From Lachnospiraceae bacterium MD335 (GTDB lineage Bacteria; Bacillota; Clostridia; Lachnospirales; Lachnospiraceae): DNA of 49,584 bases. Below, one piece after another: positions 1 through 49,584 of the stretch; positions within the stretch are counted from its first letter, which is position 1, and every line of letters starts with the position of its first letter. Position numbers and translations under genes: made by a program. The notes beneath the pieces are model-generated. The model ran no database searches. It was not told the origin of the DNA and was given only the letters and a program-made list of their open reading frames with translations. Location of the stretch: contig KE159628.1 of NCBI GenBank assembly GCA_000403335.2, positions 800,975-850,558 of the forward strand, in the 5' to 3' direction.

Positions 1-725
1 CTGTCGGCTTTTGTCTGTTCCAGCTGCTTCTCCAAATTCGCAACCCATTCTTTGTAGTCTGCTGCTTCCTTTTCTTTTTCCTCCAGTGCGTTTTGGCTCC
101 CGGCTTTTGTCTGCTCCAGCTCATTCTTCAAATTCGCAATCCATTCTTTGTAGCTGTCTGTTTCCTTTTCCCTGTCTGACTGCATTCTTTGGTTATCGGC
201 TTTTATCTGCCCCAGCTGCTTTTCCATATTTGCTATCCAGTCCTTATAGACCAATACTTCACCTGCCTTTTCGCGGCTGCTGTCCTCCAGCTTTTTGTAT
301 TCGTTCTTAATTGTCTCCCGCCAGTAATTTGTCTCGTAATGCTGGGCGCTCCAGTATCCGGTAATTTCGAAAATTATATTTTCTTCAATAGTTATATGTG
401 TTTCCGGATAATAAACCTCTCTGACCATAATCTCGTTTATTATCTTTTTATAGCCTTCCGTGATATGGTCATTATGGTACCGGACTTTTTTTCCTCCCAC
501 GCCGTTTAACGCATTTTGGAATTCCTCTGCTGTTCTTGCCAATGTTAAGTTTGAAACATCCTTAATTTCCTCGAATGCACTGACCACCTTCGTATTGAAA
601 GTCGGCAAGACAATACATTCCGTTCCCGTGATAACTGAAAATACCATCCCGTGAAGCCTGTCCGTAACCATTAGTTCCGCACTGCCAATTTCTCTTAACA
701 GTGCCTTAATATACCATTTTATATT
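1..725 (-). pseudogene. Polysaccharide pyruvyltransferase remnant with coiled-coil tail (5'-truncated, runs off the left edge)
   Basis: The minus strand reads open from a TGA at 728-726 to the window edge, with no start codon before conserved sequence begins. The first ~50 codons resemble the C-terminal end of the polysaccharide pyruvyltransferase family (PF04230), including a TDRLHGMVFS-type motif and a CIVLP strand. About 100 residues later the protein becomes a coiled coil in which YK(D/E)W(I/V)ANL recurs every 32 residues, at least three times before the edge. The family normally has some 200-plus residues before this point, and they are absent: upstream bases 730-936 show no coding character on this strand. 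I infer a deletion or rearrangement breakpoint near 725. Family enzymes add pyruvate ketals to surface glycans; this copy is probably inactive. The C-terminus cannot be judged. Confidence 0.75.
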
Positions 726-747
726 TCAGTAATTTATAGGAATTATA

Positions 748-776
748 TTGTAGGAATAAATATTTTCTTGTATAAT
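748..776 (+). promoter_or_regulatory. Possible sigma-A promoter for the radical SAM gene
   Basis: A perfect TATAAT at 771-776 is preceded by TTGTAG at 748-753 with a 17-bp spacer. The -35 matches consensus only in its TTG. It would give a leader of about 150 bases, in which no riboswitch or clear hairpin was recognised. It sits beside the broken end of the pyruvyltransferase remnant. Confidence 0.4.
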
Positions 777-936
777 TGAAAACGTTAGGATTTATGTTTG
801 GAGAGAATTGAAGGTGTTTTGGCTTTGGTAGCTGTTACATCGCTGATAAGTAATGTTTTGCCGATTGTATGAATTTATGATACAAAGATTATGATTCGTG
901 TGATTGATAGAGATTTTTATATAGAAGGGATTTGTT

Positions 937-2238
937 ATGGAGAATAGTAATAAACTAAAGAGATTTTTTGACGTATATATTCCAACTGAAAAATGTAATT
1001 TTACATGTTCATATTGTTATGTAGGACAAGAGGGAAAAGCATCAGGAGAGATTATGCCGATAGGGCATACGCCAAAAGAAGTGAGAAAGGCGTTATCAAA
1101 AAAAAGACTTGGCGGAGTATGCTTTTTCAATTTTTGCGGGGGAGGAGAAACACTCTTAGGTGATGATATATTGCCGATTATATATGAATTATTAGATGAG
1201 GGACATTTTATACAAATTGTCACAAATGGAACGGTTACAAAGCGCTTTTGCGAAATTAGTATATGGGAGAGCGAATTAATATCGCGATTATTTTTTAAGT
1301 TTTCATTTCACTATTTAGAATTAAAGAAAAGAAACTGTATGGATTTGTTTTTTGATAATATCCAGCTTATGAGAAGTAAAGGATGTTCCATATCATTAGA
1401 ATTAATGCCACATGATGAACTTATTCCATATGCTGATGAGATAAAGGAAATATGCTTAGAAAAGGTTAAAGCGCTTCCGCATCTTACTGTAGGGCGGGAT
1501 AACACTACAAGTGAATTAAAATTATTATCCCGGTTTACAAAGGAGGAATACGGGGGGGGTTGGTCAGGCTTTGATTCGGATATGTTCCGCTATAAAATGT
1601 TAATGTTTGGAAAAGAACAGAGACAGTTTTGCTATGCAGGTGAATGGAGTTGTTCACTTAGGATTGATACGGGAGACGTATATCAATGTAACGGATTGGT
1701 GTGTATTGATAATATTTATGACAGGATTGATGAGGAATTACATTTCAAGGTGGTAGGAAATCAATGTCCGCACCCTCACTGCTGGAATTGCCATGCATAT
1801 TTGTGTTTGGGAGTTATGCCAGATGTTGATGCGCCGACATATGCGTCAATGAGAGATCGGGTATGTACGGATGGAAGCAGGTGGCTGAATGATAAAGTAC
1901 GTGAATTTTTTTCTCAGAAGCTTGAAACCAATAATAGAAAGTATACAGAAAGTGAGAAGAGATTAATTAATGAGAGTGCCGCACTTACTCGGCAAAACTA
2001 TAAACAGCAACAATTGATAACACAGTATAAAATTCAAAATGCAGAGTATAAAAACTGGGTTGAAAATCTTCAGGCGCAAGTGAATGATCGCTTAAAAGAA
2101 CTGGCGGAATATAAAGACTGGGTAAATAATTTGCAGATACAGGTTGAAGAATTTAATAAAGAAAAACAGGTATACAAGGACTGGGTAAATAATCTGCAAA
2201 TAGAGATTGAGAATTTGAAAAAGGGGAAGGAAATATGA
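937..2238 (+). CDS. Radical SAM protein with auxiliary Cys cluster and YKxW coiled-coil tail
   Basis: Predicted cytosolic radical SAM enzyme. Cys20-x3-Cys24-x2-Cys27 is the classic 4Fe-4S/SAM motif, and the CGGGETLL stretch near residue 68 fits the SAM-binding GGE motif. Eight further cysteines (232, 239, 251, 256, 277, 282, 285, 290) form a SPASM/twitch-like auxiliary cluster region. Residues ~335-433 are a coiled coil ending in three 21-residue units that begin YK(N/D)W at 371, 392 and 413. The start has an AAGGGA ribosome site 6 bases upstream. The stop overlaps the ATG of a 26-codon ORF (ATGA), suggesting lost translational coupling. A G8 run (1552-1559, Gly206-208) lies before the auxiliary cysteines. 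Context suggests modification of a sugar or peptide for the surface glycan; the substrate cannot be read from sequence. Confidence 0.85.
   Translation: MENSNKLKRFFDVYIPTEKCNFTCSYCYVGQEGKASGEIMPIGHTPKEVRKALSKKRLGGVCFFNFCGGGETLLGDDILPIIYELLDEGHFIQIVTNGTVTKRFCEISIWESELISRLFFKFSFHYLELKKRNCMDLFFDNIQLMRSKGCSISLELMPHDELIPYADEIKEICLEKVKALPHLTVGRDNTTSELKLLSRFTKEEYGGGWSGFDSDMFRYKMLMFGKEQRQFCYAGEWSCSLRIDTGDVYQCNGLVCIDNIYDRIDEELHFKVVGNQCPHPHCWNCHAYLCLGVMPDVDAPTYASMRDRVCTDGSRWLNDKVREFFSQKLETNNRKYTESEKRLINESAALTRQNYKQQQLITQYKIQNAEYKNWVENLQAQVNDRLKELAEYKDWVNNLQIQVEEFNKEKQVYKDWVNNLQIEIENLKKGKEI
1552..1559 (+). repeat. G8 homopolymer inside the radical SAM gene
   Basis: Eight consecutive G residues encode Gly206-208 in an otherwise A+T-rich gene. 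Gain or loss of one base would truncate the protein before its auxiliary Cys cluster, so it is a candidate slipped-strand phase-variation tract. Confidence 0.6.
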
Positions 2239-2787
2239 TAGCAGGTACACAATTGATAAAAAATATTACAGCATTATTTGACTATACTTCTCATTTTAAA
2301 AAAGTATTTAATTGAGGATTGCATGTGAACTGTGTAGAGGTAAAAGAAATAAAGTAATGAACACGAGTCGGAAACAAAACTCTGCAGTACATATTTTAAA
2401 CTTTTTGGAAAGCACTTTTATGTAATTGAAGAGGGAATAATCATTGTAATTTGTAAAAGGAATAATATGGTAATATGGATTACAAGATACCCGAGTAGAT
2501 TTAATTATGAGGCAGTACAGGATGCACGGTGAATGCGTCAATGTAATTGAAGGCAAAATAACTCCTTGCTGATTTAAGCATGCAAGTCATTGTTTTGAAC
2601 AGTATTTTAATGTATTATTTGAGCGATCAGAGGAAGACTATCTTAATATGTATAAATTGATTTTGCATGAAGCTGACGCATTTCTAAGAAAATTCAACCG
2701 TTTTGCAAATATTGTGATATAAAGAACTGGAAAGAAAATATACCGTGGAAAGTCAGTAAGAGGGAAATGGCGGAATGGATGGCATGA
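2235..2787 (+). pseudogene. Decayed coding region of unrecognised family between radical SAM and deacetylase genes
   Basis: No intact gene fills this stretch, but coding traces do. A 26-codon ORF (2235-2315) starts at an ATGA overlap with the radical SAM stop and has an AAGGGGAAGG ribosome site. A start-less frame follows at 2353-2532. Another frame at 2534-2713, broken by a TGA at 2570, holds a well-composed stretch around the motif EEDYLNMYKL. A third frame continues with FCKYCDIKNW from about 2690 to a TGA at 2785-2787. That last stop overlaps the ATG of the deacetylase (2784), as expected if an ancestral gene ended there. The traces read as a gene broken by several frameshifts and a probable deletion. 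I do not recognise its family. Confidence 0.5.
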
Positions 2788-3518
2788 TAATACATTATTC
2801 TTTTGATGATGTTCTGTGGATTTTCAAAGATTTGACAGTACACGAAAAGGAATATAATACGCTTTTTGATAATAGCCTGTTATGTTGGATGCGAGAGATG
2901 CACATAAAATATAATGTTAGATTTGACCTGTATGTATTTTATAATGCATGGTATGACTTCACCTTAGCTGATATGACAGACAGATATTCATTAGAATTTA
3001 AAAAAAATTCGGACTGGCTAAAATTTGGATTTCATGGCTTTGGCTTTGATAATGGAATTGATAAAAAATATGGAGAGGTCAATAAGGATGAGCTAATTAA
3101 AGATTATGAACGTGTAACATATGAATTGCAAAGAGTTACTTCAAAATATAATATAACTGATACGCTTCGGCTAAGTTTCTTTAGCGGTAATAGGAAAGGA
3201 ATGGTGAAACTGCACTGGAAGTATGGGGTTAAAGCATTTTTGTGTGCAGATCAAGCGGAGCGTCTTAGCTATTTTTTGACTAAGAAACATTGTAAAACAT
3301 TAGAAAATAAAGGTTATTTATTTGACTGGATTTCTGGATTATGGTTTTATAGAACTTCAATTAGGATTGAGAGTGAATTAGATATTGAAGCAAAGGTATG
3401 TCAGTTACGCCAAAAAGGGCTGCCAATAGTTGCATTCTGCCATGAGTGGGCTTTTTTGGATAATCCCAAAATATGTAAAGAAAGATTTGAAAAATGTTTT
3501 AAATTACTGATGGCTTGA
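2784..3518 (+). CDS. NodB-like polysaccharide deacetylase (WbmS-like group), putative
   Basis: A 244-residue cytosolic protein with hallmarks of divergent carbohydrate esterase 4/NodB proteins: HYSFDDV at the N-terminus (metal and catalytic Asp motif), a central FGFHGFGF segment with the metal-binding His, and a C-terminal FCHEW motif for the last His. Such enzymes remove N-acetyl groups from sugars; the WbmS-type subgroup occurs in surface-glycan loci. I prefer ATG 2784 to ATG 2775: it starts directly before the conserved motif and overlaps the TGA (2785-2787) of the decayed upstream frame, a usual coupling arrangement. Starting at 2775 would add only three residues. Metal ligands are inferred from motif order, not alignment. 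Confidence 0.7.
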   Translation: MIIHYSFDDVLWIFKDLTVHEKEYNTLFDNSLLCWMREMHIKYNVRFDLYVFYNAWYDFTLADMTDRYSLEFKKNSDWLKFGFHGFGFDNGIDKKYGEVNKDELIKDYERVTYELQRVTSKYNITDTLRLSFFSGNRKGMVKLHWKYGVKAFLCADQAERLSYFLTKKHCKTLENKGYLFDWISGLWFYRTSIRIESELDIEAKVCQLRQKGLPIVAFCHEWAFLDNPKICKERFEKCFKLLMA

Positions 3519-3624
3519 ATACACGATAATGTAAATCAGGATGCTTTAGAATAATAAATATTAGCAAGTAAATTGCAAAAATAAAACAAGATTTAAACAA
3601 AAAGAGGGCTTAGAGGAAATAAAT

Positions 3625-4893
3625 ATGGTAGATATTACAGTAATAATTCCTGTTTATAATGTTGAAAAATATTTAAGCAACTGTATACAAAGTGTAATTT
3701 CACAATCAAAGAAAGAAATAGAAATAATATGCGTAAATGATGGATCAACAGATAAATCAGGGGAAATTTTGGATAATTTTGCAGCGTTGGACAGACGTAT
3801 AAAAGTTGTACATTTTGAATGCAATAAAGGCAGAATTGCTGCCAGAAAGATAGGAGTTCAAATGGCAGCAGGCAGATACATTATGTTTCTTGACAGTGAT
3901 GATTATTATACAGATGACGCTTGCATGACCGCCTTTCAAGAAATTGAGAACGCAAATGTTGAGATACTTCACTTTGGGACAACTGTGATAAATGCCGGAT
4001 TATCGTCACAATATGAATATGATTCGATAGTTTCCTTTTTTAGACCATATATAAATAATTTATATGGCGAGAAAGTTTTAGAAGAATGTTTTAAGGAAGA
4101 AAAATATAATTATAATTTAGTGGATAAAATATATAGTGCTCAATTGTGTAGAAAAGCTTTTTCGAGTATAAGCGAAATTAATTGTTGTATGGCTGAGGAT
4201 ATGATGCTTTATTTTATCATATCCTATTATGCAAAGTCATATATGGGAATTGAGCGTAAATTATATAATTATAACTTTGCCATAGGCGTATCAAAGCCGG
4301 GACCAATAAATTTAGAAGGATTAGATAAGAGATGTACATCTGCAGCAGCGTGCTTTACAATCAGGGACTTTTTATACTTGCAGGAATGTTTTGACAAATA
4401 TGAGAGTACGTATATAAAAATTGAAAGAAGGCTGCTCTCTGACAATTTTGATGCATGGTATTATAGACTGCCTGTTACAGAGAGGAAAGAAGGATATAAT
4501 ATATTCCTGAAACACTGGGGAACAGATAAGGTTATATTAAGTCTGCTCTATGATGTTGAAAATAAGCAATATGACATAAATATCAAGGGTGCGAAGATTT
4601 CAGAATTAGAACAGAATATAAGGTCGGCACGGGCGGAAGAAGCGAAACATTTAGAAGAACTGAAACGGAGTATGGAAAGGAACATAGAGTTAGAAGAAAA
4701 ATTACTTTTAAACAGACAGGAAATGGAGAACAAAATATTAGAATATAATAATAAAGCAAAAGAACAGACGGAAAAAATACAGAATATACAGACAGAGTAT
4801 GAAAGAATATCCAATTCTTTTTCGTATAGGCTGGGTTTAATGATTACTAAAATACCGCGGATGATTGTGCATATGATTAAAGGAGTTGTTTAA
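3625..4893 (+). CDS. Glycosyltransferase family 2 with C-terminal coiled coil
   Basis: Residues ~3-100 are a GT-A fold with the VIIPVYN start, the VNDGSTD nucleotide motif and DSDD at 90-93 for metal and sugar-nucleotide binding. Residues ~315-395 form a highly charged coiled coil, followed by a SYRLG-type amphipathic tail found at the end of many clostridial glycosyltransferases. No true membrane span is seen, so it probably acts at the inner face of the membrane. The ribosome site AGAGGAAA lies at a suitable distance. It is the last gene before a strong terminator. It probably transfers one sugar in the surface glycan; donor and acceptor are unknown. Confidence 0.88.
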   Translation: MVDITVIIPVYNVEKYLSNCIQSVISQSKKEIEIICVNDGSTDKSGEILDNFAALDRRIKVVHFECNKGRIAARKIGVQMAAGRYIMFLDSDDYYTDDACMTAFQEIENANVEILHFGTTVINAGLSSQYEYDSIVSFFRPYINNLYGEKVLEECFKEEKYNYNLVDKIYSAQLCRKAFSSISEINCCMAEDMMLYFIISYYAKSYMGIERKLYNYNFAIGVSKPGPINLEGLDKRCTSAAACFTIRDFLYLQECFDKYESTYIKIERRLLSDNFDAWYYRLPVTERKEGYNIFLKHWGTDKVILSLLYDVENKQYDINIKGAKISELEQNIRSARAEEAKHLEELKRSMERNIELEEKLLLNRQEMENKILEYNNKAKEQTEKIQNIQTEYERISNSFSYRLGLMITKIPRMIVHMIKGVV

Positions 4894-4915
4894 AACCAGA
4901 TATAATCACAACTGA

Positions 4916-4956
4916 AAAACTGCTGAATAGAAAACAATTCATATTCAGCAGTTTTT
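4916..4956 (+). terminator. Rho-independent terminator
   Basis: A perfect 14-bp inverted repeat (4916-4929 with 4942-4955, core ACTGCTGAATA) with a 12-base loop ends in a T run. It closes the unit ending with the GT2 gene. Confidence 0.85.
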
Positions 4957-4998
4957 GTGTTATGATAAAACATATAATCATTAAGGAGAATTGCCAAT

Positions 4999-6684
4999 AT
5001 GCCAAAAACAGTCAGTATCGGGCGACAGGATTTTGAAGCCATAATTACAAATAACTATTTTTATATCGACAAAACAAGTTTTATCAAGGAATGGTGGGAG
5101 AATGGCGATAGCGTAACGCTTATCACCCGCCCGCGCCGTTTTGGAAAGACACTCAACATGAGCATGGTCGAGCAGTTTTTTTCAATTGACTATGCAAACC
5201 GCGGCGATTTGTTTGAAAACCTGAATATATGGAAAGAAGAAAAATACCGGAAGCTCCAGGGAACCATTCCTGTAATCAGCCTGAGTTTTGCCAACGTAAA
5301 AGAGACAACGTATGTAAAGACAAAAACACGAATCTGCCAAACGCTTACGGATTTGTATATCAAATATGCGTTTTTGAGGGACAGTGATACACTTACGCCG
5401 CGGGACAGGGAATACTTTGACAGGGTTTCGGAGCGGATGGCGGATACGGACGCCGTGATTGCGTTGTATAAGCTGAGTGATTTTATACAGCGTTATTATG
5501 GGAAGAAACCGATTATTTTACTGGATGAATATGATACGCCCATGCAGGAGGCATACGTAAACGGCTATTGGGATGAGATTGTGTCGTTTACAAGAAGCCT
5601 GTTTAACTCAACGTTTAAAACAAATCCGTTTTTTGACAGGGCAATTATGACGGGAATTACCAGGGTTAGTAAAGAATCTATTTTTTCTGATTTAAATAAT
5701 CTGACAGTAGTAACGACAACATCGGATAAATATGCGGATTCATTTGGCTTTACGCAGGACGAGGTGTCGGAGGCTTTGCGCGAATTTGGGTTATCCGAAA
5801 TGGAAGAGCGGGTAAAAGACTGGTATGACGGATTTACGTTTGGGAAAAAGACGGATATTTACAATCCGTGGTCTATTATTAATTTCTTGGATACCAAAAA
5901 GCTGTCTGCTTATTGGGCAAACACCAGTTCCAACAGCCTTGCAGGGAAATTAATCCGTGAAGGAAGCAGGGACGTTAAAATAATTATGGAAAACCTCTTG
6001 AAAGGCGGAACGCTTCACACAAAGATTGATGAGCAGATTGTATTTAACCAGCTTGACCACAACGAATACGCAATATGGAGTCTTCTGCTTGCAAGCGGTT
6101 ATTTAAAGGTTGAACGATATTCGATGGATGCCGATGCGGGCAAAGAAGAATATGATTTAAAGCTCACCAATAAAGAAGTGCGTCTGATGTTCCAAAATAT
6201 GATAGAGGGCTGGTTTAAGACATATGTTCCGGCATATAACGATTTTATCAAGGCGCTGCTTGAGGATGACACGGAGGCAATGAATTATTATATGAACAAA
6301 GTCGCGCTTGCGACCTTCAGCTGTTTTGATACGGGAGCAGGTTCTGTGGAAACCACGGAACCGGAACGCTTTTATCATGGATTTGTGCTGGGGCTGATGG
6401 TTGACCTGGCGGACAGATACGAAATTACCTCAAACCGCGAAAGCGGATTCGGACGCTATGACGTGATGCTGGAACCGAAAAATCCCTCGGATGACGCAAT
6501 CATCATAGAGTTTAAGGTTCACCGCCCTGCAAGGGAAAAGGATTTGGAAGCCACCGTGAAGGCGGCGCTTTTGCAGATAGAAGAAAAGCAATACGCCGCC
6601 TCGCTGGAGGCAAAAGGCATCGCGTCCGAACGAATCCGAAAATACGGATTCGCATTTGAGGGGAAAAAGTGTCTGACAGGGTAA
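4999..6684 (+). CDS. AAA-ATPase-like / PD-(D/E)XK nuclease-family protein (DUF1703 type)
   Basis: A 561-residue protein with an N-terminal AAA-ATPase-like domain (PF09820 type): a TRPRRFGKT phosphate-binding loop near residue 45 and an ILLDEYD Walker-B-like strand near 170. A C-terminal PDDEXK_9-type domain (PF08011) has Asp488 in GRYDV and Glu504-x-Lys506 in IIEFKV. The family is very common and often multicopy in anaerobic Firmicutes and Bacteroidetes, and its function is not established. AAGGAG precedes the ATG by a good distance. It stands alone between a terminator and a 14-bp hairpin, and reads as an insertion into the polysaccharide locus rather than part of the pathway. Confidence 0.9.
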
Positions 6685-6718
6685 ATGTATGATGCTGCTT
6701 TTCAGCGGCATCGTATAT
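6685..6718 (+). terminator. Stem-loop after the AAA/PD-(D/E)XK gene
   Basis: Directly after the stop codon, 6685-6698 pairs with 6705-6718 (14 bp with some G-T pairs, core ATGCTGC/GCGGCAT) around a 6-base loop. The following bases are A+T-rich but not a T run, so termination may be weak. Confidence 0.5.
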
Positions 6719-6846
6719 ATGTATTAGCACTAAACAAAAAATGAAATTGTTTTCAATATTTTATTGAAGCATCAAGAAGAAGTAAGCACATTTAATGGAT
6801 GGAAGTTTTTTCTTTTCATTTTTCTTTAATAAAAGCTTAATATATA

Positions 6847-6875
6847 TTGTTAAAAAAAATGAAAACATGTATAAT
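6847..6875 (+). promoter_or_regulatory. Promoter for the DUF4422-GT8 gene, with A8 tract in the spacer
   Basis: TTGTTA (6847-6852) and TATAAT (6870-6875) are 17 bp apart. The spacer begins within a run of eight A residues (6852-6859). The start codon lies 59 bases downstream. The surrounding bases 6719-6934 hold no other recognisable feature. Confidence 0.6.
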
Positions 6876-6934
6876 ATCAATGATTATTATCAAAATATGT
6901 AACTTTAATACATTTAGAGAGGGAAAACAGAAAT

Positions 6935-8800
6935 ATGACAGAGAATATTAAAATCTTTATTTCATGCCATAAGAAGTGCTATATACCAAAACATGAGCTG
7001 CTTGTACCGATTCAGGTGGGAAGCGTGCTCAGTAATAAGCGGTTTGCAAACATGCTTCATGATGACGAGGGAGATAATATCTCAGAAAAAAACAAAAGCT
7101 ATTGTGAACTGACGGCCCAGTACTGGGCATGGAAAAATGCAGAAGCAGATTATTATGGATTTTTCCACTATAGAAGATACATGTCATTTGCGGATAAAAC
7201 GTTGGACCACAATCTATTTGAAGATGTTGAGATGGAATATTTGACGGACAATGCGTTGGAAAAGCTGAATTTGGACAAGGACGTTATGGTTCAAAAGATT
7301 AATCAGTATGATATTATAGCTACGACGCCTGTGTATCTGAATAGGCTGAATAAAATCCTGCATACAAACTTTGATCAATATGTAAAGACGCCTTATCAGT
7401 ACAAGGAAGATTTGGAAGTGCTTTTGGATATTATTAAGGACAAGTATCCTGAATATTATAAGATTGCCTACGAATACATATATAAGCTTCCTTATGGTTA
7501 TTACTGTAATATGTTCATAATGAAGAAAGAGCTGTTCATGGAGTATAGTGAGTGGCTTTTTGACATACTTGAGGAACATGAGAGGCGGCGTGATTATTCG
7601 GATTATAGTATTGAAGGCTACCGGATAAGCGGTTTTTTAGCAGAACGTTTGTTTGGAATTTATTATGAATACATAAAAAGACAGAAGAAACACAAGACCT
7701 GTGAGTTACAAAGAACGCTGTTTCAAAATGTAGATGTTCCGGATGAGATAAAGCCGGCTTTTGGACATAATAATGTTCCAATCATAATTGCCACGAATGA
7801 CTATTACGCGCCTTACATCAGTACACTGCTTTTATCAATAAAGGTCACTGCTTCTGAGCAAAATAATTATGATATTATTATATTATCACATGATATTATT
7901 GCAGATAATAAGAAAAAGCTGCTTGATATGATCGGTGAAAAAACAAACTTTTCACTTCGCTTTGCCGACCCGGGTGCGTTTCTTGACGGGTATAAATTGT
8001 TTACCCGCGGGCATTTCAGCGTTGAAACATATTATAGGCTTGTTTTGCCTGAGATGCTCAAAGATTATGATAAAGTGCTGTACATAGATGTCGATATGGT
8101 GACTACGGCAGATTTGGCAGAGCTTTATGTGACGGATGTAAAAGGGTATTTACTGGCAGCGGCATATGATCCTGACACAGCCGGATTATACAATGGATAC
8201 CAGCCTGACAAAAAAGAGTATATGGACAAGGAGCTTGCACTTGATAATCCGTATCATTATTTTCAGGCAGGAACACTTGTGATGAATTTGGAGGAATTCA
8301 GAAAGACATACACTACAGAACAGATCCTTGATGTTGCGGCTTCTAAGGAATGGCAGCTTCTTGATCAGGATATACTGAATAAGCTGTGCGAGCATAAGGT
8401 TAAGATTCTTGATATGAGCTGGAATGTAATGTATGATTACGGGCATGTCAGGATAAATCAGATTATTAAACTTGCTCCGAGATGGCTGAATGAGATGTAT
8501 ATGGAAGCACGCAAACACCCTAAAATTATTCATTATGCCGGTCCCGAAAAGCCTTGGCTTTTTCCGGAAGGAGACTTTGCGGATGTATTTTGGGAATATG
8601 CGAAGCAGACGCCGTATTATGAGGTTATGCTTTACCGAATGGCATGTTTTGCGGCAAATAGGATAAATGAAGTGAATGATGTGTATAAGAGTGTTGATAG
8701 GAATAAAAGCTACAATATTGTTGTCAGGACATTGCGCTGTTTGGTGCTATATGGACCAATACATATGTTTAAGGAGATAAAGAGGGAGCTGAGTAAATAG
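6935..8800 (+). CDS. Two-domain glycosyltransferase: DUF4422 plus GT8
   Basis: The first ~270 residues match the DUF4422 exopolysaccharide-biosynthesis family: an IFISCHK start, a TAQYWAWKN segment and the FFHYRRYM motif. Residues ~279-580 are a GT8 domain (galactosyl/glucosyltransferase type), starting VPIIIATNDYY, with the metal-binding DVD near residue 384 and an HYAGPEKPW-like C-terminal motif. It is probably a bifunctional cytosolic enzyme adding two sugars, although DUF4422 activity is not well established. An AGAGAGGG ribosome site precedes the ATG. The gene has its own promoter and is followed by a hairpin at 8815-8847, so it may be monocistronic. Confidence 0.88.
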   Translation: MTENIKIFISCHKKCYIPKHELLVPIQVGSVLSNKRFANMLHDDEGDNISEKNKSYCELTAQYWAWKNAEADYYGFFHYRRYMSFADKTLDHNLFEDVEMEYLTDNALEKLNLDKDVMVQKINQYDIIATTPVYLNRLNKILHTNFDQYVKTPYQYKEDLEVLLDIIKDKYPEYYKIAYEYIYKLPYGYYCNMFIMKKELFMEYSEWLFDILEEHERRRDYSDYSIEGYRISGFLAERLFGIYYEYIKRQKKHKTCELQRTLFQNVDVPDEIKPAFGHNNVPIIIATNDYYAPYISTLLLSIKVTASEQNNYDIIILSHDIIADNKKKLLDMIGEKTNFSLRFADPGAFLDGYKLFTRGHFSVETYYRLVLPEMLKDYDKVLYIDVDMVTTADLAELYVTDVKGYLLAAAYDPDTAGLYNGYQPDKKEYMDKELALDNPYHYFQAGTLVMNLEEFRKTYTTEQILDVAASKEWQLLDQDILNKLCEHKVKILDMSWNVMYDYGHVRINQIIKLAPRWLNEMYMEARKHPKIIHYAGPEKPWLFPEGDFADVFWEYAKQTPYYEVMLYRMACFAANRINEVNDVYKSVDRNKSYNIVVRTLRCLVLYGPIHMFKEIKRELSK

Positions 8801-8814
8801 AGCAGGGTATTGTT

Positions 8815-8862
8815 ACGCGCTATTCACAGTGTAGGCAAATAGCGCGTTATACAGCATTTTTT
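8815..8862 (+). terminator. Possible terminator after the GT8 gene
   Basis: A 10-bp perfect stem (8815-8824 with 8838-8847, ACGCGCTATT) encloses a 13-base loop. The T6 run (8857-8862) is 9 bases beyond the stem, so termination strength is uncertain. Confidence 0.45.
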
Positions 8863-9006
8863 GAAAGAATGCATTAAGCATTTTATTGTCATATAAAGTT
8901 GAAAAATTTATAATTGGCGTAGTGTAAGGAATAAATGTCATCTAAGGGAGAGGGGTTGAAGGGCTACCCCTTTTGGCGCATCTATAAATATTTTTGGAGG
9001 ACTGTG

Positions 9007-9714
9007 ATGGATAAAGTAGCCGTATTAGTGCCTTGTTACAATGAGGAAAAAACAATTGGAAAGGTAATTAATGACTTTCGGGAGAGTTTGCCCAATGCTG
9101 TAATTTATGTGTATGACAATAACTCTACGGATGAGACAGTCAAGATTGCGGAGGAGTTAGGGTCTGTGGTAAGGCATGAATACCAACAGGGTAAGGGAAA
9201 TGTGATTCGGCGTATGTTTCGTGAAATTGATGCAGATGTGTATATTATGGTAGATGGAGATGATACTTATCCAGCGGATATAGCACCCAAAATGGTAGAA
9301 CTTGTCAGGGATTATCAGTCAGATATGGTGGTGGGTGATAGACTTTCGAGCACCTATTTTGCGGAAAATAAGCGTCCCTTTCATAATTTCGGTAATAGTT
9401 TGGTTCGGGGAAGTATTAATAGCTTGTTCAAAACATCTATCAAAGACATTATGACCGGATACAGGGCATTTAGTTATCAATTTGTCAAGTTGTTTCCTGT
9501 CATGTCAAAGGGATTTGAAATAGAAACGGAAATGACTATTTTTGCAGTTGACAGAAATATGAAAGTAGATAATGTGGTCATCGAATACCGCGACAGACCA
9601 AAAGGAAGTGAGTCGAAGCTAAACACGTTTTCGGATGGATTGAAAGTTATTGGAACAATAGCGCATTTATATAAGAATTATAGACCTTTTGGTTTTTCAG
9701 TTTACTGGCAATAG
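9007..9714 (+). CDS. DPM1-type glycosyltransferase family 2, catalytic part (3' end frameshifted)
   Basis: A GT-A domain of the dolichyl/polyprenyl-phosphate sugar synthase type: VLVPCYNEE start, YDNNSTD, a VDGDDTYP metal-binding motif and a conserved MTGYRAFS region. I start at ATG 9007, with GGAGG at 8996-9000. A longer frame from 8935 adds an unlikely N-terminus before this ribosome site. The frame ends at TAG 9712-9714, just where relatives continue into two membrane helices. Those helices are present in the -1 frame, entered at the T5 run 9693-9697 (see next entry). The enzyme normally makes a polyprenyl-phosphate sugar for membrane glycosyltransferases. Without its tail it may be soluble or inactive. 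Confidence 0.82.
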   Translation: MDKVAVLVPCYNEEKTIGKVINDFRESLPNAVIYVYDNNSTDETVKIAEELGSVVRHEYQQGKGNVIRRMFREIDADVYIMVDGDDTYPADIAPKMVELVRDYQSDMVVGDRLSSTYFAENKRPFHNFGNSLVRGSINSLFKTSIKDIMTGYRAFSYQFVKLFPVMSKGFEIETEMTIFAVDRNMKVDNVVIEYRDRPKGSESKLNTFSDGLKVIGTIAHLYKNYRPFGFSVYWQ

Positions 9715-9947
9715 CTTTAGCCTTGATTAGTTCAGGATTCTTTGTCCCTGTACTTGTGGATTATATTAACACAGGAGTTGTGGACAGGTTTCCGACACTG
9801 ATTGTATGCGGTTTTGTCATGGTATTGGCGATCCTCCTGTTTTCGGTAGGAATCATTTTGACAACGTTACGGGTAAAAGACAGACATGACTTTGAGTACA
9901 GACTGCAGGAGATTAATATGTTACAACATATTATGAAAAGAGGTTAA
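9693..9947 (+). pseudogene. Displaced transmembrane tail of the preceding GT2
   Basis: Re-reading from the T5 run gives an FFSLLAIALALISSGFF helix directly after the GT2 sequence RPFG. A second helix and a charged end follow, matching the normal two-helix tail of this GT2 group. There is no ribosome site for independent translation; the nearest start is a TTG at 9723 inside the first helix. One missing T in a T6 tract would explain the break. Whether this is mutation, slippage or sequencing error cannot be settled here. Confidence 0.7.
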
Positions 9948-9962
9948 AGAAAGGGAAGGAAA

Positions 9963-11708
9963 ATGGAAAAAGTTTTTGCAGTTGTATATGCGATTAGCGT
10001 GTTCTGGATGATGCTTGGCTTGTATGGTATTAAAAAAAATGAAATAAAATTAAGTGGAATTAATTTTATTTCAGTCGCAGTTTTTTGCTTTTTTTGTTAC
10101 CAAACGGCTCTTGCTGGACTTTTGCAAATGATAGGAATTGAAGTGAGCAATAAATCTTTGGGAATATTTAATATATTGGTTGGATGTGTATTGTGGTATT
10201 TTATTATAAAGAAAGAATGCAGACAGAAATATTATTTTAATAAATGGGATGCCGTTGCAAATGCTATTATGATTTTAGCAATTCTTATTTTGGCGACTCG
10301 ACAGTTCGGAAAGGGCTTGAACATATTTAATTATCAATGTACGTGGGATTCAAGTGTGCATTTATCGTGGGCAAGAGAGGCAGCAAAGCAGCATAGCTTG
10401 TCTGGAATGTATTTTAATGCATTAAATATGGGAGTATGGCTAGAGTGTGTATATGCATTTGTTCCATATGCAACAGGATGTGAATTATATATAATTACAG
10501 ATTTGGTTACACTGATTCTAGATGCAGGTCTTTTTTGGTGCCTGATAAGGCGATATATAAATGACAAAAGTATGTATATAATGGGAATTGTGTGTATACT
10601 CGCATATGTATTTGGATATCCGCTAAATAATATGGTTTTTGGCACATCTTATTTAGGTTCTGGTAATTTATGTGTAATTTTTGTTGTATTATTGTATGAT
10701 ACCTTTAAAGTGGGTAAGGCAAATAAAGTAATTTTGGGTCTGATGTTGATGTTGACTGTTTTTTCCCTCATTAAATCATATGTTCTTTTCCTCCCTGTAA
10801 TATTAATTTCAATATATATATATATATTTGTTTTTTTGTATGAAAAGGGTAAGATAACGCGCAATAGACTGATGGCAGTTGCGATATTATCAGCTGTTGT
10901 GGCGGCAGGAGGCTACGCTGTTCTCAATGATTATCTTTGGAATGCCATAAGTGGGTTGGCTTTGGAAGGGCAAATATATCGTAACCTTGCAACCAATTTT
11001 GTGTTATTTATTCCGTTTATTCTGTTTGTTTTAGTAAAAAAATATAGAACTTTTTCGGGAATAATGTTAATTATGACTTTGTGTTATATTGCAGTTTTTA
11101 TGGCTTGTGTATTAAATGGAAAAGTATCAGGTTATTATTACTTTAAAAATTACTATATTCTTTGGTTTCTGTCATTTTATAATGCATTTATCATAGTGTC
11201 TGAAAATATTAACAGGCAGAGTTGTGTTAAATTTTATATAGCCGGATGTAGTCTGCTAGCAGTGTTTTCCGTGTCGAAGGTTGAGAATAAGCTGGGAGGC
11301 TACACAGATCCGTGGTATGGTCAGGTTTTTGGGGAAGTTCGTGTAAGTAGTTTGTTTGACATTTACAACTTTAATTTTGACAATATGGCTAGAGAGACAG
11401 TGGATACTGGAACAAGAGAATTGTTTGGTGAGGTTGCGCAAATGAATTCATATGTTGATGAAACTATATTCTATGTAGGTATTCATGACTACGCGATTCA
11501 TAAGGTTTTTTATGCATTGGCTAATCAGCCTGAAATTAATACTGATGATGTTGTTTCTCCAGAAGATTATATCCGGAAAATAAGGGAAACAAGCAAATAT
11601 GTTTGTGTTTTGGAGCCAGAGAAAGATACGTGGGATATAACAGATTATCTGTCAACGCTTGAGGTTGTATATAAGAATGATAAAGGATACATTGCAAAAG
11701 TACAGTAA
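9963..11708 (+). CDS. Large polytopic membrane protein, GT-C-like, putative glycosyltransferase
   Basis: A 581-residue protein with about 10-12 predicted hydrophobic segments and a soluble C-terminal ~130 residues. A WDSSVHLSW motif near residue 128, just after an early membrane segment, is the kind of acidic loop motif seen in GT-C enzymes that use polyprenyl-phosphate sugars outside the membrane. It follows a DPM1-type GT2 and precedes a DUF6020 protein, a usual donor-synthase/membrane-transferase pairing. An AAGGGAAGGA ribosome site precedes the ATG. An (AT)8 tract and a T7 run (10812-10837) lie inside the coding region. The precise family was not recognised; a polymerase role is also possible. 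Confidence 0.65.
   Translation: MEKVFAVVYAISVFWMMLGLYGIKKNEIKLSGINFISVAVFCFFCYQTALAGLLQMIGIEVSNKSLGIFNILVGCVLWYFIIKKECRQKYYFNKWDAVANAIMILAILILATRQFGKGLNIFNYQCTWDSSVHLSWAREAAKQHSLSGMYFNALNMGVWLECVYAFVPYATGCELYIITDLVTLILDAGLFWCLIRRYINDKSMYIMGIVCILAYVFGYPLNNMVFGTSYLGSGNLCVIFVVLLYDTFKVGKANKVILGLMLMLTVFSLIKSYVLFLPVILISIYIYIFVFLYEKGKITRNRLMAVAILSAVVAAGGYAVLNDYLWNAISGLALEGQIYRNLATNFVLFIPFILFVLVKKYRTFSGIMLIMTLCYIAVFMACVLNGKVSGYYYFKNYYILWFLSFYNAFIIVSENINRQSCVKFYIAGCSLLAVFSVSKVENKLGGYTDPWYGQVFGEVRVSSLFDIYNFNFDNMARETVDTGTRELFGEVAQMNSYVDETIFYVGIHDYAIHKVFYALANQPEINTDDVVSPEDYIRKIRETSKYVCVLEPEKDTWDITDYLSTLEVVYKNDKGYIAKVQ
10812..10837 (+). repeat. (AT)8 tract followed by T7 within the GT-C-like gene
   Basis: Eight AT units (10812-10827) encode alternating Tyr/Ile in a membrane helix, and a T7 run follows at 10831-10837. 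Length changes would shift the frame. In A+T-rich DNA this may be composition only. Confidence 0.4.
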
Positions 11709-11748
11709 TTAGTTTGGCGCATATGAGGCTGTCAGGGGAGACTGAGTT

Positions 11749-14115
11749 ATGAAGAATGGCAGAAAAAGAATATTTTATTTAGGGTGTATAATTGTAATAT
11801 TATTATATGTGGTTTCGAATCTTACAAAAGGAGTATCTGTATATATAAGGTTATATTATGGAGAGACACATCAAGAAGGCAGGGCACAACTCTTTTTCTG
11901 GAATTCGGAGGAACAACTATCCGAAGAAAAATCGTCAATAGTAACATTAAATGGAAATTCTGTAGTGGAATTTAATATAGGACGAATCAATGACAGGGAT
12001 ATGCATTTTCGCGTAGATCCCATTGATTTACAGGAAGACTTTTCTGTTGAGGGGATGGAGTTATATTGTTCTGGGCAGAAGATTTTAGATTTAAGTGGAC
12101 AGGCATTTATGAACGAAGTATCGGAGATATTTGACTGTGACTGGTATGTAGAAGGGGGTAGAACATATTTTTCTCCATCTAATACGGATCCGAGGATGAC
12201 AATATCGATACCTATAAATAATCCCTACAAAAGAATATCAGATATATTATATTTCTTGGCAGCAATTTTATTTATGATGTTAGAAATTATATTTATGATA
12301 TATATATATTCTAATGAAAAGGATTGTAAATGGGAAAAGTTTTGCGGGGGACTTTTAATTTCTATTATAGGAAGCAGGGTTTTCCTTGAATATTTGCGAA
12401 TTCCGTTTTATGGATTAGGATGGATTACATTGGCGGGTGTAATTTTTTATATTTATAATATGAACAAAGAACCAAATTGGGCTGGAGTAAAGGTGGGAAG
12501 TATTTTTTATGCATTGATTTTCAGCTTGGGATTGGTGATGGGGTATCATATTCAAACAAATTTTAATCTATATTTTGGAACGAAACTCGAGAATTATATT
12601 TCTAAATATTCTGTGGAGGATGTATGGGCGTTTTCATTTCTCGTGCCAGTTGTATTGATTCTGCTAAAAGGAATAATACATCTAGTGGGAAAACAGACAA
12701 CACATTTCAAACGGATACAGGATGTGGAAATTAAGAATCGGAGAATATGGCTGATGGTATCAGCGATTATTTTTATTGCATGGCTGCCATATCTTATGAC
12801 TTATTACCCGGGAATGATTTTGGGTGATTCTCTTAATTCTATATATCAGGCAGTAGGACAGGTAGGGTGGAATAATCATCATCCATTAGCATATTCCTTT
12901 TTTATAAAGATATGTTTGGATATTGGGACTGCTATTAAGGATATTAATTTAGGATGCTGCATTTATACCCTTATACAAATGGGATATGTGTCATGTTGTT
13001 TAGGGTATGCAGTGTATTGGCTTTGGTGCAAGGGCATACCAAAGAAAATGGCTTGTATTTTAACCGGATTTTATGCGTTTTCCCCTTTTTTTGCGCTTAA
13101 TGGTATTGTCATGTGGAAGGATCCCATTTTTTCGGCGAGCATATGTGTGTGGACATTGATTATTTTTGACTTCATGACATCCCATGAAATTTTACTGGAT
13201 AGAAAATTTTATTTGAAGAATTTGTTTTTTATTTTAGTTATTTGTTTTGTAAGGAATAACGGAATATATATCGTTGCATTTGTAGAGCTTGTATTGATAC
13301 TGACAATGATTCTAAAAAGAAAAGAAGGAATTATTAAAAAGTTAAAAAAACCAATAACTGGAATGGGAATAGTTATTCTTATGGTATTAATTATTACCGG
13401 ACCTTTATATAATAAACTGGGTGTTTCAGGGGAACCTGTTGAAAGTATTGGTATTTTTCTGAATCAGATGGCAAGTGTGGCAGCATATGATGGTAACATG
13501 AATGAAAATGATAGGGAATTTATGGATAACTTGCTTCCGCTTGACAGATATGCCGAAGTGTATAGACCGTGTGTGGTAGATCGTCTAAAATGGGATGCGG
13601 AATTTAATCAGACTTACTTGAATGAACATATAGATAAGTTTTGGAAAACATATTTTTCAATGTTAATAAAAAATCCGATGAGGTATATTCAGGCATGGGA
13701 ATTAAACACATTCGGATATTGGGCAGTTAATTTTTGGGAATTAAATTTCAATAGACAAAATATAACAGCGGGAGATTTGACATGTATTTATACTTGGGAT
13801 AATTGTGGGATTGTCCCTAAAAATTTCTTGTATGGATGGAGTGAAAATGCAGAAGAGACATTTCCGCTTGATGATGCTATGCTTGCATTGTCTTATATAA
13901 GCTGGTTTATACTGCTGTGTTATGTTTTTTTGATTGCAAGAAAGAAAATGGCGTATGGAGTGGTGTTAGCGCCATCGGCGGGATTGGTTATAACACTCCT
14001 GATAGGTACACCACATGCATATTGGCAGAGGTATGGGCTGGCATGTTATTATCTGCTTCCAATTTATGTATTCTTATTTATATTGTTGATGCATGAAGAT
14101 GACGTAAGTCAATAG
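11749..14115 (+). CDS. DUF6020-family membrane protein, GT-C-like
   Basis: A 788-residue protein: an N-terminal signal-anchor helix and an extracytoplasmic domain (to ~150), then about 12 membrane helices. A conserved YYPGMILGDS...NNHHPLAYS segment around residues 353-385 and VMWKDPIFS near 460 fit the DUF6020 family. The acidic residues in the outer loop resemble GT-C catalytic loops. Residues ~570-680 form an outer loop before the final helices. AGGGGAG precedes the ATG. It lies 40 bases after the previous membrane protein and is probably cotranscribed with it. Function is inferred: transfer of a lipid-linked sugar or glycan polymerisation at the outer face. Confidence 0.72.
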   Translation: MKNGRKRIFYLGCIIVILLYVVSNLTKGVSVYIRLYYGETHQEGRAQLFFWNSEEQLSEEKSSIVTLNGNSVVEFNIGRINDRDMHFRVDPIDLQEDFSVEGMELYCSGQKILDLSGQAFMNEVSEIFDCDWYVEGGRTYFSPSNTDPRMTISIPINNPYKRISDILYFLAAILFMMLEIIFMIYIYSNEKDCKWEKFCGGLLISIIGSRVFLEYLRIPFYGLGWITLAGVIFYIYNMNKEPNWAGVKVGSIFYALIFSLGLVMGYHIQTNFNLYFGTKLENYISKYSVEDVWAFSFLVPVVLILLKGIIHLVGKQTTHFKRIQDVEIKNRRIWLMVSAIIFIAWLPYLMTYYPGMILGDSLNSIYQAVGQVGWNNHHPLAYSFFIKICLDIGTAIKDINLGCCIYTLIQMGYVSCCLGYAVYWLWCKGIPKKMACILTGFYAFSPFFALNGIVMWKDPIFSASICVWTLIIFDFMTSHEILLDRKFYLKNLFFILVICFVRNNGIYIVAFVELVLILTMILKRKEGIIKKLKKPITGMGIVILMVLIITGPLYNKLGVSGEPVESIGIFLNQMASVAAYDGNMNENDREFMDNLLPLDRYAEVYRPCVVDRLKWDAEFNQTYLNEHIDKFWKTYFSMLIKNPMRYIQAWELNTFGYWAVNFWELNFNRQNITAGDLTCIYTWDNCGIVPKNFLYGWSENAEETFPLDDAMLALSYISWFILLCYVFLIARKKMAYGVVLAPSAGLVITLLIGTPHAYWQRYGLACYYLLPIYVFLFILLMHEDDVSQ

Positions 14116-14313
14116 AGCTTTATATTAAATTTTAAAGATAAAGATAATAATGAAAAAAATATTGAATTCCAGCTTTGGGGTGGGATTTATCCGGTATTTT
14201 TGGTGAAATTATAATTCTGCTATTTGAGACTTGTGGTAGATAGGATTATTGTGACAAAGAAATAGAAAGTTGGGTTCTTTATTGTTGGGATACTAAGTAC
14301 TTTTGTTTCGTGA

Positions 14314-14490
14314 TTGCAGATTTATACTGGAAAAGTTAATAATATATATAACTTGACTCCTACGTTTACATGTATTTTGTGCATGATGTATATGCTGTTG
14401 GAATTAAATAGTATTAAAAGCAATATCATGAAAACTATATTATCGTTTGTAAGTAAATATTCTTTGATGAGTTCTTGGTTATACCTCTAA
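14314..14490 (+). pseudogene. C-terminal scrap of an acyltransferase-3-like membrane protein
   Basis: The 604-base gap 14116-14719 holds no intact gene. One frame reads 58 open codons without a start. A hydrophobic stretch ending MMYMLLELNS is followed by ILSFVSKYSLMSSWLYL, which resembles the end of OafA/YrhL-type acyltransferases, where SKYSF...YLIH precedes the last helix. The rest of the gap has frequent stops but similar composition, so it looks like heavily decayed coding DNA. Intact homologues O-acetylate surface sugars. Confidence 0.5.
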
Positions 14491-14564
14491 AGAAGGATAT
14501 GTTTAAACTGACTAAAAGAATTAAAAATACGGTACATAATAGTTAATTTAGGAATATTACATTT

Positions 14565-14643
14565 TTGGTCGCATTTTGCAAAGATATATGATAAAATACG
14601 CTTGTGTGTAGAGTAGACAAAACTTGGGTTTAATCAAGTTTTT
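14565..14643 (+). promoter_or_regulatory. Possible promoter with a leader hairpin upstream of the flippase run
   Basis: TTGGTC (14565-14570) and TATGAT (14587-14592) are 16 bp apart. About 25 bases later, AAAACTTG (14619-14626) pairs with CAAGTTTT (14635-14642), ending in T5. The hairpin could be an attenuator between this promoter and the GT2 at 14720, or the terminator of the lost acyltransferase gene. The promoter call is weak. Confidence 0.35.
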
Positions 14644-14719
14644 AAATGTAGGCGTATTTATTTTGCCTGGCATAACTATATTACATTATTAAAATTGGCA
14701 GGGAGACAGAATATAATAG

Positions 14720-15412
14720 ATGAAAATATTAGTTATTATTCCAGCGTATAATGAGGCTGAGAATATCATAAATGTGGTAGAAAACTTAAAAAATAATTAT
14801 AACATATTCGATTATGTAGTAGTTAATGATGGTTCAAATGATGAAACGGCAAAAATCTGTAAAAGAAATAACTATAATTTAGTAGACTTACCGATTAATT
14901 TGGGCTTGGCAGGTGCATTTCAAACAGGTATGAAGTATGCGATGTATTACGATTATGATTACGCTATACAGTATGACGGGGATGGACAGCACAATCCGCA
15001 ATACATACAGGGAATGGTTGAGTTTGCTGAGAAAAACAAATTAGACGTAGTGATAGGAAGCCGTTTTGCCAAAGAGAAGCGACCAATTTCAATGAGGATG
15101 ATAGGAAGCCTTCTGATAGAGCTGTGTATATTAATGACAACAGGTAAAAAAATCAAAGATTCAACTTCGGGAATGCGTTTGTATGACAGGAAAATGATCA
15201 GGAAGCTGGCAACTTCAATGAATTATGGTCCGGAACCCGATACAATTGCGTATCTAATACGGTGCGGTGCCAAGGTAGAAGAATATCAGGTTCATATGAA
15301 TGAGAGAACGGCAGGGGAGAGTTACTTAAATTTGTCAAGGAGCATTAAATATATGTTTCATATGTGTTCATCAATATTAATAGTACAATGGTTTAGAAAG
15401 AAAGGGATATGA
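14720..15412 (+). CDS. DPM1-type glycosyltransferase family 2
   Basis: A 230-residue GT-A protein: VIIPAYNEAENI, VVNDGSND, IQYDGDGQHNP (metal-binding DGDGQ) and SGMRLYDR. This is the polyprenyl-phosphate sugar synthase type without its own membrane helices. A DUF2304 membrane protein starts two bases after its stop, a known pairing in which the small protein probably anchors the enzyme. It presumably charges polyprenyl phosphate with one sugar on the cytosolic face. The nearest ribosome-like site, AGGGAG, is about 14 bases upstream, so translation initiation may be weak. It heads a run through the flippase and GT4 genes. Confidence 0.85.
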   Translation: MKILVIIPAYNEAENIINVVENLKNNYNIFDYVVVNDGSNDETAKICKRNNYNLVDLPINLGLAGAFQTGMKYAMYYDYDYAIQYDGDGQHNPQYIQGMVEFAEKNKLDVVIGSRFAKEKRPISMRMIGSLLIELCILMTTGKKIKDSTSGMRLYDRKMIRKLATSMNYGPEPDTIAYLIRCGAKVEEYQVHMNERTAGESYLNLSRSIKYMFHMCSSILIVQWFRKKGI

Positions 15413-15413
15413 T

Positions 15414-15749
15414 ATGTCGATAGCTTTAAGGGTAATATTGTTTATCGCCTCCGTTCTGACATGTACGTATATAGCACGAAAGTTGAAAAAATCGCAGATA
15501 CAGGTCACAGATACGGTTTTTTGGATTGGATTATCGGCGCTATTCGTTGTTTTGAGTTTGTTTCCCGACTTGGTAGGGATTCTTTCAGAATTAATGGGAT
15601 TTCAGGCGCCGGTTAATTTAATTTTTCTGTTAATGATTTTTTTGCTTTTAATTCGATGTTTTTTAATGTCTGTGAGGATTTCACAATTAGAAGATAAAGT
15701 GAGAAATTTAGTAGAAGAGCTGGCAATACGGGAAAACGGCAGGCATTGA
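15414..15749 (+). CDS. DUF2304 small membrane protein
   Basis: A 111-residue protein with three hydrophobic segments: an N-terminal helix, LFVVLSLFPDLV and LIFLLMIFLLLIRCF. It ends in an amphipathic, probably coiled-coil tail (ISQLEDKVRNLVEEL). These are the features of DUF2304 proteins. The start is one base after the stop of the GT2, which indicates tight coupling. Family members are regularly encoded beside DPM1-like enzymes and probably act as membrane partners; that role is inferred. Confidence 0.85.
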   Translation: MSIALRVILFIASVLTCTYIARKLKKSQIQVTDTVFWIGLSALFVVLSLFPDLVGILSELMGFQAPVNLIFLLMIFLLLIRCFLMSVRISQLEDKVRNLVEELAIRENGRH

Positions 15750-15800
15750 AGCGGTAAAAGCGTGAGAAGAGCAGTTTTGTGAAAGAAAGAAGTAAATGAT

Positions 15801-16589
15801 ATGAATAAACACACGTTTGCAATCTGTGCATATAGAGAGAGTCCATATTTGGAGGAGTGCATTCAGTCGGTATTACGCCAAACGATTCCCTCCAATATAA
15901 TTTTGGTAACATCTACGCCATGCGATTACATAACAAATCTTTGCAGTAAATATGACATTACGTTCTATTTAAATAAGGGAGAAAGCGGTATAACACAGGA
16001 TTGGAATTTTGCATATTCAAAATGTAATACACCGCTTCTTACGATTGCACATCAGGATGATGTTTACTTTGAAAACTATACAAAAGCTTTAGAAGAAATG
16101 GCTGAATCGGCGAAGAAACCTTTGATTTTTTTTACAGATTATTATGAACTGAGAAATGGTAAACTGATAAAAGACAATAGGCTGTTAAAAGTAAAAAAAA
16201 TGTTGTTGTTTCCATTGAGTTTTAAGGCTTTTCAGAATAGTATTTTTGTGCGAAGAAGAATACTATCATTAGGAAATTCAATTTGCTGTCCTTCTGTTGC
16301 ATATTTTAGAAGTAATCTTCCTGAACCAGTATTTAGAAATCATTTTCGTTCGAATGAAGACTGGGAGGCGTGGGAAATGATTTCCAAACGAAAGGGACAG
16401 TTTTTGTACTGTAGAAAACCATTGATGGCACACCGTATACATGAGGATTCGGAAACATCTGCCATGATTCAGGAGAGTGGAAGAACATGGGAGGATATTG
16501 AAATGTTTGAAAAATTTTGGCCGAGATGGCTGGCGGTAAAAATTGCCAAATTTTACCGCAAAAGTGAAGCATCAAATTCGCTGGATTAA
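15801..16589 (+). CDS. Glycosyltransferase family 2-like protein
   Basis: A 262-residue protein with a compact GT-A domain: FAICAYRESPYLEECIQSVL at the start and IAHQDDVYF in place of the usual DxD region. The remaining conserved features are an SNEDWEAWE catalytic-type segment and an MAHRIHEDSET motif. Probably cytosolic and metal-dependent through the QDD acid pair. No strong ribosome site is visible; an AGAAAGAAG stretch lies 5-13 bases before the ATG. It is one of a continuous run with the flippase. Donor and acceptor unknown. Confidence 0.8.
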   Translation: MNKHTFAICAYRESPYLEECIQSVLRQTIPSNIILVTSTPCDYITNLCSKYDITFYLNKGESGITQDWNFAYSKCNTPLLTIAHQDDVYFENYTKALEEMAESAKKPLIFFTDYYELRNGKLIKDNRLLKVKKMLLFPLSFKAFQNSIFVRRRILSLGNSICCPSVAYFRSNLPEPVFRNHFRSNEDWEAWEMISKRKGQFLYCRKPLMAHRIHEDSETSAMIQESGRTWEDIEMFEKFWPRWLAVKIAKFYRKSEASNSLD

Positions 16590-16625
16590 ATTTAAAAGAA
16601 AAAGCAAGAAAGATTATGGTAATTT

Positions 16626-17888
16626 ATGGGTACTTGGATCACTGAAGCATTATGGAAGGAAAGTAAACATCAAACAGAAAACCAATATAAGTGGTATGCA
16701 TTAGGAAGTATTTTGTTTGCGTTGTCTACGTTGATAATTACGATTATAGTAACCCGGGTTACGGATGAGAGTACTGGGGGAATGTTTTCGATTGGACTGT
16801 CATTGGCGCAATGGATGTCTACTATTGCGTATTTTGAAATTAGGACATTCCAAGTTACGGATGTAAAAAGGGAATATAAACTGTATCAATATGTCGGAAT
16901 GAGAGTCTTGACATGCATAATTGCATTCGGGACTTCTATTGTGATTATAGCATTTAGCGGATATACTATTTTAAAAGCACAAATAGTAGGTTTGCTTTGT
17001 TTTTATAAAATATTTGAGGGAATTTCTGATGTATATGAGGGAGAATATCAGCGGAATAACCGCATAGATATATCGGGAAAATCGATATTTTTTAGAACGT
17101 TAATTTGTACAGTGGTGTTAATTTTGGGAATATTGATAACAAAAAATATAATATGGAGTCTTATAGTTATGGATATTCTCGAAATTGTAGTTATTTATTA
17201 TTTGGATATTGTGCCAACACGCAGACTCAATAAAAAAAGGATTGGGTTTGAAAGAAATAGTCTTTTACAATTAGTGAGCAGTTGTATTCCGTTGGCAACA
17301 TGTAATTTTTTAAATACTTATTTGATAAATTCTTCCAAATTCTCTGTTGACAGAGTATTCGGGGATGAAATGCAGATTTATTATTCGGCGGTATTTATGC
17401 CAAACTTTGTGATAAACTTGTTTTGCGGCATTATTTTAAGACCAATAGAAACAAAACTGGCAATATATTATGTTGAGCGTAAAAAAAGAAATTTGATAAC
17501 CATGGTAAGTAAATTATGTGGGTTTATTATGATTTTTACGCTTGTTTGTATTATCGGTGCATATTTGATAGGCATTCCGGTTTTATCATTGTTATATGGA
17601 ATAGATTTATCGGAATACAGGCTTGTGCTGGTTATTCTCCTTTTGGCTGGAGGCATTAATGCAGTAAGTGTAATTTTTTATTATGTGATTACAATAATGA
17701 GAAAACAAAGGTATATGTTCGTAATTTATGCTGTGACGACGCTTTTTTCCATAGCATTACTGGATACATGTGTTGAGACAAAAGGGCTTATGGGTGCAGC
17801 GGCAGGATACTGCGCAGTATTTATGTTTCTATGTATTTTATTATTTCTGTTAATAATATATAAAAAACGTGATGCAACACAAATATAG
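16626..17888 (+). CDS. Polysaccharide flippase, Wzx-like (MATE/MOP superfamily)
   Basis: A 420-residue protein with about 12 membrane helices and the layout of polysaccharide exporters. A short N-terminal amphipathic region leads into the first helix (LGSILFALSTLIITIIVTR), the loops are short and positively charged, and the final helix is followed by KKRD. It probably flips the undecaprenyl-diphosphate-linked repeat unit made by the neighbouring transferases. Ribosome site weak; an earlier ATG (16616) is in another frame and ends quickly. It is the only flippase in the window, and no ABC exporter is present, so a Wzx-dependent route is likely. The matching polymerase is not obvious. Confidence 0.82.
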   Translation: MGTWITEALWKESKHQTENQYKWYALGSILFALSTLIITIIVTRVTDESTGGMFSIGLSLAQWMSTIAYFEIRTFQVTDVKREYKLYQYVGMRVLTCIIAFGTSIVIIAFSGYTILKAQIVGLLCFYKIFEGISDVYEGEYQRNNRIDISGKSIFFRTLICTVVLILGILITKNIIWSLIVMDILEIVVIYYLDIVPTRRLNKKRIGFERNSLLQLVSSCIPLATCNFLNTYLINSSKFSVDRVFGDEMQIYYSAVFMPNFVINLFCGIILRPIETKLAIYYVERKKRNLITMVSKLCGFIMIFTLVCIIGAYLIGIPVLSLLYGIDLSEYRLVLVILLLAGGINAVSVIFYYVITIMRKQRYMFVIYAVTTLFSIALLDTCVETKGLMGAAAGYCAVFMFLCILLFLLIIYKKRDATQI

Positions 17889-17919
17889 GGCAAATGATAA
17901 AAAATAAAGGGAGATAATT

Positions 17920-19092
17920 ATGAACATATTGTATATATCACCATATGTTCCTTCTGTTCATGCCTGCCATGCTGGTGGGGTGCTAATGGGGAAGGAAGTT
18001 GAAACGATTAGAGAAAAGAATAATCTATATTTAATTTCTTTTATTAATAATGATAATGATAAGCAGCTGGCAAAGGAATATGCAGATAATGAGGCAGAAT
18101 TTTTTGAAATAAAGAAATGGCAGATGTGCTTAAAAGCAATACTGCATCCATTTACTCCTAATTTGTTTGCTATAAGAATAGACAAACGTTTTGAAAAAAG
18201 GGTCTGCAACATTATTAAAGAAAAGCAGATAGATGCTATACATGCTGATTATACGGCTATGGGATATTATCAAATTGTCAAAAAGTATTTTCCTAAAATT
18301 CAATTTAATATGGTTGAACATGATGTAGTACAGCAGTCGTATAAAAGGCAGGCAGAACATGCAGGAGGTTTGCGTAAGATTTATTATAAATGGCAGCTTT
18401 CTTTGGTCAAAAAAAAGGAATTAAAATATTGTAAACGGGCGGATGCTGTTTTTGTCCTTAATGATAAAGACAAAAAGCTGTTATTTGATTATTATGGATT
18501 GGATAAAGCTGTATATAAAATTAATCCATATTATGGTGTAGATATAGAAGCGTCACAAAACAATTTGGAACAAAATGACGAGAAAGAAAAAAATAGCATT
18601 TGTTTTGTCGGGCAAATGGGAAGAGCAGAGAATAAGCGGGCAGCATTGCGTCTTATTCGTATTTTTTCGAATATTAATCTGAAAAATAAAAAATTATATA
18701 TAATAGGCGCAAATCCGGATGACGAATTATTGAAGTTTCATGGAGGAAATATTGTTATAACTGGTTTTGTTGATGATATCAACGCTGCCATAGCAAAATG
18801 TAAAATTGGAGTATTTCCATTGGAAGAAGGTGCGGGAATAAAATTTAAAGTTTTGCTGGCACTTGCATTAGGACTTCCCGTTGTGACAACAGCAGTGGGA
18901 GCAGAGGGAATAGATGAGAATGGAAATATTATTGATTTGGCGGAAACAGATGAAGAAATAACGAAATGCATATTAAAATTACTGGCAGATGAAAGTTACT
19001 ATACAGATAAAAGAAATAAAACTGCGGAATATGTTCGCAATCATTTTGGATGGAATGAAACAGAAAAAATATTTGATAAGGTGTATTTATAA
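17920..19092 (+). CDS. Glycosyltransferase family 4-like (GT-B fold)
   Basis: A 390-residue protein of GT-B design. The N-terminal domain starts MNILYISPYVPS with a glycine-rich GGV. The C-terminal domain starts around residue 225 (SICFVGQMG), and GAGIKFKVLLALALGLPVVTT near 308-326 is the donor-binding region of group 1 transferases. AAAGGGAGA is well placed before the ATG. Soluble or membrane-associated, acting on the lipid-linked repeat unit inside the cell. Likely cotranscribed with the flippase 31 bases upstream. Confidence 0.86.
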   Translation: MNILYISPYVPSVHACHAGGVLMGKEVETIREKNNLYLISFINNDNDKQLAKEYADNEAEFFEIKKWQMCLKAILHPFTPNLFAIRIDKRFEKRVCNIIKEKQIDAIHADYTAMGYYQIVKKYFPKIQFNMVEHDVVQQSYKRQAEHAGGLRKIYYKWQLSLVKKKELKYCKRADAVFVLNDKDKKLLFDYYGLDKAVYKINPYYGVDIEASQNNLEQNDEKEKNSICFVGQMGRAENKRAALRLIRIFSNINLKNKKLYIIGANPDDELLKFHGGNIVITGFVDDINAAIAKCKIGVFPLEEGAGIKFKVLLALALGLPVVTTAVGAEGIDENGNIIDLAETDEEITKCILKLLADESYYTDKRNKTAEYVRNHFGWNETEKIFDKVYL

Positions 19093-19163
19093 ATTATAAT
19101 GAGTATGCAATACGGAGTTTTTTGAAGGGGAAAACGTTGACTGTATAAGCATAAGGAGACAAA

Positions 19164-20816
19164 ATGCGTAAACATTTAAGTATATTTTTCAAAACGATTA
19201 GTTTTCTGATAATCGGAATATTCCTTTTTGCCATGATTCAGAATATTCTTATGCCAAAACGTGCGCCGTATACGAAAGCGTATGATGCAGGAAAGCTGGC
19301 AGGTTTTTATAATGAAGAAGAACATACAATTGATGTGTTGATTTGCTCTACAAGTCACATCAGTAAGAGTATTCTTCCGATGGAGCTGTATGAGGACTAT
19401 GGGATTACGTCCTATAATTTGTCAACTTCCACGCAGCCGATAGAAGCGACGTACTATATTCTTGCAGAGGCATTAAAGACACAGAGTCCGGAGGTGTTTA
19501 TTATTGATGTATCAAACTTATACTTTAGCAGTGTTGAGGCAAAGTATTGGTGGTTTGTCTTAGACGAAATGCATTTGGGTGAGAATAAGACGGCGCTTTT
19601 GCAGGAATATAAAAGAAGTGCAAATGGCGGTAATGAATCAAAGGGAGAACTGCTGTTTCCGCTGCTAAGGTATCATGAGCGCTGGAAAGAGCTTAGAATG
19701 AACGATTTTATGGGATGCCTGCGCGGCGATATACATGATTACAGTAAAGGTGGGCAGGTGAACTCCGCCGTTTCCGCAGCAGACGTAACGGTCGGGGAGA
19801 TGAATTTGGCGGCGGATCAATTGCTGGAAAGTACCCAAAAGATAGAATATGTGTATGATGCGGCGGGCGTTAACGAGAAAATTGAGGACCATGCATTATA
19901 TCATTCTGATATTCCTGAAAAAAATATTGAATGGCTGAGAAGAATGAAAGCGTTATGTGACGAAAATAATATACAGTTATTGGCAGTGAAGGTGCCGACC
20001 GTATTTATGCCGCAGCTTTATAATTCTTCGTGGATTGAGGAGAAATATCACCAAGTACGTACGTTGTGTAATGAAGAGGGCATCACATACTATGATTTAC
20101 TGTATGATACGGATGCAGGAATTGATTGGGAAACCGATACGTCAGACGAGGGCCTTCATCTGAATTTGCATGGTGCACAAAAGTTGTCTGATAATTTGGG
20201 AAGATACCTGATTGAGCGCTATGGGCTGTCTCCCAAACGGAGTGAGCAATGGAACAGGGACTTGGAGTCATATCAAAAAGTGCGGAAGGTTGCGCTGTTA
20301 GAATTAGAAAGGGATTTTACTTCATATCTTGATATGCTTGCAAATGAATTTAAGGACAAAACCATTATTATGTCAATGGCAAATGACGGAGCCGTAGGAT
20401 TGAATGAAGCGGATATTTGGACGCTAAGGGCATTAGGATTGCAGGCGGATTTTTCGGAAACAGATAAAAATTCCTATATAGCTGTCATCGAGGGCGGCAG
20501 TGTGAAATATGAAGCTTTATCTAATCGTCCGCTGAATTATAAAGGAGTATGCGGTGAATCAAATGCGGCATATGAAGTATATAGTTCGGGGTGGCTGACA
20601 GGAGCAGATACGTCTATAAAACTAGCAGGTGAGGAACAGGTAAATAGCCGCAAAGGGTTGAACATTGTAGTATATGATACGCAGCGGGAACTTGTTTTGG
20701 ATAGCGTCAATTTTGACACCTCTTCGGAAGACCATAAGGCGAGAAGAAGTAATTCAAAAACCAATGGATTGGAAGAGCAGTTTGAGAAATATATCATAGA
20801 AGAAGAGTATAAGTAA
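19164..20816 (+). CDS. Membrane-anchored SGNH-type acyl-transfer protein (DltD/DUF1574-like) with C-terminal ILEI-like domain
   Basis: A 550-residue protein with an N-terminal anchor helix (residues ~7-27), so the rest should lie outside the membrane. SGNH-type features: CSTSHISKS with Ser64-His65, an NLSTSTQP block II-like segment, and DEGLHLN (Asp328/Glu329 and His332) for the C-terminal acid/His pair. Residues ~375-525 form a separate domain. Its IIMSMANDGA, LGLQADF, YIAVIEGG and GLNIVVYD...NFDT pieces resemble the ILEI/FAM3 fold, but in circularly permuted order. AAGGAG precedes the ATG. It converges with the ligase-ACP-MBOAT operon across a shared terminator. MBOAT/SGNH pairs acylate surface polymers in DltB/DltD and AlgI/AlgJ-X systems, so I infer a role in O-acylation of the glycan. 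Confidence 0.72.
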   Translation: MRKHLSIFFKTISFLIIGIFLFAMIQNILMPKRAPYTKAYDAGKLAGFYNEEEHTIDVLICSTSHISKSILPMELYEDYGITSYNLSTSTQPIEATYYILAEALKTQSPEVFIIDVSNLYFSSVEAKYWWFVLDEMHLGENKTALLQEYKRSANGGNESKGELLFPLLRYHERWKELRMNDFMGCLRGDIHDYSKGGQVNSAVSAADVTVGEMNLAADQLLESTQKIEYVYDAAGVNEKIEDHALYHSDIPEKNIEWLRRMKALCDENNIQLLAVKVPTVFMPQLYNSSWIEEKYHQVRTLCNEEGITYYDLLYDTDAGIDWETDTSDEGLHLNLHGAQKLSDNLGRYLIERYGLSPKRSEQWNRDLESYQKVRKVALLELERDFTSYLDMLANEFKDKTIIMSMANDGAVGLNEADIWTLRALGLQADFSETDKNSYIAVIEGGSVKYEALSNRPLNYKGVCGESNAAYEVYSSGWLTGADTSIKLAGEEQVNSRKGLNIVVYDTQRELVLDSVNFDTSSEDHKARRSNSKTNGLEEQFEKYIIEEEYK

Positions 20817-20820
20817 AAGA

Positions 20821-20841
20821 GGCAGACCACATCGGTCTGCC
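20821..20841. terminator. Bidirectional terminator between convergent genes
   Basis: GGCAGACC (20821-20828) pairs with GGTCTGCC (20834-20841) around a 5-base loop. It is flanked by an A run on the left and a TTTT run on the right, so it can serve both the SGNH gene and the minus-strand ligase operon. Confidence 0.8.
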
Positions 20842-20846
20842 TGCTT

Positions 20847-22892
20847 TTATACATAAAATATAACGTCTTTCTTTTTCGCAAGCAAGGTTCCTTCTGCCAA
20901 AGGATACCCCAGCGCCGCCATACACCATACAGTATGTTTGGCTGGAATGCCAAACTCGTCCAAAATGCTTTTAACCGGTTCTTCATTTCGCAATGTCATT
21001 AACGCATTAAGCCACACGGAACCAATGCCGTAAGAGTGTGCCGCAATAAAAATATTTTCTGCCGCGCAGGATGCATCCTGACACCCGTTATGATTTCTGT
21101 CATCGTTTGAAATTAGAATAAGACATGCCGGATTCTCAAAGCCATAGCAGTAAACATTGTGCTGCTTTGACGTTGTTACGGCAGCCTCCTTTAATCGGGC
21201 AATTTTTTCCTTGTCCTGAATGACAGTAAAGCGCCACGTCTGCATATTGTGTCCGCTCGGAGCGTAATATCCTGCCTGTAGTATCATATCCAATACATCT
21301 TTAGGGATGGGGGCATCCTTAAACTTTCGGATACTTCTTCTGGTAAGAATTGCCTGAATAACAGGATTCATAAGAGATTCGGCGCCCCGTTCCTCCCACA
21401 TTTTTTTCAGGGTTTTACGGTCAAGCTTTTGCATACGGTTTTTGGGAAGCTCCTGAACCGGTACATAGTGCATTGGCAGTTTGTAGCGTTCCATACGCTG
21501 CGCTAAATAAGTGTGCATTTCTTCTTGTGAATACAGGTTATCCTTTACCACGATGAAAAGTACAGGTACAAATCCGAGTATACCGTCAGGATCGGGAACA
21601 CCAATACAGGCGCACTCGCGAATGTGCGGATATTCACATGCAATGTTTTCGACCTCAATGGGAGACACCTTTTCACCGCCGACATTAATAATATCATCTG
21701 CCCTGCCAAGCATATAAACATATCCGTCCGCATCCTTGTATACCATGTCACTGGTTAAGAGCCAGCCGTCCTTTAATGTTTCTTCGGTCAGATCTTTGCG
21801 ATTCCAGTATCCAGCCATCTGCATATCGCCTTTTAGCGACATTCTGCCAGGATGGTCGCGGTCACTTTGAATCTCGTTGCCGGATTCATCCAGTACACGT
21901 ACTTTGATTTCCGAAAGCGGTTTTCCGAGTGCTCCGATTTTTTGCGCATCATCTGCTATTTCTGTAACATTAATAAACAATGCACCGCCGGATTCCGAAG
22001 AGCCCCATGTGTTATAAATTGTTGTATTGGGGAGAAGTTTTACGAGGCGTTTTCGCTGCTCAATGGTCAGGGAACCAGCGCCTGCTTCAATATACCGGAA
22101 TTTTCCTATAATTTCAGCAAATTGTCCTTGCATTTGCCTTGCAATCGTTTCAATGGATGCCGGAACGACTGCCAGTCCGGTACATTGGTAAGTGGTTTGA
22201 TTGTTTTCGATTTCTTTTGCAAAGGTGAATCCGTTTTGAAGAATAACAGTTGCACCCTGATAGAGAACAGCCCTTAGTACTCTCAATGCAAAGGAATGAT
22301 TCAGGGGCAGAGGCAGGAGTACGCGTTCATCCTCCCGAATGCCAATGCCTTCTATTGTGTTTTTCAGAATATTAAAAACTGCTTTGTAGGTAAGAATGAC
22401 TCCTTTAGGTTTACCGGTTGTACCAGTAGTAAATAATAGCTCAGCAATCTCATTTTCTTCTGGCATTATATAGGAAATTTCTTTATAACGAGAACACTCA
22501 TCCGTGTCCGCATGATATAATTTTTTTAGGGACTGTATATTTATCTGACTGTCAATTCCTTTTAAGGGTTTGTCAGTCAATAACAAGACAGCATCTGTAT
22601 CCTGATAGACGAACGAGATACTTTCAACGGTAGCATTTTTATCCAAAAAGACGGCGACAGCGCCGCAATATTGAACGCCTAGATAAGCTGCAATCATTTC
22701 GGGCTTTGAGAGCGCTGTAAATAACACCCGATCTCCTTTTTTTACATTTTGTTCCGCAAGGATGGCGCCGATCGCTTTTATTTTTGTCATTAATTGCTGA
22801 TATGTCAATTGTTCGGCTTTGAATGCCGCAGCCATTTTATCCGGCTGTTTTTGCGAGAGCTCCTTTATGCGATTGATTAAGGTATCAAACAT
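20847..22892 (-). CDS. AMP-forming acyl ligase fused to a nitroreductase domain
   Basis: A 681-residue fusion. Residues 1-~500 are an ANL-superfamily adenylation enzyme: TTGTTGKPKG near 157 (A3), NTWGSSESGG (A5), GRADDIINVGG near 395 (A8) and a PKNRMQKLDRK end with the catalytic Lys. From about 508 a nitroreductase domain follows, with TRRSIRKF, APSGHNMQTW (FMN-binding type) and GYPLAEG. I start at ATG 22892, five bases after AAGGAGG (22898-22904). A longer open frame reaching 23006 would overlap the ACP gene and is rejected. The next gene upstream is an ACP, so the ligase probably activates a carboxylic acid and loads the carrier, as DltA does for DltC. What the FMN domain oxidises or reduces is unknown. 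There is no internal ribosome site at the domain joint, so it is a true fusion. Confidence 0.85.
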   Translation of the reverse strand: MFDTLINRIKELSQKQPDKMAAAFKAEQLTYQQLMTKIKAIGAILAEQNVKKGDRVLFTALSKPEMIAAYLGVQYCGAVAVFLDKNATVESISFVYQDTDAVLLLTDKPLKGIDSQINIQSLKKLYHADTDECSRYKEISYIMPEENEIAELLFTTGTTGKPKGVILTYKAVFNILKNTIEGIGIREDERVLLPLPLNHSFALRVLRAVLYQGATVILQNGFTFAKEIENNQTTYQCTGLAVVPASIETIARQMQGQFAEIIGKFRYIEAGAGSLTIEQRKRLVKLLPNTTIYNTWGSSESGGALFINVTEIADDAQKIGALGKPLSEIKVRVLDESGNEIQSDRDHPGRMSLKGDMQMAGYWNRKDLTEETLKDGWLLTSDMVYKDADGYVYMLGRADDIINVGGEKVSPIEVENIACEYPHIRECACIGVPDPDGILGFVPVLFIVVKDNLYSQEEMHTYLAQRMERYKLPMHYVPVQELPKNRMQKLDRKTLKKMWEERGAESLMNPVIQAILTRRSIRKFKDAPIPKDVLDMILQAGYYAPSGHNMQTWRFTVIQDKEKIARLKEAAVTTSKQHNVYCYGFENPACLILISNDDRNHNGCQDASCAAENIFIAAHSYGIGSVWLNALMTLRNEEPVKSILDEFGIPAKHTVWCMAALGYPLAEGTLLAKKKDVIFYV

Positions 22893-22914
22893 CATAGCCT
22901 CCTTCCTGCCATCG

Positions 22915-23142
22915 CTATTCTGACAGTCTTTCCACCATTTTTGCCAATCCCGCAACAGAGTTAAAGTTTGCCTCAACAATTTCTTCATAAGGGATTGTAA
23001 TGCCAAACTCCATTGTTAATGTGGCAATAATTCCTGTAATTGTTAATGAATCTAAAATTCCGTCGTCAACAAGTTCATCTGAAGCGGTGAAATCAATTTC
23101 CGGATATTCTTCCGACAATAAATTTAAAATTTTTTCTTCCAT
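22915..23142 (-). CDS. Acyl carrier protein (DltC-like)
   Basis: A 75-residue acidic helical carrier. DGILDSLTI carries the phosphopantetheine attachment Ser32 in the typical D-S-L context. I choose ATG 23142 (MEEKILNLL), eight bases after GGAGG (23151-23155); an upstream in-frame ATG at 23169 lacks a ribosome site. It lies between the MBOAT gene (37 bases) and the ligase (22 bases), so the three are one operon. It should carry the activated acyl group from the ligase to the membrane acyltransferase. Comparison with fatty-acid ACPs: the short length and the LVDDGILDSL motif fit DltC-type carriers better. Confidence 0.88.
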   Translation of the reverse strand: MEEKILNLLSEEYPEIDFTASDELVDDGILDSLTITGIIATLTMEFGITIPYEEIVEANFNSVAGLAKMVERLSE

Positions 23143-23178
23143 TTTGTATTCCTCCATTTCCTGTCTCAAATTTGAAAT

Positions 23179-24762
23179 CTAAAAGTTCGCATATACAAAG
23201 TCGCTGGCGCTATATCCAACGCCGTATATTCCTAAAATAATAATTGCAAAAATTGCACCATAATAAATTGCCCATCGTAATACGATATTTCTATTTGCAA
23301 TCGCTTCCCTGACGGATGCTTTTTGCTGAAGCATACTGATTTTGCGAATAAGAACGAGGCTTAGCAGTACAACACAAAAATCTTTGTAGTCCATCCCGAT
23401 TCGATAGAGCGTTCCGTCCCAAAAAATCCAGGGATTGAAACAACGGAACAGTTGCTTTAACGCTAATGCGCTATTTTCCAACGTTCCCGGCGCTGTAATC
23501 AGTCTTCCGATTGTAAAGATGAAAAAGGTACGCACCATCTGAAAGACTTGGTATCCGCGTGTTGTTGTGTCTATGTGCAGGAGTTCTGCCATTTTTTTAT
23601 ACTGCTTTGCAAAAATTGTTGCAGAAATAATAAGCACACCCCAGTAAATTCCCCACACAATATAGTTCCAGCCTGTCCCATGCCACAAGCCTGTCAGCAG
23701 CCATACGACGGCAAGGGGAATTGCAGCGTTTATTTTTTTGGCGGCTTCCCTGCCGGCTTTTTCTTTTATTGTATTGGTTTGCTTTGCAAGCCATCCTGAT
23801 GTTACAACCGGAAGATAAACATAGTCTTTAAACCATGCTCCTAAGGTAATATGCCATCTTCTCCAAAATTCGGCTGCACTTTTGGAAAAGAAGGGATGAT
23901 CAAAGTTTTTATCTAATCGAACATCAAACAGTTGTGAGGCGCCGCGCACAATATCCATGCATCCCGAAAAATCCATATAGAGTTGAAATGAGGAAAAGAT
24001 CAGTGCAATAAGAATAATCAGTCCTTCATAATCCGCAAGGTTTCCGAGAACTTGTCCTGTAAATAATGCCAGTCTGTCGGCAACAACGAGTTTTTTGAAG
24101 TAGCCGTAAAGCATTAACTGTATTCCGAAACATATGTTTTTATAATCAAAATGGTGCTCTTTCCATATTTCAGAAGACAATTTATGGTATCGGGCAATAG
24201 GACCTTGTACAATTTGCGGAAAATAGGAGACACAAAGCAGATATTTAAAGTAATTGTGGATGGGCTTTGCCTTTCTCCAATAAATATCCAGCAGATAACC
24301 GATGGATGAAAATGTATAGTAAGATATTCCCAAAGGAACGATAATATCTGTCCATGTCCAAAAGGTTATATTTTTATTCAAAAACGCAAAGACATCTGCA
24401 CCAAATTTACAGTAACATAAAATTGCAATTACCAAAATAATTGTCGGAATAAGGTATCGGTTTCGGCAGGTTTGTTTTATGGGAGCTAAGAATGCCATTC
24501 GTTCTTTGCCTTTGAGCTGTCTTTGGTCTGCTTCCTGTTCAGCTGTTTCAAATCGTATGTTCATGTGCTTTGCAGATAAAAATACTATTAAGGCTGTCAG
24601 GACGAGAATCGGCAGTTTTTTTATTCCGGCTGAAATATAAAATATGGTGCTGGCAGCCAGCAAAACAATCCAGCGCAATTTGTTTGGCATGATATAATAT
24701 AGGACTGAAATACCAAGTAAAAAAATAAGAAAATATAGGGAGTTAAATGTTAAAAACGGCAT
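23179..24762 (-). CDS. MBOAT-family membrane O-acyltransferase (DltB/AlgI-like)
   Basis: A 527-residue polytopic protein of the membrane-bound O-acyltransferase family. The two conserved features are WRRWHITLGAWFKDYVY with His304 and LTGLWHGTGWNYIVWG with the active-site His361. I start at ATG 24762 (MPFLTF), nine bases after GGAGA. ATG 24771 is directly adjacent to that site and unlikely. It is the first gene of the operon, with a promoter at 24803-24831. Family enzymes move an acyl group from a carrier across the membrane to a glycan hydroxyl; the ACP and ligase downstream and the SGNH protein opposite complete a Dlt-like set. Wall teichoic acid, lipoteichoic acid or the local polysaccharide could be the acceptor; the position favours the polysaccharide. 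Confidence 0.9.
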   Translation of the reverse strand: MPFLTFNSLYFLIFLLGISVLYYIMPNKLRWIVLLAASTIFYISAGIKKLPILVLTALIVFLSAKHMNIRFETAEQEADQRQLKGKERMAFLAPIKQTCRNRYLIPTIILVIAILCYCKFGADVFAFLNKNITFWTWTDIIVPLGISYYTFSSIGYLLDIYWRKAKPIHNYFKYLLCVSYFPQIVQGPIARYHKLSSEIWKEHHFDYKNICFGIQLMLYGYFKKLVVADRLALFTGQVLGNLADYEGLIILIALIFSSFQLYMDFSGCMDIVRGASQLFDVRLDKNFDHPFFSKSAAEFWRRWHITLGAWFKDYVYLPVVTSGWLAKQTNTIKEKAGREAAKKINAAIPLAVVWLLTGLWHGTGWNYIVWGIYWGVLIISATIFAKQYKKMAELLHIDTTTRGYQVFQMVRTFFIFTIGRLITAPGTLENSALALKQLFRCFNPWIFWDGTLYRIGMDYKDFCVVLLSLVLIRKISMLQQKASVREAIANRNIVLRWAIYYGAIFAIIILGIYGVGYSASDFVYANF

Positions 24763-24802
24763 AGTATCCATTCTCCACTTCTAAGTTATCTTTCAAGTTT
24801 CA

Positions 24803-24831
24803 AGTATATCGTATAAGGCTGTAAAAAGCAA
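24803..24831 (-). promoter_or_regulatory. Promoter of the MBOAT-ACP-ligase operon
   Basis: On the minus strand TTGCTT (24831-24826) and TATACT (24808-24803) are separated by 17 bp. The start codon lies 40 bases downstream. The promoter fits into the 78-base gap after manA, which contains no terminator, so read-through from manC-manA may add to expression. Confidence 0.65.
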
Positions 24832-24840
24832 ATAATTTCA

Positions 24841-25848
24841 CTAGCACCGCACCTTTAAAAACTGCGCTTTTCCGTGGAGATGCATCTTCTCGGAATTTGC
24901 AGGTACGAAAATACAGTCCCCGCGGAAAAAATGCAGCGCTTCGCCGTTTTCCTGAAGTAAAACGCCGCATCCGTTTGTACATAAAAGCACTTCAAAGGAG
25001 GTGCTTTCAGTTTGAAAACATACCAGTTCACGGCAGCGTTCCGTGTTAATCAGCATACGTTCCGCCTGAAAGTATTTGCAGCGGCAGAGCAATTCGGATG
25101 CGCTTCCGGGGACGTATTTTAAAACACGGATTTGCTGTTTCGGCGCCGCGCTTCCTTTCATGTTTACGACATCCATCGCTTTGTCAATATGCAGTTCGCG
25201 CGGTTTTCCGCTTTTGTCCATGCGGTTATAATCATACATGCGGTAGGTAAGATTGGAGCTTTCCTGAATTTCGGCAACAAGTGTGCCTGCGCCGATGGCA
25301 TGTACGGTTCCCGGTTCGATAAAGAATACGTCGTCCTTGTGAATGGGAACTTTTTGCAGATATTTTTCGACATCGCCCTTTTGCAGGCTTTTTCTTAATA
25401 CATTCGGGTGAATGTCGCGGACGAAGCCGTAAATCAGCTTCGCGTCCTTTGAGGCATCTAACACATACCACATTTCCGTTTTGCCCTTCTGTCCGTTTTC
25501 CTTTGCAAATGCATAAGCGTCATCGGGGTGTACCTGAACCGACAAATCCCTTTTTGCGTCTATAAATTTAATCAAAATAGGCAGCTCGCCCTTTGTTTCG
25601 GGATGCGTTCCCAAAAATTCAGGATGTTCTTTGAGCACATCGGACAAAAGCCTTCCGCAGAACGCACCGCTTGCAACAGTGCTTATACCGTCGGGATGTG
25701 TAGAACATTCCCATGTTTCTGCCAAAGGTTCCATATCAATTTGTTTTGAAAAATCGTCGTTAAGGCGGGTTCCGCCCCAAAGATAGTCCATACCCGCAGG
25801 CTTTAATAAAAACGGTTTAGCTTTCGAGTTCATATTTGTGTTTGTCAT
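24841..25848 (-). CDS. manA: Mannose-6-phosphate isomerase, class I
   Basis: A 335-residue cupin-type zinc enzyme interconverting fructose-6-phosphate and mannose-6-phosphate. Visible family motifs: KPAGMDYLWGGTRL at the N-terminus, QVHPDDAYA (zinc His), EMWYVLDA (zinc Glu) and PGTVHAIGAGTLVAEIQ (His and active-site stretch). ATG 25848 is preferred, ten bases after AAGGAG. It lies inside the 3' end of manC, giving a 32-base overlap and likely coupling. With manC it feeds mannose into GDP-mannose for the glycan. Length is typical of the short Firmicute form. Confidence 0.93.
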   Translation of the reverse strand: MTNTNMNSKAKPFLLKPAGMDYLWGGTRLNDDFSKQIDMEPLAETWECSTHPDGISTVASGAFCGRLLSDVLKEHPEFLGTHPETKGELPILIKFIDAKRDLSVQVHPDDAYAFAKENGQKGKTEMWYVLDASKDAKLIYGFVRDIHPNVLRKSLQKGDVEKYLQKVPIHKDDVFFIEPGTVHAIGAGTLVAEIQESSNLTYRMYDYNRMDKSGKPRELHIDKAMDVVNMKGSAAPKQQIRVLKYVPGSASELLCRCKYFQAERMLINTERCRELVCFQTESTSFEVLLCTNGCGVLLQENGEALHFFRGDCIFVPANSEKMHLHGKAQFLKVRC

Positions 25849-27133
25849 GAACGCTAATCTCCTTGCCAAGCTGTACTTCGATTACCTGAAGATTTGTATC
25901 CGCAATAATGGTATGACGGCATCCTGCCGCCATTGTGACGACGTCGCCCGCCTTTACTTTTTGCTCCATTCCGTCTACAATGGTTCGCCCTTCACCGGAA
26001 ATTATGTTCCATACCTCGTCCCTGTAGTCGTGGCTGTGATAATTCATTTTGTGTCCTGCATGGAGTGTTACCTTAATTGTTACACTTTCATCCTCCATGT
26101 CCAGTACGCGGAAGCTGCCCCATGACTTGTCCGCAAACATAACCTTCTGCTCCAGTGTATTGACCAGCGGTTTGATATAGCTGGACTGCTCTTTGTCGGA
26201 TACGAGGATACCTTCCGGACTCGCGGAAACGACGACATCTTTCAGTCCCATGCAGATAATGGGCACGTCTAGTTCATTTACGACGTGTACGTTTTCGCAG
26301 GTTTCATTGAACAGCGCTTCTCCGACGCTGTTGCTGTCCATCGCCTTTGTCAGTGTATTCCATGTGCCGAGATCTTTCCACATGCCGGAAAAACGCATAA
26401 CCTCAATCAAATCTTCATGTTCTGCAACGGCGTAGTCAAAGCTGATTTTTGTCAGGGTGTCGTATTTTGCATACAAGTCGCTGTAGTCCGTAAAATCAAT
26501 CAGTTCATGGGCGCGCTGTAAAACGTATCCCAAACGGAAGGCAAATACGCCGCCGTTCCAAAGTGCGCCGCTTGCGATGTATTGTGCCGCAGTCTCCTGC
26601 GTTGGTTTTTCCTTAAACATGGAAACTTTGCTGACGTTATCGCTGCTCTCGGGAATAATGTAACCATATTTTTCGCTGGGATAGGTCGGTTCGATTCCCA
26701 TTAAAACGAGGTTCGCTTTGCTGGTTTTGGCGCGGTCTCCAAGCTCCCGTATTGCCTTGAAATAGTCCTCTTCCACATAAGGATCGACAGGGCAGACAAC
26801 AACAGACTCATTTTCACCCACACCCTGAACGTCTTTTAAGTATGCCGCCGCAAGTGCGATTGCGGGGAAAGTGTCCCGTCGGCAGGGCTCGATACTGATG
26901 CCCACATTTTCGCCTAATTGGTTATGGATTGAGGAAACCTGTGATTTGGAGGTGGCAATGGTCACGGCTGCGTCCTTATCCACTGACTTAATTTGACGAT
27001 AGACACGCTGTACCATTGACTCCAGTTCGCCGTCCTGCGTGTGGAATATCTTGATAAATTGTTTGGAGCGGATGTCGTTGGATAACGGCCACAGGCGCTG
27101 TCCTGAACCGCCGGATAACAAAACAATATTCAT
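25817..27133 (-). CDS. manC: Mannose-1-phosphate guanylyltransferase with C-terminal cupin domain
   Basis: A 438-residue enzyme making GDP-mannose from mannose-1-phosphate and GTP. It begins with the nucleotidyltransferase signature LLSGGSGQRLWPLS (residues 5-18), with Lys in the following RSKQF. Later FKEKPT and LWNGGVF motifs are those of mannose-1-phosphate guanylyltransferases. Residues ~345-430 are a mannose-6-phosphate isomerase-type cupin (MNYHSHDYRDEVWNIISG). The enzyme may therefore be bifunctional, although a separate manA overlaps its end. AGAGAGG precedes the ATG. No phosphomannomutase is present in the window, so mannose-1-phosphate must come from a mutase elsewhere. Confidence 0.92.
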   Translation of the reverse strand: MNIVLLSGGSGQRLWPLSNDIRSKQFIKIFHTQDGELESMVQRVYRQIKSVDKDAAVTIATSKSQVSSIHNQLGENVGISIEPCRRDTFPAIALAAAYLKDVQGVGENESVVVCPVDPYVEEDYFKAIRELGDRAKTSKANLVLMGIEPTYPSEKYGYIIPESSDNVSKVSMFKEKPTQETAAQYIASGALWNGGVFAFRLGYVLQRAHELIDFTDYSDLYAKYDTLTKISFDYAVAEHEDLIEVMRFSGMWKDLGTWNTLTKAMDSNSVGEALFNETCENVHVVNELDVPIICMGLKDVVVSASPEGILVSDKEQSSYIKPLVNTLEQKVMFADKSWGSFRVLDMEDESVTIKVTLHAGHKMNYHSHDYRDEVWNIISGEGRTIVDGMEQKVKAGDVVTMAAGCRHTIIADTNLQVIEVQLGKEISVHDKHKYELES

Positions 27134-27187
27134 AAAAAACCTCTCTTTCCGAATGACTTGAAAATAGGTTGACAGTCATGTAGTTAT

Positions 27188-27217
27188 AGTATAAGGCTTT
27201 CTTTATAATCTTATCAA
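27188..27217 (-). promoter_or_regulatory. Promoter of manC-manA
   Basis: On the minus strand TTGATA (27217-27212) and TATACT (27193-27188) have an 18-bp spacer, 55 bases before the manC start. It is back-to-back with the glf promoter, leaving only 17 bases between the two -35 boxes. Confidence 0.55.
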
Positions 27218-27234
27218 GCAAAATTAAATATTAA

Positions 27235-27263
27235 TTGTAATATTTGGGTTTTCTTGTTATACT
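27235..27263 (+). promoter_or_regulatory. Promoter of the glf unit (extended -10)
   Basis: TTGTAA (27235-27240), a 17-bp spacer and TATACT (27258-27263), preceded by TGT to make an extended -10. The start codon of glf is 42 bases downstream, with AAGGAG in between. Confidence 0.7.
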
Positions 27264-27305
27264 AGAGGGCAGTAGATTGAAAAATTAAAGGTTAAGGAGA
27301 AACAT

Positions 27306-28400
27306 ATGTACGATTATTTAATAGTGGGCGCTGGTCTGTTTGGCGCTGTATTTGCACATGAAGCTGAGAAAAAAGGAAAAAAGTGTTTGGTGATAGACAA
27401 GCGTGCACATATTGGCGGAAATGTTTATACGGAAGATGTTGAAGGGATTGCGGTGCATAAGTATGGTGCGCACATTTTTCATACAAGCAGCAGGGAGGTA
27501 TGGGAATATGTGCAGCAGTTCGCGGAATTTAACCGGTATACGAACAGTCCTGTTGCAAACTTTCACGGTGAAATTTACAGTATGCCGTTTAACATGTACA
27601 CGTTCAATAAAATGTGGGGCGTGGTGACGCCTGAGGAGGCAAGACAAAAGATTGACGAACAGGTGAAGGCATCTAAAATTGACAATCCAAAAAATCTTGA
27701 GGAGCAGGCGATTTCACTTGTCGGAAAAGATATTTATGAGAAGCTTGTAAAGGGGTATACGGAGAAACAGTGGGGCAGAAGGGCGACAGAACTGCCGGCG
27801 TTTATTATTAAGCGTCTGCCTGTGCGCTTTACGTATGACAACAATTATTTTAACGATACGTATCAGGGGATTCCGATTGGCGGATATACGGGAATGATTG
27901 AAAAGATGCTGGAGGGAATTGATGTCCGGCTTGGTGTGGATTTTTTTGAAAACAGGGAAGCGCTTATGGCAGAGGCTGCGAAAACCGTATTTACGGGAAT
28001 GATTGACGAATATTTTGATTACAGTCTTGGCGCGTTGGAATACAGAGGATTGAAGTTTGAGACGGAAATTTTAGAGGCGGCAAATTATCAGGGGAATGCG
28101 GTGGTGAATTATACGGACTATGAAACGCCGTATACGCGCATTATCGAGCATAAGCATTTTGAGTTTGGCACACAGCCGAAAACAGTTGTGACGAGGGAAT
28201 ATCCGCAGAAGTGGGTACGCGGGGAAGAGCCGTACTATCCGATGAACGATGATAGGAATAATAGTCTTTATGCAAAATATAAAGCGCTTGCAGATAAGGA
28301 AACAGGTGTTATTTTTGGCGGACGGCTTGGTCAGTATCAGTATTATGATATGGATGATGTGATTGAGGCGGCATTAAACTGTGCCAAAGAAAATTTGTAA
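27306..28400 (+). CDS. glf: UDP-galactopyranose mutase
   Basis: A 364-residue flavoenzyme converting UDP-galactopyranose to UDP-galactofuranose. It shows the FAD dinucleotide motif GAGLFG (residues 8-13), the IGGNVYTE segment, HKYGAHIFHT, EKQWGR, the RFTYDNNYFNDTYQGIPIGG active-site block and the C-terminal GRLGQYQYYDMD flavin motif. Length is standard. TTAAGGAG precedes the ATG. It leads a unit followed by a GT-C-like membrane protein and two GT2 enzymes. The surface glycan therefore very likely contains galactofuranose as well as mannose. Confidence 0.96.
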   Translation: MYDYLIVGAGLFGAVFAHEAEKKGKKCLVIDKRAHIGGNVYTEDVEGIAVHKYGAHIFHTSSREVWEYVQQFAEFNRYTNSPVANFHGEIYSMPFNMYTFNKMWGVVTPEEARQKIDEQVKASKIDNPKNLEEQAISLVGKDIYEKLVKGYTEKQWGRRATELPAFIIKRLPVRFTYDNNYFNDTYQGIPIGGYTGMIEKMLEGIDVRLGVDFFENREALMAEAAKTVFTGMIDEYFDYSLGALEYRGLKFETEILEAANYQGNAVVNYTDYETPYTRIIEHKHFEFGTQPKTVVTREYPQKWVRGEEPYYPMNDDRNNSLYAKYKALADKETGVIFGGRLGQYQYYDMDDVIEAALNCAKENL

Positions 28401-28425
28401 TTAATTGTAATAAAAGAGAAAGACG

Positions 28426-30570
28426 ATGAATGACAAATTGAAGCATTTGGGATTTATGAAACCACATAAAATAACGTTAGTTACGATAAAAGACTTCCTT
28501 ATAATACACAGGGAGGTCTTATTTCAATGTGTATTGGCGGTTATTCTGTTTCTTGTGGGAACGTACAGAATAGAAGAAAGTACAATGCCTATTTTATTGG
28601 ATGATGAGTATGGGTACTGGTCAAACAGCGCCTTTTTTACGGGCAGTAACTGGTCTTCCATCACAAGTAAAATTGCTTATTATTCCTATGGTTACAGCCT
28701 TGTGCTTGCGCCAATCAGATTGTTTTCGGCGTGGCTCGGGCTGGGCTGGGCGCAGACGTATCAGCTTGCGCAGGCGGTCAATGTGTCGTTTCTTGTGATT
28801 GGCTTTTTTATCGCGGTACAGCTTTGTAAGCGGTATATGAAAAATTTAAACTGGGCTGTGAGAAGCATGGCGTGCTTTACAGTGATGGTGTACAGTTCCA
28901 ATCTTTTTTACGCGCACATCACGTTTACGGAGAGTACGTTAAATGTTGTGTTTTGGGTTTTTCTTTATTTAATGATGCGGGTGATAGACAAACCGAAGGT
29001 GGGAAATCATGTCGGATATGCGGTAACGTCATTTTATATTTATGCGGTGCATCAGCGGTCGTTGGCAGTTCTTGTGACGTCGGTCCTGGTGGTGCTTTAT
29101 CTGCGGTTTGTGCGGAAGAATGCATTAAAGCATACGGTTGCTTTTGGGATTGCGCTTTATGGGTGCAGTCTTATGCATTCAATTATTAAGGGAACGTTGC
29201 AAAATGTGTGTTATAAAGGGAATGAGCCGGGGGGATTGGCGGACAGCTTTCAATTCATTTTTACGAAAAAGTCAGCATTAATTCTTGTAGCAGGGCTGGC
29301 ATTGTTTATTCTTTTATATTTGCTGGATAAAGGAAAGGTCAGACTGGTGCTTTGCGCGGCAGCAGCAGGTGCGGCAATTGCTGTAGTTTACGTCGTGACG
29401 CGGGCAGGGGAACTGCAGGCGGTACAGGAGGCAGTTCCGGATAAAATTGCCATGAATGACTTTGCTGGTCAATGGGAGAAGATAACAGGTATTTTTTCAA
29501 AGAGCGGTATGGTAAGGCTGGGAACAAGCATTGTGGGAAAATGGTTTTATCTGACGGCATCCACAGGGCTTGTGATTTGCTGGGGGATGAGAAATCTGTT
29601 TGCAAATTTCTTTTTGATGCTGGCAGACAGTGCAAAGAGGCTGATTGCTGCTGTAAAAGGTACTGCCGCAAATGGCGGGGGATATGCCGGGGTTAAGGCA
29701 GCGGCGGATTGGAATGACAGAATATGGTATACGGGAGTATTTTTTGCATGGTTTGGTACGTTCATGATTTGTGCTATTTATAAAGAAGGCTTTTTTAAAA
29801 ATGACGATCTTGTAAATGGAAGGTATCATGAATTTGTGATAGGGATTTTACTTCTGTACAGCCTGAATATATTAATGAAAGAAAAGCGTTGGATTATAAC
29901 GGCGCTTATAAGTCTGGCGTTGTATTTGGCGGCTGCGTGGTTTTGCCAATACGCACTGGACACTCTTCGAAGAACGGATTTTGAACTTGCGCACTGTGTG
30001 ATGTTTGGGCGTGTGATATGGAACTATGAAGTGCCGCATGGAAAAATCAGAATATTGTCACAGTATGTGCTTCGCCTTGCGGCAGCATTCTTTCTCGTAT
30101 TTAAAGTAGGGAGCGGTTTTATAAAGTCGCATAAGACAGCGGCCGTCAGATGCGTTTTGGCGCTTTTGATACCGGCGTTTTCGTGGATTTATTTAGCCAA
30201 TACGATAGTGGACAATTATGTTGTGGTACGAAATGAAAAGCAGCAGGGGGCAATGCCTGTAGTGGCGTCATGGATTGATACGTTGGGAACGGATTTTCCT
30301 GTATATTTTGCGGAAGACTATCTTTCTTACAAGCAGGCGTCGGTCATCCAGTTTATGCTGCCGGAACAGGCAATTACGATGACGCATATTTATGATATGA
30401 GTTTTGACGAGGATGCATTTTATATTATCAATAATCGGTATCTTGTGGACGACCCGCGTGTAGCGGAAAAGTGTAAAACAGTTGTAGATATAGGAAACTA
30501 TGCATTGGTGGTTAATAAAGAGCAGGAGTTGAATAGACGGTGGGAGTATTACGAGACGATGTTCCAATAA
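28426..30570 (+). CDS. Large GT-C-like membrane glycosyltransferase, putative
   Basis: A 714-residue membrane protein with about 11-13 predicted helices. After the first helix comes MPILLDDEYGYWSNSAFF (acidic DDE around residue 62), the place and style of the catalytic acid loop in GT-C enzymes that use polyprenyl-phosphate donors. The C-terminal ~120 residues are soluble and probably extracytoplasmic. It lies 25 bases after glf, and its 3' end overlaps the GTG start of the next GT2 by 31 bases. The family was not recognised more closely. A DPM1-like enzyme that could make its donor is encoded at 31679. Confidence 0.68.
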   Translation: MNDKLKHLGFMKPHKITLVTIKDFLIIHREVLFQCVLAVILFLVGTYRIEESTMPILLDDEYGYWSNSAFFTGSNWSSITSKIAYYSYGYSLVLAPIRLFSAWLGLGWAQTYQLAQAVNVSFLVIGFFIAVQLCKRYMKNLNWAVRSMACFTVMVYSSNLFYAHITFTESTLNVVFWVFLYLMMRVIDKPKVGNHVGYAVTSFYIYAVHQRSLAVLVTSVLVVLYLRFVRKNALKHTVAFGIALYGCSLMHSIIKGTLQNVCYKGNEPGGLADSFQFIFTKKSALILVAGLALFILLYLLDKGKVRLVLCAAAAGAAIAVVYVVTRAGELQAVQEAVPDKIAMNDFAGQWEKITGIFSKSGMVRLGTSIVGKWFYLTASTGLVICWGMRNLFANFFLMLADSAKRLIAAVKGTAANGGGYAGVKAAADWNDRIWYTGVFFAWFGTFMICAIYKEGFFKNDDLVNGRYHEFVIGILLLYSLNILMKEKRWIITALISLALYLAAAWFCQYALDTLRRTDFELAHCVMFGRVIWNYEVPHGKIRILSQYVLRLAAAFFLVFKVGSGFIKSHKTAAVRCVLALLIPAFSWIYLANTIVDNYVVVRNEKQQGAMPVVASWIDTLGTDFPVYFAEDYLSYKQASVIQFMLPEQAITMTHIYDMSFDEDAFYIINNRYLVDDPRVAEKCKTVVDIGNYALVVNKEQELNRRWEYYETMFQ

Positions 30571-31682
30571 AAAGACCGCTTCTTTCGGTTATTATACCAG
30601 TGTATAATGGCGAACGGTATTTGGGTGAGACGATTGAATGCATATTAAATGCTTCTTATAAAGAGATTGAGCTTTTGCTGATTGATGACGGTTCTTCGGA
30701 TGACAGTGCAAAACTGTGTGCGGCTTATATGAAAACAGAACAGCGTATTCGTTATATCTACCAGGAAAATGGCGGTATCGTATCAGCGAGAAATAAAGGT
30801 CTTTTGGAGGCGTCAGGAGATTATGTGTGTTTTTGTGACCAGGATGACCTTGTCGAACCTTTGATGTATGAGCGTCTGATTAATAAAATGGCGCTTTATG
30901 AAGCGGAAATCGGGCTGTGCAGTACAGGAAGATTTATGAAAGAGCAAAGGAGTCCGTATGAGCATGTGGAGGATGGTGTATACGGGAAGGAAGAAATTAA
31001 GGGAGAGCTTCTTTATCCGCTTTTATTTCGCGGCTATGATTATAGTTTTGTAAAAAGCGGCAATTATCTGTATGGAACAATTTGGAAGTTTATTTATAAT
31101 AGGAAGTTTCTCGTAAACAATGGTGTTTGTTTTAAACGGTTTATCAATTATGAGGACGATTGGATTTTTGTGACAGAGACATTATGTGCCGCAAAAAAGG
31201 CGGTGACAGACAATTATACTGGATATTATTGGAGAATAAACAATGGTTCCAAATCCCATTCCTGCCAGTTTGTGGAACACATAATTCCAAAAATGCGCGA
31301 ATATAACGCATATGTGGGCAATTATCTGAAAAATGGCATTGTTGACAAAGATATTTTAAAATTGTATATTAGGATAAGCTTATGCGAACATTTTGTCATA
31401 TTATATCAAAATGAAACAGGAATTCCGAAATATGATAAAGAAAAAAGGGACAAATACCACGTGGAAGTCAAGGAATACATGGAGTCCGTAAAATATAAGA
31501 CAAAGCTGCAATGCAGGAAGCGCCTAAAAAAGGGCGTTTTTCGGCGCAGAGTGGTATTGTGGGCGCTTCAGTACCTTGGTATAGAACAGACCTTTTGCAT
31601 AAGCAGGGCAGTGGATTGGACGGAAAAGACTCTGAGCAGTGTGCGGTGGATAGTGATGCTTGAGAGGAGATTGAAAAGATGA
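30540..31682 (+). CDS. Glycosyltransferase family 2
   Basis: A 380-residue protein with an N-terminal GT-A domain: LSVIIPVYNGERYL, IDDGSSDDS, a NGGIVSARN acceptor-side segment and CDQDDLVE in the metal-binding position. The C-terminal ~150 residues are charged and end near the membrane-associated sequence WIVMLERRLKR. The start is probably GTG 30540, preceded 11 bases earlier by AGGAG (30524-30528), with no in-frame ATG before the conserved IIPVYN. It overlaps the upstream gene by 31 bases and its stop overlaps the next ATG (ATGA), so three consecutive genes are translationally linked. Sugar specificity unknown. Confidence 0.85.
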   Translation: MGVLRDDVPIKRPLLSVIIPVYNGERYLGETIECILNASYKEIELLLIDDGSSDDSAKLCAAYMKTEQRIRYIYQENGGIVSARNKGLLEASGDYVCFCDQDDLVEPLMYERLINKMALYEAEIGLCSTGRFMKEQRSPYEHVEDGVYGKEEIKGELLYPLLFRGYDYSFVKSGNYLYGTIWKFIYNRKFLVNNGVCFKRFINYEDDWIFVTETLCAAKKAVTDNYTGYYWRINNGSKSHSCQFVEHIIPKMREYNAYVGNYLKNGIVDKDILKLYIRISLCEHFVILYQNETGIPKYDKEKRDKYHVEVKEYMESVKYKTKLQCRKRLKKGVFRRRVVLWALQYLGIEQTFCISRAVDWTEKTLSSVRWIVMLERRLKR

Positions 31683-32713
31683 AACTAATCATTCAAATAC
31701 CTTGCTACAATGAAGCGGAAACGTTGGAAATTGCATTAAATGACCTGCCAAAGCAGATAGATGGAATTGATGAAATTGAATATCTGATTATTAATGACGG
31801 CAGCAGCGATGATACAGAACGGATAGCGCTTGAGTGGGGTGTCAACTACATTGTGCATTTCAAGAGAAATTTAGGACTTGCGAAAGGATTTCTTGCGGGA
31901 ATCGATCTCGCATTGCGGCACGGTGCGGATATTATTGTCAATACGGATGCAGATAATCAGTACAGCGGCGGGGACATTGGCAAGCTGATACAGCCGATAC
32001 TTAGAAGAGAGGCAGACATTGTAATTGGTGAGCGTCCAATAGATGAAATTGACGAATTTTCGCTTGTGAAGAAGAAACTGCAGAAGTTCGGAAGCTGGGT
32101 GGTACGCGTCGCGTCAAAGACAGACATTCCTGATGCGCCGAGCGGGTTTCGCGCGTACAGCAGAAAGGCCGCAATGCGGGTAAACGTGCATAATGAATAT
32201 ACCTATACATTGGAAACGATTGTTCAGGCGGGACGGAACAAGATGGCGATTACGTCTGTTCCTGTACATACGAATCCGGAGCTTCGCAAATCGCGGCTCA
32301 TGAATTCCATGGCAGCGTATATTAAGAAATCCATGCTGACGATCCTGCGTGCAGTCCTGATGTACAAGCCGATGAAAATATTTACGATGATAAGCAGTGT
32401 GTGTATCTTTATCGGAATAACGATCGGCGTGCGGTTTTTGTTCTTTTATTTTAACGGAAACGGAGGTGGACATGTTCAGTCTCTGATTCTTGCGACGATG
32501 ATGATTATTATCGGGTTTCAGACATTTGTGACGGGGCTGCAGGCGGATATTATATCAGCTAACAGGAAAATATTAGAGGATGTGCAGTTTCGCGTAAAAA
32601 AACTGGAGTTCGGTCTGCTGGATCCGGACGGAAATGCTGCCGCAAATAACATAAATGTGTGCAATCGTGCGGAAGGTGAGACGGGCATTAATGTTAAAAG
32701 AGCTAAGGATTAA
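31679..32713 (+). CDS. DPM1-type glycosyltransferase family 2 with two C-terminal membrane helices
   Basis: A 344-residue enzyme: IIQIPCYNEAETL, IINDGSSDDT, VNTDADNQY (metal-binding DAD) and PSGFRAYSRKA, followed by two membrane helices (around 240-255 and 270-290) and a charged coiled end. This is the polyprenyl-phosphate sugar synthase type with an intact tail, and serves as a useful reference for the broken tail at 9693-9947. The ATG overlaps the TGA of the preceding GT2. No terminator follows. The next promoter begins 63 bases after the stop. Confidence 0.87.
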   Translation: MKLIIQIPCYNEAETLEIALNDLPKQIDGIDEIEYLIINDGSSDDTERIALEWGVNYIVHFKRNLGLAKGFLAGIDLALRHGADIIVNTDADNQYSGGDIGKLIQPILRREADIVIGERPIDEIDEFSLVKKKLQKFGSWVVRVASKTDIPDAPSGFRAYSRKAAMRVNVHNEYTYTLETIVQAGRNKMAITSVPVHTNPELRKSRLMNSMAAYIKKSMLTILRAVLMYKPMKIFTMISSVCIFIGITIGVRFLFFYFNGNGGGHVQSLILATMMIIIGFQTFVTGLQADIISANRKILEDVQFRVKKLEFGLLDPDGNAAANNINVCNRAEGETGINVKRAKD

Positions 32714-32775
32714 TACAAAATTGTGTACAATTCGTACAAAAATATTGGAGAAGCCGTTGTTTACTGAAAAAAGGC

Positions 32776-32804
32776 TTGCATTTTAAAATTGGCAGATATA
32801 TAAT
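32776..32804 (+). promoter_or_regulatory. Strong promoter of the Big_2 surface protein gene
   Basis: TTGCAT (32776-32781), 17 bp, TATAAT (32799-32804). The start codon is 37 bases downstream, with a GGAGGAGAAGG ribosome site. The layout suggests high expression. Confidence 0.75.
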
Positions 32805-32840
32805 TACAGAGTAAAAATTACACATGGAGGAGAAGGTGCT

Positions 32841-34928
32841 ATGAAAGGAAAATTTATTAAAAAGCTGACAGCATATGCTTTGACGGCTGCTATGGTAGTT
32901 TCAACGCCGATGACGGCATTTGCTTCGGAGTTTGCTGATAATTTTTGGGTTTCCGATGGTGTTGATGAGCATGACCCGATGGATACAGGTACAGGTACAG
33001 TTTCGTCGACAAATACAGATACTACAGTATTACAGCATAACGCAAATATTACAGGTATTGTAATTAAAGAGAAAGGTGCAGATAAGGCTGCATCATCCCT
33101 TGTAATGGATTTGTCACAAGGGAAAACAAAAACACTTGTAGCAGAGGTACAGTATGCGACAGGTGCAGAGATTAGCGATGCACAGAAGAAAGCGACAGAA
33201 GAAAAGATTACTTGGAGTTCGTCAAACTTGGAAATCGTAAGACCCGCTGCAAGATGGGATGACAGAGCAACATGCCCTATCAATGCATACAAGGGTGGTT
33301 ATGCCAGCATTACAGCAAGCATAGATGCTGATAATGATGGTTCGGCTGATTATTTGGCAAGAGTTATGGTAATGGTTAAGAAGGCTCCTACAGCTATTTC
33401 TTGGAACATACCTAACAATACTTTATATGCAGGTCATACATATGATTTGATGGATTATGTATCATTTGGCTCTGCAGATGAGTTTGATGCAGTTGAGTTT
33501 ACAATGACAGGTTTGGATGCAAAGAAGCAGAAGCTTGTTACATTCAGCAAAGATGGTGTTTTAAAGCTTGACAAGAAGATTAAGAACAAAGACGGTCTGA
33601 AAGTTACATTGACAGCAAAAGTAAAAGGCAGCGATTTAACAGCTGAAGCTAAGGATATTGTTCTTAGTGAAGGTGTTCCTGTTACGGGATTAAGCTTTAC
33701 AGATAAGAAGCCTGCATATGATATTGCAGATAATTATGATAAGACAACTTTAAAGCCTTTAGCGAAAAAGCAGGAAAAGAAACTGGCAGTAACAGTAAAG
33801 ACAAAGAGCGGTACTACAACAGATGACATTACATGGTCATCAAGCGATAACAGAATTGTTAGAGTAACATCTAAGGTTTTAAAGACAGAAAAGAATGATA
33901 ACAAGCCGTTTACGGAAGTAACATTTGAAGGTTTATCAGTAGGTAAGGCAACTGTTACAGCTACATCAACGAGCGGTAAGAGTGCAAAGGTAAATGTTAC
34001 AGTTACCGCGACGCTGCTTGCAATTGAGAGCGCATCAATTGATAGTAACGCGACATATTCAGGAAAGACAACACCGGTTGAGGTTGTCAGAGTTCCGAAA
34101 CAGAATAATGATAAGCTTAAAATAACAATTCCTAAGGGTGAGAAGGCTGTTAAAGGAAAGGCAGGCATTACACCTATCATCACGCCTGTTGCTGATTTGG
34201 TAAAAATCGGCGCTGACAATAAGGAAATTAAAGGTGTAGAGATTGTACAGGCAAAGGCACCGAAAGGAAAATCACCGATTAAGGCAACTGTAGATACGTT
34301 TACAGTAAAGCAGAGTGATGTAAAGCTTGATAAGGTAGTAGCTGGTAAATCTTCTACAGATATGAATAAGCAGACTGTTAAGATGAATTCAAACAGAGTT
34401 GTTACGTATTTTGCTACACTTGATCCCAAGCACAATAATGTGCCCGGCGTTGAAGCTGTTTCATGGACATCTAGCAAGGAAACAGTAGCTACAGTAGACA
34501 ATGGTCGAATCAATGTAGTTGGTGAGGGCAGTGCTAAGATTACAGTTTCATCTGTATATAAGAATGAAAAAGGCAAGTATGCAACAATTAAGAAGGCATT
34601 TACAATTAAGTCAACACCTAAGTGTGAAGAAATTATATTGAAGTCGGATGTTGTAACTGTTAAAGAAGCTAAAGCAGGAAAGACAGTTAAGGCAGTTATT
34701 AACATTAAGCAACAGTCACCTAAGAAGGCAGCTGATCCTGTTAAGTGGTATATTTATGATAAGACAACAGGTGAGATGACGCTTATACCTGCATCAAAGA
34801 CGGTAAATGATAAGAAGTGCACACTTGAACTTAATGATAAATACAAAGCCGGCGACGTAATTACGGTAATCGCAATGGCAGGCTCTGCAGAGGTAGAGGC
34901 TAAGGTTGTTGTGATACCTGCAAAATAA
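32841..34928 (+). CDS. Secreted Big_2-type (bacterial Ig-like) surface protein
   Basis: A 695-residue protein with a signal peptide (Lys-rich start, hydrophobic core, cleavage near TAFA-SEF, residue ~29). Several bacterial Ig-like group 2 modules follow, recognisable by ITWSSS/DITWSSSDNRIV/SWTSSKETVATVDNG and glycine-containing strands such as VGKATVTATS. There is no LPXTG motif, S-layer homology domain or membrane anchor at the C-terminus (ending VVVIPAK), so the attachment mode is unknown. Codon use differs from the neighbours: GCA, ACA, GTA and AAG dominate where the giant gene next door often uses GCG and ACG. With the strong promoter and strong terminator this suggests an abundant, perhaps S-layer-like, protein. 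Position after the glycan locus hints that it may bind or carry the glycan; this is inference. Confidence 0.82.
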   Translation: MKGKFIKKLTAYALTAAMVVSTPMTAFASEFADNFWVSDGVDEHDPMDTGTGTVSSTNTDTTVLQHNANITGIVIKEKGADKAASSLVMDLSQGKTKTLVAEVQYATGAEISDAQKKATEEKITWSSSNLEIVRPAARWDDRATCPINAYKGGYASITASIDADNDGSADYLARVMVMVKKAPTAISWNIPNNTLYAGHTYDLMDYVSFGSADEFDAVEFTMTGLDAKKQKLVTFSKDGVLKLDKKIKNKDGLKVTLTAKVKGSDLTAEAKDIVLSEGVPVTGLSFTDKKPAYDIADNYDKTTLKPLAKKQEKKLAVTVKTKSGTTTDDITWSSSDNRIVRVTSKVLKTEKNDNKPFTEVTFEGLSVGKATVTATSTSGKSAKVNVTVTATLLAIESASIDSNATYSGKTTPVEVVRVPKQNNDKLKITIPKGEKAVKGKAGITPIITPVADLVKIGADNKEIKGVEIVQAKAPKGKSPIKATVDTFTVKQSDVKLDKVVAGKSSTDMNKQTVKMNSNRVVTYFATLDPKHNNVPGVEAVSWTSSKETVATVDNGRINVVGEGSAKITVSSVYKNEKGKYATIKKAFTIKSTPKCEEIILKSDVVTVKEAKAGKTVKAVINIKQQSPKKAADPVKWYIYDKTTGEMTLIPASKTVNDKKCTLELNDKYKAGDVITVIAMAGSAEVEAKVVVIPAK

Positions 34929-34968
34929 AAAGAAGACTACAATCACGGCTTCCGGTATAAAGACAAGG

Positions 34969-34985
34969 GTTGCATATTATGCAAC
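34969..34985. repeat. Small palindrome in the leader between surface genes
   Basis: GTTGCAT (34969-34975) pairs with ATGCAAC (34979-34985) around a 3-base loop, 41 bases after the stop codon of the Big_2 gene. It has no T run and its role is unknown. Confidence 0.35.
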
Positions 34986-35035
34986 AGATAGAGAATTAAA
35001 ATAAGCTAATAAGATTGTAATTTTTACACATATAG

Positions 35036-35075
35036 CAGGAGAAAATCTTAGAAAAGATTTTCTCCTGTTTATTAA
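35036..35075 (+). terminator. Strong terminator after the Big_2 protein gene
   Basis: A perfect 14-bp stem (35036-35049 with 35054-35067, core CAGGAGAAAATCTT) with an AGAA loop, followed by a T-rich stretch. Bases 35076-35270 then show nothing recognisable apart from A+T-rich DNA before the next promoter. Confidence 0.88.
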
Positions 35076-35270
35076 TATAATGAGAATATTATAGGCAAAC
35101 GAAAAAGGGAGTAAATTATTCCTTTTTATGGCTGTCAATTTTATCTGAATTCAAGTCTGACATATTCAATATGATAGTAGGAACTATAAATATAATATTT
35201 TAATGTAATTGAATTGTGCGATTACAAAATGTCTAATCCCAATTTTCCTCAAATAATAGAACTAAGATAC

Positions 35271-35299
35271 TTGTATTAAACTTTTATAAAGAATATAAT
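35271..35299 (+). promoter_or_regulatory. Promoter of the giant surface protein gene
   Basis: TTGTAT (35271-35276), 17 bp, TATAAT (35294-35299). The ~65-base leader contains a G6 run (35329-35334). The gene starts at 35373. Confidence 0.7.
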
Positions 35300-35372
35300 A
35301 AAAGATGCTACAGTGTACCCAAAACAGAGGGGGGAACACATAACAGATGTTTACAAGAAAGGACTACACAAA

Positions 35373-38300
35373 ATGTTGAAACGCAAACTGTTAAAACGAG
35401 TGCTGCCAATGATTTTGAGTATAAGCATGGTATTTGGTTCGATGCCGGAAACTGTGTTTGCTGCGGAATATGAAGAGCGCACAATAACGCAGGAAACATT
35501 TCCGGAGGAGGACGAAGCCGTTAGTGAGCGCTCGGAAAATTTAGAGGATACTCCTGCAAGTACTGGGGGGGGGTATACAGAGGCGGAAGAAAGCGCAGCG
35601 CAGGAGACAGAAACAGCCGGTACCGATGCAGCAACAGATGATAACAACGTGCAGACTGCCGTATCGGAGGAAGCTGCGGAGGAATCCGAAAAAAACGCGG
35701 AGAAGGCGCTTGATACAAAGCTTGTCGTGAATAAGGAAAACCTGGCAAAAGCATGTGCAGGTTTTTACAAATATGATGTTGACAAAGAGATTGTATTGGT
35801 AAAGTATGACGCGGATAACAGCGATCCGTTTTCTGTAATTTTAAATAATATTCAGAGTGCAAACAGAACAATCCTTTCGATTGAAATAGACGGTGAAACA
35901 AATAATGCACTACATGGCAGTCTGAAATATCAGTGGCAAAAGGCGGATGGTACGAGCTTGGCAGAAGGTGCCGTTCCGGCAGCGGCGGGCGATTATAAGC
36001 TCCTTGTGTCGCTTGATGCGGTTGAGAATACATGTTCACAGGCTGAAATAACACTTGTTTTTCAAATAGCAAAAAGACAGCTTTCGATTGCACTTGCGGA
36101 TGAATATGTGCAGCCGGGGACAACGGTCAGTGCGTGGAAGGATAATTTGAAATATGAGCTGCGGCAGGAGGACAGCGCTTGGGAGGACAACAGTGAGATA
36201 ATCGGTGAGGACGAAAAGTCAGCATATATTGAGTCTGTTTCCGTAGAGATTTACGATGCGCATAGTATGGAATCTGCCCTTTCAGGTGAGACAAAGCTTG
36301 TTGAGGGTTTGGATTATGCTGCGAAAGTGAAGCCTGTTTTAAAGCAGGAGGCATCATCAAACTATGCGATTCCCGAGGAAATCGTATTGAATCTCCATAT
36401 TGCTGATTTGATTACTACGCAAGTAAAAGCGGAGCAGAAAAATCCGTCAGAGTCCATTGCAAAAGTTTACGACGGGGAAAAATTCAGCTATGCGGCATTG
36501 ATTAAGGATAAACTGAACATCTCTGTTCTTGCCTATGATGCATTGAACCCCGAGGAGGGAAAAGTGCTTGAAAATGCGGCAGTTACGGAGGTGTGGTTTG
36601 ATTCCGCAAAGGCGGAGCTTGGCGAAGGTGAGGAGGCGGAGCCGGCGCAGGCGGGTACGTATTATCTTGGATTCCGTTATTATCCTGCGGAAGAGGACGC
36701 GAAGGTCTACAGTGAGGCGACGAATTGTCAAACTTTTATCAAAGTAGTTATTGAAAGGGCACCGCTGACGCTTGTGCCTGAATTCAAGAGTACTGCGGAG
36801 ACATTCTACACGGGCATGAAAGCGTCCGATGTGCTGCGGTATGCGGATTATAAATTGTTTGACGCTGCGAACAACGAGGTTACAATTGACAGAAACACAT
36901 TTTGGGGTGTTTCTTATGATGATGGCAAGGCAGATACAATGCAGTCATTTGAGCCGGTATTTTCTTTAATCCGCGCAAAAAAGGATGCAGACGGCAATCC
37001 CGTAAAGGATGCGGACGGAAAGGAAATATGGACAGCGGATGCGGGCGTGCTTGATAAGGATTATCTTTACAGACTTGTGTTTACGGGAAAGAAGGCTGTT
37101 TATAAAAATAAAGGCAATTTGGAATTGGGCTTAAAGGGTGAAGTTGACGTAAACGGAAGTGATGTCGATGCGGAAGACAAAAATCATTCCATTGTGACAT
37201 CGGAGGATGTCCTTTTCGGGAAATACGTGAACGTGCCTGTCGAGGAGGCAAAGCAGACGACAATAGATGTATCAGGTATCTTGCAGCAGGGCTTTAACAC
37301 AAAAAATCTCAATGAGCTGTACCAGCCTGCAAAGCTTGTATCAAAGGTGTATGACGGAGCGGGTATTTACGGCGCAAGGGGGGACTACAAAAAGGCAGTC
37401 GTAACGGCGGCGGACGGCACGGAAGCGGCAAAAGATTATGACGTTGCGATACAGTATACATGGTATCGGATTACCGGAATTGAAGCGGATTATGACGAGA
37501 CAGATCCGGACAATAGAAAGCAGATTGGCTGGAAGGTCAGCAAGTCCAGTGCGGTGAATACAACAGTTCAAAACGGAATACCGGTTGCCGCAGGCGAGTA
37601 TATGCTTCAGATTCGTTTTGCAAAGACCGGATATGTTCCGAGCACGGAGACGATTTATTACAGAATTGATAAGCAGCAGCTTGTTGTCGACATTAAAAGC
37701 ATTCCTTTAGCGTATACGGGAGACGACGCAGCGCGCTATCTTAGTAACGTGCATTATCAGGGAAAGTATGATGTCTATAAAGTGCCTCAAAATCAGTATA
37801 GCGAAGCGGTTAAAACAGAAGAAAACCTTTTGACCGATTGGTATAAATTGTCGTATTACAGCGATATTGAGGACTATAGCGGAAACTGCTACAAGCTTGA
37901 CTGGTTTGTGGAGCAGGCGCAAAAGGATGCGGATGGAAAGACGGAATATGTAAAGCTTGATACGTATGATTTGTTAACGGAAACGGCGGCAGATACGTAC
38001 AGGCTTGGCGTTGAGCTAAAGAGCGGCAATGCAGATTACGGAAATTATGAGATTGTTTATGAAGAGGAGATGACGCCGGCTCCGTCTTACAAAACAGTGT
38101 ATCACAATGATTACGAGACGATTACGGTAAGCGATACGCAGGGAATCGAAGTCGTGCTTGCGTTGGATGAAACAAAGCTTACGACGGTAAAGGATTATGA
38201 CGGAAAGCCTTTTTATGATTCGGAAGAGGAAGGTGTGGCAGCGCTTGAAAATGCGCTGACGATTACAAATGCCGCAACGGGAGAGGTGATTCCAAGAGAG

Positions 38301-41300
38301 AACTGGCCAAGGATAGCGTATGACGTAGTGGATAATACCTATGCGGATTATTATGGCTATGACAGATATGTCGGGTTGGACGAAATGCTTCACGGCGGTT
38401 CTTATGCGCTGGAATTTGAAGTTGAGGGTGATGAAACATACCGCTACGATTTTAAGGGCGAGGTCGTTTGCTACACCATCAATCAGATAGCGCTTGATGT
38501 AACGCCGGCTCTAATGGAAGATATTCCGGCAGGTACGGATACAAGAATTTCGGACGGCGCGGTTTATGACTTGTCAAAAACGGAGTTTAAAGGTTTTGCG
38601 GAAGCGGACGCAGCGGCGTTTCAGTATGGAACACCTTGTAATGATGACAGTGAGACAAAGAGGCTTGGATTTAGTGCGTACTATAGATTTGATGATGATA
38701 ACAAGTGTTATTTATATAGCGAGCCGCGTGCCAAAATAAGCAAAGCAGGAAGCGCGGCGGTTTATAACGGATATATCCGTTATAATACGGAATATGCAGT
38801 GCAGTTTGCGGGGGCGCTTGGGTATCCGTATGTCAGAGATTATAAGGTCAATTATGTGAGAAAAGCCTTTTCTGCGACGCGCAGAGGCAATTCCAAAGCG
38901 CAGGAAACGGAGTTTTTTGGAAATACGGCGGCATTTGTACAGCAAAATAAAGCAACGGCAGTGACGATTACGCCAATCTCGGAACTTCCGTACATATATT
39001 CGGATGCGCTTGAAGCATATGATGATATAACTGCCGGAGAGGGAAATTACTTCGCGTTCCGTGTCAATGCGCCTTATGAGTTTATGGAGGACAATCGCAA
39101 CTATGACAAATACGCGGACAGCTTTGTATACAAAAACAGTATTGAGGCGGCGGGCGGATTTGTTTATGAAGAGGACACAGCAGGCCGCTTTTATGTGCTG
39201 TTCCCTGTAAAGGATAAAACGGACAAAAGCTTTGATATTATATGGGAAAACGGATACACCGAAACGTATACCATTCATTTTGTGGATGCAGTATTGCAGG
39301 ATGATCTGACAAAGGCGGTTGCTCCGAAGAGCCTTTCTTTTAATAGTGTCAATACAAAGATGGCTGTGGGTGATGAGCAGCAGCTTGATGTCAAAATTAA
39401 GAAGGAACAGATTGGTGACGTTATCCATATTGATTATAAGGTAACGCAGGGTGATGACGTTATCAGCATTACGGCAGACGATGCCAAGAAGACGGCAGGC
39501 TATGCAACGGCATTAAAGCCCGGAAAAGCAGTTGTTTCGGCATTTCCTGTCAGAATGGTAAACGGTGTCAAAACGCCGATTGAAGGGGCAAAAGCCGCAA
39601 CGGTATTGATTACGGTCAGTGATGTGGCAGCGCCCGCCGTAAAGACGCTTGCGGCGTTTGATACCCGTGTGAAGCTTCAGTATGTAAAGCCTGCAAACGG
39701 ATACCGCAGGGAGCTTTATGTTTTGGAAGGGAAGCAGAAGGCAGATGCGTTTGAGAGCGCAATCGGCGAAATCCAAAACGGCAAGTGGCAGGGCATTTTT
39801 GCGGCGGAGCCGGTATATTATTCAAATGAAACGGTAACGGATGCAAAGACGAAGCTTGTGGCATGGAAGACCATAAATAATCTTTTGCCGGACAAAGAGT
39901 ATACGGTTTATGTGAGAAATGTAAGCGGCATTCGGACGCTTGCGGATGGTTCCTGCGTTTCCCTGTCAGCGGCGGGAACTGTTAAAAGCTTTAAAACGTC
40001 GAAGCCGCAGATAAAAAAGCTTCGCCTGCGTGCCAAGGTTGGTGAGGACAAATTTACAACAGGAGTAAAAACAGTTACACTTTCAAGTAAGACGGAGCAG
40101 CTTTATACGGATGGACTGTTTGCGGAGAATGTAACGGACCCTGCGGCAGATCAGACAGACATGTTGTGGCTCAGCCTGCCTCTTGATAAGATGTACGGGA
40201 AGACAATGGCAGCTCCCAAGCTTACCTATTGGGTAAGTGCAAGCCCCAACAGCGTAGACCCGAAAATACCCGACAAGGATGTGACGGTCGATGAAATAAG
40301 GGACTTTAGATATTATGTATATGCAGGCGGCGAATATTATGACAGAACGGACATCGCAACCGTTGATAAGAAGGGTAAGGTTACGTTTAAGGGCGTAGGT
40401 ACGGTATATGTTCATGTGCGCGACGATGTGACGGGATGTTCGGCGAGCATTCGCTTAAATATCTGTGCAACGGCGGACAGCATGACGGCAAAATCCGCAA
40501 AGCTTGCTGTCGGCAGGCAGCTATACCTTTCAAGCCTTCTGACCTATTATGAAGGAAAGACAGCGCTCCTGGGCGTTTCGTATCACAACTATCGAAACGA
40601 CGGCACCGTTTTGGATGCGGTAAAGGGAACTACGTATAAGTCAAATCTTGTGCTTCCGGTAGAGACGATAAGCAGGGTTAACAACGAGGGCAATTTCTAC
40701 ATTGAAGCTACAGGGGACGGGGACTACCGGATTTGTGCGTTAAAACCAAACGCACAATGCAGTCTTACTGTTGCGGACGGAGCGCTTTCGGCAACGGCTG
40801 CAATACAGTCTGCACCGATTGATCCGGTAAAGGATTTTAAAATAACAGATGTTGTGGATAATGGATTTATAATCAGTTTTGCATATCCGGTTGACACCGA
40901 TTTAAGCGGCGTGAAGTACCGCATTGATATAACGGACGCAAGAGGCAGTCTTGTAGATAGCTTCCGGTGGGATGCATACGATTATACGAGCTGCGACGGA
41001 AAGAAAAAGACGTTTATGCAGACGGGGCAGTATCAGAACGATAAGATTATCCGTCTATCAAAATATAACGTTTCCGTTACGGCGTTATACGGAGATGAAG
41101 CTTCGGCAAAGCCTGCAAAAAAGACGGTAAAGACGACCGATTTTCCTGCGTCATATTATGCGCTTTCCAAGGCCGGATACGGCGGAATGCCGATTCGCGT
41201 GTACGCAAAAGCAGGTGGAACGACAGAGTTTAATGCAGAGTTAAAGGATAGAAAATACCTGACATCCGGAAATGCATATACATTGAGTGCGCAGGTAACG

Positions 41301-44300
41301 ACGCCCGCCAACCATAGAATGACGGATACACTGACATGGAAGAGCTCCAATACAAAGGTAGCGGCAGTCAAGTCGAAGGCGGGAACCTATACGGCGCAGC
41401 TCAATGCCTTAAAGCCCGGTTCTGCCGTAATTGAAGTAACCTCAAAGATTACGAAGAAGGTCATTGCACGATGGGTTGTATTTGTAAAGGCAGTCGGAAA
41501 TGCAGAAACGTATTATGGTGATTATGAATTTACCTATGAATATCCGTTCCGGTTTGACCCGTATTATACTGCGAAGATTGAAGTGATGACATTGCAGAAT
41601 GATGTGCATGTAACGCCTTCTGAGGTTGAGAATGCGTCATATGACTATCGGTGGGTGAAGTTTACGGCGCCTGCAAAAGGAATATATACATTTGAGCGTT
41701 CGGATTGTCAGCCGAACGCATTGGTGGAAGTGGTTTCTTCTATGGAACGGCAGATCCTTGCGTCGGAAATTAACCGTGGGGACGGTATTTGGATGACGGA
41801 GGGAGAGGCGTTGTACTTTAAGCTTCGCGGCAGCTTTACAATGCGCATATCGGATTATGTCAAGCAGGGTAACAATTTTACCATAGACGACGATTCCGTT
41901 TTGATTAACAGTGAGATAAAGCAGATTGTGGAGTTCCAGTCAACGGAGGATAATGTGTATACATTTTATTCCAGGGAGCTGCCCGGATTGGCGGGGAGTC
42001 TGACGGTCTATGATGAAAAAATGAACGGTTTCGGCAGCGGCAAATATAGGATATGGACAGATGATGAGGGGATTGAAAAAATAGATATTTCCCTAGAGGA
42101 TAAAGAAATCATCCATTTTGAAGCGCCTGCAGGCAGATACACTATTTATGCGGAAAAGAGAACACCGGAGGAGCTGACTGACGACGGTGCGGCGCTTGTG
42201 TTGACTGATGGGGTTAAAGAAAAGTGGTACATTTACACGGCAGGGCAGCAGGGATTATATACATTCAAGTCAAAGGATGCGACTGCCATATTGACCGCGG
42301 ATTATTACGAAAGTCTAAAGGATTTTGACTCCGCTGCATGGGGCGTTGCAAACAACGGCGGCAATTTTTCCGGAAAAATGACGCTTAAAGCAGGGCAAAA
42401 AGTAATCTTAAAAATCAGTGCAGACGAGGCGGCAACCGCAGCAATCGGCGTGACGCCTGAGATTCCCGTAAATCTGTCTGACGGCGAAGAGAAAGAGCTT
42501 TCTGTCAAAACAGACGACAGAAGATGGGTTTCCTTTACTGTTTCAGAGGCAGGCAGATACCGGTTCCGTGCTTTTACTGCGGAAAGTGATGCGGATTACC
42601 AGGTACATTTAAGATATTATAAAAATGCAATTGAGCAAAATGCGTTTACATTGGTAGACGAAGATGAGATGATTGTGTCAGATAAAGCGAATTATAAGCC
42701 CGATGTGGCAGTTGGCGATACAATTTATGTCGAAATTACAACAGATAAAGAAGGCGGTGATGCGGCGAATGTCAAGGTAAGCCTGGCACAGGTCCGCGCT
42801 GTTGAACTCAAAATAGGAGAGCCTGTATCCGTTACCGTTAAGAACAACGACGTGCAGTGGTTTTCGTATACCGTGCCAAAGGATATAAGATACGTAGTGC
42901 AGTCTGTCGTGACAGAAAATATCGGAGCGGACAATGCCGCAGGGGATACGCATAAGCTGACGGCGCAGTTGTTTACCGGCGGGCTGGAGCAGAGGAATCC
43001 GACCAATACACTGGATACAATCGGAGCTTATGATTTTGTGAGAGAAAAGGAGTTTTCGACAGAGAAGACGGAAAGCATCAGGGTATCCGCAAATGATTTG
43101 GGTTTTGATGAAAATGGCGGGGAAATTACAACAACAGCTGTTATTGTATTAAAGGAGGCGGTAGAACCGCTGGCAATGAATGACCCGCAGGAGCTTTCCC
43201 TGCGTACAAATGAGCGAAGATGGTTTTCTTTCACGGCGCCGGAAACGAATACGTATCTCTTCCGGAGTGATATAACGGAAGGAAATTTCGATTTGTCATA
43301 CAAAAACAGTATGGATCCTAGTGATCGTTGGCATTCTATGAACAACGTGCGGCATGCGCTTGATTTAGAAAAAGATCAGACCATTTATCTTGACTTAAGC
43401 GCGAGACGGGATACTGCGGCAAAGCTTACATTTTCCGTGGAATTCTCGGATAAACTCTCGGGGACAGCGGAGAAAACAGTGACCGTGACGAGCGAAGCAC
43501 CTGCGTATTTTATGTATGTGACGGGTTCGGACGAGCTTGCAAGATATGCAGTTACCTATACGAAAGACGCACAGGACGCTGCGGTAAGTCTGTTTTATGA
43601 TGATACATTTGCGAATCCGAACCACAATTCGATCACAGAGGGATACGCAGAGTGCAATATAGAAGACCGATATTTTTTCAAGGTATCAACGACAAACGAA
43701 ACGCCAGTCACCGTAACGGTTAAAATTGCGAAAATCGAGCCGATGAAGCTTAATGTCGGCGTTACGGAGAATATTCCCGTAGCGGGGCAAGTAAGTGAGG
43801 AAAACAATGTACGCAGGAATACATGGTGTTCTTTTACGGCGCCGGAAACAGGGCGGTATGTAATTGATAAGACTACTTCTGATTTCAGTATCCTGTCGTA
43901 CTACAAAAAAATGACGGGGAATCCGCATCTTGATTGGCAGAATTATTACTATGAAAAGGGCGAAACGATTTATATCGCATTACATACAACATCGGAGAAC
44001 GAGCAGTCAACGAGTGTGAAAATTAATAAAATAGAGACAACGCAAATAGAAGGCGTCCCTGTGTCTGTTGATGATCAAATCCTTCCGCAGGGTATTCTCA
44101 ACACAAAGGGATATTTGTACACCGTGCCAAAGACGGGACTTTATACCTTTACAAATCGGGATACTGCGCGTGTGCAAATAAAGCTGTATATAGATCCTTC
44201 GGATAGTATTGGCGAGACTGTGACAGGCAGCAGCCCGAGACCATTGTTTTTAAAAGAAAACGATGTGCTTTATATTAATGTAATGCCAACCCAGGCTATT

Positions 44301-45017
44301 GCAAACGTGAAATTTACAATTGAATATGCGAGTGAGGCGCAGACACTCTCGTCAGGAGAAAATACGATAACCTTCGGCGGGCAGAGCAGCTGTCTGACTG
44401 CTTTTACGGCGCCGGACGCAGGTCTTTATCGCTTTGACGTTGCGTATGCGGGAGACAGCAGCGTTGGCGCGACTGGTACCGCTTATTTGATGAAGGACAG
44501 TCAGGTCGTTGGAGGAACCAACGACTCACTTTACAGCTCTATGAGTGGAAGTGCAGGAAGCATCGCGTTTGCCAACAGACTGGTTGCACAAGGCGAGACC
44601 GTATATCTTTCCATTCCGAAACCATCTTCTGCGACAGGAGCCGCGATAAGCGTTTCAAAAGCGGAGGAAACGGTAAAAACGGAAACCATTACGGAAGACA
44701 TCGAACTGGAGCGTGTATTTGAAGACGGCGATAAGGTGTACTATATATTTGACGTTCCCGAGGACGGAACGTATAAGCTGCTGGCAGAAAGCCGTGTTGA
44801 TACGGGATATTGTTATTATGACATATACTATAACAGGTATGGGCTGTCGGATGCGGACGCTTTAAAAAATGCAGGCGTTTGGAATGTGGTTACTTCAAAA
44901 AAATGCAATTTAGGCAGCCTGAATAAACGCCAAAGAATATATCTCCGGGCTGATAAAACGGACCAATCCGGCGATTCCGTCAGCAAATTGGCACTGACGA
45001 TTACGAGGACACAATAA
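35373..45017 (+). CDS. Giant secreted multidomain surface protein (MBG/YDG-like, Big_2, FN3-like and PPC-like modules)
   Basis: A 3214-residue protein. I start at ATG 35373 (MLKRKLL), preceded by AGAAAGGA; the open frame extends to 35313 without a usable start. Signal peptide cleavage is likely near VFA-AEY (residue ~31), followed by an acidic low-complexity stretch with a G9 tract at codons 65-67. Residues ~230-1150 contain MBG/YDG-type repeats: I-x-K-x-x-L strands near 230, 460, 765 and 1035, and (K/D)VYDG-like motifs near 365, 660 and 940. Residues ~1300-2060 contain Big_2-like and FN3-like modules, with WKSSNTKVAAVKS near 1990. From ~2090 to the end there are about eleven PPC-like beta modules. 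No LPXTG, SLH or membrane anchor was seen. Probably an extracellular adhesin or structural protein; binding partner unknown. Confidence 0.85.
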   Translation: MLKRKLLKRVLPMILSISMVFGSMPETVFAAEYEERTITQETFPEEDEAVSERSENLEDTPASTGGGYTEAEESAAQETETAGTDAATDDNNVQTAVSEEAAEESEKNAEKALDTKLVVNKENLAKACAGFYKYDVDKEIVLVKYDADNSDPFSVILNNIQSANRTILSIEIDGETNNALHGSLKYQWQKADGTSLAEGAVPAAAGDYKLLVSLDAVENTCSQAEITLVFQIAKRQLSIALADEYVQPGTTVSAWKDNLKYELRQEDSAWEDNSEIIGEDEKSAYIESVSVEIYDAHSMESALSGETKLVEGLDYAAKVKPVLKQEASSNYAIPEEIVLNLHIADLITTQVKAEQKNPSESIAKVYDGEKFSYAALIKDKLNISVLAYDALNPEEGKVLENAAVTEVWFDSAKAELGEGEEAEPAQAGTYYLGFRYYPAEEDAKVYSEATNCQTFIKVVIERAPLTLVPEFKSTAETFYTGMKASDVLRYADYKLFDAANNEVTIDRNTFWGVSYDDGKADTMQSFEPVFSLIRAKKDADGNPVKDADGKEIWTADAGVLDKDYLYRLVFTGKKAVYKNKGNLELGLKGEVDVNGSDVDAEDKNHSIVTSEDVLFGKYVNVPVEEAKQTTIDVSGILQQGFNTKNLNELYQPAKLVSKVYDGAGIYGARGDYKKAVVTAADGTEAAKDYDVAIQYTWYRITGIEADYDETDPDNRKQIGWKVSKSSAVNTTVQNGIPVAAGEYMLQIRFAKTGYVPSTETIYYRIDKQQLVVDIKSIPLAYTGDDAARYLSNVHYQGKYDVYKVPQNQYSEAVKTEENLLTDWYKLSYYSDIEDYSGNCYKLDWFVEQAQKDADGKTEYVKLDTYDLLTETAADTYRLGVELKSGNADYGNYEIVYEEEMTPAPSYKTVYHNDYETITVSDTQGIEVVLALDETKLTTVKDYDGKPFYDSEEEGVAALENALTITNAATGEVIPRENWPRIAYDVVDNTYADYYGYDRYVGLDEMLHGGSYALEFEVEGDETYRYDFKGEVVCYTINQIALDVTPALMEDIPAGTDTRISDGAVYDLSKTEFKGFAEADAAAFQYGTPCNDDSETKRLGFSAYYRFDDDNKCYLYSEPRAKISKAGSAAVYNGYIRYNTEYAVQFAGALGYPYVRDYKVNYVRKAFSATRRGNSKAQETEFFGNTAAFVQQNKATAVTITPISELPYIYSDALEAYDDITAGEGNYFAFRVNAPYEFMEDNRNYDKYADSFVYKNSIEAAGGFVYEEDTAGRFYVLFPVKDKTDKSFDIIWENGYTETYTIHFVDAVLQDDLTKAVAPKSLSFNSVNTKMAVGDEQQLDVKIKKEQIGDVIHIDYKVTQGDDVISITADDAKKTAGYATALKPGKAVVSAFPVRMVNGVKTPIEGAKAATVLITVSDVAAPAVKTLAAFDTRVKLQYVKPANGYRRELYVLEGKQKADAFESAIGEIQNGKWQGIFAAEPVYYSNETVTDAKTKLVAWKTINNLLPDKEYTVYVRNVSGIRTLADGSCVSLSAAGTVKSFKTSKPQIKKLRLRAKVGEDKFTTGVKTVTLSSKTEQLYTDGLFAENVTDPAADQTDMLWLSLPLDKMYGKTMAAPKLTYWVSASPNSVDPKIPDKDVTVDEIRDFRYYVYAGGEYYDRTDIATVDKKGKVTFKGVGTVYVHVRDDVTGCSASIRLNICATADSMTAKSAKLAVGRQLYLSSLLTYYEGKTALLGVSYHNYRNDGTVLDAVKGTTYKSNLVLPVETISRVNNEGNFYIEATGDGDYRICALKPNAQCSLTVADGALSATAAIQSAPIDPVKDFKITDVVDNGFIISFAYPVDTDLSGVKYRIDITDARGSLVDSFRWDAYDYTSCDGKKKTFMQTGQYQNDKIIRLSKYNVSVTALYGDEASAKPAKKTVKTTDFPASYYALSKAGYGGMPIRVYAKAGGTTEFNAELKDRKYLTSGNAYTLSAQVTTPANHRMTDTLTWKSSNTKVAAVKSKAGTYTAQLNALKPGSAVIEVTSKITKKVIARWVVFVKAVGNAETYYGDYEFTYEYPFRFDPYYTAKIEVMTLQNDVHVTPSEVENASYDYRWVKFTAPAKGIYTFERSDCQPNALVEVVSSMERQILASEINRGDGIWMTEGEALYFKLRGSFTMRISDYVKQGNNFTIDDDSVLINSEIKQIVEFQSTEDNVYTFYSRELPGLAGSLTVYDEKMNGFGSGKYRIWTDDEGIEKIDISLEDKEIIHFEAPAGRYTIYAEKRTPEELTDDGAALVLTDGVKEKWYIYTAGQQGLYTFKSKDATAILTADYYESLKDFDSAAWGVANNGGNFSGKMTLKAGQKVILKISADEAATAAIGVTPEIPVNLSDGEEKELSVKTDDRRWVSFTVSEAGRYRFRAFTAESDADYQVHLRYYKNAIEQNAFTLVDEDEMIVSDKANYKPDVAVGDTIYVEITTDKEGGDAANVKVSLAQVRAVELKIGEPVSVTVKNNDVQWFSYTVPKDIRYVVQSVVTENIGADNAAGDTHKLTAQLFTGGLEQRNPTNTLDTIGAYDFVREKEFSTEKTESIRVSANDLGFDENGGEITTTAVIVLKEAVEPLAMNDPQELSLRTNERRWFSFTAPETNTYLFRSDITEGNFDLSYKNSMDPSDRWHSMNNVRHALDLEKDQTIYLDLSARRDTAAKLTFSVEFSDKLSGTAEKTVTVTSEAPAYFMYVTGSDELARYAVTYTKDAQDAAVSLFYDDTFANPNHNSITEGYAECNIEDRYFFKVSTTNETPVTVTVKIAKIEPMKLNVGVTENIPVAGQVSEENNVRRNTWCSFTAPETGRYVIDKTTSDFSILSYYKKMTGNPHLDWQNYYYEKGETIYIALHTTSENEQSTSVKINKIETTQIEGVPVSVDDQILPQGILNTKGYLYTVPKTGLYTFTNRDTARVQIKLYIDPSDSIGETVTGSSPRPLFLKENDVLYINVMPTQAIANVKFTIEYASEAQTLSSGENTITFGGQSSCLTAFTAPDAGLYRFDVAYAGDSSVGATGTAYLMKDSQVVGGTNDSLYSSMSGSAGSIAFANRLVAQGETVYLSIPKPSSATGAAISVSKAEETVKTETITEDIELERVFEDGDKVYYIFDVPEDGTYKLLAESRVDTGYCYYDIYYNRYGLSDADALKNAGVWNVVTSKKCNLGSLNKRQRIYLRADKTDQSGDSVSKLALTITRTQ
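35565..35573 (+). repeat. G9 homopolymer near the 5' end of the giant surface protein gene
   Basis: Nine consecutive G residues encode Gly65-67. The current length keeps the gene in frame; a change of one base would stop translation shortly after the signal peptide. Its position and length are those of a slipped-strand contingency tract. Confidence 0.7.
41641..44790 (+). repeat. About eleven PPC-like protein repeats at the C-terminus of the giant protein
   Basis: A core of W-x-x-F-T-(A/V)-P-x-x-G-x-Y-x-F recurs roughly every 95-120 residues, at about residues 2091, 2186, 2282, 2383, 2493, 2614, 2708, 2817, 2912, 3007 and 3122. Examples are RRWFSFTAPETNTYLF and TWCSFTAPETGRYVI. The pattern resembles bacterial pre-peptidase C-terminal domains. 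DNA identity between units is low, so they are old duplications. Confidence 0.7.
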
Positions 45018-45032
45018 AATAACAGACGTAAC

Positions 45033-45061
45033 AAAAACGGAGCAGATTTGCTCCGTTTTTT
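45033..45061. terminator. Bidirectional terminator between the giant gene and the Uma2 gene
   Basis: A 12-bp stem (45033-45044 with 45049-45060, core ACGGAGCA/TGCTCCGT) and a GATT loop, with A5 on the left and T6 on the right. It serves both convergent genes. Confidence 0.9.
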
Positions 45062-45077
45062 GCATTCCTTCACCAAT

Positions 45078-45623
45078 TTATAAAAGCATCTCATCAATGC
45101 AAATCTTCAAATCTTCATAAATACATACAGGAACCGTATCCTCAAAAGAATACTGATTCGTTTGCTGCTCATGTTCAAAATCATAAACAATAATGGATTT
45201 CTTTTCGGGATTCACTATCCAATATTCCCGTACGCCGGCAGTACGGTATTTAAAACGTTTAATCCCATAGTCATGCTGCGGATTGGAGGGCGAAGTAATC
45301 TCAATAATCCAGTCCGGCGCTCCGTTGCAGCCTTTATCGTTTAATTTATTTTTATCGCAGATGACAGAAATATCCGGTTCGACATAATTTCGGTCATCTT
45401 CATTTAAAAATACGGCAAACGGAGCCGGGTAAACTTCGCAGTCCCCATGCTTGCTGTCAATATAATCATCAATAATTTTGGCAAGCTTGAGAACCAGTTT
45501 TTGATGAACTCGTTTTGGCGGCGCCATCATATACATCTGCCCGTCGATTAATTCCGCCCGCTGTCCTTGCGGAAGCGCGTAAATATCTTCAATTGTATAA
45601 CTTTTTTCCAATGGTAATGCCAT
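45078..45623 (-). CDS. Uma2-family (DUF820) endonuclease-like protein
   Basis: A 181-residue PD-(D/E)XK-fold protein. The pattern is typical: RAELIDGQMYMMAPP near the start, YVEPDISVICD with the Asp, APDWIIEITSPSNPQHDY with the Glu of the E-x-x-S variant, and REYWIVNP. An AAAGGAG ribosome site lies about 7 bases before the ATG. The family is widespread and often multicopy; its cellular role is not established, although nuclease activity is suggested by the fold. It stands alone on the minus strand between a shared terminator and the kinase promoter region. Confidence 0.92.
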   Translation of the reverse strand: MALPLEKSYTIEDIYALPQGQRAELIDGQMYMMAPPKRVHQKLVLKLAKIIDDYIDSKHGDCEVYPAPFAVFLNEDDRNYVEPDISVICDKNKLNDKGCNGAPDWIIEITSPSNPQHDYGIKRFKYRTAGVREYWIVNPEKKSIIVYDFEHEQQTNQYSFEDTVPVCIYEDLKICIDEMLL

Positions 45624-45828
45624 ATCGTGATACTCCTTTCTCTTTTCCCTGTATGAAATTTAAAATTTTTCTGAGAAACAGACGGCAGCAATCATTCATT
45701 CTGCACCGTTTTTGTAAGTGTCTTTATTTTATTACATGCCATATGCAAATGCAAGGTATTTTACAGCGCTTTATTTTTTTGCTATCGGCGGACCATATTA
45801 CAATGACATTTACCAAAAATGACAAATT

Positions 45829-45889
45829 GTACCCCGAAACATGCGAATCGTACCAAACGCCTTGCGGTCATACCCTTATTTGATATAGT
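45829..45889 (+). promoter_or_regulatory. LytTR-type regulated promoter upstream of the histidine kinase
   Basis: Two direct boxes, GTACC at 45829-45833 and 45850-45854, are exactly 21 bp apart. After 26 more bases comes TGATATAGT (45881-45889) with TATAGT as the -10; no good -35 is present. Paired boxes two helical turns apart beside a missing -35 are the known layout of AgrA/ComE/VirR-type LytTR activators. The same arrangement occurs at 47328-47388. Bases 45624-45828, upstream, show no other recognised feature beyond the Uma2 ribosome site. Confidence 0.72.
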
Positions 45890-45962
45890 GAGATTTAATA
45901 TCCGGCAAGTTTTTGCGTATACTTCCAAGCTTGCAGATTTTGAAAGGAGTATGGTTTCAAAT

Positions 45963-46352
45963 ATGTTAGGTGGTTCAGTCTATATAGCGTTTACGCGTTT
46001 TGTCATTAGTTTAATAGGAGTAATCTTAATATTCCTGCAAATCAGCAAATCAAGATTCCGTCCCCAAAAGACAATCCTGTGCTATGCATTTTTTTGCGCG
46101 GCAGTGGCGTTTGGGGGATGTGTTTGGTATATGGTGGACTGGAATAGCTGTGTGCGGATGGTGGCGTTTGCCATGTACCTGTGCTTTATGGTTTTTGCCA
46201 TTTGGATTAGCGGGGAGTCCATTTATCTGTCGTTTTATAAGCTGGCGCTGGTTTTTTATCTGATGGCGGTATTCGTCATCGGTTCGCTGGAGATTTCCAT
46301 TCTTTTTTTCACCGGAATGTGTGGGCGGACATTATTGCGCGCATTTTTCTGA
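45963..46352 (+). CDS. GHKL sensor kinase, N-terminal membrane part (frameshifted)
   Basis: Several hydrophobic helices (IAFTRFVISLIGVILIFLQ, ILCYAFFCAAVAFGG, MVAFAMYLCFMVFAIW, LALVFYLMAVFVIGSL) form the first part of the sensor domain. The start could be ATG 45951 (1 base after AAAGGAG) or ATG 45963 (13 bases after); neither spacing is ideal. The longer open frame from 45819 covers the operator boxes and is unlikely to be translated. The frame runs off at 46352, while the rest of the kinase continues in the -1 frame from about 46304-46318. A T7 run and the slippery heptamer T TTT TTC (46304-46310) lie exactly at the joint. Confidence 0.65.
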   Translation: MLGGSVYIAFTRFVISLIGVILIFLQISKSRFRPQKTILCYAFFCAAVAFGGCVWYMVDWNSCVRMVAFAMYLCFMVFAIWISGESIYLSFYKLALVFYLMAVFVIGSLEISILFFTGMCGRTLLRAFF

Positions 46353-47284
46353 TTGGTCTGATTATGTGGCTGATTGACAGATATGTAAAAAAATCCATTC
46401 AGGGCTTTGGGGATTTTATTGAGAAAGAAGCGGACAAGTTTAGTGTCGCCGTTATGATAATCAGCATCCTGTTAGGCATCGGGTACATCCTAAACCCGTA
46501 TCTGAGCAGGGAAGTAACGCCGTACCGTATCTATCAGGTTGCGGTCAATTTTATCCTGACAGGAATGCTGCAGCTCCTAATCTTTCACTTTTACTGCCAC
46601 GTCGGCAATGAGAAGGAATATGAGCGGGAAAAACAGATGATACAAATGAATTACAGGCTTTTGGAACGGCAGATGGAGATTTTGGAAGAAAGCGTCGAAT
46701 CGAGCAAGCGTATTCACCATGATGCAAGACACCACAATGCCGTCATAGCGGAGTATATCCGCAGGGGGCAGAGCGAGGAACTGCTTGCCTATCTGAAAGA
46801 ATACGAAAAGGAAACGGATTGCGGAATGCCAAAAATGATATGTGCCAATGCCGCAGTCAACAATATTCTGTCCGCATATACCAAAAAGGCGAGAAATCAG
46901 GGGATAGAGGTGATACTGGACGTCGGAATTGACAAAAATCTGACAATACCCAGTATTGACTTGGTGGCAATCCTTGCCAATGCCTATGAAAATGCGATTT
47001 ATGCCTGTATGGAAGTGAAAAAAAGTCAGGATAAAAGAAACTGCTTTATCCATGTGCTGCTCAAAAGGCGAAGTGATAAACTGGTGTTCTCCTGCCGCAA
47101 TACCTGCAAAATGGAAACAAAATTAAAGGACGGACAGCCGGAGACTGCATTTACAGGCGGGATAGGCGTTTCCAGCATGATTCGGTCCGCGGAAAAATAC
47201 GGGGGAAAGTACGATTTTAAGAATGAAAAGGGCATATTTGTGTTTCGCCTGATTATGGACGCAAAAGCAGTGGAGGAATGTTAA
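46319..47284 (+). CDS. GHKL sensor histidine kinase, C-terminal part (AgrC-like)
   Basis: Continuation of the preceding frame. Two or three more membrane helices lead to a cytosolic kinase with a coiled linker (QMNYRLLERQMEILEE). The phospho-acceptor box HHDARHHNAVI, the N box ILANAYENAIYAC and the G box TGGIGVSSMIRSAEKYGG are all intact. This is the GHKL/HATPase_c_5 type that usually signals to LytTR response regulators, often in peptide quorum sensing. No response regulator or peptide gene is adjacent in the window. The listed start is a GTG inside the joint with no ribosome site, so expression depends on frame restoration. Confidence 0.78.
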   Translation: MWADIIARIFLIGLIMWLIDRYVKKSIQGFGDFIEKEADKFSVAVMIISILLGIGYILNPYLSREVTPYRIYQVAVNFILTGMLQLLIFHFYCHVGNEKEYEREKQMIQMNYRLLERQMEILEESVESSKRIHHDARHHNAVIAEYIRRGQSEELLAYLKEYEKETDCGMPKMICANAAVNNILSAYTKKARNQGIEVILDVGIDKNLTIPSIDLVAILANAYENAIYACMEVKKSQDKRNCFIHVLLKRRSDKLVFSCRNTCKMETKLKDGQPETAFTGGIGVSSMIRSAEKYGGKYDFKNEKGIFVFRLIMDAKAVEEC

Positions 47285-47327
47285 AAGGAGCATATTTTAA
47301 GAGCATTATGTCAACAAACTGCGAATT

Positions 47328-47388
47328 GTACCCCCAAAACAGCAAAGTATACCAAAACAGTTGTTATTTTATAGAAGTTTGATAGAGT
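47328..47388 (+). promoter_or_regulatory. LytTR-type regulated promoter upstream of the BspA-like gene
   Basis: GTACC at 47328-47332 and ATACC at 47349-47353 are 21 bp apart, each followed closely by an AAAAC stretch. Exactly 26 bases later comes TGATAGAGT (47380-47388). Box spacing and distance to the -10 are identical to the kinase promoter, so the same regulator probably acts at both. Confidence 0.72.
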
Positions 47389-47435
47389 GGAGTCAGAAGT
47401 CGGTAAACAAGGCGAAACAAAACGGAGGGATATTT

Positions 47436-49584
47436 ATGCACAAATTAATGCAGACAGAAACAAAAAAACGATTACGGAAAATTATGGCAATGCTGCTCTC
47501 GGCGGCGCTGATATTAGGGACAGTACAAGGTGAGGTTCCCGTTAATGTAATGGCACAAGAACATACCGGGGAGGGGTACATTGAGGCTTCGGAAAATATA
47601 AGTGAGCCTGCGGAAGAGATTATGGAAGAAGAGCCGGTCAACGAAGAAACCAGAAATGAAGAGCCGGTCAAAGCGGAAACGGATAATAAAGATACGGAAG
47701 AAACCGTGACGAGAGAACAGGACACGGCAATAGTTTCGGAATACGAGCCGTCGCAGGAGCCGCAAGAGCAGGTTTCCGAGGAAGAGGTGTCGGAAATTGC
47801 TGGCGAAAACAATGCACAGTTAAAGGCGGCATCAGATGCGTCGGCGCGGTCTGGCAACATTTATTCCGGGACGGACTGGAATTTGGGTGAAACCGACAAA
47901 AAGCTGGTCATTGAGTCCGACGCGGGAATGGCGGACTGGTGCATTGCAAAAACATCGCGGGTGGAAACATTTTACGAAGATAAGATTACATCTGTAGAAA
48001 TAAAAGACGGTGTATCGTACATAGGGGAAGAAGCGTTTTTTTACTGCCAAAACATAACGAGCGTAACGATACCAAGCAGTGTGACAAGCATCGAAAGCGG
48101 GGCGTTTGATTTGTGTACAGGTTTGCCGCAGATAACAATTCCGAATAGTGTAATAAATATAGAAGCAAGTGCGTTTTATGGATGTCGTCAGCTGACGGAG
48201 ATAACGATACCGAATATAACAAACATAAAGGCGTCCACATTTGGTAGTTGCAAGGGGTTGAAAACAATAACAATTCCAAACAGTGTAACAAGTATAGGGG
48301 AATGTGCGTTTTCCCATTGCAGCGGGGCGGAAACAATAACAATACCAAACACTGTAACAAGTATAGGGGAAGGGGCGTTTTCCTATTGCAGCGGGGTGGA
48401 AACAATAACAATACCAAACAGTGTAACAAGCATGGGAGATGGTGTATTAATGGGGTGTGATGCCCTAAAAGACGTAAAGCTGCCGAACGACATAACAAGT
48501 ATAGGGAAAGAGACATTTTCGCAGTGCATAAATCTAACGAGTATCACAATTCCGGACAGTGTGACCAGTATAGGAGAAATGGCATTTGCATTTTGCAGCA
48601 GCTTGGAAAGTATTACGCTGCCGGACAAGATGACTGACATAGGAAGGGCAGCATTTGCGATGTGTGCAAAATTAACGAGTATCACAATCCCGGACAGTGT
48701 AACCAGTATAGGAGCAATTGCATTTGCATATTGCAGCAGTTTAGAAAGCATTAAAATGGAGCCGGATACGCCGCCACAGCTTGGATTAGATGAAGATGAT
48801 GTGGGAGTGTTTACCGAATGTAAATTTGTAACGGATAATGTAAAAGGAATAAAGGTACCCGTAGGCTTCGAGAACGCCTACAAAACCGCATGGACAGACT
48901 GGGCGGATTTCATTATAGCAAACATCGCCTCCGGCAAAGGTTGGACGCTTGACAGTGAAGGAACACTGACAATCGAATCCGAGGACGGAATAGAAGACTG
49001 GTGTAATAATCAGAAGAATGGCAGAGAGATCTATAAGAACGATGTAACAAGTGCGAAGATACTGGATGGCGTGGTCAACGTAAAAGCCGTGTTATGGGGT
49101 GCGAAAAATGTAAAAAGCGTAGAGCTTCCGGACAGTGTGAAAAGTATTGGAAATCTAGCGTTTTCACGTTGCCAAAGCCTAACGGATATAACGATACCGG
49201 AGGGCGTGACCAGCATAGGGGAGGAGGCATTTTATGAATGCAGAAGTCTGCCCGGTATCAATCTCCCGTCCGGGCTGACGAACATAGGAAGGTATGCATT
49301 TTCATATTGTTATGGATTGACGGATATTGATATTCCGGTCGGTGCGACAGGTGGGGATTGGGTGTTTTCTCATTGCATAGGATTAACGCATGTCACAATT
49401 CCTGACGGCATGACCGAAATATGGGGAGGTATGTTTTCCGGCTGTACCGAATTGACTGCTATAGAGATTCCGGACAGCGTGACCAAGATAGGTGATTGGG
49501 CATTTTCAGAGTGCAGCGGCTTGACAAGCATCAACATTCCATCCGATGTGACCGAGATTGGGGGTGGAGCGTTTTCAGAGTGCA
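47436..49584 (+). CDS. BspA-like leucine-rich repeat surface protein (3' end beyond the window)
   Basis: The open frame continues past base 49584. ATG 47436 has GGAGG seven bases upstream. The first ~40 residues are a signal peptide (KKRLRK, then a hydrophobic core, cleavage near VMA-QEH), followed by ~85 Glu/Thr-rich residues like those at the start of the giant protein. From ~residue 185 come LRR_5/BspA-type repeats of 23 residues, with the pattern LTSITIPDSVTSIGxxAFxxC. Two blocks are separated by a spacer at ~residues 445-530 in which DWC recurs. Family members are surface adhesins or ligand-binding proteins in gut and oral anaerobes. The promoter carries paired LytTR-type boxes, so expression is likely density- or signal-controlled. 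Attachment mode cannot be seen. Confidence 0.9.
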   Translation, partial: MHKLMQTETKKRLRKIMAMLLSAALILGTVQGEVPVNVMAQEHTGEGYIEASENISEPAEEIMEEEPVNEETRNEEPVKAETDNKDTEETVTREQDTAIVSEYEPSQEPQEQVSEEEVSEIAGENNAQLKAASDASARSGNIYSGTDWNLGETDKKLVIESDAGMADWCIAKTSRVETFYEDKITSVEIKDGVSYIGEEAFFYCQNITSVTIPSSVTSIESGAFDLCTGLPQITIPNSVINIEASAFYGCRQLTEITIPNITNIKASTFGSCKGLKTITIPNSVTSIGECAFSHCSGAETITIPNTVTSIGEGAFSYCSGVETITIPNSVTSMGDGVLMGCDALKDVKLPNDITSIGKETFSQCINLTSITIPDSVTSIGEMAFAFCSSLESITLPDKMTDIGRAAFAMCAKLTSITIPDSVTSIGAIAFAYCSSLESIKMEPDTPPQLGLDEDDVGVFTECKFVTDNVKGIKVPVGFENAYKTAWTDWADFIIANIASGKGWTLDSEGTLTIESEDGIEDWCNNQKNGREIYKNDVTSAKILDGVVNVKAVLWGAKNVKSVELPDSVKSIGNLAFSRCQSLTDITIPEGVTSIGEEAFYECRSLPGINLPSGLTNIGRYAFSYCYGLTDIDIPVGATGGDWVFSHCIGLTHVTIPDGMTEIWGGMFSGCTELTAIEIPDSVTKIGDWAFSECSGLTSINIPSDVTEIGGGAFSEC
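48263..48400 (+). repeat. Two nearly identical 69-bp tandem units in the LRR gene
   Basis: Units 48263-48331 and 48332-48400 differ at only a handful of the 69 positions and encode one 23-residue LRR each; a third partial match starts at 48401. This indicates recent duplication and possible copy-number change. Confidence 0.75.

Follow-up and report, generated by a model that had tools for sequence, protein, structure and literature searches.

The window, the whole stretch of 49,584 nucleotides analysed here, comes from Lachnospiraceae bacterium MD335, whose genome is 97.84% complete. It contains a polysaccharide locus in which an MBOAT acyltransferase, an acyl carrier protein (ACP) and a fusion of an AMP-ligase with a nitroreductase are all encoded on the minus strand and face the gene of an SGNH protein (Table 1), an arrangement that agrees in its strands, genes and fusion with an earlier sequence-only reading of this DNA. 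The SGNH gene is convergent with the fusion gene, with 30 bases between the two, and is thus outside the fusion transcription unit. Directly upstream, on the same strand as the cassette, lies a mannose-6-phosphate isomerase gene, which is probably part of the cassette transcription unit and is overlapped on this strand by a guanylyltransferase-like gene.

Table 1. Features of the acylation cassette and its upstream neighbours, in window coordinates.
Feature	Position	Strand	Remarks
AMP-ligase/nitroreductase fusion	20847..22892	-	681 aa; Pfam, translation, alignment with 22 other full-length fusions
Ligase domain of fusion	21384..22892	-	about residues 1-503
Nitroreductase (FMN) domain of fusion	20850..21371	-	about residues 508-681; Pfam
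Acyl carrier protein (ACP)	22915..23142	-	phosphopantetheine Ser32; Pfam; start codon (ATG) and ribosome-binding site assigned from the sequence
MBOAT acyltransferase	23179..24771	-	His307/His364 invariant; C-terminus FVYANF; Pfam, alignment
SGNH protein, N-terminal helix	19164..20816	+	Ser64/Asp328/His332; alignment, model, fold comparison
Mannose-6-phosphate isomerase gene	24841..25869	-	TIGR00218 154.1 bits, above cut-off
Mannose-1-phosphate guanylyltransferase-like gene	25817..27133	-	Pfam NTP_transferase; TIGR01479 below cut-off

The fusion is one uninterrupted frame in which the Pfam families AMP-binding (199.7 bits), AMP-binding_C (49.7 bits) and Nitroreductase (103 bits, cut-off 23.5) all score above their cut-offs. 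It is present in 24 genomes: that of the window, 22 others with a full-length copy, and one (L077) in which a frameshift splits the gene, which was left unmended and excluded from the alignment of 23 rows. The alignment of the 22 other full-length fusions across the joint rules out an assembly or frame artefact, a danger raised by the sequence-only reading, and the joint is genuine. Even the most similar pair among the 23 shares no more than 81.4% identity, so the fusions are not copies of one assembly. The 18 fusion genomes found by genome searches represent 14 genera. Six short peptide patterns, which detect close relatives only, served to scan named genomes; among cultured strains, Lactonifactor longoviformis DSM 17459 has the cassette. 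Searches at E ≤ 1e-90 of 391 genomes of the class and 299 of the phylum returned the window's own genome only, at a threshold that weaker or differently built fusions could escape.

In the ligase tree the fusion group is supported at 100/99, with two unfused rows nested within it. The simplest reading is that the fusion arose once and that the domain was lost twice. The genomes of the two nested rows contain no close free nitroreductase (the best are 28% and 26% identical), so that the domain was probably lost there, not split off. One nested member (L026/L061) has lost the nitroreductase but kept ACP, MBOAT and SGNH, and in its ligase Ser200 is changed to Thr and Thr295 to Asn, two positions that are invariant among the fusions. 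The deepest fused row (L059; 92/88) sits in a PKS/NRPS cluster and has a nearly identical ligase pocket. Such a location is expected if the product of the fusion is a carrier-bound acyl unit.

The same partners recur beside the fusions. An ACP adjoins 21 of the 24 and an MBOAT 22, while an SGNH (18) or DHHW-type protein (4) adjoins 22, counts that are partly circular since the partner profiles derive from these very loci, whose sequences had first been picked up by BLAST. Two ACPs, those of L053 and L072, came in through the profiles, and so did the SGNH of L054, a weak match at 42.4 bits in which no Pfam family was recognised. At the L054 locus no ACP was found, and L047, on a short contig, has neither ACP nor MBOAT. 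The one DHHW-type partner scanned of the four, that of L057, scores above the cut-off for DHHW and just below that for ALGX. These counts across 24 loci rule out a chance neighbourhood. The sequence-only reading had proposed this co-occurrence as a check and would have been refuted by fusions standing mostly without ACP and MBOAT, the reverse of what is found. Among neighbour clusters and sampled neighbour proteins, no dedicated acid-synthesis genes recur next to the fused cassettes.

The MBOAT scores 41.6 bits with Pfam MBOAT (cut-off 27). Its two invariant histidines, numbered from the first ATG, are those previously listed as His304 and His361, counted from Met4. The C-terminus of the protein is an acyl-shuttle motif of the FxYxxF type defined in an excerpt of PMC12148441; all 21 readable MBOATs of fused loci end in FxYxx[FY], 18 of them in FxYxxF. 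The ACP (PP-binding 27.1 bits, cut-off 20.8, scanned from a TTG at 23169) retains the previously reported Ser32 when numbered from the ATG at 23142, which has GGAGG just upstream. The SGNH protein has a single Pfam match, Lipase_GDSL_2, at 24.7 bits, below the cut-off of 32.9. Its predicted model matches SGNH-fold proteins, DltD being absent among the 50 matches listed, and begins with a helix, a probable membrane anchor. Ser64 and His332 do not vary across 17 aligned rows, and Asp328 hardly does.

Within the ligase domain, His199-Ser200, Arg204, Glu269, Thr295, Gly303 and the catalytic-type Lys489 are invariant in all 23 aligned fusions. The numbering and roles of the pocket residues follow GrsA. 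In the column that holds Asp in amino-acid ligases, all 23 fusions have Ser200. Asp is found there in the NRPS A domain of the L059 cluster and in five DltA-like ligases of relatives (L083-L087), all of them below the TIGR01734 cut-off. With Ser at this position throughout, the ligase does not look D-alanine-specific. A fold search with the fusion gave matches that cover the ligase half only.

In the nitroreductase domain, Arg518, Ser520, Arg522 and Asn549 are invariant in all 23 fusions. The RRS-x-R stretch, assigned to FMN contacts by comparison with BmdC (PMC8795117, excerpt), has Arg at position 519 in 20 fusions and His in 3. By sequence, the best relative is 3ek3 (3.1e-30), whose deposited name is Nitroreductase. 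In 18 of 22 rows, identity to the window fusion is no lower in the nitroreductase half than in the ligase half. In the nitroreductase half of six pairs, 70-83% of synonymous sites differ vs 8-23% of the non-synonymous ones; as most of these pairs have reached saturation at synonymous sites, the figures are read as a contrast and not as a ratio. The half-by-half identity and this contrast rule out a decaying domain, and the nitroreductase is under purifying selection. A D-alanine-specific ligase with an inert extra domain, which the sequence-only reading had named as a refuting outcome, is disfavoured at the level of sequence in both parts, by Ser in place of Asp and by the conserved nitroreductase.

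By combining these observations, it is possible to propose a function for the cassette. It is somewhat probable that the cassette serves O-acylation of an envelope glycan, and that the fusion charges the ACP with an acid that is probably anionic and not an amino acid, and redox-converts it in carrier-bound form. The ligase half would adenylate a small carboxylic acid other than an amino acid, probably one with a further polar or anionic function, and transfer the acyl group to the phosphopantetheine arm on Ser32 of the ACP. This arm would also swing the acyl group to the nitroreductase half, where it would be redox-converted with FMN. Lachnospiraceae are anaerobes, so a reduction, with an enoyl thioester as one conceivable substrate, would be likelier than an oxidase reaction. 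The MBOAT would move the acyl group from the ACP to the tyrosine of its own FVYANF motif at the outer face, and Ser64 of the SGNH protein would hand it on to the polysaccharide that the locus makes for the cell surface, at one of its hydroxyls. Of this scheme, we infer the acid as well as a redox step and which way it runs; the path from ACP over Tyr and Ser to the glycan is drawn by analogy with known families.

The nitroreductase domain might instead sense the redox state or electron supply, or reduce something else, and so gate the ligase while the acyl group is left untouched. The FMN site is conserved with no known substrate, and the unfused cassettes do without the domain, both of which suit such gating. 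However, the nearly identical pocket of the PKS/NRPS fusion, a single case, fits substrate identity better, as does the altered pocket of the kept cassette that lost the domain (L026/L061), again a single case, and gating is considered unlikely. It is more doubtful still that the domain is a mere dimerisation or docking scaffold for ligase and ACP. Nitro-FMN reductases usually form dimers or pseudodimers (PMC8795117, excerpt), but a scaffold has no need of the FMN-contact residues invariant in every aligned fusion. Very improbable is the delivery of acyl-ACP to a small-molecule or lipid product with the MBOAT as an incidental neighbour, to which the PKS/NRPS location of one fusion would correspond, whereas the MBOAT adjoins nearly all fusions and the genomes of the searches span many genera. 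Ordinary D-alanylation with an inert extra domain is scarcely credible: the carrier protein, MBOAT and SGNH protein could take the roles of DltC, DltB and DltD, and the tied fold matches include DltA structures, but against it stand the Ser-for-Asp pocket, the selection on the nitroreductase, a ligase score of 135.9 bits with TIGR01734 (cut-off 559.85, passed by 0 of 60 searched and 2 of 14 control genomes), an MBOAT score of 145.5 bits with the DltB model TIGR04091 (cut-off 375), and a motif scan of 30-80 aa ORFs in 19001-25900 that found no separate DltX-like ORF, only the MBOAT's own tail.

The acylation cassette proposed here can be compared with known systems. It shares with the Dlt pathway of teichoic-acid D-alanylation (DltA/C/B/D/X) an ATP-driven ligase, a separate carrier protein, an MBOAT and an SGNH protein. 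Unlike Dlt, its ligase has Ser for the amino-acid Asp and a fused nitroreductase, its MBOAT bears its own tyrosine shuttle, with no separate DltX-like ORF found in 19001-25900, and it sits in a polysaccharide locus. The carrier protein, with its phosphopantetheine serine, scores 27.9 bits vs 68 with the DltC model, and two other MBOATs of the genome score like that of the cassette with TIGR04091 (140.8 and 149.8 bits). The description of the cassette as parallel to Dlt finds no support in its own genome, because the best DltA match there is the fusion ligase itself, far below the cut-off.

According to an excerpt of PMC12148441, MBOAT-SGNH acylation is split into Dlt, with carrier protein and DltX, and other systems, which are carrier-free with the shuttle fused to the MBOAT; the Pat-type systems among them use an acyl-CoA donor. 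The cassette resembles PatA/PatB-type O-acetylation in the C-terminal FxYxxF of the MBOAT and the SGNH partner, and differs from it in having genes for an ACP and a ligase alongside that of the MBOAT. A C-terminal shuttle motif together with a carrier protein makes the cassette a mixture of the two: judging from its motifs, it pairs the carrier protein typical of Dlt with a tyrosine shuttle built into the MBOAT, the Pat arrangement. A precedent for a carrier-bound substrate is BmdC, a separate oxidase of the nitro-FMN-reductase superfamily in an NRPS line, which acts on a carrier-bound thiazoline (PMC8795117, excerpt). The cassette domain is likewise an FMN protein of this superfamily, but fused C-terminally to a stand-alone ligase. 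Among the matches listed in open-licence literature, judged by title and start of abstract, no account of the fusion or of a carrier with built-in shuttle was recognised, and those listed for succinylation and nitroreductase precedents include none describing either.

Unfused ligase-ACP-MBOAT-SGNH cassettes of the same family are found at L101-L108, L111 and L116. Like the fused ones, they have a related ligase (28-34% identity), an ACP, a shuttle-motif MBOAT and an SGNH-type protein; unlike them, they have no nitroreductase domain and carry other pocket residues. They often stand beside a CitMHS/Na_sulph_symp or NMT1-type ABC importer. With profiles from the unfused loci, importers were found at 0 of the 24 fused loci, whose flanks differ, some on short contigs and, apart from the window, spanning 4.3 to 20 kb. 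Neither the MBOAT shuttle motif nor this wider sister family was mentioned in the sequence-only reading.

This family of Lachnospiraceae cassettes mixes the Dlt and Pat layouts, and in one lineage the activating enzyme carries a redox domain in addition. Tentatively, this might represent a third class of bacterial envelope acylation, with a carrier donor, a tyrosine shuttle built into the MBOAT and an activating enzyme that reduces or oxidises the carrier-bound acyl group. If so, the fused lineage would start from a common cytosolic acid and produce its anionic acyl substituent itself, for example by a fumaryl-to-succinyl type reduction, and the unfused sisters would import the finished acid instead. 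Should the redox step be real, knowledge of Dlt or acetylation would not suffice to predict the acyl groups on surface glycans. A search of plasmid records gave 1,733 with a match to the query, of which 17 cover at least 80% of its length, and identity is 24.6-29.2% among the matches listed.

The joining of an AMP-ligase to an FMN nitroreductase in a single open reading frame, the feature from which the sequence-only reading started, is real: it is found in 24 genomes, in one of them as a frameshifted copy, which was left out of the alignment of 23 sequences. The aligned fusions are 42-78% identical to that of the window. Counting the window's own genome, full-length matches to the fusion query are present in 5 of 38 genomes of the genus and in 12 of the 397 of the family; in the family search 29 genomes give a match of some kind at 1e-60, and those beyond the 12 are ligases without the second domain. 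A search of 295 genomes of the order added two fusion genomes, one of them from another family, and a scan of named genomes returned 13 fusion loci, six in new genomes and seven in genomes found before. The 18 fusion genomes from the genus, family and order searches represent 14 genera. Searches of the class (391 genomes) and the phylum (299 genomes) at E <= 1e-90 gave no further fusion.

The association of the fusion with ACP, MBOAT and SGNH-type genes proposed earlier has held up. An ACP lies beside the fusion in 21 of 24 loci, an MBOAT in 22, and an SGNH (18) or DHHW-type (4) protein in 22; all three kinds of partner are present in 21. The exceptions are three. L047 is a short contig, in which the place of the cassette partners is taken by a second ligase that continues from the end of a symporter. 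At L054 a search for an ACP beside the fusion found none. At L059 the fusion is surrounded by an NRPS and by proteins of ketosynthase-ACP and A-PCP type. The anatomy of the cassette supports well its assignment as a carrier-dependent glycan acylation system. The first half of the cassette resembles Dlt and the second half resembles Pat, and by the tests run here it departs from each in a defining feature.

In PMC12148441, the FxYxxF motif is described as an acyl-tyrosine carrier between the MBOAT and the SGNH serine. Systems bearing the motif are said there to be without a carrier protein, whereas the family of the cassette has an ACP; Dlt has a carrier protein and its motif sits in DltX, whereas in the cassette the motif is built into the MBOAT. 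A motif scan of 19001-25900 found no separate DltX-like ORF. In an alignment of 20 MBOATs (19 from fused loci and that of L061, an unfused relative), His307 and His364 are invariant and all sequences terminate in FxYxx[FY], 16 of them in FxYxxF. With L045 and L070 added, all 21 readable MBOATs of fused loci end in FxYxx[FY], the final residue being Phe in 18. In the unfused lineage the motif is present in 10 of 10 MBOATs, with an ACP match at all ten loci. Both lineages of the ligase family have the carrier and the built-in motif together. Four other MBOATs of the window's own genome have the same C-terminal motif, which therefore marks MBOAT-SGNH systems more widely.

Amino-acid-activating domains carry a functional Asp at GrsA position 235. 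The ligase alignment column that we take to correspond to this position is Ser in each of the 23 fusions. It is Asp in the controls, namely the L059 A domain and five DltA-like proteins (L083-L087, scoring 309-336 bits, below the DltA cut-off of 559.85). A Cys of DltA is common to L083-L085 and absent from the window ligase. None of the 25 NCBIfam ligase matches listed for the window exceeds its cut-off, the best reaching 308 of 476 bits. In the solved-structure search the top match is a gramicidin NRPS, followed by MenE, and the fold comparison gives a tie of feruloyl-CoA synthetase, MenE, MatB and DltA; both results count against a clean call on the acid class. Every fusion has Arg204, as do 16 of the 17 unfused rows that lie outside the fusion group (L027-L042, L047b). 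A DltA-like ligase of a close relative (L119 in G005) has a neighbor matching WcbI just under the cut-off (28.4 of 29.2 bits), and a search with the MBOAT profile found no MBOAT at that locus.

The FMN-contact residues Arg518, Ser520 and Arg522 of the nitroreductase are kept in all 23 fusions, position 519 being Arg in 20 and His in three, and they match the RRS-x-R contacts of BmdC given in PMC8795117. In 18 of 22 rows the identity of the nitroreductase half to the window equals or exceeds that of the ligase half. Non-synonymous sites change less in the nitroreductase half than in the ligase half in the three pairs from the window's own group, and more in the three pairs from another group. 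Its best solved-structure match is 3ek3, named Nitroreductase (3.1e-30), and no NCBIfam model exceeds its cut-off against the domain. Of seven fusion-bearing genomes searched, one (G607, L118) encodes, away from the cassette, a free protein with 49% identity to the domain, and at L077 a second, free nitroreductase adjoins the fusion. The chemistry cannot be read from the domain conservation, the 3ek3 match or the free homologs. Redox tailoring of the acyl group, though unproven, is the most economical function for a conserved, FMN-competent domain that forms one protein with the activating enzyme.

A ligase-domain tree of 50 rows, in which the program flagged long outgroup branches, unites the 23 fused rows and two unfused rows in a single group (100/99). 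The simplest history would be one origin followed by two losses, because the two unfused rows sit inside the fusion group. Some forks are weak, among them that placing the fusion of the L059 cluster deepest (92/88) and that joining L026 with L063 (86/94). The closest free nitroreductases in the genomes of the two nested members are 28% (G189) and 26% (G285) identical. One of these members, L026/L061, retains ACP, MBOAT and SGNH, and its pocket has Thr and Asn in place of Ser200 and Thr295, both invariant in the fusions; the other, L025/L060, retains the pocket and has no cassette, with pilin-like genes nearby. Each is a single case.

Outside the fusion group, 17 unfused loci with wide flanks (L101-L117) were compared, these being the 19 unfused family-search matches minus L064 and the partial match G262:C41. 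Within or next to the ligase gene run, five have a CitMHS/Na_sulph_symp transporter (L101, L102, L104, L105, L108) and six an NMT1-type ABC importer (L106, L107, L109, L111, L112, L114). Neither type was found at L064 or, with the same profiles, at the 24 fused loci. This distribution suggests that the wider ligase family may use an anionic acid and that the fused lineage may make the acid itself. The importers next to the unfused sisters hint that glycans in these bacteria are decorated with scavenged anionic acids.

In the 4.96 Mb genome that contains the window, the minus-strand run comprises mannose-1-phosphate guanylyltransferase-like, mannose-6-phosphate isomerase, MBOAT, ACP and fusion genes, and the SGNH gene, on the opposite strand, runs towards the fusion gene and stops 30 bases short of its end. 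Around this run the plus strand also encodes, among others, a UDP-galactopyranose mutase along with several glycosyltransferases. With these and the mannose-sugar genes around the cassette, the acyl acceptor is probably a surface polysaccharide containing mannose or galactofuranose. The Big_2 protein encoded further along the window is probably a large surface protein.

Positions of the fusion, its SGNH partner and other features of the window and related loci
Sequence	Positions	Strand	Feature
Window	4999-6684		AAA-ATPase_like/PDDEXK_9 gene amid glycosyltransferase genes
Window	19164-20816	+	SGNH gene
Window	20847-22892	-	ligase-nitroreductase fusion, 681 aa
Window	35313-45017		3234-aa protein; sole Pfam match Big_2 (28.1 bits, cut-off 22.8)
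Window	46319-47284		GHKL-type gene (HATPase_c_5), close to the window end
L047	843-2531		AAA-ATPase_like/PDDEXK_9 gene near the fusion, second similar gene adjoining; same two families as window 4999-6684
L047	6520-8760		sodium:solute symporter end and second AMP-ligase in a single open frame, adjoining the fusion gene
L059	5167-19900		PKS/NRPS cluster: ketosynthase-ACP, C-A-KR-PCP, A-PCP; radical SAM/B12-binding protein adjoining
L119	7478-10560		DltA-like ligase beside ACP-like gene and WcbI-matching protein
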